Source of the DNA: Psychroserpens mesophilus | GTDB lineage: Bacteria > Bacteroidota > Bacteroidia > Flavobacteriales > Flavobacteriaceae | NCBI RefSeq assembly: GCF_000826645.1 | Contig: NZ_JXJP01000001.1 | Coordinates: forward strand, 310,001-374,000 | Direction of reading: 5' to 3' | Length of the DNA: 64,000 bases | In this document: piece by piece, positions 1 through 64,000 of the stretch | Position numbering within the stretch: position 1 is the first letter of the stretch | Layout of the letters: each line of letters begins with the position of its first letter | Translations under genes and position numbers: made by a program | Notes under the pieces: generated by a model | What the model was told of the DNA's origin: nothing | The model's input: the letters and a program-made list of their open reading frames with translations, nothing else | The model's database searches: none

Positions 1-1330
1 TTTTAAAGTTGGTGTTCTTCTTATTAAAGTCTTCAACCTCTTGTTCTAAAGCTTTAATGTTATAAGTCGATTTTGCCGATTCCCAAGTGTTTTTGGCTTC
101 AACCTGTTTCGCAATTTGACCATAGGAAAAGCTATCGCTTTCGTCTAGAAGATTTGCTTCCTGAATTTGTCTTGGAGTCACACCAATCTCATGTGCTGCT
201 TTGGCGATGGCAGATTCGATGACAAACATCCCTTGTGGTCCACCAAAACCACGAAACGCAGTGTTAGGTGGCAAATGTGTTTTGCAACTAATGACAGTAG
301 TTTCTACATTCGGAACAAAATAACTGTTCGTTGCATGAAATAAGGTTCGCTCAGCAATAGCAGGCGATAAATCGGCAGCAGCACCAGAATTCTGAAGAAA
401 TTCAGCTTCGTAAGCTAAAATTTTCAGGTCTTTTGATAAGCCAATCTTATAGGTACTTTCATAAGGATGGCGTTTGCCAGTCATTCGTAAATCGTCGTGT
501 CGATTCAATATTAATTTTACCGACTGATTTAAATGATAGGTAGCCAAAGCAGCCATGACAGCCCAAGGCGTGGCTTGATCTTCCTTGCCTCCAAATCCGC
601 CACCTAAACGCGTCACATCCACTTCAATTTTATGCATAGCAACACCTAAAACTTGAGCCGTTGTTTTTTGAACAGCTGTTGGTCCTTGCGTTGATGAGGT
701 TATTTTTATGTTTCCGTTTTCAAGAGGTTCGGCATAAGCGCCTTGTGCTTCGATGTATAAATGTTCTTGACCATTTGAAAAGGTCTCTCCTTCAAAAACA
801 TACTCGCAAGCTGCAAATCCTTTTTCAGTATTACCTAAACTAAATGAACGAGGTGCATTGATAAAGCTTCCTTTAGCTTTGGCTTGCTTTGCCGTTGTAA
901 TAACCGGAAGTTCTTCAATATCAATTTCAATTAAACTTCTGGCTTTTCTTGCGATAAATTCAGATTCAGCCACAATTAATGCAATTGGCATTCCCCAAAA
1001 ATGAACCTCGTCTTCAGCAAATAGAGGTTCATCTGGAATGATGCCACCAATCTGATTTTTACCAGGCACATCCTTGTGTGTAAAAATACGTTCCACACCT
1101 TCCAAAGCTTCCGCTTTAGAATAGTCGATATGTTTTATTTTTCCGTGTGCTTTTGGCGAATCAAAAACGACTGCGTGGAATGTGCCTTGTCTGATATTTA
1201 CATCATCAACATACAACGATTCACCACGAACATGTGTATAGGAATCTAAATTTTTAATGCTTTGTTTTAATGAGATTGAAACAGCATCTAATTTAGATTT
1301 CAAGGTGTTATTTGAATTGTTTTTATGCAT
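1..1330 (-). CDS. xdhB: Xanthine dehydrogenase, molybdopterin-binding subunit (partial, C-terminus beyond window)
   Basis: This is the large molybdenum-cofactor subunit that oxidises hypoxanthine and xanthine to urate. I translated the minus strand from an ATG at 1330. The first 440 or so residues contain the family motifs GGGFGGKED and FRGFGGPQG, which contact the molybdopterin cofactor and substrate, after an N-terminal a/b hammerhead region (SYTHVRGESLYVDD). The start overlaps the 3' end of xdhA by 8 bases, so the two are translationally linked. The gene runs off the window, so about the last 40% cannot be checked. With guaD upstream it forms a guanine-to-urate operon. The family call is secure; the exact substrate is inferred from context. 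Confidence 0.93.
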   Translation of the reverse strand, partial: MHKNNSNNTLKSKLDAVSISLKQSIKNLDSYTHVRGESLYVDDVNIRQGTFHAVVFDSPKAHGKIKHIDYSKAEALEGVERIFTHKDVPGKNQIGGIIPDEPLFAEDEVHFWGMPIALIVAESEFIARKARSLIEIDIEELPVITTAKQAKAKGSFINAPRSFSLGNTEKGFAACEYVFEGETFSNGQEHLYIEAQGAYAEPLENGNIKITSSTQGPTAVQKTTAQVLGVAMHKIEVDVTRLGGGFGGKEDQATPWAVMAALATYHLNQSVKLILNRHDDLRMTGKRHPYESTYKIGLSKDLKILAYEAEFLQNSGAAADLSPAIAERTLFHATNSYFVPNVETTVISCKTHLPPNTAFRGFGGPQGMFVIESAIAKAAHEIGVTPRQIQEANLLDESDSFSYGQIAKQVEAKNTWESAKSTYNIKALEQEVEDFNKKNTNFK

Positions 1331-2735
1331 GCTGAATAAAATCGTGTAAGGTAAATTGCTTCGGAAATAATTCTGTAAAATGCGCAAAAAATAATTGTCT
1401 TCCTAAGAGACGTTTATAAGAGCTAGTGCCACGAACATCACTAATGGGTGAGATTTCACTTTGAAGTATTTCACCAGCTTCAAGTATCGTTTCTGAAGTT
1501 AATGATTTTCCAGTTAAAAAATTTGAAGTGTCGTGCAAATACTTTGGAATTGCTGCAACTCCACCAATTGACACATGAGCGTCTTCAATAGTTCCATTTT
1601 TGATAGTGATACTTATGGCAGAATTGACACTTGCTATATCTAAATGGGTTCGTTTACAGACTTTTTCGAAATTGAAAAACGACTGATTTGTTGGCAGTTT
1701 AAAGCTAATTTGTTTTAAAAGTTCTCCATCTTTTAAATCATAGGTTTTATAGCCTTGATAGAAGTTTTTTAATGAAACTACTCGCTCTTCTTCTCGTTCG
1801 TTGGTAATGATAATATCACTATTGAGTGCTAAAAAGAAAATGGTCATATCACCAATTGGTGAAGCATTTGCAAGATTACCACCAAAAGAGGCCATATTTC
1901 TAATTTGCTCTGAAGACACTAACTTAAGATGTTTCTTCAGATTGGGAAAGTAGTTGTTGATTTGTGTATGATTCCATAAATCAGACACCGTTGAATTTGT
2001 TCCGACTGTACAGACGTCGTTTTCAATTTTAATCCCTTTTAAATAGTCTTTTTCGGCAATTAAATGCACTGAATCACCTACTAAATCATCGGCTTGTTGT
2101 ACGTATAAATCGGTTCCACCAGCAATATATTTTCCTTTGGGCTGATTTAAGTCTTTGGCTTCAATGTCTTTTAGGCGCTGTGGAATAGATGCGAAATAGT
2201 CGGGAACGACATTATTTTCGATCAACCAATTCATGGAATTTTCGATTGTTTTATGCTCTAATTTTTCAACTACTTGATATGCAGCTTTTTCAATAGCTTT
2301 ATAGCCTGTACATCTGCAAATGTTTCCACTAATAGCGTTTAGTGCAGTATTGTAATTCTTTTCAGAATTCGATAACGCAAAGCCTGTAAGAGCCACAACA
2401 AAACCAGGAGTGCAAAATCCACATTGTGTGGCATAATTATCTTTCATTGCTTCCTGAGCAATGGTGAGAGTATTTTTTAGATTAGTGCCTTCAACCGTTA
2501 CGATGTGTTTTCCATGCGCATTTCCTAAAGGTGAAATACAGGAGGTGATACTTTGGTATTCAATAGTGCCATTTTTCAGACTTCCGACAAGAACTGTACA
2601 TGCACCACAATCACCTTCACGACATCCAATTTTAGTGCCAGTGAGTCGTTGGTCATATCTCACAAAATCTAATAAGGTCATTCCTGAATGTTCAGGTGTG
2701 TTTATCGTTTTTTTATTGAGAATGAAGGATATCAT
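1323..2735 (-). CDS. xdhA: Xanthine dehydrogenase small subunit (2Fe-2S and FAD domains)
   Basis: This is the electron-transfer subunit of xanthine dehydrogenase, 470 residues. The N-terminal ferredoxin-type cluster uses Cys38, Cys43, Cys46 and Cys66 (CREGDCGAC ... SC). The second cluster is in the helical domain (CGFCTPGF and CRCTGY). An FAD-binding domain follows, with the AGGTDLYV loop near residue 206 and IRNMASFGGNLANASPIGD near 280, then the CODH-type C-terminal FAD domain. This 2Fe-2S plus FAD arrangement matches bacterial XdhA rather than the separate XdhB/XdhC subunits of E. coli. It lies 3 bases after guaD and overlaps xdhB by 8 bases, so the three genes read as one operon. The protein should be cytoplasmic. 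Confidence 0.93.
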   Translation of the reverse strand: MISFILNKKTINTPEHSGMTLLDFVRYDQRLTGTKIGCREGDCGACTVLVGSLKNGTIEYQSITSCISPLGNAHGKHIVTVEGTNLKNTLTIAQEAMKDNYATQCGFCTPGFVVALTGFALSNSEKNYNTALNAISGNICRCTGYKAIEKAAYQVVEKLEHKTIENSMNWLIENNVVPDYFASIPQRLKDIEAKDLNQPKGKYIAGGTDLYVQQADDLVGDSVHLIAEKDYLKGIKIENDVCTVGTNSTVSDLWNHTQINNYFPNLKKHLKLVSSEQIRNMASFGGNLANASPIGDMTIFFLALNSDIIITNEREEERVVSLKNFYQGYKTYDLKDGELLKQISFKLPTNQSFFNFEKVCKRTHLDIASVNSAISITIKNGTIEDAHVSIGGVAAIPKYLHDTSNFLTGKSLTSETILEAGEILQSEISPISDVRGTSSYKRLLGRQLFFAHFTELFPKQFTLHDFIQHA

Positions 2736-2738
2736 GAA

Positions 2739-3209
2739 TTAATATTCTGTTTTATCTTCTTTTTTAGTCCATTCTTGAAATGGTTGTAAGGCAATTTCTC
2801 TAGCTAATTGCTCAAATGGAATGCTTCTTTCGGCATAAGGTAGCGGAATTTCCTTGTATATGAACTCATCGTCAAAGCCAATATTTGCAGCGTCAACCTG
2901 ATTGCTTCCATAATAAACTTTATCTGGTCTTGCCCAATAAATAGCGCCTAAACACATAGGGCAGGGTTCGCATGACGTATAAATTTCACAGCCATCTAAT
3001 TGAAACGAGTTTAGGTTTTTACAAGCATCTCTAATCGCTGTTACTTCAGCATGAGCAGTTGGGTCGTTAGTGGATGTAACTTTATTATTCCCTCGTCCAA
3101 CGATTTTTCCGTCTTTAACAATGACGCAACCAAATGGTCCGCCCTCGTTGTTATTCATTCCTTTTAAAGCCGCATTAACAGCTTCCAACATAAATTTTTC
3201 TTTACACAT
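2739..3209 (-). CDS. guaD: Guanine deaminase (cytidine-deaminase-like fold)
   Basis: It deaminates guanine to xanthine, feeding the xanthine dehydrogenase encoded just downstream. The zinc site is visible as HAE (His53, Glu55) and PCPMC (Cys83, Cys86). The TSCEPCPMCLGAIYWARP segment and the FDDEFIYKEI segment closely resemble Bacillus subtilis GuaD. I chose the ATG at 3209 (156 residues) because this numbering puts the zinc ligands at the positions I recall for the Bacillus enzyme. An upstream in-frame ATG at 3239 would add ten poorly matching residues (MYFSVKYILR). Related tRNA adenosine deaminases (TadA) share the zinc motif but lack the C-terminal FIYKEI region, and the xdh neighbours favour GuaD. 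Confidence 0.9.
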   Translation of the reverse strand: MCKEKFMLEAVNAALKGMNNNEGGPFGCVIVKDGKIVGRGNNKVTSTNDPTAHAEVTAIRDACKNLNSFQLDGCEIYTSCEPCPMCLGAIYWARPDKVYYGSNQVDAANIGFDDEFIYKEIPLPYAERSIPFEQLAREIALQPFQEWTKKEDKTEY

Positions 3210-3320
3210 ACGTAAGATATATTTTACCGAAAAATACAAATCATTTTAAGAGTTGTGGTAAAATGAACGTAATTATTTTAAAAATGCTTAGCTTGGAAAG
3301 GTTTAGATAACGTATCGATT

Positions 3321-4091
3321 ATGAGCATCTATTTTTTAGCATTTATAGGTTTAGTAGTTTTTGTAGGCTATGCTTTTTACAGAACCAGAAAAAAGAAAGC
3401 AAAACCATTTCCTGAATCTTGGCATACTATCATGTTACAAGAAGTTGAATTTTATAAGCTTTTAAGTACTGAAGAGCAGTTCCGATTTCAAAAACGCATG
3501 ATGCAGTTTTTAAATGAAGTCTATATTGATAGTGTTAACTTAGAAATCACAGAACTTGACATAATTTTTATTGCATCAAGCGCAGTAATACCGGTTTTTG
3601 CTTTTAAAGATTGGCATTATACCAAATTAAGTGGTGTGATTTTGTATCCTGATAATTTCAATGAAGATTTTGAGTTTTCAGATAAAAGTAAATCTAAACG
3701 AATAGCTGGCGTTGTTGGTACAGGTCGATTAGAAGGTAAAATGATTTTATCCAGAAAGGCATTACATCACGGATTTAGTAATGATAATGATGGTAGAAAT
3801 ACTGCGATACATGAGTTTATTCATCTTATTGATAAAATGGATGATAATATTGACGGTATTCCGGAAATTTTGATGAACAACGCATTTACTATTCCATGGT
3901 TGAAATTAATTCATGAAGAAATGGAAAACATTCACAGGAATAGATCAAAACTCAGAGCTTATGGAGCAACAAATCAAGCAGAATTTTTTGCTGTTGCTTC
4001 AGAATACTTTTTTGAAAGCCCAGAACGACTAAAAAAGGAACATCCTGAATTGTATACATTGCTTTCTAAAAGCTTTAGGGTGAACTTATAA
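3321..4091 (+). CDS. M90 family zinc-dependent peptidase (MtfA-like), membrane anchored
   Basis: A 256-residue protein with one N-terminal membrane segment (about residues 3-21, IYFLAFIGLVVFVGYAF) followed by a basic stretch, so the catalytic part probably faces the cytoplasm. The zinc-binding HEFIH motif sits in NTAIHEFIHLIDKMD, and NQAEFFAVASEYFFE downstream is typical of the MtfA/M90 family. E. coli MtfA is a soluble aminopeptidase that binds the repressor Mlc. The membrane anchor is common in Bacteroidota homologues, and their role is not established. The gene is transcribed away from guaD and ends just before the terminator palindrome at 4102-4121 and the left edge of the integrated element. 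Confidence 0.82.
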   Translation: MSIYFLAFIGLVVFVGYAFYRTRKKKAKPFPESWHTIMLQEVEFYKLLSTEEQFRFQKRMMQFLNEVYIDSVNLEITELDIIFIASSAVIPVFAFKDWHYTKLSGVILYPDNFNEDFEFSDKSKSKRIAGVVGTGRLEGKMILSRKALHHGFSNDNDGRNTAIHEFIHLIDKMDDNIDGIPEILMNNAFTIPWLKLIHEEMENIHRNRSKLRAYGATNQAEFFAVASEYFFESPERLKKEHPELYTLLSKSFRVNL

Positions 4092-4101
4092 AACCAAAAA
4101 A

Positions 4102-4121
4102 CCCGATTCTATAGAATCGGG
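4102..4121. terminator. Bidirectional terminator; original tRNA-Phe terminator displaced by the element
   Basis: A perfect 20 bp palindrome (CCCGATTCTA / TAGAATCGGG). It is followed on the plus strand by CTTTTAG and on the minus strand by TTTTTTGG. On plus it would end the metallopeptidase transcript. On minus it sits directly after the tRNA-Phe 3'-end fragment of attL, so before integration it probably terminated the tRNA-Phe gene. Confidence 0.75.
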
Positions 4122-4122
4122 C

Positions 4123-4143
4123 TTTTAGTGGTGGTGCCTCCAG
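4123..4143. repeat. attL core: duplicated 3' end of tRNA-Phe
   Basis: 21 bases identical to 32183-32203, including AGTGGTGGTGCCTCCAG. Read on the minus strand it is the last T-arm bases, the 3' acceptor strand and the encoded CCA of tRNA-Phe. Only this fragment is present, so it is not a second tRNA gene. Inside it and continuing rightward, AGTGGT (4127-4132) and ACCACT (4145-4150) form an inverted pair that could be core-type integrase sites. Confidence 0.85.
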
Positions 4144-4159
4144 TACCACTTTTTGGTTT

Positions 4160-4171
4160 ATAACATGTTAT
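4160..4171. repeat. Short perfect palindrome ATAACATGTTAT
   Basis: A 12 bp palindrome between attL and the integrase gene. Its place between the core site and the int promoter makes it a possible binding site for an excisionase or for integration factors. Function is not shown, and a 12 bp palindrome in AT-rich DNA can arise by chance. Confidence 0.3.
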
Positions 4172-4241
4172 TTCATTTTAATTGATGTTATGTGTAATCC
4201 TTATTATTACTGGTTCTGTAGTAGTTTTTGAATAATTTCAT

Positions 4242-4249
4242 TACTTTTG
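4242..4249 (+). promoter_or_regulatory. Probable -7 box of the integrase promoter
   Basis: TACTTTTG matches the Bacteroidota -7 consensus TAnnTTTG exactly and lies 58 bases before the integrase ATG. No TTG sits at the usual distance upstream, so the promoter is only partly supported. The paired repeats at 4275-4298 would fall in the transcript leader. Confidence 0.4.
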
Positions 4250-4274
4250 ATATAACAATAAATAAAGGGTATGT

Positions 4275-4298
4275 TGTCCCTTTTGTTGTCCCTTTTAA
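4275..4298. repeat. Left arm-type repeat pair (TTGTCCCTTTTG units)
   Basis: Two copies of a TTGTCCCTTTT unit spaced 12 bases apart, just upstream of the integrase start. Twenty bases of it (4275-4294) recur identically at 32114-32133 near the other end of the element, in the same orientation. Paired direct repeats inside each end, apart from the crossover core, are what arm-type binding sites of a tyrosine integrase look like. Confidence 0.6.
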
Positions 4299-4307
4299 AT
4301 TTTATTT

Positions 4308-5600
4308 ATGAGCAAAGCCATTCAGTCCACTTCAGGAACTATTAAATTTAGACTAAAAGATGTTAACTCTAAAACAGAAACTTCTATTATATTGGATTAT
4401 AGTTTTGGGAGAAACAATCGTCTTAAATTCGCTACAGGATATAAAGTTGCACCGCAAAATTGGGATAAAGCTAATCAAAGAATTAGAGCTATATCAACTA
4501 TTGAAAATAGAGAAAAAGTAAATAAAGACTTACTAAGGTTTTCATCCGAATTTGTTAATCAAATTTCTAACCTATCAGAAGCTGAGAAACAAAATAGAAA
4601 AATTCTCAAAAGTTTGTTAGAAAAAATAATTCGTGAAACTGAAGAGTTAGAAAAACCTATAACATCCTTTTTTGAGTTTGCGGATGATTACATAAAAATA
4701 AAAGAGAATCAAGCAAAAAATATTGGTGCTGTTAAATTAAGTCCAATTACAGTAAGGTCATATAAGCAAACTGTAAGTAGATTAAAGGAATTTAATAAGG
4801 AACTTAAATATGATTTGGATTTTGAATCTATTGATTTAAAATTTTATTACACCTTAATTCAGTACTTAGAAAAGAAAAATTACTCGATAAATACTATCGG
4901 TAAGCATATTAAAAACTTGATAACTATTCTAAACAGAGCATCAGAAGAAGGTGTTAATACTACTTTTAAATATAGGCATAGAGAATTTAAAGCAGTTTCT
5001 GAGGAAACGGTTTCGATTTATTTAACGGAATCAGAAATCGATGCATTATTTACTGCTGATTTGTCCAAAACAAAAGATTGGGAGCTTGCTCGAGACATTT
5101 TCTTAATTGGTTATTATACTGGTCAAAGAGTGTCGGATTATAATGGAATTACTAAAGAGCAGATTAAGGTTTTTAATGGTAAAGAGGTTTTTGAGTTTAA
5201 ACAAAAGAAGACTAATAAAAAAGTCTATGTACCAATACATCCAAGAGTAAAAGCTATTTTGAAAGATAGGTATGATGGTGGTCTTCCAAGAAAATATAAT
5301 GATCCTGATATTAATGAATATATCAAGGAAGCTGGTAGGGTTGCAAAAATTAATGAGCAAATTTCAGTCCAAAGAACAATAGGAGGGAAAAAAGTTAGTA
5401 AAGCTGTTCCAAAATATAGCCTAATTGTTTCACATACCGCTCGCAGGTCTTTTTGTACGAATGCATATTTGTCGAAAATGCCAACTATGGATATAATGGC
5501 TATTAGTGGGCATTCTACAGAGCGAGAATTCTACAAGTACATTAAAGTGACACCTCAAGAGCGAGCAGTTAAAATTGCTGACAGCGCTTTTTTTCAATAA
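4308..5600 (+). CDS. Tyrosine recombinase / integrase of the tRNA-Phe element
   Basis: 430 residues, the usual length for Bacteroidota site-specific integrases. It has an N-terminal arm-binding domain (about 15-100), a SAM-like core-binding domain (about 115-215) and a C-terminal catalytic domain. Catalytic residues are visible: Arg274 in YYTGQRVSD, the beta-hairpin Lys near KKTNKKVYVPIH, His376 and Arg379 in SHTARRSF, His402 in SGHSTEREF and the nucleophile Tyr411. It lies 164 bases inside attL, reading into the element, as expected for an integrase serving its own att site. All catalytic positions are intact, so it may be active. Confidence 0.95.
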   Translation: MSKAIQSTSGTIKFRLKDVNSKTETSIILDYSFGRNNRLKFATGYKVAPQNWDKANQRIRAISTIENREKVNKDLLRFSSEFVNQISNLSEAEKQNRKILKSLLEKIIRETEELEKPITSFFEFADDYIKIKENQAKNIGAVKLSPITVRSYKQTVSRLKEFNKELKYDLDFESIDLKFYYTLIQYLEKKNYSINTIGKHIKNLITILNRASEEGVNTTFKYRHREFKAVSEETVSIYLTESEIDALFTADLSKTKDWELARDIFLIGYYTGQRVSDYNGITKEQIKVFNGKEVFEFKQKKTNKKVYVPIHPRVKAILKDRYDGGLPRKYNDPDINEYIKEAGRVAKINEQISVQRTIGGKKVSKAVPKYSLIVSHTARRSFCTNAYLSKMPTMDIMAISGHSTEREFYKYIKVTPQERAVKIADSAFFQ

Positions 5601-5624
5601 TTAAAACTTAATTTAATTTTACCT

Positions 5625-6407
5625 ATGAATTATAAAGACGTATTTGTAGTAAATAAAATTCACTACAATAAATCTCAAGAAGATGTTGATTTAAATTATC
5701 AACTAAATAATTATGATTATTTAGAACCTAAGTTGGTCGATGATTTTTATCTCAAATACTTTGTGTATAAAATTTTATTTGAATTAGATATCTTAGAAAT
5801 TGATGATTTCTTGAGTTTTCATTTTGAAGAAGCTCAAAATAAAAAACTTTTTACTCAGATTATTAAACATAAGCTATTACAAAAAATAGATTATTTGGTA
5901 AATAATGCAAAAGCTTATATGCCGGAAGGAGGAAGTAATGATGAGATTAAATTGGAAGATGGATTTATAGAAACAAAAGGTAAAATCCTTAAGCCGCTTT
6001 TTGAAGATTATCTAATATCCCATAAAGTAGCCTGGCAAGAACTGAAAGAAAATATTATTTACAGGAAATCGATAATTGAAGATTTCATGAAAGGTGTTAA
6101 TCAATTACAAACTCAAAAGGAAGTAGGTGAAAAATTAGTGTGGTCTGGAAAACCTTCACATTTAGCATATTTTATTTCCCAATTAATTGAGGAAGGCTAT
6201 ATTGAGCCACCGAGAAAACGTAACGATGATATAAATTATCAGAAGCTATCAAATAGAATACTAAATTCTTTTGATTTTGCTAATGATATTCCATCTAATG
6301 AAACTTTAAAGAAATATGGCAATGTAGATGCTGAAAAGTATATAACATTAAATGAAAGATTTGTTAACCATGGTTTCCACTTACCTAATTTGAAAATTAT
6401 GGAATAG
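5625..6407 (+). CDS. RteC-like protein of Bacteroidota mobile elements (tentative)
   Basis: A 260-residue soluble protein, 24 bases after the integrase. The N-terminal two thirds are rich in acidic and aromatic residues and look helical. The segment around residues 167-192 (KLVWSGKPSHLAYFISQLIEE) resembles the C-terminal core of RteC, a regulator found in Bacteroides conjugative transposons, where a similar VW-G stretch precedes a helix. Many Bacteroidota islands carry such a protein next to the integrase. Its role here, perhaps in control of excision or transfer genes, is inferred only from resemblance and position. Confidence 0.45.
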   Translation: MNYKDVFVVNKIHYNKSQEDVDLNYQLNNYDYLEPKLVDDFYLKYFVYKILFELDILEIDDFLSFHFEEAQNKKLFTQIIKHKLLQKIDYLVNNAKAYMPEGGSNDEIKLEDGFIETKGKILKPLFEDYLISHKVAWQELKENIIYRKSIIEDFMKGVNQLQTQKEVGEKLVWSGKPSHLAYFISQLIEEGYIEPPRKRNDDINYQKLSNRILNSFDFANDIPSNETLKKYGNVDAEKYITLNERFVNHGFHLPNLKIME

Positions 6408-6430
6408 GTACCAGTACCTTTTAGTACCTT
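6408..6430. promoter_or_regulatory. Three GTACC repeats, candidate operator
   Basis: GTACC occurs at 6408, 6414 and 6424. The last two are part of a 10 bp repeat (AGTACCTTTT then AGTACCTTAA). They sit 20 bases before a TAGTTTTG promoter box and upstream of the HTH protein gene. A repressor-type site for that protein is a reasonable guess but not shown. Confidence 0.4.
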
Positions 6431-6449
6431 AAAAAATGTTGTTTGGTGG

Positions 6450-6457
6450 TAGTTTTG
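6450..6457 (+). promoter_or_regulatory. Probable -7 box before the HTH gene
   Basis: TAGTTTTG matches TAnnTTTG exactly, 28 bases before the ATG at 6486. No clear TTG lies 18-20 bases upstream. The GTACC repeats occupy the upstream side, where an activator or repressor would act. Confidence 0.45.
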
Positions 6458-6485
6458 TAATAGAAATAAACCCAAATAACATCAA

Positions 6486-6773
6486 ATGAAGTCAACACAA
6501 ACACACGTTTACCTAATAACTCCTGAGGAGCTTACAGATAATATCTTAATAGGTGTTGACAGTAGGTTAAAGAAGTTTTTTGATACATACCAGCCAACTG
6601 TAAAAGACGAGGAAGAGCTTTTGACAGTTGATGAGACAATTAAATTTTTGAAATGCTCTAAACAAGCACTTTGGAACTGGCGCAAGAATGGTATTCTACC
6701 CAGTTATAGATTAGGTAACCGTGTTTACTACAAAAAAAGTGATATATATCAAAAACTTAGAAAACAGGATTAA
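6486..6773 (+). CDS. Helix-turn-helix DNA-binding protein (excisionase / MerR-like)
   Basis: 95 residues. The C-terminal half (about 42-93) is a MerR/AlpA-type winged HTH (LLTVDETIKFLKCSKQAL, then NWRKNGILPSYRLGNRVYYKKSDI), the form commonly annotated as excisionase-family DNA-binding domain in Bacteroidota islands. The N-terminal 40 residues are unassigned. It is the first gene after the GTACC repeats and is followed one base later by a replication-type gene. Likely roles are directing excision or regulating the replication genes; the sequence does not decide between them. Confidence 0.75.
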   Translation: MKSTQTHVYLITPEELTDNILIGVDSRLKKFFDTYQPTVKDEEELLTVDETIKFLKCSKQALWNWRKNGILPSYRLGNRVYYKKSDIYQKLRKQD

Positions 6774-6774
6774 T

Positions 6775-7437
6775 ATGGTTGGATATGTACTCATACACAG
6801 GGATATAATGGATTGGGAATGGTACCAGTCTCCAAATGTATCACGATTATATTTCCATTTAATATTTAAGGTGAACTTTAAAGATAAAAAGTGGCAAGGA
6901 CACCTTGTTGAACGTGGTCAACTAATTACTTCAAACAATCACTTGGCAACAGAGTTAAAGTTATCTGTACAAGTTATAAGAACTGCATTGCAAAAGCTTC
7001 ATGAAGGAGGATACATCAAAATTAAAGCAACAAACAGATTTACGCTCATAACCCTTATCAATTATGATAAATTTCAATCATCTAAAGCTGAAAACAACAA
7101 GCCAGTTATCAATCAGGTAACAATCAAAAAACATACAAGTAACAATCAAATAACAACAACTAAAGAAAGTAATAAAGAAAATAAAACGAATAAAAAAACT
7201 ATTGATGATAGACGTGAAAGATTTAAAAAACAAGTTTTTAAACACTCTCAATATGAAATTAAAGTTTTAGAATCTTTTTATGATTATTGGAGTGAATTAA
7301 ATTCAGATAAATCTGAAATGCGTTATGAAACCGAGAGGTTTTTTGAAATTAAAAAGCGTTTAAAAAAATGGTTGGCAAATGAAAGAACTAATAAAATTGA
7401 GAATAAATCAAAAACTGAATTATTAACCAATAGATAA
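6775..7437 (+). CDS. Winged-helix replication-initiation-type protein
   Basis: I start this at the ATG at 6775, one base after the stop of the HTH gene (220 residues), because a frame extension to 6721 would only overlap that gene. Residues 1-100 (IMDWEWYQSPNVSRLYFHLI ... RGQLITSNNHLATEL ... VIRTALQKLHEGGYI) have the pattern of the winged-helix domain seen in phage and element replication proteins that work with a helicase loader. A Lys/Asn-rich linker and a short C-terminal helical domain follow. The DnaC-like ATPase gene 9 bases downstream supports a replication role. It has no relaxase or primase motifs. Confidence 0.65.
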   Translation: MVGYVLIHRDIMDWEWYQSPNVSRLYFHLIFKVNFKDKKWQGHLVERGQLITSNNHLATELKLSVQVIRTALQKLHEGGYIKIKATNRFTLITLINYDKFQSSKAENNKPVINQVTIKKHTSNNQITTTKESNKENKTNKKTIDDRRERFKKQVFKHSQYEIKVLESFYDYWSELNSDKSEMRYETERFFEIKKRLKKWLANERTNKIENKSKTELLTNR

Positions 7438-7446
7438 TCTGCTATA

Positions 7447-8175
7447 ATGAGAAGTAATGATTTTAAAAAGGCTGGTCAAATCATAAGTCAAATCAAAAGA
7501 AATACTAATAAATCAAATACCGATAATCAAATGAAACCCTTAAATGAATTTACAAAACAGGAATTATGGAAAGCTTTTTTGAAAACATTTAAAGAAATGT
7601 ATAATAAAGAATTTCATGAGGACAAAAATGTTTTAAATAATCTGAAACCGTTGTTTTTTTATTTTTTGAAAGATGAAAAGTTTTTTGAATGTGAAAATTT
7701 AAGAGCAGATATAAGTGCTCCTTCTTTCGAAAAGGGTTTTATGATAATAGGTGGTTATGGTTTAGGAAAGACAGATTATATGAAGGTTTTTCAAAACATC
7801 TTTAAAAATTACCCAAATTTGAGATTGAAGATTTATACCTCAAAAGAACTTGTGCATAAATATGAAATATGTCAAACACCATTGGACAAACAAAGTTTCA
7901 TTAAAGATGCTGAGCGGAAATTAATGTTTATTGATGATATTAGTTCTGAAAGAATCGCAAGTAATTACGGGCATATGGATGTCATCGATGAAGTATTAAT
8001 AAACCGTTATGACAAAAATCTTATAACATTTGTTTCTTGTAACTACACAACAAATAATAACTGCGCGAAACAAACATTGCAAGATCTCGGATTAAGATAT
8101 GGAGGTCGTATGTATGATCGTTTCCATGAAATGTTCAACATTATTGAATTTAAAGGATCAAGTTTTAGAAGATGA
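7447..8175 (+). CDS. DnaC-like ATPase (putative helicase loader)
   Basis: 242 residues. A P-loop GGYGLGKT spans residues 102-109 and a Walker B strand LMFIDDI ends with Asp163-Asp164, in the spacing of DnaC/IstB-type AAA+ proteins. The arginine-rich C-terminus (DLGLRYGGRMYDRFHEMF) resembles the sensor region of this group. DnaC-like proteins load replicative helicase onto DNA. Together with the winged-helix gene just upstream this makes a small replication module, which would let the excised circle copy itself. IstB transposition helpers share these motifs, but no transposase is present. Confidence 0.72.
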   Translation: MRSNDFKKAGQIISQIKRNTNKSNTDNQMKPLNEFTKQELWKAFLKTFKEMYNKEFHEDKNVLNNLKPLFFYFLKDEKFFECENLRADISAPSFEKGFMIIGGYGLGKTDYMKVFQNIFKNYPNLRLKIYTSKELVHKYEICQTPLDKQSFIKDAERKLMFIDDISSERIASNYGHMDVIDEVLINRYDKNLITFVSCNYTTNNNCAKQTLQDLGLRYGGRMYDRFHEMFNIIEFKGSSFRR

Positions 8176-8181
8176 TAAAAG

Positions 8182-8203
8182 GTTAAATAAAACTTTATTT
8201 AAC
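8182..8203. repeat. Inverted repeat GTTAAATAAA / TTTATTTAAC
   Basis: A perfect 10 bp inverted repeat with a 2-base centre, in the short gap between the DnaC-like gene and the zinc-finger gene. No T-run follows on either strand, so it is a poor terminator. It could be a protein-binding site or part of an origin for the adjacent replication module. Confidence 0.35.
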
Positions 8204-8234
8204 GTATTAAGAGTAAAAAAACACCCAAAAAACT

Positions 8235-8672
8235 ATGAAAACTGACAAAAACTGTAAATATTGTTATCAACTGTTTGAATCAAGAAGGAGTAATCATGTG
8301 TATTGCACAACGAGTTGTAAAACAAAAGCAAGTTATAAAAGAAATAACTACAAGTATATATCAGGTCACTACAAGAAACAAGATGTTGAAGTTGAAGAAA
8401 GCGGACAATTAATGATACCTGATAACGTGTCATCACAAATACAATCATTAGAGGATAAATTAGCTACTTTACAAGAAAGCTTAAAACCTACTATAAATGC
8501 TGCTGAAATAGGTAGTGCAGCAATAGGTTCTGTAACAGCCGATGCAACTATTTATGGATTAAAGAAACTATTTAATCCAAGTTCTTTACATGCAACTAAA
8601 GGAGATATTGAGAAATTGAAGAATAGAATTAACGATTTAAGTAATCTTATTACGAATATTAAAAATTTTTAA
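8235..8672 (+). CDS. Small protein with N-terminal Cys4 zinc finger and coiled coil
   Basis: 145 residues, not assigned to a family. The N-terminus has CxxC-x13-CxxxC (Cys7, Cys10, Cys24, Cys28) followed by a basic stretch KTKASYKRNNYK, the look of a small DNA- or RNA-binding zinc ribbon. Residues 66-82 form a heptad-like helix (SSQIQSLEDKLATLQES). A small-residue hydrophobic stretch (about 88-106) and a second amphipathic helix (about 119-142) follow. It sits downstream of the replication module. An accessory DNA-binding role is plausible but unproven. Confidence 0.6.
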   Translation: MKTDKNCKYCYQLFESRRSNHVYCTTSCKTKASYKRNNYKYISGHYKKQDVEVEESGQLMIPDNVSSQIQSLEDKLATLQESLKPTINAAEIGSAAIGSVTADATIYGLKKLFNPSSLHATKGDIEKLKNRINDLSNLITNIKNF

Positions 8673-8716
8673 ATGGATTCTATTTTAATTAAAATACATA
8701 CTTGCTTGCATAATAA

Positions 8717-10363
8717 TTGTCTTGCCAATTAATTAAATCAACTAATTTTGTTATAAATTTAAAAAATTATAACCCTTTTCATTTGCAATTTCTACAAGAC
8801 TTATTAGACAATAAAGAGCCTTCCAATCGATGGCAAGATTATAGAACCTTTTGTGACAATATTAAAAATGTTGATATAGACCTTTATGTTAAGGCACTAC
8901 CAGAATTACTTCAAAATTTAAAAAGTAATTATCCTACAAGAAATCTTCAAATAGCCATTACTCGCGAAGCAAAAGAGGATGCTTCATTTGGAAGAGAAAT
9001 TTATTTAAAAACACTTGAAACGAAAAATCCTGATTCGTATTTTACATTAATGGATATTCTATCTGGATTATATCATTCAGACCAAAAGTTTGCAATGGAT
9101 GAGATTAAGCGCCTAATTGAAGATGATAACCTAGGCTTAAAAGAAATAGGAATAAAATCTATCGTTAAAATTGACTTGTTAGCGAAAACAACACCAAAAA
9201 CATTTGTAAGCTGGATTGAAAAACAATTCAATAGTATTATTAATAATAAGACTCTTGAGGAGTTATGGCCATCAGTTTTCTTTACCATTAGAAATAAAAG
9301 AAATGAATTAAAAAATGCAGATAAAATTATAGATAAGCTATCAAGTATTAATACTATTGAAATTCAATTAGAGCTCATTTACTTTTTGGATTACAATATA
9401 GATTTAGGCAACGAAATACACCTCTTTAAAAAATATCTTCCATTGTTGCTTCACATTGATATAGAACATGCAGGAGCGTATAATCAATTGGCTTATCGAT
9501 TGGAAAATGTGGCTAAAACCAATTTAGATTTGGTAGTTGGTTTTATTACAGATTGGGTAGGGATAAGTCTAAAAAATGCTAGAAAAATAGAATATTTCAG
9601 CCATTTGCTGAATACACTTTGCGATGATTTTTATTCAGATTTCCAAAAGCTATATACAAATTGGTTAAATAAAGACAATCCAAATTTTCATATTGCCATT
9701 TTTGAAATGAATAGTGCTAGATATATGAGGGATTTATCAGGATTGACGGTTTCAGAAGTTCTAATAAAGGACTTTTCAGATTACGATATTGAATATATCA
9801 CGTACAAAATACTTGCCTATGTTTATGATAAAGACACCTCTTTATCTTTGATATATTCCATACTCGAACAAAAAGTAGACAATAAAGAGGTTGTAATTTT
9901 CTTAGCTGATTTATTTATTAACCACTTAATTTTTAATTATTATTCAACTATTGAGTTTTTAAATTTAAAAAAGAAGACTGCCAATAGAAAACTTAAAAAA
10001 ATAATAAAAGATATTGTTGATGAAGGGGAAGATAAATACAAGGCGTATTCAGATCTAGAAAACCTAAAAGAGTTTGCGCCTTCAGAGAGAAGAATGATAT
10101 ATTATAATAAAATACAGAATAGAAAATTTAATAAATCCTATAAAGAGAGTGAATCAGAAAGTTCATCATTTTTAAGTATGATTACGAATATCAATTACAG
10201 AACGGGAAAGTCTACATTTTCAAAATACCAAGGCAAATACACCGAAAAGATGACACCAGCACTTATTTCGCATAGTGGCGAAATGCCAAGAGGCGAATTT
10301 ATAGACCCCATAGGTCAAGCAACAGAACGGTTACTATGGCAAAATTTTAAAAGAAGGCAATGA
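8717..10363 (+). CDS. Unknown protein, helical-repeat type; first gene of candidate three-gene system
   Basis: I do not recognise this 548-residue protein. It appears almost entirely helical, with irregular repeats of about 35-45 residues over residues 30-420 that suggest a HEAT-like scaffold. The C-terminal 60 residues differ: a Ser/Glu-rich linker (ESESESSS), then a compact, conserved-looking tail (SKYQGKYTEKMTPALISHSG, EMPRGEFIDPIG). There is no signal peptide or membrane segment. The reading frame opens with TTG at 8717 right after an in-frame stop and has no ATG for the first 111 codons. A promoter-like pair of boxes at 8722-8750 lies inside it, so the true start may be further down, for example TTG 8783. 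It overlaps the next gene by 4 bases (ATGA). Confidence 0.7.
   Translation: MSCQLIKSTNFVINLKNYNPFHLQFLQDLLDNKEPSNRWQDYRTFCDNIKNVDIDLYVKALPELLQNLKSNYPTRNLQIAITREAKEDASFGREIYLKTLETKNPDSYFTLMDILSGLYHSDQKFAMDEIKRLIEDDNLGLKEIGIKSIVKIDLLAKTTPKTFVSWIEKQFNSIINNKTLEELWPSVFFTIRNKRNELKNADKIIDKLSSINTIEIQLELIYFLDYNIDLGNEIHLFKKYLPLLLHIDIEHAGAYNQLAYRLENVAKTNLDLVVGFITDWVGISLKNARKIEYFSHLLNTLCDDFYSDFQKLYTNWLNKDNPNFHIAIFEMNSARYMRDLSGLTVSEVLIKDFSDYDIEYITYKILAYVYDKDTSLSLIYSILEQKVDNKEVVIFLADLFINHLIFNYYSTIEFLNLKKKTANRKLKKIIKDIVDEGEDKYKAYSDLENLKEFAPSERRMIYYNKIQNRKFNKSYKESESESSSFLSMITNINYRTGKSTFSKYQGKYTEKMTPALISHSGEMPRGEFIDPIGQATERLLWQNFKRRQ
8722..8750 (+). promoter_or_regulatory. Consensus Bacteroidota promoter for the three-gene operon
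   Basis: TTG at 8722-8724, 18 bases, then TAATTTTG at 8743-8750: an exact match to the -33/-7 consensus. Transcription would start near 8755, which is inside the open frame of the first gene. The translational start of that gene is therefore probably downstream of the frame's TTG at 8717. Confidence 0.6.
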
Positions 10364-12045
10364 GATTTTTACTGAGTGAATATATTAATCTTTTAAAAGA
10401 AGATAAAGAACTTGATGTGTTGCTGACTGATCTGCTAGTTGGAATGAAATTTACAACTATCTCAAAGCCAATGAAAGGTCGTCAATTTGGTGTAGATATT
10501 TCAGCTGTAGGTATTGATCCAGAAGATGGTATTAAGAAGGTGTTTTTGTTCGCTGTAAAACAAGGTAATCTAACAAGAACCACTTGGGATGGAGATGTCA
10601 ACGCCATACGCTCAACTCTAAACCAAATTAAAGACACGTTTATTCCAACATCACTAACAAATCGTTTAAAAAAACTTCCTAAAAAAATAATAGTTTGTAC
10701 TAATGGTGTTATAAATCAAAATGTTTTAGTTGATTGGACACAATATATCGACCAGAATACTACAGATGCTGTTGAATATGATTTTTGGGGTACAGGCGAA
10801 ATAACTGCAATGCTTGACGACTATCTTGTTAGTGAAAAACTATTTCCACAAGAATATCAATCTTTATTAAGAAAATCTTTGGCATTTTTAGATTTACCAG
10901 ATTATGATTTATCACATTTCTATACGCTGATTCAAAAAATTTTAGACAAGCAACCCAAACAAAAAAGACAAATATTAAAAAAATTAAGACTGGTACGATT
11001 ATGCCTTAACATTATATATAAATGGTCTCAAGACAATAATAATTTGAAACCTTCAATTTATGCAAGTGAACGATGTTTGTTACTAAGCTGGCACTTTATG
11101 CAAGAAGGTAATCATTTGGAGAAAAATTTTGTAAGACAGGAATTTTACAAAATCCATTCTTTAAAAAGAAATATAGGTGTCTATTATTTTAACAAAGTTG
11201 CTAAACATTACAAAACAGAGCACAGTATATATAAATACAGCAGAAATAGTCTAGAGTACAGTCTTAATGTTTGGGAAGAAATAGGAATTATAGCAACAAT
11301 AGGGTTGACGGAAATACAAGAGTTTAGAATCCATTATAGAGAAGGTAATGAAGAGCATGCTCAAACATATTACCAAAGCGCTCTTTCAATTAGTAACGGA
11401 TTATGTTTGTTTATAAAAAACAATCCACCTTCAAAATATCCAGAATACGATGTACATAGTATTGAAATAGCTTTAGCACTTAACTTAATGAATTTTACAA
11501 GAAACTTTAACCCAGCCAAAAAATGGATTTTTGAAATGACTTTAGGTTTTAATAACAGATATAAAATAAATAAGTTTTTCCCATTGTTTAGAAAAAGTTA
11601 TGATAAGCTGGTGGATATTCATAATGGAGATGAAGAATGTGAAATTCAGTCTTCAATGATAGTTCTTGTATTGGCAGAATACACTTTAGTTTTAAAGGAT
11701 GAAGACCTATATCAATTTGTCCGCAAGATCCCTACTGAACTTTTTCCAGATTTGAACTTGCAAATATGGTTTCCACTTGAAGAAATGGAAAATAAAATAT
11801 GTGTTCAGGATTATAGTCGTGGCGAAGGAACACTAAAACATTCTGTAACAATATACGAGAATGTAGAAGAGTACAAAAAAGAAATTGTATCAGAAATGGA
11901 ACTCTTCGGACCAGAAAAGGACTTTAAAATTTTTAAACATAGTTTCGACATTGTTGCTCACGTTGCAAGTAGGCACTACAAAAGCCAACCTTTTCCTTTA
12001 ACGTGGCGAGTTTTAATGAAACAAGAAGTCTCAACAAAAGAATAG
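10360..12045 (+). CDS. Unknown protein with possible PD-(D/E)XK-like N-terminal domain; second gene of candidate system
   Basis: 561 residues, not recognised as a named family. Residues 30-165 alternate strands and helices in the way of restriction-endonuclease-like folds: GVDISAVG with Asp46, then a strand VFLFAVKQG with Lys67, then KKIIVCTNG and EYDFWGTGEITAMLDDYL. Asp46 and Lys67 could be the D...xK pair, but the usual Glu/Gln two residues before the Lys is Ala65, so nuclease activity is uncertain. Residues 185-560 are helical and TPR-like (EEHAQTYYQSALSISNG). The start ATG overlaps the previous stop, so the two proteins are probably made together and may form a complex. Confidence 0.7.
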   Translation: MRFLLSEYINLLKEDKELDVLLTDLLVGMKFTTISKPMKGRQFGVDISAVGIDPEDGIKKVFLFAVKQGNLTRTTWDGDVNAIRSTLNQIKDTFIPTSLTNRLKKLPKKIIVCTNGVINQNVLVDWTQYIDQNTTDAVEYDFWGTGEITAMLDDYLVSEKLFPQEYQSLLRKSLAFLDLPDYDLSHFYTLIQKILDKQPKQKRQILKKLRLVRLCLNIIYKWSQDNNNLKPSIYASERCLLLSWHFMQEGNHLEKNFVRQEFYKIHSLKRNIGVYYFNKVAKHYKTEHSIYKYSRNSLEYSLNVWEEIGIIATIGLTEIQEFRIHYREGNEEHAQTYYQSALSISNGLCLFIKNNPPSKYPEYDVHSIEIALALNLMNFTRNFNPAKKWIFEMTLGFNNRYKINKFFPLFRKSYDKLVDIHNGDEECEIQSSMIVLVLAEYTLVLKDEDLYQFVRKIPTELFPDLNLQIWFPLEEMENKICVQDYSRGEGTLKHSVTIYENVEEYKKEIVSEMELFGPEKDFKIFKHSFDIVAHVASRHYKSQPFPLTWRVLMKQEVSTKE

Positions 12046-12049
12046 AATA

Positions 12050-13153
12050 ATGTCAAATCCAATAAAGCAACATTATATACCACGTTCATATTTAAAGAAC
12101 TTTGCAGTTGAAGGAAGAAAAAGAAATCATTTTGTCGATGTTTATAAAATGGACAATGATATGCTTTTAGAGCAAATAAGCACAAAAGATATTTGTTTTG
12201 AAAAAAACATTTATACAATTCCTGCTGAATCAGATGAAGTAAAATACGCCTTGGAAAAACATTATGCTGAAAATGTTGATAGCGAGTTTCCAAAAATATA
12301 TAAATTACTTGTAGATGAAAAGGTATTGACAGTTAGTCAAGAGCAAAAAATTCAAGTACTATATGTATGTCTATCATTATATTTTCGTACACCAAGAATT
12401 TTAAATCTTCAAAAAGGTATGAATAAACAAATCTTTGATAGGGCAGCTTATACAGCAAATGAACATGGTTTGATAAAAATGAATTTATTTGGAGAGAAAA
12501 TGGAATTTCATATTGATGAAATAGAGGAGGTTAAAAAACAGTACGATGAACGTTCAAGAACTGCCTTCTTAGTTAACCACCTTGAACAATGGGGAAACTT
12601 TGTTAAATACAAATACGATTGTACAATAAATGTAATTAAAATAGAAGATTCAAATGCGCCAATAATTACTTGCGATAATCCAGTTTCAATTAGGCATTTT
12701 GAAACTAATAAATTTCAAGGTTTATATGATCCCAAAGCAGTTATTACTTTGCCCTTGGATCGTTCACATTATTTAGAGATTCATCCTAATGATTACGCAG
12801 ATGGACAAACGAGAATTAATCGTCTTACACAAGACAGAGATTATGTCTTTACAACAAATGGGGTAACACAACAGAATGCTGAAAATTTGTTAGTTGCTTA
12901 TAAAGGTGATATTGATAAACATTTTGAAATTCAAAACCATTATGAAAAGCCAGAAAATGGAGAAGAGTTTTTGAAAAAAGCTAAATACAGAGCAGAACAA
13001 GCTCTGATACTATTTGATATTTTAAAGAAAAAAGGATTTGTTTCCAAGGAATTTATTGGTAAGTTAAAAGAGTTATTAGAACACCCTTATTGTAAGGATG
13101 ACATACAAATGCTGAAGTATAAAAAAGTACTTTCTAAAATGGGTAAGTGGTAG
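12050..13153 (+). CDS. DUF4238 family protein; third gene of candidate system
   Basis: 367 residues beginning four bases after the previous gene. The N-terminal signature KQHYIPRSYLKNFA is the hallmark of DUF4238, a widespread family of unknown function. Other conserved-looking parts are FRTPRIL (about 117-123), the region INVIKIEDSNAPIITCDNPV (about 195-214), ITLPLDRSHYLEIHP, and a hydrophilic helical C-terminus. It is predicted soluble. The tight spacing makes it part of the operon beginning at 8717 rather than of the metal genes, which start after a 68-base gap with their own regulatory repeats. Whether it is essential to the system or simply a passenger cannot be told here. Confidence 0.85.
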   Translation: MSNPIKQHYIPRSYLKNFAVEGRKRNHFVDVYKMDNDMLLEQISTKDICFEKNIYTIPAESDEVKYALEKHYAENVDSEFPKIYKLLVDEKVLTVSQEQKIQVLYVCLSLYFRTPRILNLQKGMNKQIFDRAAYTANEHGLIKMNLFGEKMEFHIDEIEEVKKQYDERSRTAFLVNHLEQWGNFVKYKYDCTINVIKIEDSNAPIITCDNPVSIRHFETNKFQGLYDPKAVITLPLDRSHYLEIHPNDYADGQTRINRLTQDRDYVFTTNGVTQQNAENLLVAYKGDIDKHFEIQNHYEKPENGEEFLKKAKYRAEQALILFDILKKKGFVSKEFIGKLKELLEHPYCKDDIQMLKYKKVLSKMGKW

Positions 13154-13163
13154 TATAATACTT

Positions 13164-13192
13164 TTGCAACATCATTTGCAACATCATTGCAT
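13164..13192. promoter_or_regulatory. Three TTGCAA-type repeats upstream of the Zn/Cd efflux genes (candidate Fur-family operator)
   Basis: TTGCAA at 13164, TTGCAA at 13176 and TTGCAT at 13187, so 11-12 bases apart. The last two units contain TGCAA-CATCA-TTGCA, an inverted repeat. A similar pair (TTGCAC, TTGCAA, 11 bases apart) occurs at 19704-19720, right after the Fur-family gene. No such repeats precede the copper block. They are good candidates for the binding site of the element's Fur-like regulator. Confidence 0.5.
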
Positions 13193-13203
13193 TAAATAAT
13201 TGA

Positions 13204-13211
13204 TATATTTG
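13204..13211 (+). promoter_or_regulatory. Probable -7 box of the Zn/Cd efflux operon
   Basis: TATATTTG matches TAnnTTTG exactly, 11 bases before the ATG at 13222. The TTGCAA repeats fill the region where the -33 box would lie, so a repressor bound there would block transcription. Confidence 0.45.
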
Positions 13212-13221
13212 TATAAATTAT

Positions 13222-13617
13222 ATGAAAATCTTTTTTTCCATATCAATGTCTATTTTACTCTTTTTTCAAGGGATAAGTATAGATATGGACTTTTGTGGAC
13301 CAATTAAAGAAATTTCAAACGTTATTACCCATTATCAAGACCATAAAGTTTATGGTGACTCTTTCCTTGAATATGTGGTTGAAGATTACTTTGGCAGTGA
13401 TACTCAAAATGAAGAGCATCATCATAACCCAGATAAGGAAAATACACCTGTTCATTCCCATAATCAGTGTTGTCATCCTTTAGTATTAATTATTGCCAAC
13501 AATAATTTAGCTTTAAACAATCGACTAAAGTTTGAAGAGAAAAAACAATACAATTTACATAAAGTAAACTTCACTTCCAGATATTTGGAATCACTTTTCC
13601 AGCCACCAAGGGCGTAA
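13222..13617 (+). CDS. Small exported His/Cys-rich protein of the metal operon
   Basis: 131 residues with an N-terminal signal sequence (about 1-20, FFSISMSILLFFQGISI). The middle is rich in possible metal ligands (EEHHHNPDKENTPVHSHNQCC) and the C-terminus ends LFQPPRA. Short periplasmic proteins of this type often head czc-like operons in Bacteroidota, and the CC plus PP pattern recalls the HYC_CC_PP group encoded at 22318, although HYC itself is replaced here by MDFCG. Probably a periplasmic metal sensor or binding protein. No catalytic function is visible. Confidence 0.65.
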   Translation: MKIFFSISMSILLFFQGISIDMDFCGPIKEISNVITHYQDHKVYGDSFLEYVVEDYFGSDTQNEEHHHNPDKENTPVHSHNQCCHPLVLIIANNNLALNNRLKFEEKKQYNLHKVNFTSRYLESLFQPPRA

Positions 13618-13739
13618 TTCAGTTTTTTTAAAGGATAACTATATCCAATTTTGAGCCTATATGGTTCTTTTCATTTCGTGTAATTCAATTTTTATATCAG
13701 AATTGTAGCGAAAAGTTTAACTGAATTAAAACATTTTCT

Positions 13740-16700
13740 ATGATTAATAAAATCATTGATTTTTCAATCAATAACAAATTCATTATTGGTTTGCTAACGC
13801 TTACCATTATTGGAGCAGGTATTTGGAGTATGACCCAAGTACCCATCGATGCTGTTCCAGATATTACTAACAATCAAGTACAGGTCATTACACAAGCACC
13901 AAATTTAGGTACAGAGGACATTGAACAATTTGTAACCTATCCAGTAGAAGTTGCAATGAGCAACCTACCTGATGTAAAGGAAATCCGTTCCATTTCTCGT
14001 TTTGGTTTATCTGTGGTTACTATTGTTTTTGACGATGATATGGGAACCTATCTACCACGTCAATTAGTAGCTGAAAAGCTAAACGAAGTTAAAGAACAAA
14101 TTCCAAGTGGTTTTGGCGAACCTGCTATGGGACCTATCTCTTCTGGTTTAGGAGAAATCTATCAATACACACTTAAAGTAAAACCAGAGTATAAAGACAA
14201 ATATTCAGTTACTGATTTGCGCACAATGCAAGATTGGATTGTACAACGTCAAATGGCAATGGTAGAAGGTGTAGTTGAGGTAAATGCCATAGGTGGAAAA
14301 ATTAAACAATACGAAGTTGCTGTTGATCCAAACGAATTAAAAGCTATTGGTTTAACAATTACCGATGTTTTTGAAGCCCTTGAAGCCAACAATCAAAACA
14401 CAGGTGGTGCTTATATTGAAAAGAACCATCAAGCCAATTTCATTCGTGGAGAAGGTTTGGTACGTAGTTTAGATGATATTAAAAAGATCACGGTTAAAAA
14501 CTCAAGCAATATTCCAATTACTGTTGGTGACATTGCTACGGTACAGTATGGTGCTGCTATTCGCTATGGTGCATTAACACAAGATGGTGAAGGTGAAGTC
14601 GTAGGTGGTTTGGTCATGATGCTTAAAGGCGCTAATTCAAACGATGTTATTGAGAATGTAAAAGTGCGAATGGCTCAAATTGAAAAATCATTGCCAGAAG
14701 GTGTCATTATCGAACCTTTGTTAGACCGAAGCAAATTAATAGCAGAAACGACTTCAACGGTTGCTACCAACCTAATTGAAGGTGCATTAATAGTAATATT
14801 TGTTCTTATTTTCTTATTAGGCAATTGGCGAGGTGGTTTAATCGTTGCTTCAACAATTCCATTATCACTATTATTTGCATTTATACTAATGAATGTGTTT
14901 GATGTTTGGGCAAACCTAATGAGTTTAGGAGCAATAGATTTCGGAATTATCGTAGATGGTGCTGTGATTATTGTAGAAAGTACCGTTTTTCTAATCGCTT
15001 CGCAACTCTATAAGAAGAAAAAATTGACATCCAAAGAACGTGATGGTGTTGCAGCAAATGCTTCAAAAAAAATGATGAATGCTGCCTTTTTCGGTCAACT
15101 GATTATTTTAATTGTTTTTCTACCCATATTAGCATTAGAAGGCATTGAAGGCAAAATGTTTAAACCAATGGCATTGACCTTTATTTTTGCTATGATTGGC
15201 GCAATGGTACTCTGTTTAACCTATGTTCCAATGATGTCTGCATTGGTGTTAAGAGCGCCAAAAAGTGCCAAAAAATCTTATGGAGATAGATTTGTGCTTT
15301 GGGTTGAGGACAAGTATCAACCCTTATTGGTAAAAGCATTGAAAAAAGGAAAATGGATTATTGGTATTGCAGTTGTGCTATTCGGAATTACAGTCTTTAT
15401 GTTCACGAGAATGGGCGGCGAATTTATTCCACAATTAGATGAAGGCGACATTGCATTTCACGCCATTTTAAAACCCGGAAGCTCACTTACAGAAACGATT
15501 GAAACGACTACAAAAATTGAACAAATTGTAAAAGCAAAGTTTCCAGAAGTTGAGAAAATTGTAAGTAGAATTGGTGTTGCAGAAATTCCAACAGATCCAA
15601 TGCCAATGGATTTAGCCGATGTTTTTGTAATTCTAAAGCCAAAAAGCGAATGGACAACCGTTGAAACAAAAGACGAACTCATTGAAAAAATGAAAGAAGC
15701 TGTGGAAATAATTCCTGGTGTTAACTATGAATTTACCCAACCTATTGAAATGCGATTTAATGAACTGCTCGAAGGTGTTAGAGAAGACATTGCTATTAAA
15801 CTTTATGGTGAAGATATAGAGGTGCTATCTCAAAAAGCAGAAGAAATATCTAAAATTATTGCTGGTACAGAAGGTATTGGCGATATGAAAGCGGAAGCTA
15901 CAACAGGTTTGCCGCAAATGACGATTTCGTATAACAGAAATAAATTGGCACAATATGGACTTCAAATAAATACCTTAAATCAAATTGTACAATCAGCATT
16001 TGCAGGAGGAACAGCTGGCGTTATTTTTGAAGGTGAAAAGCGGTTTGATTTGGTGGTTAGGTTAAGTTCTCGTAATCGTAAGGACATAACAGATGTTCAA
16101 AATTTGTTTGTCAACTTACCTTCTGGTGTGCAAATTCCGCTTCGCGAAGTAGCTGATATAAGTTACAAAGGTGGTCCAATGCAAATCAGTAGAGACAATA
16201 CCAATAGAAGAACCTATGTAGGTATTAATGTAAGAGGTCGTGATGTTAAATCATTGGTAGGCGAAATCAAAACTAAATTAGATGAACAATTAGAACTACC
16301 TTCTGGTTATTTCATTCGTTATGGTGGTGCTTTTGAAAATTTAGAACGTGCCAGTAACCGTTTACAAACCGTTGTCCCTATTGCCTTGTTACTCATTTTT
16401 GTACTGATTTATTTTGCATTAAAATCCTTACCACAAACCTTGATGATTTATATAGCAATCCCAATGGCAACCATTGGAGGTGTTGTAGCGTTATGGTTGC
16501 GTGATATGCCTTTTAGTATTTCGGCAGGAGTCGGTTTTATTGTGTTGTTTGGTGTTGCAGTATTAAACGGATTAGTAATGATTAGTGGTTTGAATGAGTT
16601 AAAAGAAGAAGGAGTTACCAATCTAAAAGATAGAATTATAGAAGGTACAAAGCGAAGAATTAGACCTATAATGTTAACTGCTTTTACAGATGTTTTAGGC

Positions 16701-18074
16701 TTTCTGCCTATGGCAATTTCAGCATCGGCTGGTGCAGAAGTTCAGCGACCTTTAGCAACTGTTGTAATTGGTGGTTTGTTAACCTCTACACTATTAACAT
16801 TATTCGTTTTACCTATATTATATCATTGGGTAGAAAACAAATCATTCAATTTTAGGGCTAACAAAAAGGTAATTACAGTTACTGCTATGGTGGCTTTTAT
16901 GTTTTTGTTGCCAATAACAGGAAATGCGCAAAAAATAAATGATTCGTTACCAATTATTTCGATGCAAGAAGCTGTAAAATTGGCTAAAGAAAACTATCCA
17001 TGTTTAAAACAACAACAACTCGAAATTGATAAGCAACTACAATTAAAAGGAACGGCTTTCGATTTTGGTACTACTCAAATTTTTACTGGTGGTGAAGAAA
17101 TCAATAATGGATCAGGTATTTACACCACTATTGGAGTTGGTCAATCAAATATAGACGTGTTTGGTATAGCACCAAAGCGGAAATTACTGGAGCAACGTAT
17201 TCAGTTAGCCCAAAAAGCCTATCAGCTTTCAGAATTAGATTTAGAATTGGAAGTAAAGAAAGCGTGGGCAAATGCTTTACAGAGTAAAAGGAATTATAAT
17301 TTATACAAAGAGTTAGATTCCATCTATACCAACTTTGAAAAAGCAGTAGCACTAAATTATGAAGTCGAAGCCATTTCTAAACTGGAATATTCGGCAGCCA
17401 AAAATCAAGCTTTACAGATTCAGAATAAATTTTTGCAATCAAAAAGTGAATATGTTATTGCTTTACAACAATTAAACTTGTGGTTGATATCAGATGATTT
17501 TTATACGGTTTCAGATGAAATTGATATAGAGAGCGAAATAAATGTAGAATCCTTTAGTATTGAAGCACACCCTTTATATACTGTTTCTCAACTTCAACTC
17601 ACAGAGGCAGAAGCAAACTTTAAAGCTGCCAAAGCTGAAAATTTACCAAAGTTCAACCTTCAAGGTGGTTTGCAAAACGTAAACGGAAATTCAGGGTTTT
17701 ATACCTATCAAGCTGGTATTTCCATACCATTTTTATCTGGTACAACAAAAGCACAAGTTAGAACAGCAAAAATTGATAGACAAATTGCCGAAACTAATAT
17801 GCAGTTTAAGCAAAAGGAGGTACAATCTAAATTTAATCAAGCTAAAGAGAATTACCAAAAATGGAAAATATCTTGGCTGTTCTATAAGAATGAAGTATTA
17901 CCACTTATTAAAGAACAAAAAACGGGTGCATTGTTTGCTTATAGAGAAGGAGAGATTGACTACACAGCATTTACACAACTTATAAAAGAAGCTATTCAAT
18001 CAGAATTGGAAGCACAAACGGCATTAGTGAACTATTTAGAAAGTACATTTCAATTACAATATTTTAATCAATAA
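13740..18074 (+). CDS. CzcA-type heavy-metal RND pump fused to a TolC-like outer membrane factor
   Basis: 1444 residues. Residues 1 to about 1035 are a complete HME-RND transporter: an N-terminal membrane helix, two periplasmic loops, and TM4 with DFGIIVDGAVIIVE, whose D...D...E pattern is typical of CzcA pumps for Zn, Cd or Co. From about 1040 a hydrophobic, signal-like stretch (ITVTAMVAFMFLLPITGNAQ) leads into a TolC-type domain (about 1065-1444, MQEAVKLAKENYPCLKQQQL). Inner-membrane pump and outer-membrane channel are thus one polypeptide, as seen in other Bacteroidota. It would need cleavage at the internal AQ site, or an unusual topology, to work. The adaptor gene begins 4 bases later. 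Confidence 0.9.
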   Translation: MINKIIDFSINNKFIIGLLTLTIIGAGIWSMTQVPIDAVPDITNNQVQVITQAPNLGTEDIEQFVTYPVEVAMSNLPDVKEIRSISRFGLSVVTIVFDDDMGTYLPRQLVAEKLNEVKEQIPSGFGEPAMGPISSGLGEIYQYTLKVKPEYKDKYSVTDLRTMQDWIVQRQMAMVEGVVEVNAIGGKIKQYEVAVDPNELKAIGLTITDVFEALEANNQNTGGAYIEKNHQANFIRGEGLVRSLDDIKKITVKNSSNIPITVGDIATVQYGAAIRYGALTQDGEGEVVGGLVMMLKGANSNDVIENVKVRMAQIEKSLPEGVIIEPLLDRSKLIAETTSTVATNLIEGALIVIFVLIFLLGNWRGGLIVASTIPLSLLFAFILMNVFDVWANLMSLGAIDFGIIVDGAVIIVESTVFLIASQLYKKKKLTSKERDGVAANASKKMMNAAFFGQLIILIVFLPILALEGIEGKMFKPMALTFIFAMIGAMVLCLTYVPMMSALVLRAPKSAKKSYGDRFVLWVEDKYQPLLVKALKKGKWIIGIAVVLFGITVFMFTRMGGEFIPQLDEGDIAFHAILKPGSSLTETIETTTKIEQIVKAKFPEVEKIVSRIGVAEIPTDPMPMDLADVFVILKPKSEWTTVETKDELIEKMKEAVEIIPGVNYEFTQPIEMRFNELLEGVREDIAIKLYGEDIEVLSQKAEEISKIIAGTEGIGDMKAEATTGLPQMTISYNRNKLAQYGLQINTLNQIVQSAFAGGTAGVIFEGEKRFDLVVRLSSRNRKDITDVQNLFVNLPSGVQIPLREVADISYKGGPMQISRDNTNRRTYVGINVRGRDVKSLVGEIKTKLDEQLELPSGYFIRYGGAFENLERASNRLQTVVPIALLLIFVLIYFALKSLPQTLMIYIAIPMATIGGVVALWLRDMPFSISAGVGFIVLFGVAVLNGLVMISGLNELKEEGVTNLKDRIIEGTKRRIRPIMLTAFTDVLGFLPMAISASAGAEVQRPLATVVIGGLLTSTLLTLFVLPILYHWVENKSFNFRANKKVITVTAMVAFMFLLPITGNAQKINDSLPIISMQEAVKLAKENYPCLKQQQLEIDKQLQLKGTAFDFGTTQIFTGGEEINNGSGIYTTIGVGQSNIDVFGIAPKRKLLEQRIQLAQKAYQLSELDLELEVKKAWANALQSKRNYNLYKELDSIYTNFEKAVALNYEVEAISKLEYSAAKNQALQIQNKFLQSKSEYVIALQQLNLWLISDDFYTVSDEIDIESEINVESFSIEAHPLYTVSQLQLTEAEANFKAAKAENLPKFNLQGGLQNVNGNSGFYTYQAGISIPFLSGTTKAQVRTAKIDRQIAETNMQFKQKEVQSKFNQAKENYQKWKISWLFYKNEVLPLIKEQKTGALFAYREGEIDYTAFTQLIKEAIQSELEAQTALVNYLESTFQLQYFNQ

Positions 18075-18078
18075 GACA

Positions 18079-19284
18079 ATGAAAAACACACGATATATAA
18101 TTTTAGCACTACTAACAGTTTCATTTTTAGTTGTTGCTTGCGGAAATAAAGAAAGCCATAAAGAGGGTGATGGTCATTCCCATAACGAAGTACAAAAAAC
18201 TGAAGAAAACGATGGACATAGCGAAGGCGAAGAAGTGATGCTTTCACAACAACAGTTTGAAGCCTTAAAAATGAAAGTTGACACCTTGGCATTACGCAAT
18301 ATGAGTGGTTATGTTGAAGCAAATGGCACTTTGGAAGTTCCACCACAAAGTGAAGCAGCCATAACATCAGTAGTTGGCGCAAATGTAGTTTCCATAAAAG
18401 TGATTGAAGGCGATAAGGTGAACAAAGGTCAAGTGGTAGCTTATCTTTCACATCCAAATATTATTCAAATGCAAACCGATTATTTGAATGCTTTTAGCAA
18501 TAGTAATTTTTTAAAGAAGAACTTTGAGCGTCAGCAAAAATTATATGATGCAGGAGTTGGCTCTGGTGCAAATTACCAAAAAGCTGAAGCAGAATATGAA
18601 GCTTCTAAAGCTATGGTCAAGGGATTGGAAGCGCAATTGAGATTATTAAACATTAATTCGTCATCAGTACGAAATGGAACAATTGCTCAAAGTATATCAT
18701 TACGCAGCCCAATAGATGGTTTTGTTCAAAAAGTTGAAGTAAAAACAGGACAGTATGTTGAACCACAAACCGAGCTCTTTGAAATCGTAAATACCCATCA
18801 TGTTCACGCAGATTTAATGGTTTTTGAAAAAGATGTTTATAAAGTAAAAAAAGGTCAAAAAGTAACCTTTAATGTCCAATCAATGCAAGATGAAGAATTA
18901 ATAGCTGAAATATATTCCGTTAGTAAAACATTTGAAGATAATCCTAAAGCAGTACATGTACATGCTGAGATTGAAAACAAAAAAGGGAATCTAATTCCTG
19001 GAATGTATATTCAAGGAAAAATTCAAACTGAAAATGCTGAAACTATGGCAATGCCTGAAAGTGCTATAGTAAAAGAAGGTGATCGGTTTTTTGTGTTTTC
19101 AGCAGAAAAAGAAAATGAAGATTGGAGTTTTAAACCTTATGAAGTGCATTTAGGAGCAAAAGATGGTAATTGGATATCAGTTCAATTTTCTGAATATATA
19201 AAACCAAATACAAAATTTGCTTATAATAATGCCTATTACCTTATCGCAGAAATGAAAAAAGGAGAAGCTGAACACGAACATTAA
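18079..19284 (+). CDS. CzcB-type RND periplasmic adaptor lipoprotein
   Basis: 401 residues. A lipoprotein signal ends at VVACGNK (lipid-carrying Cys about residue 21), followed by a His/Asp/Glu-rich stretch (HKEGDGHSHNEVQ) suited to metal binding. The core is a membrane fusion protein: a barrel-sandwich half (VVSIKVIEGDKVNKGQVVA), a coiled-coil hairpin (about 130-200), the second lipoyl half (SPIDGFVQKVEVKTGQYV) and a beta-barrel region. It would link the CzcA pump to its TolC part. It is the second gene in a run of three tightly packed genes ending with the Fur-family regulator. Confidence 0.9.
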   Translation: MKNTRYIILALLTVSFLVVACGNKESHKEGDGHSHNEVQKTEENDGHSEGEEVMLSQQQFEALKMKVDTLALRNMSGYVEANGTLEVPPQSEAAITSVVGANVVSIKVIEGDKVNKGQVVAYLSHPNIIQMQTDYLNAFSNSNFLKKNFERQQKLYDAGVGSGANYQKAEAEYEASKAMVKGLEAQLRLLNINSSSVRNGTIAQSISLRSPIDGFVQKVEVKTGQYVEPQTELFEIVNTHHVHADLMVFEKDVYKVKKGQKVTFNVQSMQDEELIAEIYSVSKTFEDNPKAVHVHAEIENKKGNLIPGMYIQGKIQTENAETMAMPESAIVKEGDRFFVFSAEKENEDWSFKPYEVHLGAKDGNWISVQFSEYIKPNTKFAYNNAYYLIAEMKKGEAEHEH

Positions 19285-19286
19285 TT

Positions 19287-19703
19287 ATGCAAACAATAGA
19301 ACAAGTATTAGAGTCAAAAGATATACGTGTTACGGCAATGCGTTTACTTATTTATAAGTTTCTTGCAGAAAAGGAGGTTGCTGTTACGCTGAGTGATATA
19401 GAACATGCTTTTGTAAAAGCAGATAGAACTACCTTGTACAGAACTATTAAAACTTTTGAAGAAAAGGATATTGTACATCAAATAGACGATGGGACGGGTA
19501 TAACAAAATATGCTTTATGTGAAAATGGTTGCAATTGTGAAATTGAAACTGACTTGCATTTACATTTTCATTGTAATAACTGTAACGAAACCATTTGCTT
19601 AACAGAACATAAGATTCCCCAAATTAAAGTGCCAGAAGGTTTCGTTTCAGAAAATGTCAATTTGGTGGTCAAGGGTATTTGTGATAAATGTAGTGGACAA
19701 TAA
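19287..19703 (+). CDS. Fur-family metalloregulator
   Basis: 138 residues, the usual Fur size. A winged helix fills residues 1-80 (ITVTAMRLLIYKFLAE-type start and RTTLYRTIKTFEEKDIVHQI as recognition region). The C-terminal dimerisation domain has His and Cys ligands (HLHFHCNNC near residues 89-98, and ICDKC near the end), the structural zinc site of the family. Being co-transcribed with a Zn/Cd-type pump suggests that it senses those metals. Repeats of TTGCAA type before the operon and just after this gene may be its operators. Confidence 0.88.
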   Translation: MQTIEQVLESKDIRVTAMRLLIYKFLAEKEVAVTLSDIEHAFVKADRTTLYRTIKTFEEKDIVHQIDDGTGITKYALCENGCNCEIETDLHLHFHCNNCNETICLTEHKIPQIKVPEGFVSENVNLVVKGICDKCSGQ

Positions 19704-19720
19704 TTGCACTTCCATTGCAA
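19704..19720. promoter_or_regulatory. TTGCAC/TTGCAA repeat pair, candidate Fur-family operator
   Basis: TTGCA-CTTCCAT-TGCAA is an inverted repeat and also two near-identical hexamers 11 bases apart. It matches the pattern at 13164-13192. It lies between the Fur gene and the DUF3703/P-type ATPase genes, where it could control the latter. Confidence 0.45.
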
Positions 19721-19758
19721 GTATTAGTATTATATTTTTATAATCAAAACAATTGGTA

Positions 19759-20121
19759 TTGAAACTAAATTATAAAATACCAAAACATTTGAAAGATGCT
19801 TATAACAAGGAACTTGGTTTTTATGAAGTTGCTTTGGCAAAAGGTGATTTTACAAATGCTTGGTATCATTTAGAAAGAAGCCATATTATTGGTCAATCTT
19901 ACCCAGTAGAACACACATATTCGCATTGGTTAATGTTAAAGTTTGGATTAATGCGAAAAGACACGAAAGAAGTATTTGGACAAATATTAAGATTAATTGT
20001 TGGAGGTTGGAAATCATTTATTAACCGTGTTCCTCTTGGCAATACTGGAGGTTCCAACGTGCCTCCATTAAAACGTATGCCTATACCTAGTGATATTAAA
20101 AATTTATTCAATTCAAAATGA
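19759..20121 (+). CDS. DUF3703 family protein
   Basis: About 120 residues. The start is non-ATG: TTG at 19759 gives MKLNYKIPKHLKDAYNKELG, and an upstream TTG at 19753 adds two residues. The signature AWYHLERSHIIGQSYPVEHT, then HWLMLKFG and NTGGSNVPPLKRMPIP, belongs to DUF3703, an uncharacterised family that is usually found beside heavy-metal efflux genes. Conserved His residues (HLERSH, HTYSHW) could bind metal. The stop overlaps the ATPase start by 4 bases, so the two are translationally coupled. Confidence 0.85.
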   Translation: MKLNYKIPKHLKDAYNKELGFYEVALAKGDFTNAWYHLERSHIIGQSYPVEHTYSHWLMLKFGLMRKDTKEVFGQILRLIVGGWKSFINRVPLGNTGGSNVPPLKRMPIPSDIKNLFNSK

Positions 20122-22073
20122 AAAAAAAGAAAGTCAATTTAAGAGATTTAAAATCAAGTTCAGATGCAGAACATAGTAACGATGATGGTCACGACCATAG
20201 TGGTCAACCCAATAATTTCAAAGCCTATATTCCTGCAATTATAAGTTTTTCAATGCTAATTATTGGTATTGGTTTAGACTATTTTGAAACATTTCCAAAT
20301 TTTAAAGGTTGGATTCGAATAGTATGGTATACAATCGCATATATTCCCGTAGGATTTCCTGTGATCAAAGAAGGTTGGAGCAGTATTAGAAAAGGAGATT
20401 TCTTTACAGAGTTTTTTTTAATGTCCATTGCCACTATTGGAGCATTTGTTATTGGTGAATATCCTGAAGGTGTAGCAGTAATGCTCTTTTATGCTGTAGG
20501 TGAATTATTCCAAAACGCAGCAGTAAACAGAGCAAAAAGAAATATAAAAGCTTTGCTTGATGTGCGCCCTAATGAAGCTTTGGTCTATCGTGAAAATGAT
20601 TATGTATCTGTTAGTCCTGAAACGGTTGAAATTGGTGAAAAAGTGCAAGTTCGAGTTGGTGAAAAGATACCATTAGATGGTATTTTGCTTTCGGAAAAAG
20701 GCTCATTTAACACAGCTGCATTAACAGGCGAAAGTAAACCTGATACAATTGTAAAAGGTGAAAAAGTATTTGCAGGTAGTATTAATATGGATGGCGTTAT
20801 TGAAATCGAAACTACTAAAGAATTTAAAGATAGTTCCATTGCACGTATTCTCGATATGGTGCAGAATGCAACAGCACGAAAATCAAAAACGGAATTGTTC
20901 ATTCGACAGTTCGCACGAATTTATACACCAATTGTAGTGTTTTTAGCAATTGGTGTTACATTCTTTCCTTACTTTTTTATAGATGATTATGTGTTTAGAG
21001 ATTGGTTGTATCGTGCCTTGATTTTTCTTGTAATTTCTTGTCCTTGTGCTTTGGTAATATCCATTCCGTTAGGTTATTTCGGAGGATTAGGTGCAGCTTC
21101 AAAAAACGGAATTTTATTTAAAGGCGCTTCATTTTTAGATGCAATGACCAAGATAAATACGTTGGTGATGGATAAAACAGGAACGGTTACTAAAGGTGTT
21201 TTCAAAATAAAAGAAATCAAAACTATTGGTTGGGATGAAAAAGAGTTTATGAAATACCTGATGGCTATAGAAGAACAATCCACTCATCCAATCGCTAAAG
21301 CCATTTTAGAATATAAAGATGAAGGTGCAGATTATGAAGCTTCAGAAGTATCCGAAATCGCAGGAAAGGGTTTAAAAGGCATTGTAAATGGTAAAACGGT
21401 TTTAGTTGGTAATAAAGCGTTGATGGCTGCTAATAATATTGATGTTTTAATGGAAACTGAGGCTATTGTAGAGTCAATCGTATTAGTATCTATAGATAAC
21501 GAATTTGCAGGTTATGTAGTCATTGCGGATGAATTGAAAGATGATGCAAAAGAAACGATTACTGCTTTACATAATGTAGGAGTAAAAAATATAATGATGC
21601 TCTCTGGTGATAAAGATTCCATAACTCAAAAAGTGGCTTCCCAGTTAAATATCGAAATTGCTAAAGGAGGTTTGTTACCAGAAGATAAATTAAATGAAGT
21701 TGAAATTTTAAAACAAATCCCTGAAAATAAAATTGCTTTTATAGGTGATGGTATTAATGACGCACCAGTTTTAGCTGCAAGTGATGTAGGAATTGCGATG
21801 GGTGGTTTGGGAAGTGATGTGGCTATTGAAACAGCAGATGTGATCATTCAGACCGACCAGCCATCAAAAGTGGTTAGAGCTATTAAAATAAGTCGCTCCA
21901 CTCGTAGAATTGTATGGCAAAACATTGGTTTGGCATTTGGTGTAAAAGTGATTGTTCTAATTTTAGGTGCTGGTGGTTTGGCTACCATGTGGGAAGCGGT
22001 TTTTGCAGATGTTGGTGTTGCGTTATTAGCCATTTTAAATGCGGTTCGATTACAGCGAATGAAATGGAATTAA
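20118..22073 (+). CDS. P1B-2 type heavy-metal ATPase (Zn/Cd/Pb exporter, ZntA/CadA-like)
   Basis: 651 residues. There is no N-terminal HMA domain; instead a His-rich tail (HSNDDGHDHSGQ) likely binds metal. Membrane metal site CPC is at Cys308-Cys310, the phosphorylated Asp352 lies in DKTGT, the HP locus reads STHPIAKAI, and the hinge is GDGINDAPVLAASDVG. In the last membrane helices Lys610 (FGVKVIVL) and Asp631 (FADVGVA) are 21 apart, the spacing of Lys693 and Asp714 in E. coli ZntA, which marks zinc/cadmium/lead specificity. It exports these ions from the cytoplasm to the periplasm, from where the CzcA-TolC pump could remove them. Confidence 0.92.
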   Translation: MKKKKVNLRDLKSSSDAEHSNDDGHDHSGQPNNFKAYIPAIISFSMLIIGIGLDYFETFPNFKGWIRIVWYTIAYIPVGFPVIKEGWSSIRKGDFFTEFFLMSIATIGAFVIGEYPEGVAVMLFYAVGELFQNAAVNRAKRNIKALLDVRPNEALVYRENDYVSVSPETVEIGEKVQVRVGEKIPLDGILLSEKGSFNTAALTGESKPDTIVKGEKVFAGSINMDGVIEIETTKEFKDSSIARILDMVQNATARKSKTELFIRQFARIYTPIVVFLAIGVTFFPYFFIDDYVFRDWLYRALIFLVISCPCALVISIPLGYFGGLGAASKNGILFKGASFLDAMTKINTLVMDKTGTVTKGVFKIKEIKTIGWDEKEFMKYLMAIEEQSTHPIAKAILEYKDEGADYEASEVSEIAGKGLKGIVNGKTVLVGNKALMAANNIDVLMETEAIVESIVLVSIDNEFAGYVVIADELKDDAKETITALHNVGVKNIMMLSGDKDSITQKVASQLNIEIAKGGLLPEDKLNEVEILKQIPENKIAFIGDGINDAPVLAASDVGIAMGGLGSDVAIETADVIIQTDQPSKVVRAIKISRSTRRIVWQNIGLAFGVKVIVLILGAGGLATMWEAVFADVGVALLAILNAVRLQRMKWN

Positions 22074-22084
22074 ATTAAGTAAAA

Positions 22085-22234
22085 ATGTCACATTATCGAA
22101 GTAATAAGAAAAAATTTAGAAAATCAAAAAAGTCAAATAAGCGTATTGTAACTTTAAAAGATAAAGTTGTTGCAGTGTTAGCTTTTGTAGGTTTATTTAT
22201 AGCTTTATTATTGTTAATGAAATTTGTGCTTTAA
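22085..22234 (+). CDS. Small basic single-pass membrane protein (49 residues)
   Basis: The frame from ATG 22085 encodes a strongly basic N-terminus (SNKKKFRKSKKSNKR) and one membrane helix (VVAVLAFVGLFIALLLLMKF), ending at 22234. It starts 11 bases after the P-type ATPase stop, in the same direction. The positive-inside rule puts the basic end in the cytoplasm. It may be a small partner of the ATPase. Evidence is limited to position and composition, but an open frame with such a clear layout is unlikely by chance in AT-rich DNA. Confidence 0.5.
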   Translation: MSHYRSNKKKFRKSKKSNKRIVTLKDKVVAVLAFVGLFIALLLLMKFVL

Positions 22235-22317
22235 TTTTATAAAATGGTTTGTATAATGATTTAATTTTTTGTTAAAAAGCAACCTATTATTTGATTTTTC
22301 GTAACTTAGCAATCAGT

Positions 22318-22731
22318 ATGAAACAAGTATTCCATAAAATATTGTCTTTAGCAATGGCATTTGCAGTGTTATTCTCTACAATGTCATTTACTGTAAATAT
22401 GCATTATTGCGGAGATACTTTAGTTGAGACTGCTATTTTCCATAAAGCCAAAGGTTGCGGTATGGAAATGGAAAAACCTTCTACTGAAGGATGTTCTATT
22501 ACAAAGAAAAATTGCTGTGATGATAAGCAATTAGTGATGGAAGGTCAAGACGAGCTGCAATTGCAAGTTGACAAAATCACGTTTGAGCAACAGCTATTCA
22601 TTACATCTTTTGTATTTACTTACATTAACCTTTTCGAAGGTTTAGATAATAACGCATCTACTTACGAAGAATACAAACCTCCACTCGTCATAAGGCGTAT
22701 CTACAAGATTGACGAGACGTATTTAATTTGA
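22318..22731 (+). CDS. HYC_CC_PP family exported protein
   Basis: 137 residues from the ATG at 22318; an in-frame earlier start at 22291 would add nine residues ahead of a perfectly good signal peptide. After the signal (about 1-26) it shows the three marks that name the family: MHYCGD near residue 31, NCCDD near 65, and YKPPL near the C-terminus. This Bacteroidota family accompanies copper and heavy-metal efflux genes; its biochemical role is unknown, but the His/Cys motifs suggest periplasmic metal binding. It is the first gene of the copper block. Confidence 0.88.
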   Translation: MKQVFHKILSLAMAFAVLFSTMSFTVNMHYCGDTLVETAIFHKAKGCGMEMEKPSTEGCSITKKNCCDDKQLVMEGQDELQLQVDKITFEQQLFITSFVFTYINLFEGLDNNASTYEEYKPPLVIRRIYKIDETYLI

Positions 22732-22842
22732 TTTTTAAACAATAGACTGTGTTATCCTATGGCTGTAATGTCATAAGGATAATTCGCTGTATTCGGTGTT
22801 GTCGTAACACTAATTAATGTCTAATTGTTTAATACAAAGTCA

Positions 22843-25800
22843 ATGCTAAACAAAAGCATCAAATTTTTAATAGAAAACAAACTCGTAGCAGTATTGCTGT
22901 TATTTCTTTTTGTTGGTTGGGGAACGGTAAATGCACCTTTTAATTGGGATACAGGATTTTTACCAAGTGATCCTGTAGCTGTTGATGCCATACCTGATAT
23001 TGGAGAAAATCAACAAATTGTATTTACCAAATGGGATGGTCGTTCACCACAAGATATTGAAGACCAAATCACTTATCCACTAACAACATCCTTATTAGGT
23101 ATTCCAGGCGTAAAAACCATTCGTAGTTCCTCTATGTTTGGCTTTTCAAGTATCTATATCATTTTTGAAGAAGATATTGAGTTCTATTGGAGTCGTAGTC
23201 GCATATTAGAAAAACTCAACTCATTACCAAGCGGATTATTGCCAGAAGGTGTCAATCCTGCTTTGGGTCCTGATGCCACAGGATTAGGACAAATATTTTG
23301 GTACACACTTGAAGGACGTGATGAAAACGGAAATGTAACTGGTGGTTGGGATTTACAAGAGTTGCGAAGCATACAAGACTATTACGTAAAATATGCCTTA
23401 TCATCTGCAAGTGGAGTATCAGAAGTCGCTTCCATTGGTGGTTACGTTCAAGAATATCAAGTCGATGTGAATCCTGAATTGATGCGTCAATACAATATTG
23501 GGTTGAACCAAGTGGTAAAAGCAGTAAAGGAAAGCAACAAAGACATTGGTGCACAAACATTGGAAATTAACCAAGCCGAATATTTAGTACGTGGTTTAGG
23601 CTATGTAAAATCCATTTCTGACATCGAAAATGCAGTTGTTACTTCCGAAGATTATACAGCAATACGAATTAAAGATATTGGAAAAGTCTCATTAGGTCCT
23701 GCAACAAGACGAGGCTTATTAGATAAAGAAGGTGCAGAAGTTGTAGGTGCTGTAGTTGTTGCACGATATGGCGCAAACCCAATGGAAGTGATCAATAATG
23801 TAAAAGATAAAATCAACGAATTAAGCGCAGGATTACCTTCAAAAGTATTATCTGATGGAAGAACATCACAAGTAACCATTGTACCTTTTTATGACAGAAC
23901 AGAGTTAATTCAAGAAACATTAGGCACACTCAATGAAGCCTTAACGTTAGAAATACTGATTACCATTTTGGTCATTATCATTATGGTATTTAATCTACGG
24001 GCTTCAGTATTAATTTCTGGATTATTACCAGTTGCAGTTCTAATGGTATTTATAGCAATGAAACTCTTTGGTGTCGATGCTAATATTGTAGCCTTATCAG
24101 GTATCGCTATTGCTATTGGTACAATGGTCGATGTTGGTGTTATACTTTCAGAAAATATTATAAGGCATTTAGATGAAGATGATGGAACACAATCCATTAA
24201 TACAGTAGTTTATAATGCGACAGCAGAAGTTTCAGGCGCTATTGTTACCGCAGTAATGACAACAATAATCAGTTTCATTCCTGTATTTACTATGATTGGT
24301 GCAGAAGGAAAATTATTTAGACCATTAGCCTTTACAAAAACCTTTGCTTTAACCGCCTCTATTATTGTTGCTTTATTTTTAATACCACCATTTGCAGCAT
24401 TTTTATTCAGAAAGAAAAGCATTAAAAACACTTTTAAATATGTTTTAAATGGTGTTTTAATAGCTTTAGGAATCATAGCAATAGTCTTTGGGTATTGGTT
24501 AGGATTGATTTTGATAGCTTTTGGAATTACAGCACTTCTCAATCTTCAAAGTAAGATAACAGATAAGCAAGCTAATCTTGTCAATATCATTATTTCAGCA
24601 TCTGCGATAGTATTCCTGTTAGCCGAATATTGGCGACCATTAGGAGTAGATAAAAGTATCTTCTGGAATCTCATTTTTGTAAGTGTTATATGCTTTGGTT
24701 TATTAGGTGTTTTTTCGCTATTCATCAAATACTACACCCGTATTTTAAGTTGGTGTTTAGATAATAAATTATTGTTTCTATCTGTACCAACAGCTATTGT
24801 AATTGCAGGGTTTTTCATTATGAAGAACACAGGCAAAGAGTTTATGCCATCCTTAAATGAAGGCTCATTTCTGCTAATGCCAACTTCAATGCCTCATTCC
24901 GGCGTAGAAGAAAATAAAAGGGTTTTACAGCAATTAGATATGGCAGTAGCCAGTATTCCAGAGATTGAAACGGTAGTTGGTAAAGCAGGAAGAACAGAAT
25001 CAGCTTTAGACCCAGCACCACTATCAATGTACGAGAATATGATTCAGTATAAATCAGAATATATGCTGAATGCAGATGGGGAAAGACAACGCTACAAAGT
25101 AAATGATGATGGTTTGTTTGAATTAAAAGATGGTCGATTAATTCATAACGAAAATATAGCTGTCAGTTCGAGCGCAGTCGAGAACAAAGCGATTATAAAA
25201 TCAACTTTATTAAATATAGAAAGGTCTCAATTAATTGAAGACAAGGATGGCGAATACTATCGTAATTGGCGACCAGAAATTGAATCACCAGACGATATTT
25301 GGAGTGAAATTGTAAGAGTTACCAAATTACCAGGTGTTACGTCAGCACCAAAATTACAACCGATTGAAACCCGATTGGTAATGCTTCAAACAGGAATGCG
25401 AGCACCTATGGGAATTAAGGTGAAAGGTCAAGACTTAAAGCAAATTGAAGCGTTTGGCGTCCAATTAGAGAACATTATCAAAGAGGCAAAAGGCGTTAAA
25501 GAAGAAGCTGTTTTTGCAGACCGTATTGTTGGTAAACCATATTTGTTGATTGATATTGATAGAGAGAAAATTGCACGCTACGGAATTTCTATACAAGACG
25601 TTCAAGACGTATTGAAAGTTGCAGTTGGTGGTATGGTATTAACTCAAACGGTTGAAGGTCGAGAGCGATATGGTGTTCGTGTGCGATACCCAAGAGAATT
25701 ACGAGCAAACCCAACAGACTTACAACAGATTTATGTGCCAGTTGAAAAAGGCAGTCCTGTTCCATTAAGTGAATTGGCAAATATTCGCTACGAACAAGGA

Positions 25801-26583
25801 CCACAAGTCATAAAAAGTGAAGACACCTTTTTAGTAGGTTATGTCTTGTTTGATAAATTAGATGGTTTTGCAGAAGTAAGCGTTGTTGAAAATGCACAAG
25901 CATTGATTCAAGAAAAGATAGAATCTGGTGAGCTAACTGTACCAAAAGGGATCAACTACGCATTCACAGGAACATATGAAAATCAATTACGTGCAGAGAA
26001 AACCTTATCTGTTGTTGTTCCTTTAGCATTGGCAATCATCTTTTTAATACTGTATTTCCAATTCCGTTCCGTGGGAACTTCGCTAATGGTGTTTACTGGT
26101 ATTGCAGTAGCCTTTGCAGGTGGATTTATAATGATATGGCTCTATGGTCAAGATTGGTTTTTAAACTTCAATGTCGCTGGCGAAAATTTGCGAGACTTAT
26201 TTCAGATGCATCCCATTAATTTAAGTGTAGCGGTTTGGGTTGGGTTTATTGCACTCTTTGGTATTGCAACAGATGATGGTGTAGTAATGGCAACGTATTT
26301 AACGCAAACTTTTGATAGAAATACACCAGAGAATAAAAAGGAAATTAGAGCGTCCATAGTAGAAGCAGGAGAAAAACGTATCAGACCTTGTTTAATGACT
26401 ACAGCTACAACCATTTTAGCATTATTACCAGTATTAACCTCTACAGGACGAGGAAGCGATATTATGATTCCGATGGCAATACCAAGTTTTGGTGGAATGC
26501 TCATAGCCTTAATAACCCTATTTGTAGTGCCAGTATTATATAGCTGGAAATCCGAAGTTCAACTTAAAAGAGCATCAAAATGA
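22843..26583 (+). CDS. cusA: CusA-type Cu(I)/Ag(I) RND efflux pump
   Basis: About 1246 residues from ATG 22843 (a TTG at 22825 would add six). It is a full HME-RND transporter with twelve membrane helices. TM4 carries AIAIGTMVDVGVILSEN, the pattern of Cus-type pumps, unlike the DFGIIVDGAV motif of the pump at 13740. The porter domain has many methionines (EFMPSLNEGSFLLMPTSM, MLQTGMRAPMGIKVKG), consistent with Cu(I)/Ag(I) handling. Compared with E. coli CusA (about 1050 residues) it has extra sequence after TM6 (about 510-620, hydrophobic helices) and within the porter (about 740-800). The TolC-family gene overlaps its stop. Confidence 0.9.
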   Translation: MLNKSIKFLIENKLVAVLLLFLFVGWGTVNAPFNWDTGFLPSDPVAVDAIPDIGENQQIVFTKWDGRSPQDIEDQITYPLTTSLLGIPGVKTIRSSSMFGFSSIYIIFEEDIEFYWSRSRILEKLNSLPSGLLPEGVNPALGPDATGLGQIFWYTLEGRDENGNVTGGWDLQELRSIQDYYVKYALSSASGVSEVASIGGYVQEYQVDVNPELMRQYNIGLNQVVKAVKESNKDIGAQTLEINQAEYLVRGLGYVKSISDIENAVVTSEDYTAIRIKDIGKVSLGPATRRGLLDKEGAEVVGAVVVARYGANPMEVINNVKDKINELSAGLPSKVLSDGRTSQVTIVPFYDRTELIQETLGTLNEALTLEILITILVIIIMVFNLRASVLISGLLPVAVLMVFIAMKLFGVDANIVALSGIAIAIGTMVDVGVILSENIIRHLDEDDGTQSINTVVYNATAEVSGAIVTAVMTTIISFIPVFTMIGAEGKLFRPLAFTKTFALTASIIVALFLIPPFAAFLFRKKSIKNTFKYVLNGVLIALGIIAIVFGYWLGLILIAFGITALLNLQSKITDKQANLVNIIISASAIVFLLAEYWRPLGVDKSIFWNLIFVSVICFGLLGVFSLFIKYYTRILSWCLDNKLLFLSVPTAIVIAGFFIMKNTGKEFMPSLNEGSFLLMPTSMPHSGVEENKRVLQQLDMAVASIPEIETVVGKAGRTESALDPAPLSMYENMIQYKSEYMLNADGERQRYKVNDDGLFELKDGRLIHNENIAVSSSAVENKAIIKSTLLNIERSQLIEDKDGEYYRNWRPEIESPDDIWSEIVRVTKLPGVTSAPKLQPIETRLVMLQTGMRAPMGIKVKGQDLKQIEAFGVQLENIIKEAKGVKEEAVFADRIVGKPYLLIDIDREKIARYGISIQDVQDVLKVAVGGMVLTQTVEGRERYGVRVRYPRELRANPTDLQQIYVPVEKGSPVPLSELANIRYEQGPQVIKSEDTFLVGYVLFDKLDGFAEVSVVENAQALIQEKIESGELTVPKGINYAFTGTYENQLRAEKTLSVVVPLALAIIFLILYFQFRSVGTSLMVFTGIAVAFAGGFIMIWLYGQDWFLNFNVAGENLRDLFQMHPINLSVAVWVGFIALFGIATDDGVVMATYLTQTFDRNTPENKKEIRASIVEAGEKRIRPCLMTTATTILALLPVLTSTGRGSDIMIPMAIPSFGGMLIALITLFVVPVLYSWKSEVQLKRASK

Positions 26584-27803
26584 AACATATAAAAACAGTC
26601 TTTTTTCTTTTTTCAATTCTCTTTTGTCTCAAAGGTAACGCCCAACAATTAGAAATTTTAATTAATGAAGCGTTGGAAAACAATCCCGAGATTCAAAAAT
26701 TCGAGTTACAGTACAAAAGAGTTTCAGAAAAAGTAAACGAAGTCAATACGATTCCTAATACTGAATTTGGTGTAGGTTACTTTGTGAGCGAACCAGAAAC
26801 GAGAACAGGAGCGCAACGATTTAAAGTATCGGCTAAACAAATGTTACCGTGGTTTGGTACAATTACATCAAGAGAAAATTATGTGAGTTCGTTAGCCGAT
26901 GCAAAATATGAGGACATTGTAATTGCAAAGCGAAAATTGATGGCTTCTGTATCACAATCCTATTATAATTTATACGCTAACAAAGCGAAACAAAGGGTGC
27001 TAACAGAAAATATTAAACTTTTGGAAACCTATGAGACATTAGCACTAACATCTGTTGAGGTTGGTAAAGCATCTGCTGTAGATGTGTTGCGATTACAAAT
27101 GCGTCAAAATGAAATGCAACAACTAAAAGATGTTTTAAGTCAACAGTTTTTAGCAGAACAAACTAATTTGAATAATCTTTTGAATCGGGAAAATGATGTT
27201 GCTGTTACTGTGGTAGATAGTTTAATGATGCCTTCAGAAGACTTTGAAATCATTACTGAAAATTTAGCATTACATCCTGAATTGTTGAAGTATGATAAAC
27301 TCTATCAGTCCATAGAACAATCAGAATTATTAAACCAAAAAGAAAGTAGTCCTATGATTGGTTTTGGATTAGACTATATCAATGTTTCTGAAAGACCAGA
27401 TATGAATTTCTCGGATAACGGTAAAGATATTGTAATGCCTATGGTTTCGGTGTCAATCCCAATTTTTAATAAAAAATATAAATCTCAAACCAAGCAAAAT
27501 GAGTTAGAACAGCAAGAAATAACAGCTCAAAAACAAGAACGATTAAACACTTTGGAAACGCTTTTAAGCAAGGCGATTAATGAACGTATTTCTGCAAGAA
27601 TAAATTATGCAACGCAAACCAAGAATTTAAAACAAGCTAAAGATGCAGAGGACATCTTAATCAAAAGTTACGAAACAGGAACGATTGATTTTAATGATGT
27701 TTTGGATATTCAAGAACTGCAACTAAAGTTTCAAATGAACCAAATAGAATCTATTAAGGGCTACTATGTGCAAAGCACAATTATTAATTATTTAACCAAT
27801 TAA
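26580..27803 (+). CDS. TolC-family outer membrane channel (CusC-like)
   Basis: 407 residues starting within the cusA stop (4-base overlap). The signal peptide ends at KGNAQ. Two OEP repeats follow (about 25-200 and 215-400) with long coiled-coil stretches, for example EKVNEVNTIPNTEFGVGYFV, and a second-repeat barrel segment MIGFGLDYINVSE. It forms the outer-membrane exit for the Cus pump. Unlike the zinc-type pump of this element, here the channel is a separate gene. Confidence 0.88.
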   Translation: MKHIKTVFFLFSILFCLKGNAQQLEILINEALENNPEIQKFELQYKRVSEKVNEVNTIPNTEFGVGYFVSEPETRTGAQRFKVSAKQMLPWFGTITSRENYVSSLADAKYEDIVIAKRKLMASVSQSYYNLYANKAKQRVLTENIKLLETYETLALTSVEVGKASAVDVLRLQMRQNEMQQLKDVLSQQFLAEQTNLNNLLNRENDVAVTVVDSLMMPSEDFEIITENLALHPELLKYDKLYQSIEQSELLNQKESSPMIGFGLDYINVSERPDMNFSDNGKDIVMPMVSVSIPIFNKKYKSQTKQNELEQQEITAQKQERLNTLETLLSKAINERISARINYATQTKNLKQAKDAEDILIKSYETGTIDFNDVLDIQELQLKFQMNQIESIKGYYVQSTIINYLTN

Positions 27804-27806
27804 GCA

Positions 27807-28529
27807 ATGAAAAGATTAACATATATAATCGTATTAGTGTTTTTTACAATTGCCTTTTTGTCTTGTCGAGATAAAGAAAGTAAAACTCTTTCAACAGAAG
27901 TAAAACATTCAGGTGCTTTAAGAACAATAATGTCTGGTAATATTCAATCCGTAATCAGTTTAGACACACTTGCAAAAATGAAAAACCTTTACGCTCTTGG
28001 TGCTGTGGATAACCTCAAGGGCGAGATTCAAATATTTGATAGTCAGCCAAGCAACAGTTTTGTGGTTGATAGTAGTTTACAGATTAAAGATTCTTACAAC
28101 CTAAAGGCATCTCTATTAGTATATGCAGAAATTAAAGCGTGGGAATCTTTTGAAATAAAAAATTGTACCACAAAAAGTGATTTAGAAGAACAAATTTTCA
28201 AGATTGCTACAGAGTACAATATAGATACAAATAAACCATTTCCTTTTTTGTTAGAGGGCAACGTTAAATCTTTAGATTGGCACGTCATCAATTGGAAAGA
28301 TGGTGACACTATCCATAATCATAAAAAGCACAAAGAATCAGGTTTAAATGGAACTTTGCAGAATAAAGACGTTGAAATAATCGGATTCTATTCTACAAAA
28401 CATAAAGCAATTTTCACACATCATACTACCAATATGCATATGCATTTTAAAACGGAGGATGATGCTATTGCTGGTCATATAGATGACTTATTATTAAACA
28501 ATTCTATAACATTAAAACTACCAAAATAA
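27807..28529 (+). CDS. Acetolactate-decarboxylase-like periplasmic lipoprotein
   Basis: 240 residues. The lipoprotein signal ends at FLSCRDKE, so the protein is anchored on the periplasmic side. The rest resembles alpha-acetolactate decarboxylase (AldB/BudA): LYALGAVDNLKGEIQIFDSQ matches the G-T-F-x-LDGE-x-I-LDG region, PFPFLLEGNV matches the core strand, and HMHF plus AGHID match the three zinc-binding histidines. Acetolactate decarboxylase is normally cytoplasmic, so a lipoprotein version inside a copper operon is more likely a metal-binding or other enzyme built on that fold. It overlaps the next gene by one base. Confidence 0.6.
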   Translation: MKRLTYIIVLVFFTIAFLSCRDKESKTLSTEVKHSGALRTIMSGNIQSVISLDTLAKMKNLYALGAVDNLKGEIQIFDSQPSNSFVVDSSLQIKDSYNLKASLLVYAEIKAWESFEIKNCTTKSDLEEQIFKIATEYNIDTNKPFPFLLEGNVKSLDWHVINWKDGDTIHNHKKHKESGLNGTLQNKDVEIIGFYSTKHKAIFTHHTTNMHMHFKTEDDAIAGHIDDLLLNNSITLKLPK

Positions 28530-29260
28530 TGACACATACATATAAAATAACAGGAATGACCTGTGGCAGTTGTAAAGCATCTGTAGAAAAAAGTTTAGAA
28601 AGCATTGATAATATTACCAATGTTGAAGTTAATCTCGAAAAAGGAGAAGCTGAAGTTACAATGAGTAGCCACGTCGCTACAGAAACTCTTGAAAAAGCCT
28701 TACCTGAAAAATATACGCTTTCTGAAAAGGAAGTTAAAAATGTTTTTGCTTCTACAAGTACATCAAGTATTGAAATGGAGCAAGAAAAAAGCAAACTACA
28801 ACAATTAAAACCCTTACTATTAATCATCTTTTATATAGCAACAGCAAGTGTATTATTACATTATAAAGATTGGAGTTGGAGTGCATTTATGCTCGACTTT
28901 ATGGGCTTATTCTACATTGTGTTTAGCTTCTTCAAAATGTTAGATTTAAAAGGTTTCCCAGTATCTTTTAGAATGTACGACCCATTAGCAAAAAAAGTTC
29001 CTGCTTATGGTTGGATTTATCCATTTATTGAAACTGCCTTGGGTTTAATGTTTTTAATGCGCTTTAAAGTAGAAATTGCTTTAATAATAACACTTGTTGT
29101 ATTAGGTATTACAACCATTGGTGTAACAAAAACTTTATTAGATAAAAAATCTATTCGATGCGCTTGTTTAGGTACAGCTTTAGAGTTACCAATGACAGAA
29201 GCCACGTTTATTGAAAATGCCATTATGATTGTGATGGCAGTATTAATGCTGATAAATTAA
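28529..29260 (+). CDS. HMA domain fused to MauE/DoxX-like membrane domain
   Basis: 243 residues. An N-terminal copper-chaperone-like domain (1-66) has the MTCGSCKASVEKSL motif, with Cys pair CGSC binding one metal ion. A linker then leads to four membrane helices (about 92-243) of the MauE/DoxX group, containing a second Cys pair (SIRCACLGTALELP). The protein probably receives or delivers Cu(I) at the inner membrane, with the CAC pair as exchange partner. The start overlaps the preceding gene by one base. Confidence 0.8.
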   Translation: MTHTYKITGMTCGSCKASVEKSLESIDNITNVEVNLEKGEAEVTMSSHVATETLEKALPEKYTLSEKEVKNVFASTSTSSIEMEQEKSKLQQLKPLLLIIFYIATASVLLHYKDWSWSAFMLDFMGLFYIVFSFFKMLDLKGFPVSFRMYDPLAKKVPAYGWIYPFIETALGLMFLMRFKVEIALIITLVVLGITTIGVTKTLLDKKSIRCACLGTALELPMTEATFIENAIMIVMAVLMLIN

Positions 29261-29286
29261 ATAATAACCACTAAAAATTTGAAAAT

Positions 29287-29778
29287 ATGAACGCACAAGA
29301 ACACAAAAACAACGAAAATGGAATGAGCAATTACACTAAATTCTTTTTAATGTTAGGCTCATCATTTATAGCGATGTATATCACAATGTATTTAAATACC
29401 TATGAATTTGACCACGTATGGTTTAGTCTCACACGTTTTTATATGGTTTGTTTGGGTATTGCCACAATGGCTTTGATTATGTTCTTTTTTATGAAAAATA
29501 TGTACAAGAATAAAAAGAAAAATATGGGTATAGTCATAGGAAGTATTGCGCTATTTGCAATTGCTTTAGGATTAGTACGTGACCAAAAATCAACTGTTGG
29601 AGATGTTTTATGGATGAAAGCTATGATACCACATCATTCCATAGCAATATTAACAAGTGAAAGAGCAGATATAAAAGACCCAGAAGTCAAAAAGTTAGCA
29701 GAGGATATTATTAAAGCACAAAAGAAGGAGATAGAAGAAATGAAAGCAATGATAAATCGATTACAGAATGAAAAATAA
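29287..29778 (+). CDS. DUF305-type membrane protein
   Basis: 163 residues with three membrane segments (about 17-36, 46-69 and 78-97). A periplasmic helical tail follows that carries the DUF305 signature (WMKAMIPHHSIAILTSERA) and ends in a Lys/Glu-rich helix. DUF305 proteins occur beside copper resistance genes and their HH plus Met residues may bind copper. The last 11 bases overlap the cusB start, so the two genes are coupled. Confidence 0.82.
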   Translation: MNAQEHKNNENGMSNYTKFFLMLGSSFIAMYITMYLNTYEFDHVWFSLTRFYMVCLGIATMALIMFFFMKNMYKNKKKNMGIVIGSIALFAIALGLVRDQKSTVGDVLWMKAMIPHHSIAILTSERADIKDPEVKKLAEDIIKAQKKEIEEMKAMINRLQNEK

Positions 29779-31546
29779 TAAAATAGTCATATACGTAGGC
29801 TTACTCGCAGTAGGTTTGCTCTTGGGTTGGTTACTTTTTGGTAGTTCATCAAATGAAGAGACAGAACATAATCACAATGAAGTTTCAGAAACCAATCAAA
29901 TGTGGACCTGTTCAATGCACCCACAAATTATGCAACCAGAATCAGGCGATTGTCCTATTTGTGGAATGGATTTAATTCCTGCCGAAAGTAGTGCAGATGG
30001 TTTATTGGCAGACCAATTCAAGTTGACTGAAAATGCGATGGCATTAGCCAATATTCAAACAACTGTTGTAGGCAAAGGAAATATTGATGGCAACACCCTT
30101 AAATTATCTGGTAAAATTGCTGAAAATGAAGAAGCTAATGCAGTACAAGTCAGTTATTTTTCAGGTAGAATAGAACGTTTAAATATCAGTTTTACAGGCG
30201 AAGAAGTTCGTAAAGGTCAGCTATTAGCCACCATTTATTCGCCAGAATTGTATGCGGCACAACAAGAGTTAATTACAGCATCATCTTTAAAGGAATCGCA
30301 ACCTGCATTATACAAGGCGGTTCGTAATAAATTGAAGTTGTGGAAACTTTCTGAAAGTCAAATCAATCAGATTGAAGAAACCCAAAAAGTAAAAGAAAAC
30401 TTTCCAGTTTATGCAACCGTTTCAGGCACAGTTACCGAAAAATTAGTAGAACAAGGCGACTACATTAAACAAGGTCAACCATTGCTTAAAATTGCAAATC
30501 TCAATACAGTTTGGGCAAACTTTGATGTCTATGAAAATCAAATCGATTTATTTAAAAAGGGACAAGAAGTTTTAGTGACTACAAACGCTTATGCTAATAA
30601 GGAATTTAAAGGGAAAGTAGATTTTATTGAACCAATTTTAAATACCAAAACAAGAACAGTGACCTTGCGTGTAGTGCTTAATAATAAAAATGATGTATTC
30701 AAACCAGGAATGTTTGTAACCGCAAATATTGAACGAGTTGCAAGTAGTAATGATGAGGTATTAACAATTCCAGCATCTGCTGTACTTTGGACAGGTGAAC
30801 GTTCTGTTGTCTATTTAAAAACCAATCCAGACCAAACCGTTTTCGAAATGCGTGAAGTTGTTTTAGGTAATCAAATTGGTAACGAATACGAAGTTTTAGA
30901 AGGATTATTTGTTGGAAATGAAATCGTAACTAACGGAACTTTTACGGTTGATGCAGCAGCTCAATTACAAGGTAAAAAATCAATGATGAATAAAGATGGT
31001 GGCAAAGTAATGACTGGTCACGAAGGACATTTAGGAATGGATAATAATGCATCAAAAAAAGAAAGTGGCCATACTAATATGAACGAAAGGTTGAAAGTAT
31101 CAGAGAAATTTCAAGAACAACTAAAAGTTGTTTACAATGACTATATCAATTTAAAAGATGCTTTAGTTAAAGAAGATTCAAAAAATACTTCAGTTAATGC
31201 AACAAGTTTATTAAACAATTTAAGTAAAGTGGATATGAAATTATTATCAGACAATAATACTCATACACATTGGATGTCATTAATAAAAGAAATACAATCT
31301 TCTGCAACATCTATTTCTAAAATGTCAGATATAAAAAGACAAAGAGACCATTTCAAACATTTATCATCACACTTAATAAATGCTGTACAACTGTTTGGGG
31401 TTAATGAAAAAGTGTATGTAGAATTTTGTCCAATGGCAGATAATAACAACGGTGCATATTGGTTGAGCAAAGAAGAAAAAGTAATCAATCCATATTTTGG
31501 TGAAGCAATGCTAACTTGTGGAGAAGTAAAACAAGTAATAGAATAA
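29768..31546 (+). CDS. cusB: CusB-type periplasmic adaptor with HMBD and DUF3347 domains
   Basis: 592 residues, longer than E. coli CusB. Order of parts: an N-terminal membrane anchor (about 7-24); the heavy-metal-binding domain WTCSMHPQI ... GDCPICGMDLIP (about 48-75); membrane fusion protein core with barrel-sandwich, short hairpin and beta-barrel (about 90-390); and a C-terminal DUF3347 domain (about 435-590) with FCPMADNNNGAYWL and MLTCGEVKQ, another likely copper site. It joins CusA to the TolC-like channel and could pass Cu(I) to the pump. Its place after DUF305 rather than beside cusA is a rearranged order, but all Cus parts are present. Confidence 0.9.
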   Translation: MKNNKIVIYVGLLAVGLLLGWLLFGSSSNEETEHNHNEVSETNQMWTCSMHPQIMQPESGDCPICGMDLIPAESSADGLLADQFKLTENAMALANIQTTVVGKGNIDGNTLKLSGKIAENEEANAVQVSYFSGRIERLNISFTGEEVRKGQLLATIYSPELYAAQQELITASSLKESQPALYKAVRNKLKLWKLSESQINQIEETQKVKENFPVYATVSGTVTEKLVEQGDYIKQGQPLLKIANLNTVWANFDVYENQIDLFKKGQEVLVTTNAYANKEFKGKVDFIEPILNTKTRTVTLRVVLNNKNDVFKPGMFVTANIERVASSNDEVLTIPASAVLWTGERSVVYLKTNPDQTVFEMREVVLGNQIGNEYEVLEGLFVGNEIVTNGTFTVDAAAQLQGKKSMMNKDGGKVMTGHEGHLGMDNNASKKESGHTNMNERLKVSEKFQEQLKVVYNDYINLKDALVKEDSKNTSVNATSLLNNLSKVDMKLLSDNNTHTHWMSLIKEIQSSATSISKMSDIKRQRDHFKHLSSHLINAVQLFGVNEKVYVEFCPMADNNNGAYWLSKEEKVINPYFGEAMLTCGEVKQVIE

Positions 31547-31578
31547 TATATCAAGTAATAACAATTAAATTTTAAACA

Positions 31579-32019
31579 ATGAAGAAAGTAATTTTAAGTG
31601 TAGTTGCAATAGCAGCATTAGGTTTAACAAGTTGTAAAAACGAAACTAAAAAAGTTGAAGAAACTACAAAAACAGAAGTGTCAAAAGAAATCGCAATGAC
31701 AGATTTATCTTTTGGAGTAAGAGGAAATTGTGGTATGTGTAAAAGTACCATTGAAAAAGCTGCCAATAGTGTTGAAGGTGTTGCAAGTGCCAATTGGGAT
31801 GTCGATAAAAAGAAAATTGATGTCTCTTTTGATGATTCAAAAACGGATGCCATGGCAATTCATAAAGCAATAGCAGCTTCAGGTTACGACACCGAAAAAG
31901 TTGCAGGAAGTGAAGAAGCCTATAAAGATTTACCAGGTTGTTGTAAATACGACCACGAAATGATGATGAATCAATCTGGAGAAACGAAATCAGAAGACCA
32001 TTCAGATCACAATCATTAA
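31579..32019 (+). CDS. HMA-domain lipoprotein (periplasmic copper chaperone-like)
   Basis: 146 residues. A lipoprotein signal ends at LTSCKNE, a Lys/Glu/Thr linker follows, then an HMA domain (about 40-110) with GNCGMCKSTIEKAA as metal site. The tail contains PGCCKYDHEMMMNQSG and ends DHSDHNH, adding Cys, Met and His ligands. This suggests an outer-leaflet or periplasmic copper carrier serving the Cus system. It is the last gene of the element and is followed by a strong hairpin terminator. Confidence 0.85.
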   Translation: MKKVILSVVAIAALGLTSCKNETKKVEETTKTEVSKEIAMTDLSFGVRGNCGMCKSTIEKAANSVEGVASANWDVDKKKIDVSFDDSKTDAMAIHKAIAASGYDTEKVAGSEEAYKDLPGCCKYDHEMMMNQSGETKSEDHSDHNH

Positions 32020-32029
32020 TAAAGCAATT

Positions 32030-32070
32030 ACGAATAGAACTCTAAAATTGAGTTCTATTCGTAGTTTTAT
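32030..32070 (+). terminator. Rho-independent terminator of the copper operon
   Basis: A perfect 13 bp stem (ACGAATAGAACTC / GAGTTCTATTCGT) with a 7-base loop, followed by AGTTTTATTC. It lies 10 bases after the last cargo gene and would keep copper-operon transcription from running into the tRNA antisense. Confidence 0.8.
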
Positions 32071-32113
32071 TCATTTATTTAGCCTAAAATTAGGTAATGT
32101 TTAAAGAGTACTC

Positions 32114-32133
32114 TGTCCCTTTTGTTGTCCCTT
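32114..32133. repeat. Right arm-type repeat, identical to 4275-4294
   Basis: Twenty bases identical to the repeat before the integrase, again as two TGTCCCTT units 12 bases apart, 50 bases inside the right core. Same orientation as the left copy. Confidence 0.6.
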
Positions 32134-32142
32134 CTAAAAACC

Positions 32143-32180
32143 AAAAAAACCTTAAATCACTTGAAATCAAATGTTTAAGG
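32143..32180 (-). terminator. Element-supplied terminator for tRNA-Phe
   Basis: On the minus strand the arms CCTTAAA and TTTAAGG enclose an inner TTGA/TCAA stem, followed by a run of seven T. It stands just after the tRNA-Phe 3' end, taking the place of the original chromosomal terminator that is now at 4102-4121. Confidence 0.55.
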
Positions 32181-32182
32181 CT

Positions 32183-32203
32183 TTTTAGTGGTGGTGCCTC
32201 CAG
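32183..32203. repeat. attR core at the 3' end of tRNA-Phe
   Basis: 21 bases identical to 4123-4143. It covers the last bases of the tRNA gene, including the encoded CCA, and a few bases beyond. The two copies mark the element ends. Confidence 0.85.
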
Positions 32204-32264
32204 GAATCGAACCAGGGACACAAGGATTTTCAGTCCTTTGCTCTACCAACTGAGCTAAGGCACC
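32189..32264 (-). tRNA. tRNA-Phe (anticodon GAA), with encoded CCA
   Basis: 76 nucleotides. The 7 bp acceptor stem pairs GGTGCCT with AGGCACC, the discriminator is A, then CCA. D-loop (AGCTCAGTTGGTAGAGC), anticodon arm GGACT-GAA-AATCC and T-arm (GTTCGATTC) are all standard. The 3' end is the integration site of the element to its left. The gene is still intact because the element carries a copy of the 3' end. Confidence 0.97.
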
Positions 32265-32408
32265 AGTCGTTTAAAACGAGATTGCAAATATATATGCATT
32301 TTTAGTATTACCAAAAGGAAACTTTAAAAATTTATCGTCTTTATGAATTAAATTAAAATGCATCAATGAATATTGTGCTTTAATATGTTATTTTTTGGTT
32401 AAACAGAC

Positions 32409-32438
32409 TTTGAGTCATTTGTGCATTTTGTATGTTTA
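32409..32438 (+). promoter_or_regulatory. Promoter of coaX
   Basis: TTTG at 32409-32412, 18 bases, then TATGTTTA at 32431-32438, one mismatch from TAnnTTTG. It supports the coaX start at ATG 32457, since an earlier in-frame ATG (32421) lies inside the promoter. The rest of 32265-32408 shows no gene. Confidence 0.5.
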
Positions 32439-32456
32439 CGACTTATAGAGTTTACT

Positions 32457-33185
32457 ATGAATTTAATTATAGATGTAGGTAATACGAATGTGAAACTAGC
32501 TGTTTTTGAAGACTTTGAGTTGTTTGAAAAACAAGTCGTTAAGCATAAAGACTTTTTAAAAGAAGTAAATCGAATTGTCGATAAATATCCTATTATATCC
32601 CAAGGAATCTTGTCTTCAGTAGGTCAATTGAATAATGAAGATGTTCAATATGTGGCTTCAACTATAAGCCTTTTAATTTTAAATTCAGAAATCAAACTCC
32701 CTTTTAAAAATTTATATAAAACCCCTAAAACGCTTGGAGTTGATAGAATAGCACTTGTAAGTGCATCAGTTCAACAGTTTTCAAATACTAATGTGCTCAT
32801 TATTGATGCTGGAACTTGTATTACTTACGATTTTATCAATGCTCAAAATGATTATTTAGGAGGCGCAATTTCTCCAGGAATACGATTGCGATACCAAAGC
32901 TTACATAATTTAACTGCAAATCTTCCGTTATTGGATTCTGAACAACCAGAATCCTTAACAGGAAACACAACTGATAGTTCAATTCATTCAGGAGTTGTAT
33001 TTGGTGTTTTAAAAGAAATAGATGGCGTAATAGATGCGTATAAAGAAAAATATTCGGATTTAACAGTTATTTTAACAGGTGGTGATACCAATTTCTTGTC
33101 AAAACAATTAAAAAATGGCATATTTGCGAATTCAAATTTTCTTTTAGAGGGTTTGAATTTTATTTTAGAATATAATACACAATAA
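32457..33185 (+). CDS. coaX: Type III pantothenate kinase
   Basis: 242 residues from ATG 32457. It phosphorylates pantothenate, the first step of coenzyme A synthesis, in the cytoplasm. The ASKHA-fold motifs are present: DVGNTNVKLAVFE for phosphate binding at the N-terminus, LGVDRIALVSA, IIDAGTCITYDFI and GGAISPGIRLRYQSL, the last being the pantothenate-site region of CoaX. The stop overlaps the next gene by one base. It is the first chromosomal gene right of the element. Confidence 0.93.
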   Translation: MNLIIDVGNTNVKLAVFEDFELFEKQVVKHKDFLKEVNRIVDKYPIISQGILSSVGQLNNEDVQYVASTISLLILNSEIKLPFKNLYKTPKTLGVDRIALVSASVQQFSNTNVLIIDAGTCITYDFINAQNDYLGGAISPGIRLRYQSLHNLTANLPLLDSEQPESLTGNTTDSSIHSGVVFGVLKEIDGVIDAYKEKYSDLTVILTGGDTNFLSKQLKNGIFANSNFLLEGLNFILEYNTQ

Positions 33186-34495
33186 TGATAAAAAAACTTG
33201 TACTAGTTTTAGTTGCTTTTTTCGCGTTACAATTGAATGCTCAAGAAGGTACAGCTTCACCATATTCCTTTTACGGAATAGGATCTTTAAAATTCAAAGG
33301 GACAGTCGAAAATAGAAGTATGGGAGGATTGAGTATCTATACCGATAGTATTCATGTTAACCTTAGAAACCCTGCAGCTTATGTAGGTCCGAATTTGAAG
33401 GTTTTTAATAATGAAAATCGTCCGGTTAAATTCTCGATAGGAGCAAGCCATAATAGTATCAATTTGAAAGCAGATTCAGGAAGTGATAGGACTAGCGCAA
33501 CGACTGTTGATTATATGGCTATGTCAATGCCACTTGGTGATAAATTTGGATTTGGTTTAGGTTTAATGCCTTACACTTCTGTCGGTTACAAACTAGAAGA
33601 TATAAATAATACCAATCAGGTATTGAATAGATATCGAGGAGAAGGTGGATTAAATAAAGCATTTCTTGGTTTAGGTTATAGGATTACAGAAAAGCTGAGT
33701 TTAGGAATTGATATGAATTATAATTTTGGTAATATTCAAAACACGGCAATTGAATATCTCTATGACGATGAAGGCAATGAGATTCAGTACAAATCTAGAG
33801 AAGAAAACAGATCAGATCTTAGTGGCTTAAATGTAAATATTGGTTTAACCTATAAAACGATGATTAATGAAAAACTTGAATTACAATCTGGACTAACGTA
33901 TTCACCCCAAAGCGATATATCGTCAAGAAATACAAGAACGTTTTCAACAATTGTCATAAATGAATCTAATGGTCAAGAACTTACCGTGAATTCTATTGAT
34001 GCCGATTTAGCTTCACTAGGTTTGGATCAAACGGATTTAACCTTGCCGTCAAGGCTGTCTTTTGGAGCGGGAATTGGAGCGCCTAGAAAGTGGTTTTTGG
34101 GAGCAGAATATACCTTTCAAAATACAAGTAAGTTTTCAAACCCTATTGTAGCTATTGACAATGCTAATTTTGTAAATGCATCAAATATCTCGATTGGTGG
34201 ATTTATTGTTCCAGATGCTGATTCTTTTTCTAGCTATTGGAAAAGAGCGACTTACAGGGCAGGTATGCACTTTGAGAATACTGGTTTGGAAATTAATAAT
34301 GAAACCATAAACGAGTTTGGCATATCTTTTGGAGTTGGACTACCAGTTGGGAAATGGTTTTCAAATGCTAACCTCGGACTAGAATTAGGAAGAAGAGGTA
34401 CAACAAATCAAAACTTAATACAAGAAAATTTTGTAAACTTCCAGCTAAGCCTTTCATTAAATGATTGGTGGTTTGAAAAAAGAAAATATAACTAA
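33185..34495 (+). CDS. Outer-membrane beta-barrel protein
   Basis: 436 residues with a signal peptide ending LQLNAQ. The mature part begins GTASPYSFYGIGSLKFKGT and is built of alternating amphipathic strands with many aromatic ends, as in FadL/OmpP1-type barrels of Bacteroidota (for example SMGGLSIYTDSIHVNLRNPA and FGFGLGLMPYTSVGYKL). No enzyme motif is visible. The coaX-barrel-TPR-lptC order suggests a link with envelope assembly, but the substrate or role is unknown. Confidence 0.7.
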   Translation: MIKKLVLVLVAFFALQLNAQEGTASPYSFYGIGSLKFKGTVENRSMGGLSIYTDSIHVNLRNPAAYVGPNLKVFNNENRPVKFSIGASHNSINLKADSGSDRTSATTVDYMAMSMPLGDKFGFGLGLMPYTSVGYKLEDINNTNQVLNRYRGEGGLNKAFLGLGYRITEKLSLGIDMNYNFGNIQNTAIEYLYDDEGNEIQYKSREENRSDLSGLNVNIGLTYKTMINEKLELQSGLTYSPQSDISSRNTRTFSTIVINESNGQELTVNSIDADLASLGLDQTDLTLPSRLSFGAGIGAPRKWFLGAEYTFQNTSKFSNPIVAIDNANFVNASNISIGGFIVPDADSFSSYWKRATYRAGMHFENTGLEINNETINEFGISFGVGLPVGKWFSNANLGLELGRRGTTNQNLIQENFVNFQLSLSLNDWWFEKRKYN

Positions 34496-34510
34496 CGTAA
34501 AATTAATACA

Positions 34511-35893
34511 ATGAAAACGAGAATTATTTTAGTATTTGCTGCTTTGTTCTTAACGGTAAACTTTGGTTTTGCTCAACAAGATGAAGAGTGTATGCTTAAC
34601 TTAACGCTAATGAACGATTACGTTAAGAGTAAAAAATATGATGAAGCTTATGAGCCATGGATGAAAGTAAGAAATAAATGTCCAAAGTTTAGTTATGCTA
34701 TTTATGCTTACGGTGAAAAAATTCTGGATCACAAAATTGATAATTCTACAGGTCAGCAAAAACTAGATTATATTAAAGATCTTATGCTTGTATGGGACCA
34801 AGGAATGGAATATTTTCCAAGTAAATATGATCTTGGTGAAGTACTTTCAGATAAAGGTTTGTTAATGTATGATAATCAAAAAGAGCTTGGACTTACAGAT
34901 AAACAAATCTATGATGCTTTTGATAAAGCGTACAAACAAGATTTAAAAAACTTTACTAGTGCAAAAGGATTATATGTGTACTTTACCAAGGTTGTAGATT
35001 TATTTAAAGCTGAGCAAGCACCTATCCAAGATGTGTTCAATAAGTATGACGATGTATCTGAGCAATTAGAAACTATCAATAAAAACTTCACCGTAAAGTT
35101 GAATAAACTTATTGAAAAAGAAGAATCAGGTCAAACTCTTGAAAAGAAAGAAGGTAAATACAAAACGTTTTATCAAAAATCTTTAGAGGCTAATGATAAA
35201 ATTTCTGGAAGTTTAGATACCTACCTTGGTCAATTAGCTAATTGTGAGAATCTAATTCCATTGTATCAGAAAGATTTTCCTACATATAAAACTGATGCTG
35301 TTTGGTTAAAAAGAGCAGTAAGCAGAATGTATAACAAAGAGTGTACAGATGATCCTTTATATATTGATTTAGTAAAAGCTTATGATGCAACAGCACCTTC
35401 AGCAGACACGAAATATTTTGTGGCTACTATTCTATATAAGCAAGGAAACGATAAAGAAGCTGAGAAATATATTAAACAAGCATACGACTTAGAGACAGAT
35501 ACTTTCAAAAAAGGAAAGTTAGCATATCGTATTGCTAATAACTTTAAAAACAAAGGTAGTTATGGTGCTGCAAGAAATTACTACAGAGAAGCTTTAAAAC
35601 TTAATCCATCAGATGGTAAGCCTCATTTGCAAATTGCTGCCATGTATGCAAAAAGTGCTAACAATTGTGGTGATACCAATTTTAATAAAAGAGCTGTGTT
35701 TTGGTATGCTGCACAAGAATCATTAAAAGCAGGAAGAGTAGATCCTAGTTTAAAATCAGCTGCACAACAGGCTGCAAATTCATATAATGCCAATGCACCA
35801 ACTAAAGCTGAAATTTTCCAAGAAGGGAATGCTGGTACAACAATCAATATTGGTTGCTGGATTGGTGGAAGTGTAACAGTTCCTAATTTATAA
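34511..35893 (+). CDS. Exported TPR-repeat protein
   Basis: 460 residues, signal peptide ending NFGFAQQ. The clearest TPR repeats are in the C-terminal half (about 290-400: TKYFVATILYKQGNDKEAEK, then GSYGAARNYYREALKLNPSD). The N-terminal half is helical with a possible coiled coil (about 180-230). It is probably a periplasmic scaffold. The stop is directly followed by the lptC start, so the two are probably co-expressed. Confidence 0.75.
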   Translation: MKTRIILVFAALFLTVNFGFAQQDEECMLNLTLMNDYVKSKKYDEAYEPWMKVRNKCPKFSYAIYAYGEKILDHKIDNSTGQQKLDYIKDLMLVWDQGMEYFPSKYDLGEVLSDKGLLMYDNQKELGLTDKQIYDAFDKAYKQDLKNFTSAKGLYVYFTKVVDLFKAEQAPIQDVFNKYDDVSEQLETINKNFTVKLNKLIEKEESGQTLEKKEGKYKTFYQKSLEANDKISGSLDTYLGQLANCENLIPLYQKDFPTYKTDAVWLKRAVSRMYNKECTDDPLYIDLVKAYDATAPSADTKYFVATILYKQGNDKEAEKYIKQAYDLETDTFKKGKLAYRIANNFKNKGSYGAARNYYREALKLNPSDGKPHLQIAAMYAKSANNCGDTNFNKRAVFWYAAQESLKAGRVDPSLKSAAQQAANSYNANAPTKAEIFQEGNAGTTINIGCWIGGSVTVPNL

Positions 35894-36463
35894 ATGAAAT
35901 TTAAGTTTTCACATATAAAAACATCCATAGTCACAACAATTGTTGTGACTATGTTTTTTTCATGTAAGAACAATTTTAAAGATGTCCAACAAATAGGTAT
36001 ACTCCAGAATACACCTATTGGTGAAGCAAAAAATATAGATTTAAGATATACTGAAGCTGAAGATGCTGAAGGTAAAGTCATCGCCAATCTTAAAAGTCCT
36101 AAAATGTTAGATTATTCTAATAGAGCATTTTCTTTTTCTGAATTTCCAGAAGGTGTACACCTGTCGCTTTTCGATGAAAATGGAGAAAAAAATATTATTC
36201 TGGCAGACTACGCTATTGTATATAACAAAACTGATTTAATCGATTTGCAAGGAAATGTTATTCTTATTACACCTCAAAACGACAGTCTGTTTGCAGATCA
36301 ATTATATTATGATCAAAAACGCGAGTGGTTATTTACAAATCAACAAGTCCGACTTAAGTCTGCAACTTCAAATAACGGTAGAGGAAATATATTTGATTCT
36401 GATACCAAATTTAAAAACTATACCATTTTGGAAGGAAGTGGAGATATGCTTTTAAAAGACTAA
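35894..36463 (+). CDS. lptC: LptC-family LPS export protein
   Basis: 189 residues. The N-terminus is a lipoprotein-type or anchor sequence (IVTTIVVTMFFSCKNN). The rest matches the LptC beta-jellyroll: FSFSEFPEGVHLSLFDENGE, ILADYAIVYNKTDLIDLQGN, TPQNDSLFADQLYYDQKREW. LptC passes lipopolysaccharide from the LptBFG transporter to LptA. It begins with the base after the TPR gene's stop. A perfect 28 bp palindrome followed by seven T lies within the signal-sequence codons. Confidence 0.82.
   Translation: MKFKFSHIKTSIVTTIVVTMFFSCKNNFKDVQQIGILQNTPIGEAKNIDLRYTEAEDAEGKVIANLKSPKMLDYSNRAFSFSEFPEGVHLSLFDENGEKNIILADYAIVYNKTDLIDLQGNVILITPQNDSLFADQLYYDQKREWLFTNQQVRLKSATSNNGRGNIFDSDTKFKNYTILEGSGDMLLKD
35926..35960 (+). 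terminator. Terminator-like palindrome inside lptC signal-sequence codons
   Basis: A perfect 28 bp palindrome (arms CATAGTCACAACAA and TTGTTGTGACTATG) directly followed by T7. As RNA it makes a 12 bp stem with an AATT loop, a textbook intrinsic terminator. It lies 33 bases into lptC, so it may attenuate readthrough from the TPR gene. Function is not shown. Confidence 0.5.
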
Positions 36464-36491
36464 TAGTTAAAGTAGTTTCACAAAACATCTC

Positions 36492-36499
36492 TATCTTTG
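36492..36499 (+). promoter_or_regulatory. Probable -7 box before the 63-residue protein and CorC-type gene
   Basis: TATCTTTG matches TAnnTTTG exactly, 22 bases before the ATG at 36521. No TTG is found at the usual distance. Confidence 0.45.
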
Positions 36500-36520
36500 T
36501 ATTAAATATTTATAATCAAA

Positions 36521-36712
36521 ATGAAGTTACTTCAGTTTTTTCAATACATATACCTGTTTTTTGGTGTGTTGTTTATTTATGACGGATTTGCTAGTTGGAA
36601 TGACGGAACCAACAGGTCATATATTTCTTTTGTTTTTGCCGCTTTATCTATTTTTATGTTTTTCTTCAGAAAACGATTCAGGAAAAAATTTGACGATAGA
36701 AACAAAAAATAA
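36521..36712 (+). CDS. Small membrane protein (63 residues)
   Basis: Two membrane segments (about 7-24 and 33-49), joined by a short polar loop (WNDGTNRSY), and a very basic C-terminus (FRKRFRKKFDDRNKK) that should lie in the cytoplasm. No known family was recognised. It ends 2 bases before the CorC-type gene, so the two are co-transcribed. Good coding character and its own promoter box support it as real. Confidence 0.6.
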   Translation: MKLLQFFQYIYLFFGVLFIYDGFASWNDGTNRSYISFVFAALSIFMFFFRKRFRKKFDDRNKK

Positions 36713-36714
36713 GT

Positions 36715-38004
36715 ATGGACTTAAGCATCTTCATCATTATTGTAATGTTGTTACTATCTGCCTTCTTTTCAGGTATGGAAATCGCTTATGTATCGTCAAA
36801 CAAAATTCATATTGAAATTGAAAAAAAGCAAGGCGATTTTCTTGCTAAAATTTTAACACGCTTAACAGCTAAGCCTTCAAAATTTATAGCTACAATGCTC
36901 ATTGGAAACAATATAGCATTAGTTGTTTATGGGTTTTTAATGGGAGATGTTTTGGTGGCTTGGTTTCAGTCGAAATTACCAACAGATCTTCAGATTTTAA
37001 ATTATCTTTTAACTGATTTGAGTTTGTTGACCCAAACAATTATTTCTACGATCATTATATTAATTACAGCAGAATTTTTACCGAAAGTGTTTTTTCAGAT
37101 TTATGCCAATTCATTTTTAAAGATATTCGCTTTTCCTGCATATTTATTTTATTTACTATTTTGGTTTTTATCTTCGTTTATCATCTGGATTTCAGATAAA
37201 GTTTTGAAAGCATTTTTTAAAACTGATGGTGATAATGTAGAATTAGCCATGACGAAAGTTGAATTGGGTAATTACATTAGTGAACAAATGCAATCGGTTG
37301 AAGAACATGATGAGGTTGATAGTGAAATTCAGATATTTCAAAACGCCTTAGAATTTTCAGAAGTAAAAGCTCGAGAAGTAATGGTGCCTCGAACAGAGAT
37401 TATCGCAGTTGACGTGAAAGAATCAGTGAAAAATATCAGTACAATGTTCATCGATAGTGGGCTCTCAAAAATACTGGTTTATCAGGATTCTATAGACGAT
37501 ATTTTAGGTTATGTGCATTCGTTTGAATTGTTTAAAAAGCCAAAATCCATAAAGTCTATTACCTTACCTGTCGTATTTGTGCCAGCTACCATGTTAGTGA
37601 AAGATGTGCTCAATATTTTAACTAAAAAAAGAAAAAGTATCGCTGTAGTTATAGATGAGTATGGAGGAACAGCAGGTATAATGACTGTTGAAGATATTGT
37701 TGAAGAACTTTTTGGTGAAATTGAAGATGAACATGATAGTGTGGAATTAATTGAAGAAAAAATTGCTGATAATCACTTTAAGTTTTCTGCTCGACTAGAA
37801 GTAGATTATATTAATGAAACCTATAAACTCAATCTTCCTGAGGGTGAGAACTATGAAACCCTTGGAGGTTTGATTGTTGATGAAGCAGAGGAAATTCCTC
37901 AGGAAGGAAATGTTGTCGCAATAGGAATGTTCAAATTTAAAATTTTAGAAGTGTCTTCAACTAAAATTGATGTTGTAGAATTGCATATTATAGATGAAGA
38001 TTGA
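36715..38004 (+). CDS. CNNM/CorC (HlyC) family membrane protein with CBS pair
   Basis: 429 residues. An N-terminal DUF21/CNNM membrane domain (about 1-190, four hydrophobic helices), a CBS pair (about 205-330, VMVPRTEIIAVD and VIDEYGGTAGIMTVEDIVEE) and a C-terminal CorC_HlyC domain (about 345-425, EGENYETLGGLI). The family is linked to magnesium or cobalt export; the older name 'haemolysin' does not reflect a proven role. GldE of flavobacteria belongs to the same family, but the gldD neighbour expected for GldE is absent here. Confidence 0.85.
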   Translation: MDLSIFIIIVMLLLSAFFSGMEIAYVSSNKIHIEIEKKQGDFLAKILTRLTAKPSKFIATMLIGNNIALVVYGFLMGDVLVAWFQSKLPTDLQILNYLLTDLSLLTQTIISTIIILITAEFLPKVFFQIYANSFLKIFAFPAYLFYLLFWFLSSFIIWISDKVLKAFFKTDGDNVELAMTKVELGNYISEQMQSVEEHDEVDSEIQIFQNALEFSEVKAREVMVPRTEIIAVDVKESVKNISTMFIDSGLSKILVYQDSIDDILGYVHSFELFKKPKSIKSITLPVVFVPATMLVKDVLNILTKKRKSIAVVIDEYGGTAGIMTVEDIVEELFGEIEDEHDSVELIEEKIADNHFKFSARLEVDYINETYKLNLPEGENYETLGGLIVDEAEEIPQEGNVVAIGMFKFKILEVSSTKIDVVELHIIDED

Positions 38005-38209
38005 TTGTTTGATAATTGGAAAGTTAAATCACACAAATTTTCACCCTAATAAATAACAGGTTTTATGCTTTTTGACCGATAAAATCAAACAGTTGTCCAA
38101 AGACCAGTCCTTAGCTTGCGAATTAAATAATAAAAACATAAATCTACTTTTATTATTTAATAGAAAATGGTATTTTCGCCCACTTATTATTCGATAAAAT
38201 ATACATAAA

Positions 38210-40363
38210 ATGGCAGTTTTAAATAAAATTAGACAACGTTCTTTGTTTTTGATTCTAATCATTGCACTAGCATTGTTCTCTTTTGTACTAACCGACTTGT
38301 TTAGAAACAGTGATGCGCTTTTTGGAGGTTCGCAAGATGTAGTTGCTACCGTAAATGGTACAAACATCAATAGAACTGACTTTATGAACAGAGTTGAACA
38401 AATGCAAAATCAGATGGGTCCAAATTCTTCTTCTACGCAAGCGATGAATAGAGTTTACGATCAAGAAGTGAGAAAAGCAATTATGGCATCTCAGTTTGAA
38501 AACCTTGGTTTAAGTGTGGAGCAAGATCAAATGAAAGATTTGCTTAAACAAAGTTTTTCAAGTTATCCTGAATTTCAAAATGAAGCTGGAGTTTTTGATG
38601 AAAATAAACTGACAGAGTTTGTAAATAACCTAAAGGCCCTTAACGGACAAAGTGCTCCATTGAGTACATTTCAAATTAACTACCAACAATGGGTTAGTAC
38701 AGAAAATAATATAGCCTTAGGAGCTCAGGAGAGAGCATACAATGCTATGGTTAAGTCTGGAGTTAATGCAACTTTAGGTGAGGCTGAAGTTGATTTCATG
38801 TTAGAAAATGCAACTAGAGATTTAAGATATGTTCAAATACCTTTTACATCTATAGCAGATAGTTTAGTAGAAGTTTCTAAGTCTGATATTACAAAATATA
38901 TTAATGAGCATAAAGATAAGTATAAGGTTGAAGCTTCAAGAGATATTAGCTTTGTAGAGTTTAAAGAAGTTGCTAGCGTTGAAGATGAAGAAAATCTTAA
39001 AGCGGGATTATTAAAATTATTAGATAATCAAGCTGTCTTTAATGAGACTACAAAAAATACAGATACGATAATTGGTTTTACAAAAACGACAGATGTAGAA
39101 AACTTCGTAAATTCTAATTCGGATATTACGTATAATGACGCTTTTGTAACTAAAGCTCAATTGCCTTCAGTTGCTGCAGATACCATTTACAAGACGAAAG
39201 TTGGTGGCATTTATGGTCCTTATAAGGATGCAGGATATTTTAAGTTATCGAAAGTAGTCGCTGAAACTCAATTGCCAGACTCAGTTAAAGTAAGACATAT
39301 TTTAATTCCACATGTCGGAGCTCAAAGTGCTCAGCCAGATGTAACGATGACTATAGATGATGCAAGAGTACTAGCAGATAGCATCAAAACAGTTGTAACA
39401 GTTAATCCTAATAAGTTTCCAGCTTTGGTAACAGAATTTTCATCAGATCAAGGAAGTGTTGACAATGGTGGTGAATATGACTTTCACCCAATCACACAAA
39501 TGGTAAAACCCTTTAGTGATTTTGAATTTCAAAATGAAGTAGGAGATATAGGCGTGGTTCAAACTGTTTTTGGTTTCCATATCATTGAAATATTAGATCA
39601 AAAAAACAAGTCAAGAGCGATAAAAGTTGCTACAATAGCACGTAAAATTGAACCTTCAGAAAAAACAATTGATGCAACATTTACTGAAGCTTCAAAATTT
39701 GAACTTGCGCTTCAGAAAGAAGATTTCCAAGAAGCTGCAAAAGAACGTAATCTAACGGCCAAGCCAGTTAATGGGATTAAAGTTCTTGATGAGAATATTC
39801 CAGGTTTAGGAAGTCAAAGAGCAATTGTTCGTTGGGCTTTTGAAGACGGAACTAAAGTAGGTGACTACAAACGTTTCTCTATTCCTAGTGGTGGTTATGC
39901 CGTAGTGCAAATTACTAAATCAACTAAAAAAGGATTGATGGATGCTGAAAGTGCTTCTGCGTCTGTGCTTACTGAAATTCGAAATGATAAAAAAGCTCAA
40001 ATGATTTTAGATAAAATTACAGCAACTTCGGTTGCGGATATTGCTAAAAATCAAGGAAAGGCTACAAATACTGCGTCTGCAGTAAATATGAAAAATCCAA
40101 CATTATCTGGAGCAGGTGCAGAGCCTAAAGTTGTAGGTACTGCTTTCGGATTGGAAGAAGGAGAAACATCTAAGCCTATCGTTGGTGTTAAAGGTGTTTA
40201 TGTAGTTGAAGTTACTAAAATTAACGAAGCGACGCCTTTAGATAATTACCAGGCCATTGCTAATCGTTTGAGTACGGCAAGAACTAACGCAGCACAGACT
40301 AAAGTTTACGAAGCTTTAAAAGAAACTGCAGATATTGAAGATAACAGAGCTAGATTTTTCTAG
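38210..40363 (+). CDS. PpiD/SurA-type membrane-anchored peptidyl-prolyl isomerase
   Basis: 717 residues. A single N-terminal membrane helix (about 12-32) anchors a periplasmic chaperone. Residues 40-200 form the SurA/PpiD N-terminal helical domain (VATVNGTNINRTDFMNRVEQ). A parvulin domain spans about 360-465, with VRHILIPHVG, FSSDQGSVDNGGEYDF and VFGFHIIEILD. A further helical part completes the PpiD-like layout. It should help fold outer-membrane and secreted proteins. The 205-base gap upstream holds no gene that I can support. Confidence 0.88.
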   Translation: MAVLNKIRQRSLFLILIIALALFSFVLTDLFRNSDALFGGSQDVVATVNGTNINRTDFMNRVEQMQNQMGPNSSSTQAMNRVYDQEVRKAIMASQFENLGLSVEQDQMKDLLKQSFSSYPEFQNEAGVFDENKLTEFVNNLKALNGQSAPLSTFQINYQQWVSTENNIALGAQERAYNAMVKSGVNATLGEAEVDFMLENATRDLRYVQIPFTSIADSLVEVSKSDITKYINEHKDKYKVEASRDISFVEFKEVASVEDEENLKAGLLKLLDNQAVFNETTKNTDTIIGFTKTTDVENFVNSNSDITYNDAFVTKAQLPSVAADTIYKTKVGGIYGPYKDAGYFKLSKVVAETQLPDSVKVRHILIPHVGAQSAQPDVTMTIDDARVLADSIKTVVTVNPNKFPALVTEFSSDQGSVDNGGEYDFHPITQMVKPFSDFEFQNEVGDIGVVQTVFGFHIIEILDQKNKSRAIKVATIARKIEPSEKTIDATFTEASKFELALQKEDFQEAAKERNLTAKPVNGIKVLDENIPGLGSQRAIVRWAFEDGTKVGDYKRFSIPSGGYAVVQITKSTKKGLMDAESASASVLTEIRNDKKAQMILDKITATSVADIAKNQGKATNTASAVNMKNPTLSGAGAEPKVVGTAFGLEEGETSKPIVGVKGVYVVEVTKINEATPLDNYQAIANRLSTARTNAAQTKVYEALKETADIEDNRARFF

Positions 40364-40385
40364 GTCTTAAAATTGATTATAAAAA

Positions 40386-40414
40386 AAAGCTTCACATTTT
40401 GTGGAGCTTTTTTA
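40386..40414. terminator. Bidirectional terminator between ppiD-like gene and GHMP kinase
   Basis: Stem AAAGCTTCAC / GTGGAGCTTT (one G-T pair) with a 5-base loop, an A-run before and a T-run after, between two convergent genes. It can end transcripts from both sides. Confidence 0.8.
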
Positions 40415-41359
40415 TTTTATAACCATATCGTCGTAGTTTAAAATGGTTTCAAAACCTTTGTCTTTAAAGTATGTGGTTGGATTGGTTTCTGAAGCGACTA
40501 AAACAAAATCACCTCCCCAGGCTCCAAGACTTTTAATGCTGCCTTTAAAGTCTTTAAAAAGAACTTCTTTAACAGGTTTTTGACCTATGATTTTTGAAAT
40601 GAATAGCTCGTGTTGATGCATTAACTTCTGAAAGTTTTCTAACGAATCACAATCAATCATCTCTAATGTAATTCCATTGATGCTTTCAACCTCATGTTTT
40701 AAATCTGAAGTATTTACTCTGTATTGAGCTATGCCATCTCTGCTATTTTGCTTCTCATTTAAATGAACAAAATATAAGTTACTTTTAAATGATGGATTAA
40801 AATCAACAGTCTTAATTTCTCTTTTTTTGTCACTCTGAGCTTGATTCAGAATCTCATTATTTTTAATCCTATACGTTAAAGGTGCTTTAGCCTGAGCACA
40901 TGCAATATCATAACCACTGCCTCCAAAAGTCATGTCGAGTAATTGATACGGATTAACATGAGCCCAGTTTGCAATGTTATTAATGAGCGTTGAAGACGTA
41001 CCTAAGCCCCAATTTTTTGGAAATTCTAATTGTGTGGTAATCTCATAACCCTTATCATGGTTGCTTAAATAATCGGGATTCAAGTTTTTTGCACCATTTA
41101 ATATTTGAAGTAAACGATTAGAAGTTGGGTAGTCATTCTGAACTTGTTTCAAAATCTCATTATTATTAATTCTGAATACTTCTTCAAACCAAACCGCTTT
41201 ATTATGGTCAAAGCTCTTCCATAAAAGTTTTGGTTCATCAATAGGTTTAATAGTTAAATCTTGCCCAAATTTAGTTGGAATAGCCAATGACAAAGCGCCA
41301 TCAAGAACAACATATTCTCCTGTAAGCAGTAGTTTTCCGTGACTGTAATACTTGACCAC
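40412..41359 (-). CDS. GYDIA-type GHMP kinase (mevalonate pathway)
   Basis: 315 residues. The GHMP ATP-binding loop is degenerate (NWGLGTSSTLINNIANWA), and the family signature FGGSGYDIACAQ is present. The N-terminus (YYSHGKLLLTGEYVVLDGAL) is the substrate-binding strand of the superfamily. Bacteroidota GYDIA kinases are encoded with mevalonate enzymes and probably do the mevalonate kinase or phosphomevalonate step. It begins on the last base of the HMG-CoA reductase gene, which supports that pathway. Which step it catalyses is not decided by sequence alone. Confidence 0.85.
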   Translation of the reverse strand: MVKYYSHGKLLLTGEYVVLDGALSLAIPTKFGQDLTIKPIDEPKLLWKSFDHNKAVWFEEVFRINNNEILKQVQNDYPTSNRLLQILNGAKNLNPDYLSNHDKGYEITTQLEFPKNWGLGTSSTLINNIANWAHVNPYQLLDMTFGGSGYDIACAQAKAPLTYRIKNNEILNQAQSDKKREIKTVDFNPSFKSNLYFVHLNEKQNSRDGIAQYRVNTSDLKHEVESINGITLEMIDCDSLENFQKLMHQHELFISKIIGQKPVKEVLFKDFKGSIKSLGAWGGDFVLVASETNPTTYFKDKGFETILNYDDMVIK

Positions 41360-42663
41360 TAGTTGTTTCTTAAGTTGTTTATTGCATCTACTACAGAACT
41401 ATGGGTTACTGTATGTGTTTTAAAATGTGATACAAGTTGTTCTTTTTCTTGAGACGTTGCTTCAAATTGATTTAAAATATTCATGAGATGCATTTTCATA
41501 TGACCTTCTTGAATTCCAGTTGTTGTAAGCGAGCGCAACGCAGCAAAGTTTTGAGCTAATCCTGCAACAGCGACAATTTGCATCAATTCTTTTGCTGAAG
41601 GCTTGCCAAGCATTTCTAAGGCTAGCTTTACTAAAGGATGTAAACTTGTCAATCCACCTACAGTGCCAAGCGCTAAAGGAATTTCCATCCAAAATTTGAA
41701 GATACCATCTTTCACTTCGGCATGTGTTAAACTACTGTATGTTCCATTTCTAGAAGCATAAGCATGAACTCCAGCTTCGACAGCTCTAAAGTCGTTACCA
41801 GTTGCTAAAACTACAGCATCAATACCATTCATAATGCCTTTATTGTGTGTTACTGCTCTGTAAGGTTCAATTTCGGCAATCTTAACAGCTTGAATAAATT
41901 TTTCGGCAAAAGCTTCAGCTGAGGTTTTTGAATTTTCAGTTAAATCTTCAACCTTGCAACTTACTTCTGCTCTCACTAAACAATTAGGAACATAATTAGA
42001 TAGGATACTCATGATTACATCAACATTTCCAGATAAAGAATGATCTGCTTCCGTCTTGAGAGTTGTTGCAAATTGTTCTAAGCAACTATTAATAAAATTT
42101 GCTCCCATAGCATCCATGGTCTCAAATGTGGCATGTAATTGATAGTAATCAGCCAGGTCTTTGGTTTTGTCTTTGAGATCAATGTCTAAAATACCACCAC
42201 CACGGTTTTCCATACTTTTGGTTATGGATTTGGTATCCTTAAAGAATTTAGACTTTGTATTTTTAAAAAAATTAATTAAATCTTCAGTGTTACCATCATA
42301 AGTGAAATGAACTTGACCAATTTTTGTGGTTGAAATCACTTCGGCCTTAAATCCACCACGATCTAACCAGAATTTAGCAGCTTTACTGGCTGCTGCTACT
42401 ACCGAACTTTCTTCAATAGCCATGGGTATGGTGTATGTTTTACCGTTAATTAAAAAATTAGGAGCGACACCAAAAGGAAGATAGTAGTTGGTAATGGTAT
42501 TTTCTATAAATTCATCATGCAACTGTTGGAGTTTTTTATTGCTATTCCAATATTGCTCTAAAGTGGTTTTGGCACTCTTATTATTTGAAAAATAAGTATT
42601 GACAATCCAGTCAATTTTTTCAGATTTGGTCAACTTTGAAAAACCAGTAATCGTTTTCTGCAT
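41359..42663 (-). CDS. mvaA: Hydroxymethylglutaryl-CoA reductase (class II)
   Basis: 434 residues. It reduces HMG-CoA to mevalonate, the committed step of mevalonate isoprenoid synthesis. Family motifs are visible: MAIEESSVVAAASKAA (substrate-binding Glu region), ENRGGGILDI, DAMGANFINS, NKGIMNGIDAVVLATGNDF and the C-terminal catalytic His region (GHMKMHL). Class II enzymes run in either direction; with a GHMP kinase next to it the biosynthetic direction is expected. It is soluble and is the first gene of the minus-strand pair. Confidence 0.93.
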   Translation of the reverse strand: MQKTITGFSKLTKSEKIDWIVNTYFSNNKSAKTTLEQYWNSNKKLQQLHDEFIENTITNYYLPFGVAPNFLINGKTYTIPMAIEESSVVAAASKAAKFWLDRGGFKAEVISTTKIGQVHFTYDGNTEDLINFFKNTKSKFFKDTKSITKSMENRGGGILDIDLKDKTKDLADYYQLHATFETMDAMGANFINSCLEQFATTLKTEADHSLSGNVDVIMSILSNYVPNCLVRAEVSCKVEDLTENSKTSAEAFAEKFIQAVKIAEIEPYRAVTHNKGIMNGIDAVVLATGNDFRAVEAGVHAYASRNGTYSSLTHAEVKDGIFKFWMEIPLALGTVGGLTSLHPLVKLALEMLGKPSAKELMQIVAVAGLAQNFAALRSLTTTGIQEGHMKMHLMNILNQFEATSQEKEQLVSHFKTHTVTHSSVVDAINNLRNN

Positions 42664-42682
42664 TTACTTGAATTTAAGGTTA

Positions 42683-42690
42683 CAAAGATA
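42683..42690 (-). promoter_or_regulatory. Probable -7 box of mvaA
   Basis: On the minus strand TATCTTTG matches TAnnTTTG exactly, 19 bases before the mvaA ATG. No TTG is seen 18-20 bases further upstream. Confidence 0.4.
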
Positions 42691-42861
42691 CTATTCTTGT
42701 ATGTAATTTACTTCACTGTAATGATTATTGCAGATTTAACTGTTAATAGTTAGGGTTTTTTGCTTAATTTTTAGTAAACTTGACATATTTTTATCAAAAA
42801 ATAGCACGATTCTTGATACGTTATTAAGGTCTGTAAAAAAAACTAACTAACACTAATTTTT

Positions 42862-44430
42862 ATGTCAACAACTGCATTGAAGCCACATCAAAAAGAGCTT
42901 TTCGGACAACCAATAGGGTTGTATATTTTATTTTTAACAGAAATGTGGGAACGCTTCTCCTATTATGGAATGCGAGCATTGTTGGTGTTGTATATGACAA
43001 CAGAGACCATTGGAGACGATAGAGGTGCAGGATTAGGATGGACAAGTAAGGAGGCACTAGCTTTATATGGCTGGTATACTATGTTAGTATATGTTATGTC
43101 AATTCCTGGTGGTATGATTGCCGATAAATTGATTGGTCAAAAGAAAGCTGTATTGCTTGGAGCCATAGTGCTGTGTCTTGGACATGGTGTCTTAGTACTG
43201 ACCGATATTTGGGCGTTTTATACAGGCTTAGGACTAGTAATTCTTGGAGTTGGATTGCTGAAACCAAACATTTCTACAATGGTAGGAGGTCTATATAAAG
43301 AAGGTGATATACGACGAGACAAGGGATTTAGTATTTTTTATATTGGTATTAACTTAGGATCACTCTTAGCAACAATGATTGTAGGATTGGTTGTTGCAGA
43401 ATGGGGTTGGCATGCTGGTTTCGGACTTGCAGGTATCGTGATGCTCTTAGGTTTAATTAATTATGTAGCTGGTCAAAAATACTTGACTCAAGTTGGAAAT
43501 TTCGTGCCTCCAAAAAAGGATGACCCAAACGAAATTTCGTATGGTAAACTTTATGGGAAACTGTTTAAATCACCAACGCAATTACTTTTTACAGTAATAT
43601 TATTGGCAGCGTCTCTATATGGATGGTATGTTTTAGAATGGGGTTACGGACTCTTATTTGTATTTCTTACTGCGGTCATTTCATTGCTAATGATGATTTA
43701 TAAAGAATTAGATTCGCAGATTTTTAAAGATCGTTTTATGGTATTATTATTATCATTTATCATGGTAATTGTCTTTTGGGGAGCTTTCGAACAAGCAGGT
43801 GGATTAATGAACCTGTACACAGAATCAAAAGTAGATAGAGTACTGTTTGGTTGGGAAATACCAACAGTAATGTTTCAAAGTTTAAATGCAGGATTTATAA
43901 TCTTATTTGCTACAGTGGTAGCTTCATATTGGGCAAAACGAAAATTAAAAGGTAAAGAAGGGTCTTCTTTATTTAAAATGGCATTGGGTATTATCATAAT
44001 GGGATTTGGATTCCTGTTTATGGTATTTGCAGCTATGGAATTTGAAAAGTCTGGAACTTCTAGTATGATTTGGCTAGTATTAGCATATTTATTTCACACT
44101 ATTGGCGAGTTATGTTTGTCTCCTGTAGCGCTTTCATTTATAACGAAATTAACTCCTGTAAAATATGCTTCCTTAATGATGGGTGTTTATTTTGCCGCTA
44201 CTGGCTTAGGTAGTAAAGTTGCTGGTATTGTTGGAGAAGCTGCTTCAGATTTTGGTGAATACACCATCTTCTTAGGAATATTAATTTTTACAGTGATTGT
44301 TGGGTCATTATTTATTTTGATTTTAAAGCCACTGAAACGATTAACTCATGGTGCTGAAGATAATGAACGTATGATGCATAATGATGAAGCAGAAGGTTAT
44401 GAATTAGCTGATCCAGAAATTAATAATTAA
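42862..44430 (+). CDS. Proton-coupled oligopeptide transporter (POT/PTR family), copy 1
   Basis: 522 residues with 12-14 membrane helices. The signature ExxERFxYYG is present near the N-terminus (EMWERFSYYGMRALLVLY). A second signature follows (GRDKGFSIFYIGINLGSLLA-like, here RRDKGFSIFYIGINLGS), and the late helix reads HTIGELCLSPVALSFITKL. POT carriers take up di- and tripeptides with protons. A second member follows after a terminator, so this is a tandem pair of paralogues, not one operon. Confidence 0.9.
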   Translation: MSTTALKPHQKELFGQPIGLYILFLTEMWERFSYYGMRALLVLYMTTETIGDDRGAGLGWTSKEALALYGWYTMLVYVMSIPGGMIADKLIGQKKAVLLGAIVLCLGHGVLVLTDIWAFYTGLGLVILGVGLLKPNISTMVGGLYKEGDIRRDKGFSIFYIGINLGSLLATMIVGLVVAEWGWHAGFGLAGIVMLLGLINYVAGQKYLTQVGNFVPPKKDDPNEISYGKLYGKLFKSPTQLLFTVILLAASLYGWYVLEWGYGLLFVFLTAVISLLMMIYKELDSQIFKDRFMVLLLSFIMVIVFWGAFEQAGGLMNLYTESKVDRVLFGWEIPTVMFQSLNAGFIILFATVVASYWAKRKLKGKEGSSLFKMALGIIIMGFGFLFMVFAAMEFEKSGTSSMIWLVLAYLFHTIGELCLSPVALSFITKLTPVKYASLMMGVYFAATGLGSKVAGIVGEAASDFGEYTIFLGILIFTVIVGSLFILILKPLKRLTHGAEDNERMMHNDEAEGYELADPEINN

Positions 44431-44448
44431 TACGCATATATAATATTG

Positions 44449-44486
44449 AACCCTTGTAAATTTTATTTTACAAGGGTTTGTTTTTT
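44449..44486 (+). terminator. Terminator between the two POT transporter genes
   Basis: A perfect 12 bp stem (AACCCTTGTAAA / TTTACAAGGGTT) with a 6-base loop, followed by GTTTTTTCT. It separates the two paralogues into different transcripts, with only 20 bases left for signals before the second ATG. Confidence 0.85.
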
Positions 44487-44506
44487 CTAACTAAACACTT
44501 TCTTTT

Positions 44507-46291
44507 ATGAATACTGATATTGAAAATCTATTTAAAGACAAAGTTATTGGACATCCAGCCGGACTGTTTGTAATTTTCTTTACTGAAATGTGGGAACGAT
44601 TTTCTTTCTACGGAATGAAAATTCTTTTAGTCTTATTTTTAACAGCTCCTTTTTTAAGTGATAATCCTGGTTGGGAATGGTCAAGAGAAAATGCTTTAGC
44701 TTTAATTGGGACCTATTCTTCTCTACTATATCTAACACCAATTGTAGGTGGTTGGTTAGCAGATAAAATTACGGGTTACAAATGGGCAGTAATTATCGGT
44801 TGTTTTATAATGATGCTTGGGCATTTGGCAATGGTTTTTGAAACCACATGGTCTTTATACTTAGGTTTGGCACTTTTAGTAATTGGTACTGGTTTCTTTA
44901 AGCCTAATATGACATCTATGATTTCTGAAATGTATAAGGGAAAGGAATCTAAAAAAGATGGTGCTTATACCATTTATTATATGGGAGTGAATGCTGGAGC
45001 GTTCTTTGGAATGATGCTTTGTGGTTATTTAGCTGAAAATATTGGCTGGAGTTATGGCTTTGGACTTGCTGGAATTTTTATGTTAGGTGGTCTTATTCAG
45101 TTTTGGTTAGCTAAAGATTTATTTGGAAGTATTGGCGAGAAACCGTCTAAAGTTCATGAAGTAGAATTGCCACAAAATATAAATGAGGAGAGTCCGAAAG
45201 AACATGATGCTACAGGTGAAACTGAAAAGCTTAACCCATTTACAATGGTAGATAAGATTCTGATTCTTTTGTCTTCAATTGGTGGTGTGTTGTATTTGTT
45301 TAATGATCCTATGTCTAAGATAGGTAATGTTAACATGTTAAACTTCAGTATTGGAGGAATGGATGGTTCTAATGTGACTATACTTCTAGCGTTAGTATTG
45401 TTTTTATATCTAATTATTACAAGAATAGGTAGGTATTCAAAAATGGTTAGAGATAAGATTATTGCTGTTTCCATTTTTGGAATCTTTACAGTCTTCTTCT
45501 TTGCTGCCTTTGAACAATCTTTAGGATCAATGACGTTGTTTGCCAGAGATTATACCGATCGATTGCTTACAGGTTCCTCTGCCACAATATTTAAGGTCAT
45601 TGATACGATACTTACAATTGTTCCTCTTGCCATAATAACATGGGTGTTATTTTTATTATTCAAAAAGACATTTTCAAAAATTGCAGCTTCAAATATCGTG
45701 CTTGCACTAACGTTTGTATTTCTTTGGTTTGTGGTTGGATATAAAATTATGAATGAGTTTAGTAAAGATGCTACTGAAGTCGGAGCATCATGGTTTGGTA
45801 TCTTAAATTCCTTTTTCATTATTACATTAGCACCTCTGTTTTCAAAATGGTGGGAAAGTAAATACAATCCTAGTGTAGGTATGAAATATGGATTTGGTCT
45901 GATGCTTTTAGGACTTGGATTTGGTATATTAGTTTTTGGAACTATGGGCATACCTCAAGGTGCAAAAACAGCTTCAGTTAGTATGATTTTCTTGATTTTA
46001 GCTTATTTGTTTCATACTATGGGAGAATTATGTATTTCACCAGTTGGACTCTCGTATTTGAGCAAATTAGTTCCAGGTAGAATGATTGGATTTATGTTTG
46101 GAATTTGGTACCTAGCAATTGCAATAGGGCAAAAAGCTGCTGGAAATATGGGAGGAATGATTGATAAAATTTCTGAAGAGTATTCATTGAGTACATTCTT
46201 TTTAATATTCACGTTAGTTCCAATTGGTGTGGGTGTGATTTCAATGCTGTTAAATCCTGTCCTCAAAAAACTTATGCATGGTGTCAAATAA
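44507..46291 (+). CDS. Proton-coupled oligopeptide transporter (POT/PTR family), copy 2
   Basis: 594 residues. It has the same signatures as copy 1 (EMWERFSFYGMKILLVLF; YTIYYMGVNAGAFFGMM; HTMGELCISPVGLSYLSKL). It differs by a longer central region (about 220-300) with a charged cytoplasmic loop (EVELPQNINEESPKEHDATG) and extra helices. Divergence in the central part suggests a different substrate range from copy 1. It is followed by a hairpin terminator. Confidence 0.9.
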   Translation: MNTDIENLFKDKVIGHPAGLFVIFFTEMWERFSFYGMKILLVLFLTAPFLSDNPGWEWSRENALALIGTYSSLLYLTPIVGGWLADKITGYKWAVIIGCFIMMLGHLAMVFETTWSLYLGLALLVIGTGFFKPNMTSMISEMYKGKESKKDGAYTIYYMGVNAGAFFGMMLCGYLAENIGWSYGFGLAGIFMLGGLIQFWLAKDLFGSIGEKPSKVHEVELPQNINEESPKEHDATGETEKLNPFTMVDKILILLSSIGGVLYLFNDPMSKIGNVNMLNFSIGGMDGSNVTILLALVLFLYLIITRIGRYSKMVRDKIIAVSIFGIFTVFFFAAFEQSLGSMTLFARDYTDRLLTGSSATIFKVIDTILTIVPLAIITWVLFLLFKKTFSKIAASNIVLALTFVFLWFVVGYKIMNEFSKDATEVGASWFGILNSFFIITLAPLFSKWWESKYNPSVGMKYGFGLMLLGLGFGILVFGTMGIPQGAKTASVSMIFLILAYLFHTMGELCISPVGLSYLSKLVPGRMIGFMFGIWYLAIAIGQKAAGNMGGMIDKISEEYSLSTFFLIFTLVPIGVGVISMLLNPVLKKLMHGVK

Positions 46292-46315
46292 CGAGTAAAT
46301 CGTTAAAATAATCGC

Positions 46316-46344
46316 AAAATGCTCCACCTTTGGAGCATTTTTTG
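46316..46344 (+). terminator. Terminator after the second POT gene
   Basis: Perfect 11 bp stem AAAATGCTCCA / TGGAGCATTTT with a CCTT loop and a following T-run. It also lies just before the thioredoxin-like gene. Confidence 0.85.
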
Positions 46345-46377
46345 TAAGTTCGGAACGGAAATTGCAACAAATCTCGT

Positions 46378-46932
46378 ATGAAAAAAATATCACTTATATT
46401 CGTTTTAGCACTATTAACATCAGTTAGTAGTTTTGCTCAGGTACAAGAAATAAACTGGGTAACTTTTGAAGAGGCTTTAGAACTTCAGAAGAAAAATCCT
46501 AAGAAAATTATGATGGACGTATACACAAACTGGTGTGGTCCATGTAAAATGTTGGATAAGAACACCTTCCATAATAAAGATGTAGTAGCGTTTGTAAATA
46601 AAAATTACTACGCTGTTAAGTTTGATGCTGAAGGCAATTCAACTGTAAATTATGATGGCAAAACATTCAGTAATCCAAACTATAAGCCTGAATTAAAAAG
46701 CAGAAGAAATGGTGTGCATGATTTAACGCGTTATCTAAAAGTTAGTGCATATCCAACGATCGTGTTTTTTGATGTGGATGCTAAAGTGATTTCTCCTATT
46801 AGAGGATATCAAAAACCACAACAACTGGAATTATATCTTAAATTGTTTTTAGGAGATGATTATAAGTCCATGACGACTCAGGAAGAATTTAATACATATT
46901 ACTCAGCTTTTAAGCCTGAGTTTCAGCAATAA
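46378..46932 (+). CDS. Exported thioredoxin-family protein
   Basis: 184 residues. A signal peptide (VLALLTSVSSFAQ) sends it to the periplasm. The active site is WCGPCK (near residue 50), and the cis-proline region reads SAYPTIVFFD. An insertion of about 25 residues (TVNYDGKTFSNPNYKPELKS) after the second strand resembles those of DsbD-gamma-like proteins. It probably reduces or exchanges disulphides in the envelope; its partner is unknown. Confidence 0.88.
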   Translation: MKKISLIFVLALLTSVSSFAQVQEINWVTFEEALELQKKNPKKIMMDVYTNWCGPCKMLDKNTFHNKDVVAFVNKNYYAVKFDAEGNSTVNYDGKTFSNPNYKPELKSRRNGVHDLTRYLKVSAYPTIVFFDVDAKVISPIRGYQKPQQLELYLKLFLGDDYKSMTTQEEFNTYYSAFKPEFQQ

Positions 46933-46938
46933 TCAAAG

Positions 46939-48972
46939 TTACTTTATTATAAATGCTCCCTTTTCACCGGTTTGATGAAAAGGGAGTTTTTCTTGTTTAC
47001 ATGTTGCTTTCCATCGTTGAATATAAGATTTGTAATTACTGCCATCAGCAATTACGACTTTGGGTTCTAGCGAGTCGATAAGACGTTTTAGATTTATCCT
47101 TGGTGAATGTCGCAATAAAATATAGTCGGGTTTAAAACTTACGTTGTAAACACCCAAGCTATCAATAATTAGTAGTGTTTTTTGATGTGTTTTATAAACA
47201 TTATCTAAAGAATCGTAGCGAACAGCTGTAATAAAATTTCCAACATTATAATCTCTAATCATTTTTTCGTTTTTTACTGCACTGCTATCTAAGTTATGCC
47301 AAAGCGTTAATTGGTTGTTGTTCTTTTTCCCAAGGATACTATACCTGCTTTTATGGAAAATAATTAAAGCTTCTGTGTTGTTTCTTTTCTTCGTATAAAT
47401 CATAACACTTTGTAATATCAATATTGAAAACATAAGTAATATAATTCGCTGATAATTTATTTTCCGTAAGAAGAAAAAGAATGCTAGTATAAGTATGTAA
47501 GTAACAAGAACATGCGTCAGATCAAAAGAAATGTCTTTAATTAAGAATGCTTCTTGCTTTGAAACCCAAGATACAACCTCATTCATACTAGTGATAAGCA
47601 CGCCGTAAATATTTGCTACAGTATTAGGAAGGCTATTTAATAATGCCAAAATAATCACTACAATTCCGAAGCCTAAAATCAGTCCAAGAAAGGGAATAAT
47701 TGCGAGGTTTGAAATAAAAAACAAACCTGGAAACTGATGAAAGTAAAATAAACTAATTGGTAAAACGCCTAATTGAGCAGCCATTGTTACTGTAAATATC
47801 TGCCAGAAATAATCAACAACTTTCCATTTTGGAGACCATAACTTATATAATAAGGGTTGAATTGATACAATGGCAAATACAGCCAGATAACTCATTTGAA
47901 ATCCTACATCAAACAAGAACATAGGTTTTACTAATAGCAGAATGAAAATTGAAATAGATAATGTGTTGTAAATATTAGTAGGTCGTTTTAAATGCATCGC
48001 GATTGCAATAATGCTAAACATAGTAACTGCTCTTGTGACAGATGCTGATAATCCAGCGATTATGGCGAAACTCCATAATAAAATAAGAATGCATAATATC
48101 TTGATAAGATTACCTCGTTTTATGTTGTTTAAAGGCTTTAATACAACATTTAGCATCATGAGTATTATACCAACATGAAGTCCAGAAACAGCCAAAATAT
48201 GAATGGCTCCAGCATTTGCATATTCGGTGTACATGTCCCGATCCATATCTTGTCGTTGACCGAGAATAAGAGCGTTGATGATGGCTTGTTCTTCAGGCTT
48301 AAAATTATATTCGTTTAATCGCTCATTAATAGTTTGCCTTAGAGTATCTGCGTAACCATAAACGGATTTCTTCTTTGAATTTATTTTAAATATGAGGTGT
48401 TGTTCTGTAAATAATTGATCATAGATGTATTGCTTTTCTAAATATGCTTTGTAGTTGAACTGATTTGGGTTTAACGGATTTTTTATGTCTTGAAATTCAG
48501 AATAAACCAATAATACATCATCCACCATAAACAATTTTGTGCTATCGGTTTTATGAATGTTTAGTAATACTTTTCCTCGTAATAATTGATCATTTATAGA
48601 TACTATGTCTACAATGTATTTATGATGATATTTAGTTGATTTAAAACGTTCCTTTACAATAAAGGTTATTGTATTTGAAGAGGTTTTAATTACATGCTTA
48701 TTATTGCCATAATGTAGAGGGAAGTTCTTTTGATTGTGTGAAGTATAGGTTAAAATCCCTAAAGCAAACATTGAAATAAAAGTAATCAATCCAAACCAGA
48801 TGGTTTTTTGAAGTCTTCGATTTGCTAAATGGTTTGCAATCCATAAAACGATTAGTAATCCAATGCTTAGATAAACTGTATTTAGAAAGGAGATTTTTAA
48901 ATAATGAGCGCTCAAAATACCTGCTGTAAGACAGAAGGTAAGCTTGATGATGACAAAATTGAGAGTTTTCAT
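46939..48972 (-). CDS. comEC: ComEC/Rec2-type DNA uptake channel
   Basis: 677 residues. N-terminal membrane helices and an OB-like DUF4131 region (about 1-180), then the Competence domain (about 225-500) with AGAIHILAVSGLHVGIILMM and ITRAV-type helices (GLSASVTRAVTMFSI). The C-terminal part (about 530-677) corresponds to the metallo-beta-lactamase-like domain but shows no HxHxDH metal motif. The product should form the inner-membrane channel for single-stranded DNA in natural transformation. It is the last gene in the surE-lpxB direction. Confidence 0.88.
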   Translation of the reverse strand: MKTLNFVIIKLTFCLTAGILSAHYLKISFLNTVYLSIGLLIVLWIANHLANRRLQKTIWFGLITFISMFALGILTYTSHNQKNFPLHYGNNKHVIKTSSNTITFIVKERFKSTKYHHKYIVDIVSINDQLLRGKVLLNIHKTDSTKLFMVDDVLLVYSEFQDIKNPLNPNQFNYKAYLEKQYIYDQLFTEQHLIFKINSKKKSVYGYADTLRQTINERLNEYNFKPEEQAIINALILGQRQDMDRDMYTEYANAGAIHILAVSGLHVGIILMMLNVVLKPLNNIKRGNLIKILCILILLWSFAIIAGLSASVTRAVTMFSIIAIAMHLKRPTNIYNTLSISIFILLLVKPMFLFDVGFQMSYLAVFAIVSIQPLLYKLWSPKWKVVDYFWQIFTVTMAAQLGVLPISLFYFHQFPGLFFISNLAIIPFLGLILGFGIVVIILALLNSLPNTVANIYGVLITSMNEVVSWVSKQEAFLIKDISFDLTHVLVTYILILAFFFFLRKINYQRIILLMFSILILQSVMIYTKKRNNTEALIIFHKSRYSILGKKNNNQLTLWHNLDSSAVKNEKMIRDYNVGNFITAVRYDSLDNVYKTHQKTLLIIDSLGVYNVSFKPDYILLRHSPRINLKRLIDSLEPKVVIADGSNYKSYIQRWKATCKQEKLPFHQTGEKGAFIIK
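46956..46991 (+). terminator. Terminator of the thioredoxin gene, inside the 3' end of comEC
   Basis: Stem CTCCCTTTTCA / TGAAAAGGGAG, 9-base loop, then TTTTTC on the plus strand. The hairpin lies within the last comEC codons on the opposite strand, so those codons are shared with the signal. Confidence 0.75.
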
Positions 48973-49013
48973 ACTCTCAATATAGTAAATAATCTACAAT
49001 AGTAGAAAATAAT

Positions 49014-49535
49014 CTATATCACGCGTCTTGCCTGAACATACGCTAAGTACCAGTAGCGTTCTGATAAATTAGACGTAATTACTCCTCTACTAGTCGTTGA
49101 ATGAATAAACTCAACATAACCAGGTCTACTTTTTGTAACAATGCCAACATGATTCACTTTTCGGCTATTTTTTTTGGTCGCAAAAAACAATAAATCGCCT
49201 TCTTGTACGTCTTTGACATCAATCCAGTTCCCTGTGCTTTGTAAGGCTGAAGTTGTTCTTGGTAGATTGATGTTTTCTTTCTGAAAGGCAGTAACAACTA
49301 GACCAGAACAATCCATGCCTCGTTTAGTAGTTCCTCCATATTTGTAACGCGTTCCTTCAAAAGTTTGCGCATAATCAATGATGCTTTCTATAGTTTTGGA
49401 TGGCGCAGAATAGGTGTTGCTTGTTCTTTTTTTGGTAGCTTTTGTCGTTTTTGATGTTTTAGTTTTTATGCCTTTGGAAGAATTACAGCTACCAAAACTG
49501 AGGCATATTATAAAAAGAAGAATAACATTTTTCAT
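49014..49535 (-). CDS. NlpC/P60 (C40) cell-wall hydrolase lipoprotein
   Basis: 173 residues from the ATG at 49535 (an in-frame ATG three codons upstream gives 176). Lipoprotein signal LLFIICLSFGSC, Thr/Lys/Ser-rich linker, then an NlpC/P60 domain (about 60-170). The catalytic Cys is in RGMDCSGLV, the His in NHVGIV and the third residue in the FIHSTTSRGV region. Such enzymes cut stem peptides in peptidoglycan. It sits between lpxB and comEC on the same strand. Confidence 0.9.
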   Translation of the reverse strand: MKNVILLFIICLSFGSCNSSKGIKTKTSKTTKATKKRTSNTYSAPSKTIESIIDYAQTFEGTRYKYGGTTKRGMDCSGLVVTAFQKENINLPRTTSALQSTGNWIDVKDVQEGDLLFFATKKNSRKVNHVGIVTKSRPGYVEFIHSTTSRGVITSNLSERYWYLAYVQARRVI

Positions 49536-49610
49536 AGACAACAATTAAAATCTAAAAATAAATAATAGATTTAATAAGAGTAGAATAATAACTTAAGATT
49601 TTTAACAATG

Positions 49611-50720
49611 TTATGTACAACTCTCAAAAATAAGTTTAGCAGCATTTTCACTAGCGCCTTTTCCTCCTAATTTTTTTTCTAAATCGTAATAATCTATGAA
49701 TAATCGGATACGTTCATTCTCATCAAGAATTTGTATCAGTTCTTTTTTGAGGCGTTGTTTATTTAAATCACCTTGGATTAATTCAGTAACAACCTCTCGG
49801 TCCATAATCAGGTTTACCAGAGATATGAATTTTAAGGTTATGATCCGTTTTGCAATTTGATAAGAAATTGCGTTTGCTTTGTAACACACTACCTGAGGAA
49901 CTTTAAACAATGCAGTCTCTAAGGTTGCTGTTCCAGAGGTTACCAGCGCTGCATGAGATACACTTAGTAAATCATATGTTTTATTAGAAATAAAAGCTAC
50001 ATTATCTTGCTTAATAAAGGGTTTGTAAAAGCTGTAGTCTTGACTTGGAGCACCAGCGATTACAAATTGATAATCCTTAAAATCATTTACCAAGCTTAGC
50101 ATTACACCTAGCATTTTTGTGATTTCTTGTTTTCTGCTACCAGGTAAAAGTGCAATAATTGGTTTTTTGCTTAGGTAATGATTTTTTCTGAAAGTGTGTT
50201 CATCCACTTGTTGCCGATTAGAAATCGCATCAATTAACGGATGACCTACAAAATGCACATCGTAATTATATTTGGCATAAAATTCTTTCTCAAAAGGAAG
50301 AATGACATACATGGCGTCAACATCTCTCTTAATTTTCTCCACACGACTGGCTCTGGAAGCCCAAACCTGAGGCGAGATATAGTAATGGGTCTTAAAATTA
50401 TGTTCTTTAGCCCATTTGGCGATTCTAAGATTAAATCCTGAGTTATCAATAAATATGATGACATCAGGTTGATAATTTTTAATATCATCTTTACAAAAAC
50501 TGATTAAGCCTAAAATCTTTCGAAGATTGAAAATTACTTCAGCAAAACCCATAAAAGATCGGTCTTTGTAATGTGTCACCAAAGTACCACCAACAGCTTG
50601 CATAAGATCGCCACCCCAAAATCTAAATTCAGCATTTACATCTTGTTTTAGTAACGCTTTCATCAAATTAGAGCCATGAAGGTCTCCTGAGGCTTCGCCA
50701 GCAATGATGTAGTACTTCAT
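49611..50720 (-). CDS. lpxB: Lipid-A-disaccharide synthase
   Basis: 369 residues. It joins UDP-2,3-diacylglucosamine and lipid X to form the lipid A disaccharide at the inner membrane. The glycosyltransferase GT19 pattern is clear: the N-terminal GEASGDLHGSNLMKAL, FIDNSGFNLRIAKWA, YYISPQVWASRASRV and LLPGSRKQEI, then TSGTATLETALFKVPQVVCYK. It begins right after the small membrane protein gene, so surE, that gene and lpxB form one operon. Confidence 0.94.
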   Translation of the reverse strand: MKYYIIAGEASGDLHGSNLMKALLKQDVNAEFRFWGGDLMQAVGGTLVTHYKDRSFMGFAEVIFNLRKILGLISFCKDDIKNYQPDVIIFIDNSGFNLRIAKWAKEHNFKTHYYISPQVWASRASRVEKIKRDVDAMYVILPFEKEFYAKYNYDVHFVGHPLIDAISNRQQVDEHTFRKNHYLSKKPIIALLPGSRKQEITKMLGVMLSLVNDFKDYQFVIAGAPSQDYSFYKPFIKQDNVAFISNKTYDLLSVSHAALVTSGTATLETALFKVPQVVCYKANAISYQIAKRIITLKFISLVNLIMDREVVTELIQGDLNKQRLKKELIQILDENERIRLFIDYYDLEKKLGGKGASENAAKLIFESCT

Positions 50721-51005
50721 TTAAGTAAATCTAATAATAATGGTTATAAGTGCTACAACAATAGTAGCAATTAGCACACCTTTGGCGCGAGTTTCTTTAT
50801 TTATATTTAGGAATAAAAAGAACGCACCTAAATTTAAGAGTGCACCAATACTAACCAATTTTGTTAACACATCTTGATTAATAGCAATCTTTAAGGAATT
50901 GCCTAATGAGTCACCAGTTCCAAAAAATAAGAGAGATATTGTGAGTCCAATAACACTTGCAATTAGTCCAATGACAATTCCGATAATAAGGTCTTTATTC
51001 TTCAA
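50721..51005 (-). CDS. Small three-helix membrane protein in the surE-lpxB operon
   Basis: 94 residues with three membrane segments (about 7-28, 48-66 and 74-92). The start overlaps surE by 11 bases and the stop is one base from lpxB. No family was recognised beyond 'conserved membrane protein'. Its fixed place between surE and lpxB points to an envelope role but gives no function. Confidence 0.8.
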   Translation of the reverse strand: MKNKDLIIGIVIGLIASVIGLTISLLFFGTGDSLGNSLKIAINQDVLTKLVSIGALLNLGAFFLFLNINKETRAKGVLIATIVVALITIIIRFT

Positions 51006-51771
51006 ATTTCCATGTATTTAGTTCTTGAATGCTGTGATGAGCTGTTAGGTCAAATTGTATTGGAACAACCGAAACAAAACCATTGGATAAAGCCCACTCA
51101 TCGGTGTCCTCACCATAATCGAGGTTAACAAATTTTCCGGTTAACCAATAATATTCTCTTCCTTGAGGATTAGTACGTTTATCAAATTCTTCTTCCCAGT
51201 TTGCTTTTGCTTGACGACATATTTTAATGCCTTTTATGTGTTTTTTGTCTAGCTTCGGGAAATTGACATTCAATACAGTGCCACTATCCAATCCATTTTC
51301 TAAAACGTTTTTAGCGATTGATTTAACGTAGGCTTTGCAAGCCTCAAAATTGGCACTCCATTTATAATCACAAAGCGAAAACCCTATAGCAGGAATGCCT
51401 TCAACACCTGCTTCAATCGCAGCACTCATAGTTCCTGAATAAATCACATTTATTGATGAATTCGATCCATGATTAATTCCGGAAACACACAAATCTGGTC
51501 GTCGATTCAACAATTGTTTAACTCCAAATTTTACACAGTCTGCAGGAGTTCCTGAACAACTGTATTCTTCTTGAGGACCATTATCTATGGTCACTTTTTC
51601 AACATGTAAAGTAGAATCAATTGTAATAGCATGACCCATTCCGCTTTGAGGGCTGTCTGGAGCTACAACTACAACGTCGCCAATTGTGGTCATAACTTCA
51701 ATTAAAGTGCGAATACCAGGTGCAGTGATCCCATCATCATTAGTTACGAGGATAAGTGGTTTCTTTGACAT
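50995..51771 (-). CDS. surE: 5'-nucleotidase / survival protein SurE
   Basis: 258 residues. A metal-dependent nucleoside 5'-monophosphate phosphatase. Metal ligands are in the N-terminal VTNDDGITAPGI and in SGINHGSN, with the SGT region (YSGTMSAAIEAGVEGIPAIG) and the substrate-site DSPQSGMGHAI. Its length is normal for the family and it is cytoplasmic. First gene of the minus-strand run that includes lpxB. Confidence 0.94.
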   Translation of the reverse strand: MSKKPLILVTNDDGITAPGIRTLIEVMTTIGDVVVVAPDSPQSGMGHAITIDSTLHVEKVTIDNGPQEEYSCSGTPADCVKFGVKQLLNRRPDLCVSGINHGSNSSINVIYSGTMSAAIEAGVEGIPAIGFSLCDYKWSANFEACKAYVKSIAKNVLENGLDSGTVLNVNFPKLDKKHIKGIKICRQAKANWEEEFDKRTNPQGREYYWLTGKFVNLDYGEDTDEWALSNGFVSVVPIQFDLTAHHSIQELNTWKFEE

Positions 51772-51973
51772 TTATCTATTTTTTTTACACATACAAAAGT
51801 ACACAAACACGCTTGAAATTCCTATAAATAAAGGTTTAACAAAAAATTAGTAGCACTTGATTTTATTGGCATGGTTTTTTCTTTTACTTTAGTAGAAATT
51901 ATAAATTCTATGTCATTACATGTTATGGAATATTTGAGGCCGTAATGCTGTAATGCTACATAAAAGATTTACT

Positions 51974-54151
51974 ATGAAAAATATGATGAAAAGAAATTAT
52001 AAATTACTGCTTTTAGTATTGCTGCTGGCTTTTGCTTCCTGCAGTTTTACATCTAAAAAGTTTGAAGACCCAAATAAAGACAAACTACTTATTCAATTGG
52101 TAACCTATTTACTTGATGAAGGGCATTTTAATCCTCAGGAAATCAATGACAATTTTTCGCAAGAGGTATTTGATGAATATCTCGAACAGCTTGATCCTTT
52201 AAAACGCTATTTTTATGCCTCTGACATTAAGGAATTTGAAAAATACAAAACAGATTTAGACGATCAAATTAAGGCTTATGATGTTACATTTTTTAACATT
52301 ACCTATGATCGCTATTTACAACGATTAGAAGAGTCAAAACAGATTTATAAAGAAGTTTTGGAAAACCCTTTTGATTTTTCAATAGATGAAGAATTTTCTA
52401 CGAAATATGAGGACCTAACATATGTTAATTCAAAAAAAGAATTGAAGGAACGATGGAGACATCAGCTTAAATTTTCAACTATTGCCAATTATGATGATTT
52501 AATCGCTCAGCAAGAACGAGATCTTAAAAGAGCAAAAGATAAAGAGTCAGAAGGTGAAAAAGATGAAAGCGTGAAAGAAAAGTCTTTAGCTGAACTTGAA
52601 AAAGAAGCACGTGGAATTACGTTAAAATCTTTAAATGAATTATACGAATACATGGAGGACAGACAAAGAAAAGATCTGCTCTCGGTTTATGTAAACGCTA
52701 TTGTACGTGAATACGATCCACATACGGCCTATTATGAACCTGAAGATAAAGAGCGTTTCGATGCAGATATCTCTGGTAATTTTGAAGGTATTGGTGCCAG
52801 ACTTCAAAAAAAGATGGATGTTATAACCATTATGGAAGTCATTGCAGGAGGTCCAGCTTGGAGGCAGAAAGAGCTTGAAGTAGGTGATCAGATCTTAAAA
52901 GTAAAGCAGGAAGACGAAGAGGAGGCTCTTAATGTGGTAGGAATGCGTACAAGTGATGCCGTTAAATTTATTAAAGGTCCAAAAGGAACCGACGTAACGC
53001 TTACAGTGAAAAAGGTCGATGGAACAATTCAAGATATAACCATCACCAGAGATATTGTAGAAATGGGTGAAACCTACGCGAAATCATCAATGGTGATAAA
53101 AGATGGTAAAAAATATGGTATTATTGATTTGCCTCGATTTTATGTTGATTTTGATGACATTAATAATCGTAATGCGGCTTCTGATGTAAAGCTTGAAATT
53201 GAAAAATTAAAAGCTGAAGGTATGGAAGGCCTTGTTCTTGATTTGAGAAATAATGGCGGAGGATCTCTGCAGACAGTGGTTGATATGGCAGGATTTTTTA
53301 TTAAAGAAGGTCCAGTTGTTCAGGTTAAGACTTCTGGAGAGCCAAAAGAAGTACTAATGGATAGGGACAGATCTATAGTTTGGGATGGACCATTAGTGAT
53401 TTTAGTTAATGAATTTTCGGCGTCAGCTTCAGAAATATTAGCAGCTGCCATGCAGGATTATAAAAGAGCAATTATCATTGGAAGCGATCAAACTTTTGGT
53501 AAAGGTACTGTTCAAACCGTGGTTGATCTTAATCGCATGGTTAGAAATAATACTAGTGGTGATATTGGTGCTTTAAAAATGACAATTCAAAAGTTCTATA
53601 GAATTAATGGAGGTTCAAACCAATTAGAAGGTGTGAAAAGTGATGTTGTCATTCCTAATCGATATAGTTACATAGATATAGGCGAAAAGAATGAGGAAAA
53701 TCCTTTGCCATGGAGCCAGATTGAACCAGCGCAATATGATGTTTGGGATAGTTATTTTGATTACGACACGACCATTGCAAAAAGTAAAGAGCGAATGGCT
53801 ATGAACGAGCAATTGAAGTTAATTGATGAAAATGCTAAATGGGTTAAGAAAATTAGAGATAAAGATTTGTTTTCTCTAAACTATAATGATTACAAAGCTT
53901 CCCTTGAAATTAGTGAAAATGAAGCTAAACGTTTTGAGGAGTTATCTAAATATCAAACCAACTTAACTTTTGAACCGTTGTCTCAAGAGTTAAAATTAAT
54001 GGAGCAAGATTCTGTTTTAAAAGAAAAGCGGGAACGTTGGCACACCAGCTTAAGCAAAGATGTTTATGTTGAAGAAGCTCTCAATGTTTTAAATGATTTA
54101 AAAATGACTTACGGAATCAAAACTAAAGTAGCGACGTCTGTAAAAAATTAG
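51974..54151 (+). CDS. Carboxy-terminal processing protease (Prc/Tsp type, S41)
   Basis: 725 residues from ATG 51974; an upstream ATG at 51953 would add seven. Lipoprotein-type signal LLLLAF-ASC. Layout: N-terminal Prc-type domain (about 30-220), PDZ domain (about 240-330, FEGIGARLQKK ... GGPAWRQKELEVGDQIL), S41 protease core with the catalytic Ser in NEFSASASEIL and the Lys in TFGKGTVQ, and a C-terminal DUF3340-like domain. Such proteases trim or degrade periplasmic proteins from the C-terminus. The permease gene follows after one base. Confidence 0.9.
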   Translation: MKNMMKRNYKLLLLVLLLAFASCSFTSKKFEDPNKDKLLIQLVTYLLDEGHFNPQEINDNFSQEVFDEYLEQLDPLKRYFYASDIKEFEKYKTDLDDQIKAYDVTFFNITYDRYLQRLEESKQIYKEVLENPFDFSIDEEFSTKYEDLTYVNSKKELKERWRHQLKFSTIANYDDLIAQQERDLKRAKDKESEGEKDESVKEKSLAELEKEARGITLKSLNELYEYMEDRQRKDLLSVYVNAIVREYDPHTAYYEPEDKERFDADISGNFEGIGARLQKKMDVITIMEVIAGGPAWRQKELEVGDQILKVKQEDEEEALNVVGMRTSDAVKFIKGPKGTDVTLTVKKVDGTIQDITITRDIVEMGETYAKSSMVIKDGKKYGIIDLPRFYVDFDDINNRNAASDVKLEIEKLKAEGMEGLVLDLRNNGGGSLQTVVDMAGFFIKEGPVVQVKTSGEPKEVLMDRDRSIVWDGPLVILVNEFSASASEILAAAMQDYKRAIIIGSDQTFGKGTVQTVVDLNRMVRNNTSGDIGALKMTIQKFYRINGGSNQLEGVKSDVVIPNRYSYIDIGEKNEENPLPWSQIEPAQYDVWDSYFDYDTTIAKSKERMAMNEQLKLIDENAKWVKKIRDKDLFSLNYNDYKASLEISENEAKRFEELSKYQTNLTFEPLSQELKLMEQDSVLKEKRERWHTSLSKDVYVEEALNVLNDLKMTYGIKTKVATSVKN

Positions 54152-54152
54152 T

Positions 54153-55247
54153 ATGAGTAATAATAGTGGCTCATTAACAAAATTGGCGCTTCAAAAGTTT
54201 AAAAAAAACTTTTGGGGCGTTTTAAGTTTTTGGGTTATTGTAATCATTGGTCTTGTTTCAGTTTTCGCTTATGGAATAGCTCCAGATGATTCTCAAAATG
54301 CAAATCAAATGCATTTGTCAATTCATTCTAAACCTCCAGGTTTTAAAGTCACATTATTAAGTCTGCCTTCAGAATTGAACATTCAGCAAAGTTTTTTTTC
54401 TAAGCTATTCTTCGGAAAGTTAAAAACGGATACCGAGATTCCTATTTCTAATTATAATATTGATAACCATACATTAACTTATACTGAATATGCTTCAGAT
54501 GGTTTAGTAGGTGTAGAAAAATCTTTGGATTTAAGTCGGTTTCCAAATAAAAATTATACAGATTACGTCAAAGAAAAGACCTTCATTTTTGGAACAGATA
54601 AGTATGGAAGAGATCTTTTAAGTCGTGTTTTGGTTAGCTCTCGTATTTCTTTCTTTATCGGTTTTATAGCTGTTTTTATTTCTTTAGTCATAGGTATATT
54701 CATGGGTAGTATTGCTGGCTATTATGGTGGTAAAATTGATGCTTTTATCATGTGGATTATTAATGTGACATGGTCAATTCCTACATTGTTGTTAGTTATA
54801 GCGATAACATTGGCTCTAGGTAAAGGGTTTTGGCAAGTGTTCATTGCTGTGGGCTTAACCATGTGGGTTGAAGTAGCAAGAGTGGTTAGGGGACAAATTA
54901 TAAGTGCTAAAGAAATGCAATATGTTACTGCTGCAAGAGCATTAGGTTTTAATGATTATAGAATTATAACAAAACATATATTGCCAAATATAATGGCTCC
55001 AATCATTGTGATTTCGGCAGCAAATTTTGCGGCTGCAATCCTTATAGAAAGTGGTCTTAGTTTTTTAGGTATAGGTGCACAACCTCCAATGTCCAGTTGG
55101 GGAGCAATGATTAAGGATCATTATAATTATATTATTTTAGGAAAACCTTACTTAGCTTTAATTCCAGGATTGTGTATTATGATTTTGGTGATGTCTTTTA
55201 TGTTAATTGGTAATGCCTTTAGAGACGCTTTAGATGTAAAAAATTAG
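54153..55247 (+). CDS. OppC/DppC-type ABC transporter permease
   Basis: 364 residues. An N-terminal OppC_N helix and a periplasmic insert (about 45-140), then the binding-protein-dependent transport domain with five helices. The EAA loop reads EMQYVTAARALGFNDYRIITKHILPN, which contacts the ATPase. It is the peptide/nickel permease type. The partner permease, ATPase and binding protein are not in this window, so they must be encoded elsewhere. It follows the Prc-type protease by one base, an operon that could couple peptide generation and uptake. The 3' end overlaps the convergent sulfotransferase gene by four bases. Confidence 0.88.
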   Translation: MSNNSGSLTKLALQKFKKNFWGVLSFWVIVIIGLVSVFAYGIAPDDSQNANQMHLSIHSKPPGFKVTLLSLPSELNIQQSFFSKLFFGKLKTDTEIPISNYNIDNHTLTYTEYASDGLVGVEKSLDLSRFPNKNYTDYVKEKTFIFGTDKYGRDLLSRVLVSSRISFFIGFIAVFISLVIGIFMGSIAGYYGGKIDAFIMWIINVTWSIPTLLLVIAITLALGKGFWQVFIAVGLTMWVEVARVVRGQIISAKEMQYVTAARALGFNDYRIITKHILPNIMAPIIVISAANFAAAILIESGLSFLGIGAQPPMSSWGAMIKDHYNYIILGKPYLALIPGLCIMILVMSFMLIGNAFRDALDVKN

Positions 55248-56050
55248 TTGGACCAATGCGATAAATCTCTGTTAGTTAATGCTTCAATTTTTTTTATGTC
55301 ATCTGCAATGTTATTCATTATAAAAACTTTCGTTTGAGTGGTAAGTTTTGGTTTTTGGCTTATAAAATCACGATTACAATAATTTTTTAATAACATTACC
55401 ACTTTTTTTATTTTTTCAAATAAAGTTTTCGGTTGATCATATTTGTGATGTAAAACTCGTCTGTTAAAACTTTTATTAGTGTTTAATGTTTTTTGATTTA
55501 CCGTAATACCATTTATATTCAAGAAATCAAAAGTGGTATTAAGCACCTGCTGTGGATTAGAAATAAAGTCTTCAAAAAATAGAAGTAATACATTATTACG
55601 ACCGAAATAATTAATGTAAGGTTCTATTTGCATGGCATATCTAGCGGTGTCAATATAGTGATTGTTAGATGTTAAGGCCGTATTTATGTCTTTAATAGAT
55701 TCATGGCCTCTGTTGTATGAATGTATGTAATGTGAAACAATTCGGTCTATTGGATGTCTCATCATGTAGATAATTTTCATATTGGGATTGTAATTGAAAA
55801 TATCGGTATGAATATTCTTATTATAATGAGGAAATTTTGAATAGTTTGTAGAACCTTCGCCATACAACTTGGCAGGTTTATCTGAAAATAAAGCATGGTA
55901 ATTTGTAAGATTATCCCTCCAATTGTCTTTACAAAAAAACTCTGGTTCTTTTGGATTGCTGAAGCATATGTCAGGATGTTGTGACAATGCATTACTTAAG
56001 CTTGTTGTTGCTGATTTTGCCGCTCCAATAAGTAAAAAATCTACAGTCAC
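55244..56050 (-). CDS. PAPS-dependent sulfotransferase family protein
   Basis: 268 residues. The 5'-phosphosulfate loop is the N-terminal FLLIGAAKSATTSLSNAL, and the 3'-phosphate-binding region is MMRHPIDRIVSHYIHSY. It resembles heparan-type sulfotransferases, which move sulfate from PAPS to sugars. The acceptor is unknown; a surface polysaccharide is a fair guess. It is oriented with engB, 11 bases downstream of it, but has no clear functional link with it. Confidence 0.82.
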   Translation of the reverse strand: MTVDFLLIGAAKSATTSLSNALSQHPDICFSNPKEPEFFCKDNWRDNLTNYHALFSDKPAKLYGEGSTNYSKFPHYNKNIHTDIFNYNPNMKIIYMMRHPIDRIVSHYIHSYNRGHESIKDINTALTSNNHYIDTARYAMQIEPYINYFGRNNVLLLFFEDFISNPQQVLNTTFDFLNINGITVNQKTLNTNKSFNRRVLHHKYDQPKTLFEKIKKVVMLLKNYCNRDFISQKPKLTTQTKVFIMNNIADDIKKIEALTNRDLSHWSN

Positions 56051-56061
56051 GTTATTTGGAG

Positions 56062-56670
56062 TTATCGCAGTGCGTTTATCTGTTGATTTGTATCTTCAAT
56101 AAATTGAAGGATATCATCACGCCCAATGGTTTTTGAAGAAGAGCTCACAAAATATGGAGGTAATTCTGCCCATGTCTTTAAAAGTTCTTGACAATAATCT
56201 TCAACATGACGTTCAATTGCTTTAGGTTTTAACTTGTCTGCTTTGGTAAAAATAATTGAAAACGGAATCTCACTAATACCTAAATATTCCATGAATTCTA
56301 AATCAATTTTTTGAGGTTCATGTCTTATATCTACTAAAACAAATGCTGAAACTAATTGTGTTCTTTTTTCGAAGTAATTGGTTATAAATTTCTGAAATTT
56401 TTTCTTAGCGGTTTTTGATACTTTAGCATAACCGTAACCAGGTAAGTCAACTAAAAACCAGTTTTTATTAATTAGAAAATGATTGATGAGTTGTGTTTTT
56501 CCTGGTCGTCCTGATGTTTTAGCAAGGTTTTTATGATTGGTCAACATATTGATTAATGAAGACTTCCCAACATTACTTCTTCCTATAAAAGCATATTCAG
56601 GTAAATAATCTTTCGGACATCTATCTACGTCAGAATTACTTATTACAAATTCAGCAGTTTTAATAAGCAT
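56062..56670 (-). CDS. engB: Ribosome biogenesis GTPase EngB (YihA/YsxC)
   Basis: 202 residues. GTPase motifs in order: G1 [13 protein letters not shown]2 region [16 protein letters not shown]3 DLPGYG and G4 TKADK. The family helps assemble the large ribosomal subunit. The length is normal. It lies downstream of the alpha/beta hydrolase on the same strand, after a 30-base gap. Confidence 0.95.
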
Positions 56671-56700
56671 AACATTAGTTTTTCGCGGAAGCGATTGATA

Positions 56701-57465
56701 TTAAAGATTACGTTCCTTAAGCCAAGAATACAATATCTCGTTAAATTGGTCTGGATGTTCCATCATAGCAGCATGACCACACTTGTCAATCCAGAATAAA
56801 TCAGAATCTGGTAAAAGTTGATTGAATTCTGTAGCTACTTCTGGAGGTGTTACCGTATCATTTTTACCCCAAATAATGCAAACAGGTAATGCCATTTTAG
56901 GTAAGTCTTTGGCCATATTATGTCTAATCGCACTCTTAGCAATTGCAAGCGTTTTTATAAGTTTATTTCTGTCATTAACAGTTTCATAAACTTCATCAAC
57001 AATCTCTTTTGTAGCAACCTCAGGGTCATAAAAAACCTCCTGTGCCTTTTTCTTAATCACCTCATAATCACCACGTTTTGTGTAGCCTCCACCCATTGCG
57101 CTTTCATACAAACCAGAGCTTCCTGTAATGATAAGTGCTTTAACTTTTTCTGAATACAATTTCGTGTGATAAAGTCCAATATGCCCTCCCAGAGAATTTC
57201 CTAATAAAATAACATTATCAAAGCCTTTGAATTCTATAAAATCATGAAGGTATTTTGCAAAACTTTTGACGTTCGTTTTGAGCAAGGACATTGTGTAGAT
57301 TGGAAGTTCTGGTATAAGTACTTTGTAGCCTTTTTCACTAAAAAAAGTTGTGACTGCATCAAAATTGCTCAAGCCTCCCATCAGTCCGTGTAAGACAATA
57401 ATTGGAGTGCCTTCACCAACTTCAATATATCTGAATTCCTTTTCCTTCTTTAAACGATGCGCCAT
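56701..57465 (-). CDS. Alpha/beta-fold hydrolase
   Basis: 254 residues. The oxyanion region is VLHGLMGGLSNF, the nucleophile Ser lies in LGNSLGGHIGLY, the acid Asp in WGKNDTVTPPEV and the His in CGHAAMMEHPDQF. All catalytic residues are thus present. The specific substrate cannot be read from sequence; these enzymes include esterases and ester-bond hydrolases of aromatic breakdown. Cytoplasmic. It is divergent from mraZ. Confidence 0.85.
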   Translation of the reverse strand: MAHRLKKEKEFRYIEVGEGTPIIVLHGLMGGLSNFDAVTTFFSEKGYKVLIPELPIYTMSLLKTNVKSFAKYLHDFIEFKGFDNVILLGNSLGGHIGLYHTKLYSEKVKALIITGSSGLYESAMGGGYTKRGDYEVIKKKAQEVFYDPEVATKEIVDEVYETVNDRNKLIKTLAIAKSAIRHNMAKDLPKMALPVCIIWGKNDTVTPPEVATEFNQLLPDSDLFWIDKCGHAAMMEHPDQFNEILYSWLKERNL

Positions 57466-57682
57466 TAATTATAGGTCATTTGATCAAAAACAAATATAGG
57501 TATTTCAATTAAAATATTCTTATAATATTTCATCTGAACGTAAATGAATACCAATGAGATATTAACAATGAAGTTTGTACGACTGATTTGGTTGTAGCCT
57601 ATTGATTCTTAATTTTTTAACTCTTTTCAAGTGCTTTTTGTGTGTTGTGAAAATAGGCTTCATCGAAAATTTATCAACAAAA

Positions 57683-57712
57683 GTGGAGTAATGTGGTAAA
57701 ATGTGGGATAAT
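57683..57712 (+). promoter_or_regulatory. Three GTGG repeats, candidate MraZ operator
   Basis: GTGG begins at 57683, 57693 and 57703, each at exactly 10 bp, within units like GTGGAGTAAT, GTGGTAAAAT, GTGGGATAAT. MraZ of other bacteria represses its own operon through closely spaced short G-rich direct repeats, and this array lies 49 bases before the mraZ start and just upstream of the -7 box. No gene is seen in 57466-57682. Confidence 0.7.
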
Positions 57713-57718
57713 TTTCAA

Positions 57719-57726
57719 TATATTTG
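57719..57726 (+). promoter_or_regulatory. Probable -7 box of the mraZ/dcw operon
   Basis: TATATTTG matches TAnnTTTG exactly. The GTGG array ends 6 bases upstream, so bound MraZ would cover the -33 region and block this promoter. Confidence 0.5.
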
Positions 57727-57760
57727 AATCTTAATCGTTAGTTGTAGTAAATCAATCATT

Positions 57761-58228
57761 TTGAACCCATTAATTGGAACTTATGAATGCAAAGTGGATG
57801 CCAAAGGAAGGTTAATGCTTCCTGCTGCAATAAAAAAGCAGTTGCTTCCAGTGTTGCAAAATGGATTTGTTTTAAAGCGTGCTGTATTTCAGCCATGTTT
57901 AGAACTCTATCCTATGAGTGAATGGGAATTATTGATGCAAAAGGTGAACAAGCTCAATCGTTTTAAGAAGAAAAACAATGACTTCATTCGTCGTTTTACT
58001 GCTGGTTTGAAAATGATTGAAGTTGATGCAGCGGGACGATTATTAATCCCAAAAGATTTAGTTGCTTTTTCGGGTATTACTAAAGAAGTGGTTGTGTCAT
58101 CAGCGATTAATATTGTTGAGATTTGGGATAAGGATAAGTATGAAAAAGCTATTGATGATGCAACAGGAGATTTTGCTGATTTAGCTGAAGAAGTGATGGG
58201 ACAAGACGATGACGATGGAATATCATAA
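57761..58228 (+). CDS. mraZ: Transcriptional regulator MraZ
   Basis: 155 residues. Two SpoVT-AbrB-like halves: GTYECKVDAKGRLMLPAAIK near the N-terminus and IEVDAAGRLLIPKDLVAF near residue 86. The start is TTG at 57761; there is no in-frame ATG nearby upstream, and the next residues align with the usual family N-terminus. MraZ binds repeats before its own gene and controls the division and cell-wall cluster that follows. The acidic C-terminus (GQDDDDGIS) overlaps rsmH. Confidence 0.93.
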   Translation: MNPLIGTYECKVDAKGRLMLPAAIKKQLLPVLQNGFVLKRAVFQPCLELYPMSEWELLMQKVNKLNRFKKKNNDFIRRFTAGLKMIEVDAAGRLLIPKDLVAFSGITKEVVVSSAINIVEIWDKDKYEKAIDDATGDFADLAEEVMGQDDDDGIS

Positions 58229-59111
58229 CCCTGTACTACTCAAAGAAACGGTTGATGGCTTAAATATAAAGCCAGACGGAATTTATGTTGATGTGACTTT
58301 TGGAGGAGGAGGTCATAGCAAAGAAATTTTAAAACGATTGGGACCTCATGGAAAGTTGTTTGCTTTTGATCAAGATAAAGATGCTCTTTTAAATACAATT
58401 GATGATAATCGATTCACGCTTATTAATGAAAACTTTAGATACGTCAGACGTTTTTTACGATTCTATGGAGCTAAAGAAGTTGATGGTGTTTTAGCCGATT
58501 TTGGAGTCTCCTCTCATCAGTTTGATGTTGCTGAACGTGGGTTTTCAACCCGTTTTGAAGCGGATTTAGATATGCGAATGAATCAGGATGATGCGATTTC
58601 TGCGTATCACGTGGTAAATGAATATGATGAAGAGCAATTAAGGCAAGTCTTATTTCAGTATGGAGAATTGAGACAAGCGCCAGCAATGGCAAAAGTAATT
58701 GTTGAAGAAAGAAATCATGGAGAAATTAAAACCAGTGAACAATTAAAGACTGTTTTAAAACGGTTTTTAAATCATAAAAAAGAGAATAAAGTATTAGCTC
58801 AAATTTATCAGGCGATACGAATAGAGGTTAATCAGGAGATTGAAGCATTGAAAGAGTTTTTATTACAAACACCTGAGGTTTTAGTTAAAGGTGGGCGATT
58901 GAGTCTGATATCATACCATTCACTTGAAGATAGATTGGTTAAGCGTTTTATAAGAAATGGTATGTTTGAAGGAGAGCCTGAACGAGATGTTTTTGGAAAC
59001 TTTGAAGTTCCTCTTAAGAAAGTAGGGCATTTAATTGTTCCAACTAAAGAAGAAATAGCTAGAAATAATAGGGCTAGAAGCGCAAAGCTTCGTATTGCTG
59101 AAAGAATATAG
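58215..59111 (+). CDS. rsmH: 16S rRNA (cytosine-1402-N4)-methyltransferase
   Basis: 298 residues from ATG 58215 (another ATG two codons earlier, 58209, is equally possible). It methylates N4 of C1402 in 16S rRNA. The SAM site is seen as VDVTFGGGGHSKEIL, and the family signature as YHNPVLL at the N-terminus and SYHSLEDRLVKRFI near the C-terminus. DFGVSSHQFDVAERGFS is also typical. It overlaps mraZ by 14 bases and is part of the standard cluster. Confidence 0.95.
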   Translation: MEYHNPVLLKETVDGLNIKPDGIYVDVTFGGGGHSKEILKRLGPHGKLFAFDQDKDALLNTIDDNRFTLINENFRYVRRFLRFYGAKEVDGVLADFGVSSHQFDVAERGFSTRFEADLDMRMNQDDAISAYHVVNEYDEEQLRQVLFQYGELRQAPAMAKVIVEERNHGEIKTSEQLKTVLKRFLNHKKENKVLAQIYQAIRIEVNQEIEALKEFLLQTPEVLVKGGRLSLISYHSLEDRLVKRFIRNGMFEGEPERDVFGNFEVPLKKVGHLIVPTKEEIARNNRARSAKLRIAERI

Positions 59112-59190
59112 TTTCTGTAAGGTTTCAAAACAGAAGGAATCAATAGATAATCTTCCTTCTTAAGGTGAGATGTACGAAGAGTTTAAGATT

Positions 59191-59508
59191 ATGAAGAAAA
59201 ATATTTACAGCATTTTAAGAGGTAAATTTTTAGTAAGTGATGACTCTTTTAAAAACTGGAGAATCATCATTTGGATTTCATTCTTAGCTATCATTATGAT
59301 TGCTAGTTCGCATAGCGCAGACCAAAAAGTGTATGAAATCGCACGACTTAAAAATGAAGTTAAAGAATTACGGTCGGCATTTGTTGATGGTAGATCAAAA
59401 TTGATGAGGTTAAAAATGGAATCGTCAATCATAAAGAAAGTAGCAGATAAAGGAATCGTTATATCAGAGATTCCACCAAAAAAAATAAAAGTTAAAGCAC
59501 AAGATTGA
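59191..59508 (+). CDS. FtsL-like division protein
   Basis: 105 residues from ATG 59191; an in-frame ATG at 59170 adds seven. One membrane helix (about 24-42, IIIWISFLAIIMIASSHSA), then a leucine-zipper-like helix (VYEIARLKNEVKELRSAFVD) and a short tail. Position between rsmH and the class B penicillin-binding protein, as well as the size, fit Bacteroidota FtsL, which joins FtsQ, FtsB and FtsI at the division site. Sequence conservation in this family is low, so position carries much of the argument. Confidence 0.8.
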   Translation: MKKNIYSILRGKFLVSDDSFKNWRIIIWISFLAIIMIASSHSADQKVYEIARLKNEVKELRSAFVDGRSKLMRLKMESSIIKKVADKGIVISEIPPKKIKVKAQD

Positions 59509-59512
59509 AAAC

Positions 59513-61513
59513 GTGGCAACAACCGAAACTAACATATTAAACAGATTGTATTTCATAGCTGGATGTATGTTTGTCTTCGCTTTGGCTGTTGTGTTTAAGT
59601 TGTGCACCATTCAGTTTGTTCAAGGGGACGATTACAGAGCACTTGCTGAAGAGCGCACTGTGAAAAATCACGAAATACCAGCCAATAGAGGAAATGTGTA
59701 TTCGGCTGATGGTAGTTTGCTGGCGACATCTATTCCTAAATATGATATCAGACTTGATGCGATTCAGCCTAAAGACGCCACATTTAACAAGTATATCAAA
59801 GCGTTATCAGATTCGTTATCTATATACACTGGTAAGCCTTCAAGCTATCATCAAAACTCGATTACTAAAGCAAGATCTAATAAAAATAGATATTTCTTGT
59901 TAGCTCGAAATATCAGTTATTCTGATTATATCCGATTGAGAAATTTTCCATTACTGGAACTTGGAGCAATTAAAGGCGGACTCATAGTCGAGCAAACCAC
60001 GCGTCGAGAACACCCAATGGGAGGAATCGCTGAACGTATAATTGGTTATGAAAAAATTGATGATGATGGCACTGTTACGAGACCAGGTATCGATGGTGCT
60101 TTTGGTGTGAAATACTTGAGAGGAGTTAATGGTTCTCGTTTGAAGCAGAAAATTGGTAACGGACAATGGAAACCTATTGTAGATTATAATCAGGTAGATC
60201 CTCAAGATGGCTATGATGTTTATACCACTATCGATGTTAATATTCAGGATATTGCACATCATTCATTATTAGGTCAATTAGAGCTATATGAGGCTGAACA
60301 TGGTTGCGCTGTTGTAATGGACGTTAAAACAGGTGAAATTAAAGCGATTTCAAATTTAGGACGTAATCAAAATGGAACCTATTACGAGCGACTCAATTAT
60401 GCTGTAGGTGAAAGTCACGAACCAGGTTCTACATTTAAAGTGATGGCGATGATGGCAGCACTTGAAGATAAGCTGGTTGATACGTCTACCATGGTAAATA
60501 CTTATCAAGGAACGAAACGCTTCTATGGAAGAACGATTAGCGATTCTCGTGGTTATGGTGAAATCTCTGCAGCTCGTGCATTAGAAGTGTCTTCAAATAT
60601 TGGGCTGGCAACGATAATAGATGATGCTTATGCTAAACAACCGAAAAAATTTATTAATAGGTTGAAAGGATGGAATCTTCATAAGCCTCTTGGCGTATCC
60701 ATTATTGGAGAAGGTATTCCTGATATTGCTGAACCGGGAAAAGCGAATTGGAGTAGAAATGCTTTGCCTTCAATGGCTTATGGTTATAATTTAGAAATGA
60801 CGCCATTACAGACATTGACCTTCTATAATGCTATTGCTAATAATGGAGAAATGGTAAAACCAAGATTCATTAAAGCGGTTAAAGAATTTGATAGAGAGAT
60901 CGAAGTTTTCAAAAAAGAAGTCATTAATCAGAAAATTTGTTCGGACAAGACCTTAGGTGAAATACGAGAAATTCTAAAAAATATTGTTATCCGAGGAACG
61001 GGTTCTAGAATGTATTCTGAGAATTTTTCAATGGCAGGAAAAACTGGAACTGCAAGAACAGATTACAGTAATTATGAAGAATGGCGAAAAGACAGAAAGT
61101 ATGTGTCTTCTTTTGCAGGTTACTTTCCGGCAGACAATCCTAAATATTCATGCATTGTGGTTATTCATAAACCAAGTACAAAAGTTGGGTATTATGGTGC
61201 TGATGTGTCTGGTCCTGTGTTTAAAAGAATTGCACAAAAAATATATACTGAAACCCCTTTAATAGATGAGGTTGAATCTTTAGAGATAGTTCATACTGAA
61301 GTTGAAGAATCGTTTGAGTCTTACTATAACATCGCTAATACCTATAAAACCATTATGCCTGATGTGGTTGGCTTACCAGCTATGGATGCATTGGCATTAT
61401 TAGAAAATATGGGATTAAAAGTAAAGCTTGAAGGTGTTGGAGTCGTGAAAAATCAATCGATAACAAAAGGTGTAAAAATTAAACCAAACCAAATAGTGGT
61501 ATTAGATATTTAA
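59513..61513 (+). CDS. ftsI: Division-specific penicillin-binding protein (FtsI) with PASTA domain
   Basis: 666 residues, with a GTG start at 59513. One membrane helix (about 12-32), a dimerisation domain (RGNVYSADGSLLATSIPKYD), the transpeptidase domain with catalytic Ser306 in HEPGSTFK, the SSN motif (VSSNIG, about 360) and KTGTA (about 511), and a C-terminal PASTA domain (about 605-666, MPDVVGLPAMDALALLENMG). It cross-links septal peptidoglycan. It starts 4 bases after ftsL and shares one base with murE. Confidence 0.94.
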   Translation: MATTETNILNRLYFIAGCMFVFALAVVFKLCTIQFVQGDDYRALAEERTVKNHEIPANRGNVYSADGSLLATSIPKYDIRLDAIQPKDATFNKYIKALSDSLSIYTGKPSSYHQNSITKARSNKNRYFLLARNISYSDYIRLRNFPLLELGAIKGGLIVEQTTRREHPMGGIAERIIGYEKIDDDGTVTRPGIDGAFGVKYLRGVNGSRLKQKIGNGQWKPIVDYNQVDPQDGYDVYTTIDVNIQDIAHHSLLGQLELYEAEHGCAVVMDVKTGEIKAISNLGRNQNGTYYERLNYAVGESHEPGSTFKVMAMMAALEDKLVDTSTMVNTYQGTKRFYGRTISDSRGYGEISAARALEVSSNIGLATIIDDAYAKQPKKFINRLKGWNLHKPLGVSIIGEGIPDIAEPGKANWSRNALPSMAYGYNLEMTPLQTLTFYNAIANNGEMVKPRFIKAVKEFDREIEVFKKEVINQKICSDKTLGEIREILKNIVIRGTGSRMYSENFSMAGKTGTARTDYSNYEEWRKDRKYVSSFAGYFPADNPKYSCIVVIHKPSTKVGYYGADVSGPVFKRIAQKIYTETPLIDEVESLEIVHTEVEESFESYYNIANTYKTIMPDVVGLPAMDALALLENMGLKVKLEGVGVVKNQSITKGVKIKPNQIVVLDI

Positions 61514-62976
61514 TGGCAGTTTTAAAAGACATATTGTATAAGGTTACCATCAATGCAGTGGTTGGAAGCACTAGTGTTGATGTGAATACTATTCATTTTG
61601 ATTCTCGAGCAGTTGCTAATGGAGATGTCTTTGTTGCTGTAAAAGGAACAACTGCTGATGGTCATAATTTCATAGAAAAAGCAATACAGCAAGGTGCTAT
61701 AGCTGTAGTTTGCGAAGCGCTTCCAAAACATATACAAAACGGGATTACGTACATAGAAGTTGAAGACACAAGTAGCGCATTGGCTTATATGGCTTCTAAT
61801 TATTATGAAAATCCTTCAAGTAATTTGAGACTAGTTGGTGTTACTGGAACTAATGGAAAAACGACAGTGACAACACTATTATATCAGTTGTTTAAAAAAG
61901 CGGGATACAAAGTTGGTTTATTGTCTACTGTAAAAATTATGGTTGATAATACCGAATACAAAGCAACGCATACAACTCCAGATTCATTAACTATAAACAA
62001 GTATTTGAAATTAATGAATGAAGCTGGCGTTGAGTTTTGTTTTATGGAAGTAAGCTCGCATGGTATTCATCAAAAACGCTCTGAAGGTTTGCAGTTTGAA
62101 GGTGGAGTGTTTACCAATTTATCTCATGATCATTTAGATTATCATGAAACCTTTGCTGAATACAGAGATGTAAAAAAATCATTTTTTGATCACTTACCAA
62201 AGCAAGCTTTTGCTTTAGTGAATATTGATGATAAAAATGGTCTAGTGATGTTGCAAAATACACAGGCAAAAAAATATACTTATGCCTTAAAAACCTATGC
62301 AGATTTCAAAGCGCAAGTTCTTGAAAATGAATTAAGCGGATTGCTATTGAAACTTAATGATAGTGAATTGTGGACAAGGCTTATAGGAACATTCAATGCG
62401 TATAATGTCGCTGCTATTTATGGAGCTGCTGAATTGTTAGGTCTTGAAAAAGTAGAAATCCTAAGATTGATTAGTGAGTTAGAAAGTGTAAGTGGTCGTT
62501 TTCAATATTTAATATCCGAGGAGAAAATCACTGCAATTGTAGATTATGCTCACACGCCTGATGCGTTGAAAAATGTGCTGGAAACCATTAATAGCATTCG
62601 TACAAAAAATGAAGAATTAATAACGGTCGTTGGTTGTGGAGGAGATAGAGATGCTACAAAGCGCCCGAAAATGGGGCATATCGCCTCGGCTCTAAGTAAT
62701 AAGGTGATTTTTACAAGTGATAATCCAAGAAGTGAAAAACCAGAAGCTATTATTGAAGATATAGAAAAAGGTGTTGAACCTCAAAATTTTAAGAAAGTAG
62801 TTTCAATTACAGATAGAAGGCAAGCCATAAAAACAGCTTGTCAAATGGCCAATCCAAACGATATCATTTTAATCGCTGGGAAAGGTCATGAAACCTACCA
62901 GGAAATTAAAGGTGAACGATTTGATTTTGATGATTACCAAATCGTTCAGGAATTTTTAAAACAGTTACAGAAATAA
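61513..62976 (+). CDS. murE: UDP-MurNAc-L-Ala-D-Glu:meso-diaminopimelate ligase
   Basis: 487 residues. Adds the third amino acid to the peptidoglycan stem. ATP site VTGTNGKTTVTT (about 110-121), the central domain signature (HTTPDSLTINKYL, SHDHLDYHETFAEYRD) and the specificity motif DNPR (about 403, TSDNPRSEKPEAI), which selects meso-diaminopimelate rather than lysine. The first base is the last base of ftsI's stop codon, so coupling is likely. Confidence 0.95.
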   Translation: MAVLKDILYKVTINAVVGSTSVDVNTIHFDSRAVANGDVFVAVKGTTADGHNFIEKAIQQGAIAVVCEALPKHIQNGITYIEVEDTSSALAYMASNYYENPSSNLRLVGVTGTNGKTTVTTLLYQLFKKAGYKVGLLSTVKIMVDNTEYKATHTTPDSLTINKYLKLMNEAGVEFCFMEVSSHGIHQKRSEGLQFEGGVFTNLSHDHLDYHETFAEYRDVKKSFFDHLPKQAFALVNIDDKNGLVMLQNTQAKKYTYALKTYADFKAQVLENELSGLLLKLNDSELWTRLIGTFNAYNVAAIYGAAELLGLEKVEILRLISELESVSGRFQYLISEEKITAIVDYAHTPDALKNVLETINSIRTKNEELITVVGCGGDRDATKRPKMGHIASALSNKVIFTSDNPRSEKPEAIIEDIEKGVEPQNFKKVVSITDRRQAIKTACQMANPNDIILIAGKGHETYQEIKGERFDFDDYQIVQEFLKQLQK

Positions 62977-62984
62977 ATTAACCC

Positions 62985-64000
62985 ATGTTATATTATCTTT
63001 TCGAATATTTAGAACAACAGTACCAATTGCCAGGAGCGAGTGTGTTTCAGTTCATCACATTTAGAGCTGCTTTGGCAATAATTTTGTCATTATTGTTCTC
63101 TACCATCTTCGGAAAGAAAATCATCACCTTTCTACAAAAACAACAAGTAGGAGAAACGGTGAGAGATTTAGGTTTAGCAGGTCAAGTTGAAAAAGCAGGA
63201 ACACCAACAATGGGTGGAATCATTATCATCATAGCCACATTGGTTCCCGTGATTTTGCTCTCCAGATTAGATAATATATATGTTATTATGCTTATTGTAA
63301 CGACCATTTGGATGGGACTTATTGGTTTTATTGATGACTACATTAAAGTCTTCAAAAAAGACAAGGAAGGTCTAAAAGGACGATTCAAGGTTTTAGGGCA
63401 AGTTGGTTTAGGGATTTTTGTTGGAGCTGTTATGTATTTCCATCCTGGAGTTACCATTAAGCAAGAAAAAATTAATCCACAGTTTTCTAATGAATTAATT
63501 ACACAGAATTCTCCTGGAGAGTTTTATGCAGAAGAAAATAGGTCATTAAAAACAACCATTCCATTCGTAAAAGATAATGAATTTGATTATGCAACATTGG
63601 TATCTTGGATAGGCGATGGATATAAAAATTATGCATGGTTGGTATTTATTCCAATTGTAATTTTTATTGTAACAGCAGTTTCAAATGGCGCAAATCTTAC
63701 AGACGGTATCGATGGTTTAGCAGCAGGTAGTTCGGCAATAATCGTATTTGCTCTGGCTATTTTCGCTTTCATCTCTGGTAACATCGTGTTTTCCGATTAT
63801 CTCAATGTGATGTTTATTCCGAGATTGGGTGAAGTTGTGGTTTTTATTGCAGCATTTGTTGGAGCACTCATAGGATTCTTATGGTATAATACCTATCCAG
63901 CACAAGTATTTATGGGAGATACAGGAAGTTTAACCATTGGAGGTGTTATCGCTGTAATTGCGATTGCAGTTCGTAAGGAATTGCTTATTCCATTGCTTTG
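62985..64000 (+). CDS. mraY: Phospho-N-acetylmuramoyl-pentapeptide-transferase (partial, runs past window end)
   Basis: ATG at 62985; about 338 residues visible before the window ends, without a stop. It moves phospho-MurNAc-pentapeptide to undecaprenyl phosphate, giving lipid I, in the inner membrane. Family motifs: GTPTMGGI near residue 73, FIDDYIK near 115, [12 protein letters not shown] near 240 with the conserved Asp residues, and [13 protein letters not shown] near 305. A Bacteroidota-type insert (about 155-210) lies between helices. It begins 8 bases after murE. Confidence 0.95.

Follow-up and report, generated by a model that had tools for sequence, protein, structure and literature searches.

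The first two of three tightly linked genes in Psychroserpens mesophilus almost certainly constitute the Olokun anti-phage system, and the third encodes a DUF4238 protein; the three genes most plausibly represent two adjacent systems. In the window (the whole 64,000-nucleotide stretch that was analysed), oloA ends at 10363, oloB (10360..12045, 561 aa) overlaps it by 4 bases, and the DUF4238 gene (12050..13153, 367 aa) follows after a 4-base gap, all three ORFs being on the plus strand of the ORF list, exactly as the first-pass annotation had placed them. The host element is an integrase-bearing island with metal-efflux genes. Its tyrosine integrase lies at 4308..5600 (plus strand; PF00589, E 7.2e-14) and a DnaC/DnaI-like helicase loader at 7447..8175 (plus strand; NF005992, E 6e-8, under the curated cut-off). 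Behind the DUF4238 gene, a 131-aa small protein from the ORF list (13222..13617, plus strand; no family above cut-off in Pfam or NCBIfam) precedes an ORF (13740..18074, plus strand) whose product we take to be a CzcA-like RND efflux protein. Between the replication genes and oloA lies a 145-aa ORF (8235-8672) whose N-terminus matches HNH proteins of phages (phrog_8660, E 1.8e-6).

Gene 1 matched the PADLOC-DB OloA model PDLC03925 (E 6.9e-71, profile positions 68-595 of 596), and gene 2 matched the OloB model PDLC03926 (E 5.7e-154, residues 1-554, profile positions 1-555 of 556). The OloA and OloB homologues are adjacent and co-oriented, and their anti-phage function is predicted from sequence. 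The OloA-OloB pair is said to have been discovered by Millman et al. in 2022. Compared with the known system, the genes and their order are the same and both models match over nearly their full length, whereas the present copy belongs to a flavobacterial branch, lies in an island with metal-efflux genes, is followed by DUF4238 and matches the OloA profile only from position 68. Olokun is cited as a described defence system in the available part of PMC10121019. Neither protein has a Pfam or NCBIfam match, and PHROGs gave rows at chance level only, which is why genes 1 and 2 had been taken as uncharacterised. The locus is thus not a new system: genes 1 and 2 are the known Olokun, and gene 3 belongs to a separately described anti-phage family. 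The accompanying guess of a defence module was correct, and the Pfam search, too, found no NTPase or sensor domain.

The 548-residue form of gene 1 (8717-10363, plus strand, from the ORF list) stands as an open reading frame, but its start probably does not. In nine relatives aligned to the window, 1- and 3-base indels occur upstream of 8783 and conservation begins at 8783; we therefore placed the start of oloA at the TTG codon there. Distant OloA proteins also start near the matching position, and the 526-aa form (8783..10363, plus strand) is more likely on these sequence comparisons. The dN/dS ratios of 0.14 for OloA, 0.05-0.09 for OloB and 0.05-0.06 for DUF4238 (two relatives each, three for DUF4238, with dS near saturation in some comparisons) support coding and reflect purifying selection on all three genes. 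A promoter of the operon's own had also been claimed. We rejected it, as 33 sigma-70-like sites in 8600-13300 against 26.4 ± 4.0 in shuffled sequences is the chance level, and the consensus used in the scan differs from that of flavobacterial promoters.

Pairing was surveyed in 34 loci with a substantial OloB besides the window, namely 9 from genome_contigs, 12 from family and phylum genomes and 13 plasmids, the last fetched from among the 34 plasmid records that carry OloB. A phmmer search with the window OloA (E <= 0.01) placed OloA upstream of OloB in 25 loci. The PADLOC model added five more (L048, L055, L032, L040, L041) and a C-terminal remnant in L056, giving 31/34. In L049, L050 and L053, an upstream ORF of 571-576 aa overlaps OloB, and two of these ORFs align in the OloA alignment A2. 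This alignment has 20 rows and omits L003-L010, L033, L032, L040, L041, L050, L055 and L056. An ISAs1 transposase lies between OloA and OloB in L045, and in a Burkholderia ubonensis plasmid (L056:3979-7080) a CBASS-type cyclase and a 2TM effector stand ahead of the OloA remnant and a truncated OloB.

Of 299 family genomes, 13 matched OloB, including the window's genome, one with only a 33-residue stump and one with a damaged copy. Of 395 phylum genomes, 5 matched, the window's genome being counted here too and one match being weak and partial. Among 23 genomes of the window's genus, the operon was found in the window's own only; one other (G436) retains the DUF4238 end, and five others match over stretches of 27-58 bases. 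OloB copies with 89-99% identity to the window's are present in eight named flavobacterial genera, and the module therefore moves recently and widely. In Olleya marilimosa (L011, OloB 89% identical to the window's), the locus has RND-like proteins on either side, and no DUF4238 was found there. The INPHARED phage collection gave no OloB record. In viral contigs, the OloB alignment A1 found four OloB loci, two of them near-identical; all four have an upstream ORF overlapping OloB, and the two put to the OloA model were both OloA. No further viral locus was confirmed when three other OloB branches and the window DUF4238 served as queries.

The predicted structure of OloB falls into two parts. 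Residues 1-159 (10360..10836, plus strand) form, in the model and the alignment, the alpha-beta3-alpha-beta core of the PD-(D/E)XK superfamily, with block pLDDT of 58-67 over the first 40 residues, and residues 160-561 (10837..12042, plus strand) are modelled as helical and repeat-like. D46 is placed on the model before strand 2 and K67 at the end of strand 3. Thus, the restriction-endonuclease-like N-terminus suspected from sequence was recovered in the model, and Asp46, Lys67 and Ala65 stand where they had been placed. E17, D46 and K67 are invariant in all 24 sequences of alignment A1. It comprises the window and 23 loci, leaving aside near-identical copies (L003-L010, L033), L050 (near L049) and the truncated L056, and some rows begin at an inner residue chosen by homology. 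The structure alignments A3 and A4 have 11 rows each (the window, six of the nine genome_contigs loci and the four viral-contig loci).

The core topology and the placement of D46 and K67 resemble those of the FokI cleavage domain (2fok), AF1548 (1y88) and MspJI (4f0p), whereas identity to these nucleases is 6-14%, the C-terminal half is different and the window OloB lacks the third acid. In FokI the counterparts of D46 and K67 are presumably D450 and K469, the structural match being known as residue ranges only. Foldseek gave no match to the OloB model with E below 0.001, PDB searches with the OloB sequence and with the A1 profile stayed at chance level, and Mrr_cat reached only E 0.079, in 1 of 24 sequences. 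We class the OloB N-terminus as probably a nuclease-like fold with an atypical site, as modelled, and do not count it as an established active enzyme of the superfamily.

Since A65 of the window replaces the usual acid or Gln two residues before K67, catalysis at this site may be weak or absent. Glu occupies this position in only 3 of the 24 sequences, and in the other 21 it is neither acidic nor Gln (T in 7, S in 6, A in 4, V in 2, L and I in 1 each). All 21 carry R73, which is replaced in the three with Glu. One E-x-K OloB belongs to an Olokun (L032:6631-12089) flanked on both sides, on the same strand, by RlaP-family nucleotidyltransferases. The pattern at these two positions would fit a catalytically dead domain that binds nucleic acid or a nucleotide, with Olokun acting through some other activity of the complex, for example by blocking replication. 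We regard this as possible but unlikely: the invariance of E17, D46 and K67 counts against it, since a dead site would not need them, and position 89, in the next helix, is an acid or Gln in 23/24 sequences (E in 18, Q in 4, D in 1; Gln in the window). A migrated active-site ligand is known from Cfr10I-type enzymes, and by analogy the residue at position 89 is a possible ligand of this kind.

OloA was predicted to be a helical solenoid (mean pLDDT 67.9, pTM 0.50), whose best Foldseek matches were importin-alpha ARM repeats (E 2.4e-4; TM 0.20-0.33 by query among the first nine); the PDB sequence search found no solved relative. Its C-terminal residues 455-526 have pLDDT below 50 and are the best conserved part of the protein (mean majority fraction 0.46 versus 0.30-0.39 elsewhere, 20 rows). 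The helical-repeat protein with a conserved tail described earlier is therefore borne out by the model and the alignment. That the tail is conserved yet unfolded alone suggests that it docks on a partner, most simply OloB.

On the whole, we consider it likely that the locus holds Olokun with a distinct DUF4238 defence gene behind it, OloA being a scaffold and sensor and OloB a nuclease. The HEAT/ARM-like solenoid of OloA would fill the scaffold and sensor role, and its tail would dock on OloB. On an infection signal from OloA, OloB, a putative nuclease of PD-(D/E)XK fold whose C-terminal half is modelled as helical repeats, would cut nucleic acid of the phage or the host. Cutting by OloB is reasonably probable, and for sensing or activation by OloA the case is evenly balanced. 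In the available part of PMC10855318, Olokun is classed as 'nuclease' in a single row of a table, whose title reads 'experimentally validated or predicted', and another review, in the part available, gives its mechanism as unknown. Among the literature matches listed for Olokun, none was by title a mechanism paper, and searches under the names OloA and OloB returned unrelated papers only.

Gene 3 matched Pfam DUF4238 (PF14022; E 1.6e-35, 123 bits versus a cut-off of 27), in agreement with its first assignment, and had no PADLOC match. According to the part of Rousset et al. (2022; PMC9122126) available, one DUF4238 gene on its own conferred strong T7 resistance. The present gene is likewise a single gene of PF14022, and this places it in an anti-phage family; its own activity is predicted by analogy with the published member. 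As far as that part of the paper describes it, however, the published system stands alone in a P2-prophage hotspot, whereas here the gene comes last behind other cassettes. The window's own genome has a second, distant DUF4238 gene (G000:C72:7895-8629, seen as L002 and L043) on an 8.9-kb contig.

The first-pass annotation had treated the three genes as one system, in which case DUF4238 would be an Olokun subunit or effector. The gap from oloB to its start is indeed 4 or 7 bases in the window as in ten same-strand relatives, and a convergent, broken DUF4238 gene adjoins a more distant Olokun too (L035, OloB 57% identical). Among 299 family genomes (apparently the same draw for both counts), OloB occurred in 13, DUF4238 in 31 and both in 8, versus 1.3 expected at random with relatedness ignored. 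However, window-type DUF4238 adjoins OloB in only 11 of the 34 loci (L003-L010, L033 and L034 on the same strand, L035 convergent). None was detected near the other 23 (phmmer, E <= 0.01), including all 13 fetched plasmid stretches with flanks of up to 6 kb, although distant DUF4238 proteins could escape this search. L005 and L035 have a broken DUF4238 frame while OloAB is open, close relatives follow pAgo, Avs3 and other cassettes, genomes without OloB carry the gene, and the family has been reported, in the part of PMC9122126 available, to defend alone. A single three-gene system is thus very improbable, and DUF4238 probably acts independently of Olokun. In one locus of the window's genus (L042), a 904-aa protein stands in place of OloAB, with the OloB end left and DUF4238 kept at 97% identity; this protein (L042:5703-8417) has an N-terminal DUF4365 domain (E 1.4e-7) and no PADLOC match.

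Less expected is the position of genes closely related to the window DUF4238, directly behind several unrelated defence cassettes. Of 397 family genomes, 19 carry such relatives (E <= 1e-60), a count that includes the window's genome and enters G463 and G610 as L008 and L009. The 5' neighbour was Olokun on the same strand in 5/19 and convergent in 1/19, pAgo with a 244-aa protein in 5/19 (two also with ApeA), and Avs3a/b with the 244-aa protein in 1/19. It was a triad of 303, 258 and HNH-like 236 aa in 5/19, the DUF4365 protein with the OloB stump in 1/19 and a cation ATPase in 1/19. PADLOC supplied the names pAgo, ApeA and Avs3 for L072 and L073, and the other loci were assigned by similarity to these. 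The 244-aa protein (L072:5906-6640; also L073, L074, L076, L077 and L087), between pAgo or Avs3 and DUF4238, matched no Pfam family in L072, where PADLOC gave nothing beyond a marginal HEPN row (E 0.0088). The triad (L085:4333-6742; also L086, L088, L089 and L090, the middle gene being split in one) has, in L085, no PADLOC match and only a weak HNH_5 match, and is a candidate unknown defence cassette.

Junctions were compared in 22 loci, including 9 of the 11 same-strand Olokun junctions. The DUF4238 start follows oloB by 4 or 7 bases (9 loci), the 244-aa gene by 3 or 12 (6 loci), the triad by 11 (5 loci), the stump of L042 by 4 and the ATPase of L069 by 30. Between the Olokun and pAgo/Avs3 contexts, resemblance starts by eye at the DUF4238 ATG; no junction is readable behind the triad or the ATPase, because DUF4238 there is only 55-58% identical to the window's.

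On the 3' side, a small protein and an RND pump follow DUF4238 in 15/19 loci, a TonB-type protein and a cation ATPase in 2/19, and none of the queried genes in 2/19; the pump and TonB-type names are our presumption, and the ATPase is typed by the PF00122 match of the copy in the window. The window has a second efflux block (13222-22073) between DUF4238 and the block at 22302, to which nine of the ten same-strand Olokun-DUF4238 relatives pass directly; L009 is arranged as the window. These 17 neighbourhoods would fit DUF4238 of the window's clade being part of the metal cargo or a recombination border only. We find this doubtful, since none of the queried metal genes occur in 18 kb at L035 (G467), where DUF4238 adjoins Olokun, or in 8 kb behind DUF4238 at L087 (G505). 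Moreover, the spacing of 3-12 bases between the gene and the three unrelated cassettes ahead of it is operon-like, and anti-phage activity of its family is published (PMC9122126, part available).

The shared DUF4238 may be a functional partner or a mere recombination border. Tentatively, and with the odds rather against it, we propose that DUF4238 is a plug-in partner shared between cassettes. As the constant last gene, it would be co-expressed with interchangeable unrelated cassettes (Olokun, pAgo, Avs3, the HNH-like triad) and add an effector or safeguard function, the cassettes apparently being exchanged at its start codon and mostly at the edge of metal-efflux cargo. In Pseudomonas, according to the available part of PMC12629846, DUF4238 and Olokun are likewise island-borne, in different hotspots, but that part mentions neither a metal-cargo link nor a DUF4238 common to several cassettes, both of which are seen here. 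A limited literature search (titles and abstract starts) found no description of such a metal/defence hotspot in flavobacteria.

The supposed new system is now placed as a known one that had rightly been guessed to be defensive. The effector domain of Olokun probably has a PD-(D/E)XK fold and an atypical site, while a sister branch has E-x-K, and the conserved tail of the OloA solenoid is the likely docking site. In flavobacteria, the DUF4238 gene would mark an exchange slot for defence cassettes. The slot lies mostly next to metal-efflux genes and is occupied by known systems and by one or more unknown cassettes.

Follow-up and report, generated by a model that had tools for sequence, protein, structure and literature searches.

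The window analysed here, the whole stretch of 64,000 nucleotides, contains three tightly linked genes that the initial annotation had left without a recognised function and had proposed as a candidate new three-gene defence system. The locus thus raises the question of whether these genes are new, whether they act as one unit, and how they might work. All three frames were found open on the + strand in an ORF check of the window (8717-10363, 10360-12045 and 12050-13153), and these coordinates confirm the described 4-base overlap followed by a 4-base gap. The explanation that we hold to be probable is that the first two genes are the system Olokun (OloA-OloB), with OloB acting by a nuclease mechanism, and that they fill, together with an independent DUF4238 gene, an exchangeable slot of a 28-kb element in tRNA-Phe. 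The features concerned are:

4123-4143 (no strand): left att copy, a 21-bp direct repeat 100% identical to 32183-32203
4308-5600 (+): tyrosine integrase (Pfam Phage_integrase 7.2e-14, Phage_int_SAM_5 9.5e-14)
6486-8672 (+): backbone genes preceding the slot, with homologues that related elements keep in this order
6486-6773 (+): HTH_17 protein, backbone
6721-7437 (+): winged-helix-like protein, backbone (match below curated cut-offs)
7447-8175 (+): DnaC/DnaI-like ATPase, backbone (match below curated cut-offs)
8235-8672 (+): 145-aa protein, backbone
8722-8750 (+): promoter-like match of Bacteroidota type, TTG-N18-TAATTTTG, exact with respect to the Bacteroidota promoter form
8783-10363 (+): OloA, 526 aa (TTG start, placed from relatives), probably a HEAT/ARM-type helical repeat (PADLOC OloA 6.9e-71)
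10360-12045 (+): OloB, 561 aa, N-terminal endonuclease-like domain and helical repeats (PADLOC OloB 5.7e-154)
10360-10842 (+): OloB residues 1-161, restriction-endonuclease-like, with invariant E14, D19, D46 and K67 and nearly invariant E17
12050-13153 (+): DUF4238 protein, 367 aa, a defence-type gene of its own at the right-hand border of the swappable slot (Pfam PF14022 1.6e-35)
13222-31546 (+): metal-efflux cargo, comprising RND pumps, outer-membrane factors, membrane-fusion proteins, a Fur-type regulator and a P-type ATPase (Pfam)
32183-32203 (no strand): right att copy, overlapping the 3' end of tRNA-Phe (32189-32264, - strand)

In PADLOC-DB, gene 1 matched OloA (PDLC03925, E 6.9e-71; residues 17-547 of 548, profile positions 68-595 of 596) and gene 2 matched OloB (PDLC03926, E 5.7e-154; residues 1-554, profile 1-555 of 556); neither protein matched a Pfam or NCBIfam family at E 1. 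The idea of a defence module is thereby borne out, and that of a new system falls. The gene order is that of known Olokun, usually with the 4-base overlap, and both profiles are matched over most of their length; the window's OloA differs in its N-terminus, which lacks ~50-70 residues relative to the profile of 596 positions.

The recurrence of the first two genes as a unit in varied mobile elements, proposed as a check, was indeed found. A search for OloB returned 205 relatives at E 0.001, the best 120 of which were examined, and 32 OloA relatives were taken from the candidates sharing most words. OloA lies directly upstream of OloB in 31 of 32 genome loci (the remaining contig begins inside OloB), and the two overlap by 4 bases or, in one subgroup, by 17. 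The overlap is also 4 bases in the Photobacterium and Halioglobus plasmid pairs and in those of Rhizobium, Agrobacterium and Phaeobacter plasmids, the upstream genes of these last three being taken as OloA by position and a 13-15% alignment, not by a PADLOC scan; the gene upstream of OloB in G277 was taken without a profile scan. PADLOC matched 10 of the 10 distant Olokun proteins scanned, including both of the divergent G218 pair, whose OloA had been missed by our own profile. Two viral contigs encode a 32% identical OloB with OloA upstream, and the phage collection gave no match. Two plasmids show unusual forms: in Klebsiella, OloA (L088:4015-4917) has 300 aa and matches the C-terminal half of the profile only, and in Tolypothrix (L083) two ISAs1 transposase genes lie between OloA and OloB, with a NACHT NTPase nearby.

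For gene 1, the ORF of 548 residues stands as annotated, but its start probably does not. We place the start most likely at the TTG at 8783, giving 526 aa, because the residue at that position is the first residue of most closer relatives, because this TTG is kept in 15 of 15 relatives checked (14 close OloA genes, 71-97% identical, and one from Zobellia, L046, 43%), and because the TTG at 8717 falls inside the promoter-like match (8717-8750 or 8722-8750). When the 110-bp gap was shuffled by dinucleotides 5000 times, 123 of the shuffles held a match of this form, which we take to be the Bacteroidota promoter consensus; the match thus lends modest support to the start at 8783.

The resulting OloA is probably a HEAT/ARM-type helical repeat with a conserved C-terminal part, to judge from its sequence. 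Compared with solved structures, it gave weak armadillo/HEAT-type profile matches (best E 0.015). Conservation climbs along the chain from ~0.5 to 0.8 within the family alignment and, across phyla, from ~0.3 to 0.45 in the last third, a rise that fits the conserved C-terminal tail noticed at the outset.

In the predicted model of OloB (pLDDT 88.8, pTM 0.78), residues 1-161 have a restriction-endonuclease-like core fold, as had been suspected from the first 165 residues. The likeness is to FokI, MspJI and AF1548 and came from a second look at the structures, not from a search; Foldseek alone found no match of the model in the PDB at E 0.001 or better. We take the Asp-Lys spacing of OloB to be that of FokI/MspJI/AF1548-type enzymes; AF1548 is titled a protein of unknown function and has a nuclease-like fold. 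OloB differs from these enzymes in having no acid or Gln before the X-K and in its helical C-terminal part, and presumably lacks a DNA-recognition domain of the FokI or MspJI kind.

The residues D46, K67 and A65 are exactly as first read. In a set that consists mostly of the best 120 of the 205 relatives, with 12 others, and therefore leans to near relatives, D46 is present in 130/130 sequences, K67 in 131/131, E14 and D19 each in 129/129 and E17 in 128/129; a recount on 132 sequences put the best-conserved positions of the alignment at 14. By alignment, D46 and K67 are the putative catalytic Asp and Lys of a PD-(D/E)XK site. The D, E or Q two residues before the Lys is absent: the window has A65, and this position holds E in 2 of 131 distinct sequences, D or Q in none, and A, T, V, I, S or L in the other 129. 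We therefore claim for OloB a predicted PD-(D/E)XK-like fold with a variant active site, not the canonical motif.

We propose that OloA, as a HEAT/ARM-like scaffold, would recognise something that the invader makes or exposes, and that its conserved C-terminal part would hold and control OloB. The endonuclease-like domain of OloB would then cut DNA via D46 and K67, and an acid of the first helices (E14, E17 or D19) might take the part of the residue that position 65 lacks. The DUF4238 protein would be a separate defence layer, acting by itself. The predicted OloB model points to residues E14, E17, D19, D46 and K67, which makes a nuclease mechanism directly testable. That the OloB domain is instead catalytically dead and merely binds DNA, with the toxic or blocking step lying elsewhere, is unlikely. 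The loss of the acid or Gln in 129 of 131 sequences is what such a domain might show; however, the joint fixation of D46, K67, E14, D19 and E17 is unexpected for a mere binder, and a divergent branch (L011 and L013, from G218 and G277) carries E-L-K where the others have no acid.

This preferred nuclease reading can be set beside what the available portions of the literature say of Olokun. The system is credited to an earlier discovery paper (PMC10121019), with Millman et al. 2022 cited as the source by PMC12926258; it is described as "not thoroughly characterised" (PMC12592470), grouped with systems of unknown mechanism (PMC12926258) and, in one table, listed under nuclease activity (PMC10855318). 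The family identity, the pairing, the fold match of the predicted model, the fixed residues and the variety of defence genes at one place are what we observe; sensing by OloA, DNA cutting by OloB and independent action of DUF4238 are what we infer. We therefore read the operon as a regular member of a known system whose setting is unusually informative.

That setting, an element with metal cargo, was correctly recognised from the start and can now be bounded: the 21-bp repeat delimits a 28-kb integrated element (window 4123-32203), with the metal-efflux genes 3' of the operon. Pfam families were matched by 7 of 8 genes scanned in the cargo stretch, and the pumps probably carry metals, as their families and a heavy-metal-binding domain suggest. 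The att repeat lies beside the integrase with 0-1 mismatch in 2 of 8 related loci (L135, L136) and with 3-4 mismatches in L137 and L142; the other 4 did not show it. Another direct repeat (25 bp, 96%; 4275-4299 and 32114-32138) may represent the integrase arm sites, and an M90-type metallopeptidase gene (3321-4091, Pfam 1.5e-67) lies just left of the element.

Related elements hold different defence genes at this one place. Of 397 genomes, 73 were matched by the backbone DNA, 10 of them, the window's own included, in long stretches; the 63 genomes with short matches only were left out. Right of this backbone, the slot holds Olokun in the own genome and G230, Avs3 in G163, a type IIG restriction-modification system in G130, and Druantia III in G261 and BREX in G357, with one gene between the backbone and each of these two. 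Type I restriction enzyme genes occupy it in G296, together with a methyltransferase and with the 145-aa backbone gene absent, and in G308, where the restriction gene lies ~3 kb beyond the backbone. The slot of G070 holds AbiH (the PADLOC match covers 29 residues, the Pfam match, 4.7e-27, most of the protein), and the five genes scanned in G262 gave no defence system beyond a WYL-domain match. PADLOC families were matched at 1e-5 or better by 16 of 22 slot genes scanned in the eight relatives other than G230 and by 1 of 41 other window genes (3.8e-7), which is a contrast and not a test, because the slot genes were hand-picked, mainly the larger ones adjoining the backbone.

The block of Olokun and DUF4238 is not confined to this backbone. 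Four genomes (an uncultured Flavobacteriaceae, Hyunsoonleella ulvae, an uncultured Psychroserpens and Winogradskyella luteola) carry it with 97.6% DNA identity behind another left flank, and a relative of the window's second RND module comes next; in Hanstruepera and Winogradskyella undariae, a relative of the first RND module follows the block. The direction and route of the exchange are what we infer. In the parts of the sources available, hotspots with a fixed backbone and variable defence genes are described for phages, satellites and islands (PMC9122126, PMC12629846), and Olokun and DUF4238 are named among the systems in Pseudomonas island hotspots (PMC12629846). The present slot shares the fixed backbone with variable defence genes in one place; it differs in belonging to a Flavobacteriaceae tRNA-Phe element, in the metal-efflux genes to its right and in the DUF4238 gene at the junction. 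It offers a natural set of elements in which the defence systems vary between a fixed backbone and the metal cargo, useful for studying the joint movement of defence and metal resistance in Flavobacteriaceae.

The operon might also serve the element itself, against competing plasmids and elements or for its own maintenance, and not against phages. Its carriage by an integrative element would suit such a role, as would its relatives on plasmids, where the Phaeobacter pair sits among conjugation genes and the Klebsiella pair near ParA/ParG genes, but related elements carry established anti-phage families in that position, which makes such a role clearly unlikely.

The third gene matched PF14022 (1.6e-35; 123.3 bits against a cut-off of 27; residues 6-285, profile 1-279 of 281). 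Among viral proteins, its predicted model (pLDDT 92.3) had a single match at E 0.001 or better (E 9e-6, TM 0.49/0.58), to an uncharacterised protein from Stenotrophomonas phage Smp131, a phage that we take to be P2-like. According to the portion available of Rousset et al. 2022 (PMC9122126), a single DUF4238 protein from a P2-like hotspot protected against T7. The window protein likewise matches nearly the full profile; here, unlike there, the gene stands at the slot edge of a metal-cargo element, with operon-like spacing behind other systems.

Among the 397 family genomes, 37 have a DUF4238 gene and 18 an OloB match (14 strong; the 4 weak ones were left out of the counts). We tallied the junctions of 19 close DUF4238 homologues (E about 1e-100 or better) from 30 loci of the 37 genomes. 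Upstream lie Olokun on the same strand in 5 and on the other strand in 1, a pAgo with a 244-aa gene in 5, Avs3a/b with the same 244-aa gene in 1, a DUF4365 gene with an OloB stub in 1, a P-type ATPase in 1, and three unnamed genes (303, 258 and 236 aa) in 5; the scan covered pAgo in one genome and Avs3 in one, and the remaining pAgo genes share 83-95% identity with the one scanned. The gap to the preceding gene is 3 to 30 bases in 18 of the 19, and metal-transport genes follow within ~3.5 kb in 17. In the pAgo and Avs3 loci, the DNA becomes similar to that of the window from 12041-12050 on, where DUF4238 starts; in L095 the similarity sets in at 11947.

Seen from Olokun, a close DUF4238 gene is attached directly downstream on the same strand in 13 of the 32 genome loci (frame split in L021), all with an OloB at least 84% identical to that of the window, a difference from Olokun at large. 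None lies on the same strand in Olleya (L027, OloB 89%) or in 18 more distant loci; L034 has one on the other strand. Pfam found no DUF4238 in 10 downstream genes of distant loci, where a distant DUF4238 could escape the close-homologue search. The unit is OloA-OloB and not the three genes initially grouped, and close DUF4238 homologues stand behind several unrelated defence systems.

It is quite improbable that DUF4238 serves as a shared plug-in module, a constant gene closing the slot on the right and working with whichever upstream system recombination brings; its partners would then be Olokun, pAgo or Avs3 with the 244-aa protein, or unknown sets. If this were so, the spacing, the breakpoint at the DUF4238 start codon and the OloB stub of L095 would reflect selection for coupling, and not only convenient homology for exchange. 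A reading in which the DUF4238 protein is a functional third partner of Olokun in this lineage, so that all three proteins act together, is highly doubtful: the tight spacing preserved among close relatives and the 13 loci with the gene directly 3' fit it, but Olleya and the 18 more distant loci have no such neighbour, close homologues follow pAgo, Avs3 and other genes, only 5 of the 37 DUF4238 genomes have the gene directly behind same-strand Olokun, and a DUF4238 protein protected alone against T7, as far as the available text of PMC9122126 goes.

The slot is also a place in which to look for new defence systems. The 244-aa protein between pAgo or Avs3 and DUF4238 is 93-100% identical in five genomes and 82% in a sixth, and a 32% relative stands behind a type IIG system (L090:9406-10140, L091:9163-9897 and L136:9285-9992 for the set); the L090 copy, the one scanned, matched no family at 1e-5, and the protein is possibly an undescribed defence partner. 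The three unnamed genes (~303, 258 and 236 aa) before DUF4238 in L096-L098, L101 and L110, whose L098 copies matched no PADLOC family at 0.01, are a candidate undescribed system. In a genome of the same genus (L095:6203-9358), a 904-aa DUF4365 protein takes the place of Olokun, and an 80-aa ORF with the OloB tail, which looks like the fossil of one exchange, precedes DUF4238. The window's own genome carries a second, distant DUF4238 gene (G000 contig C72:7895-8629).
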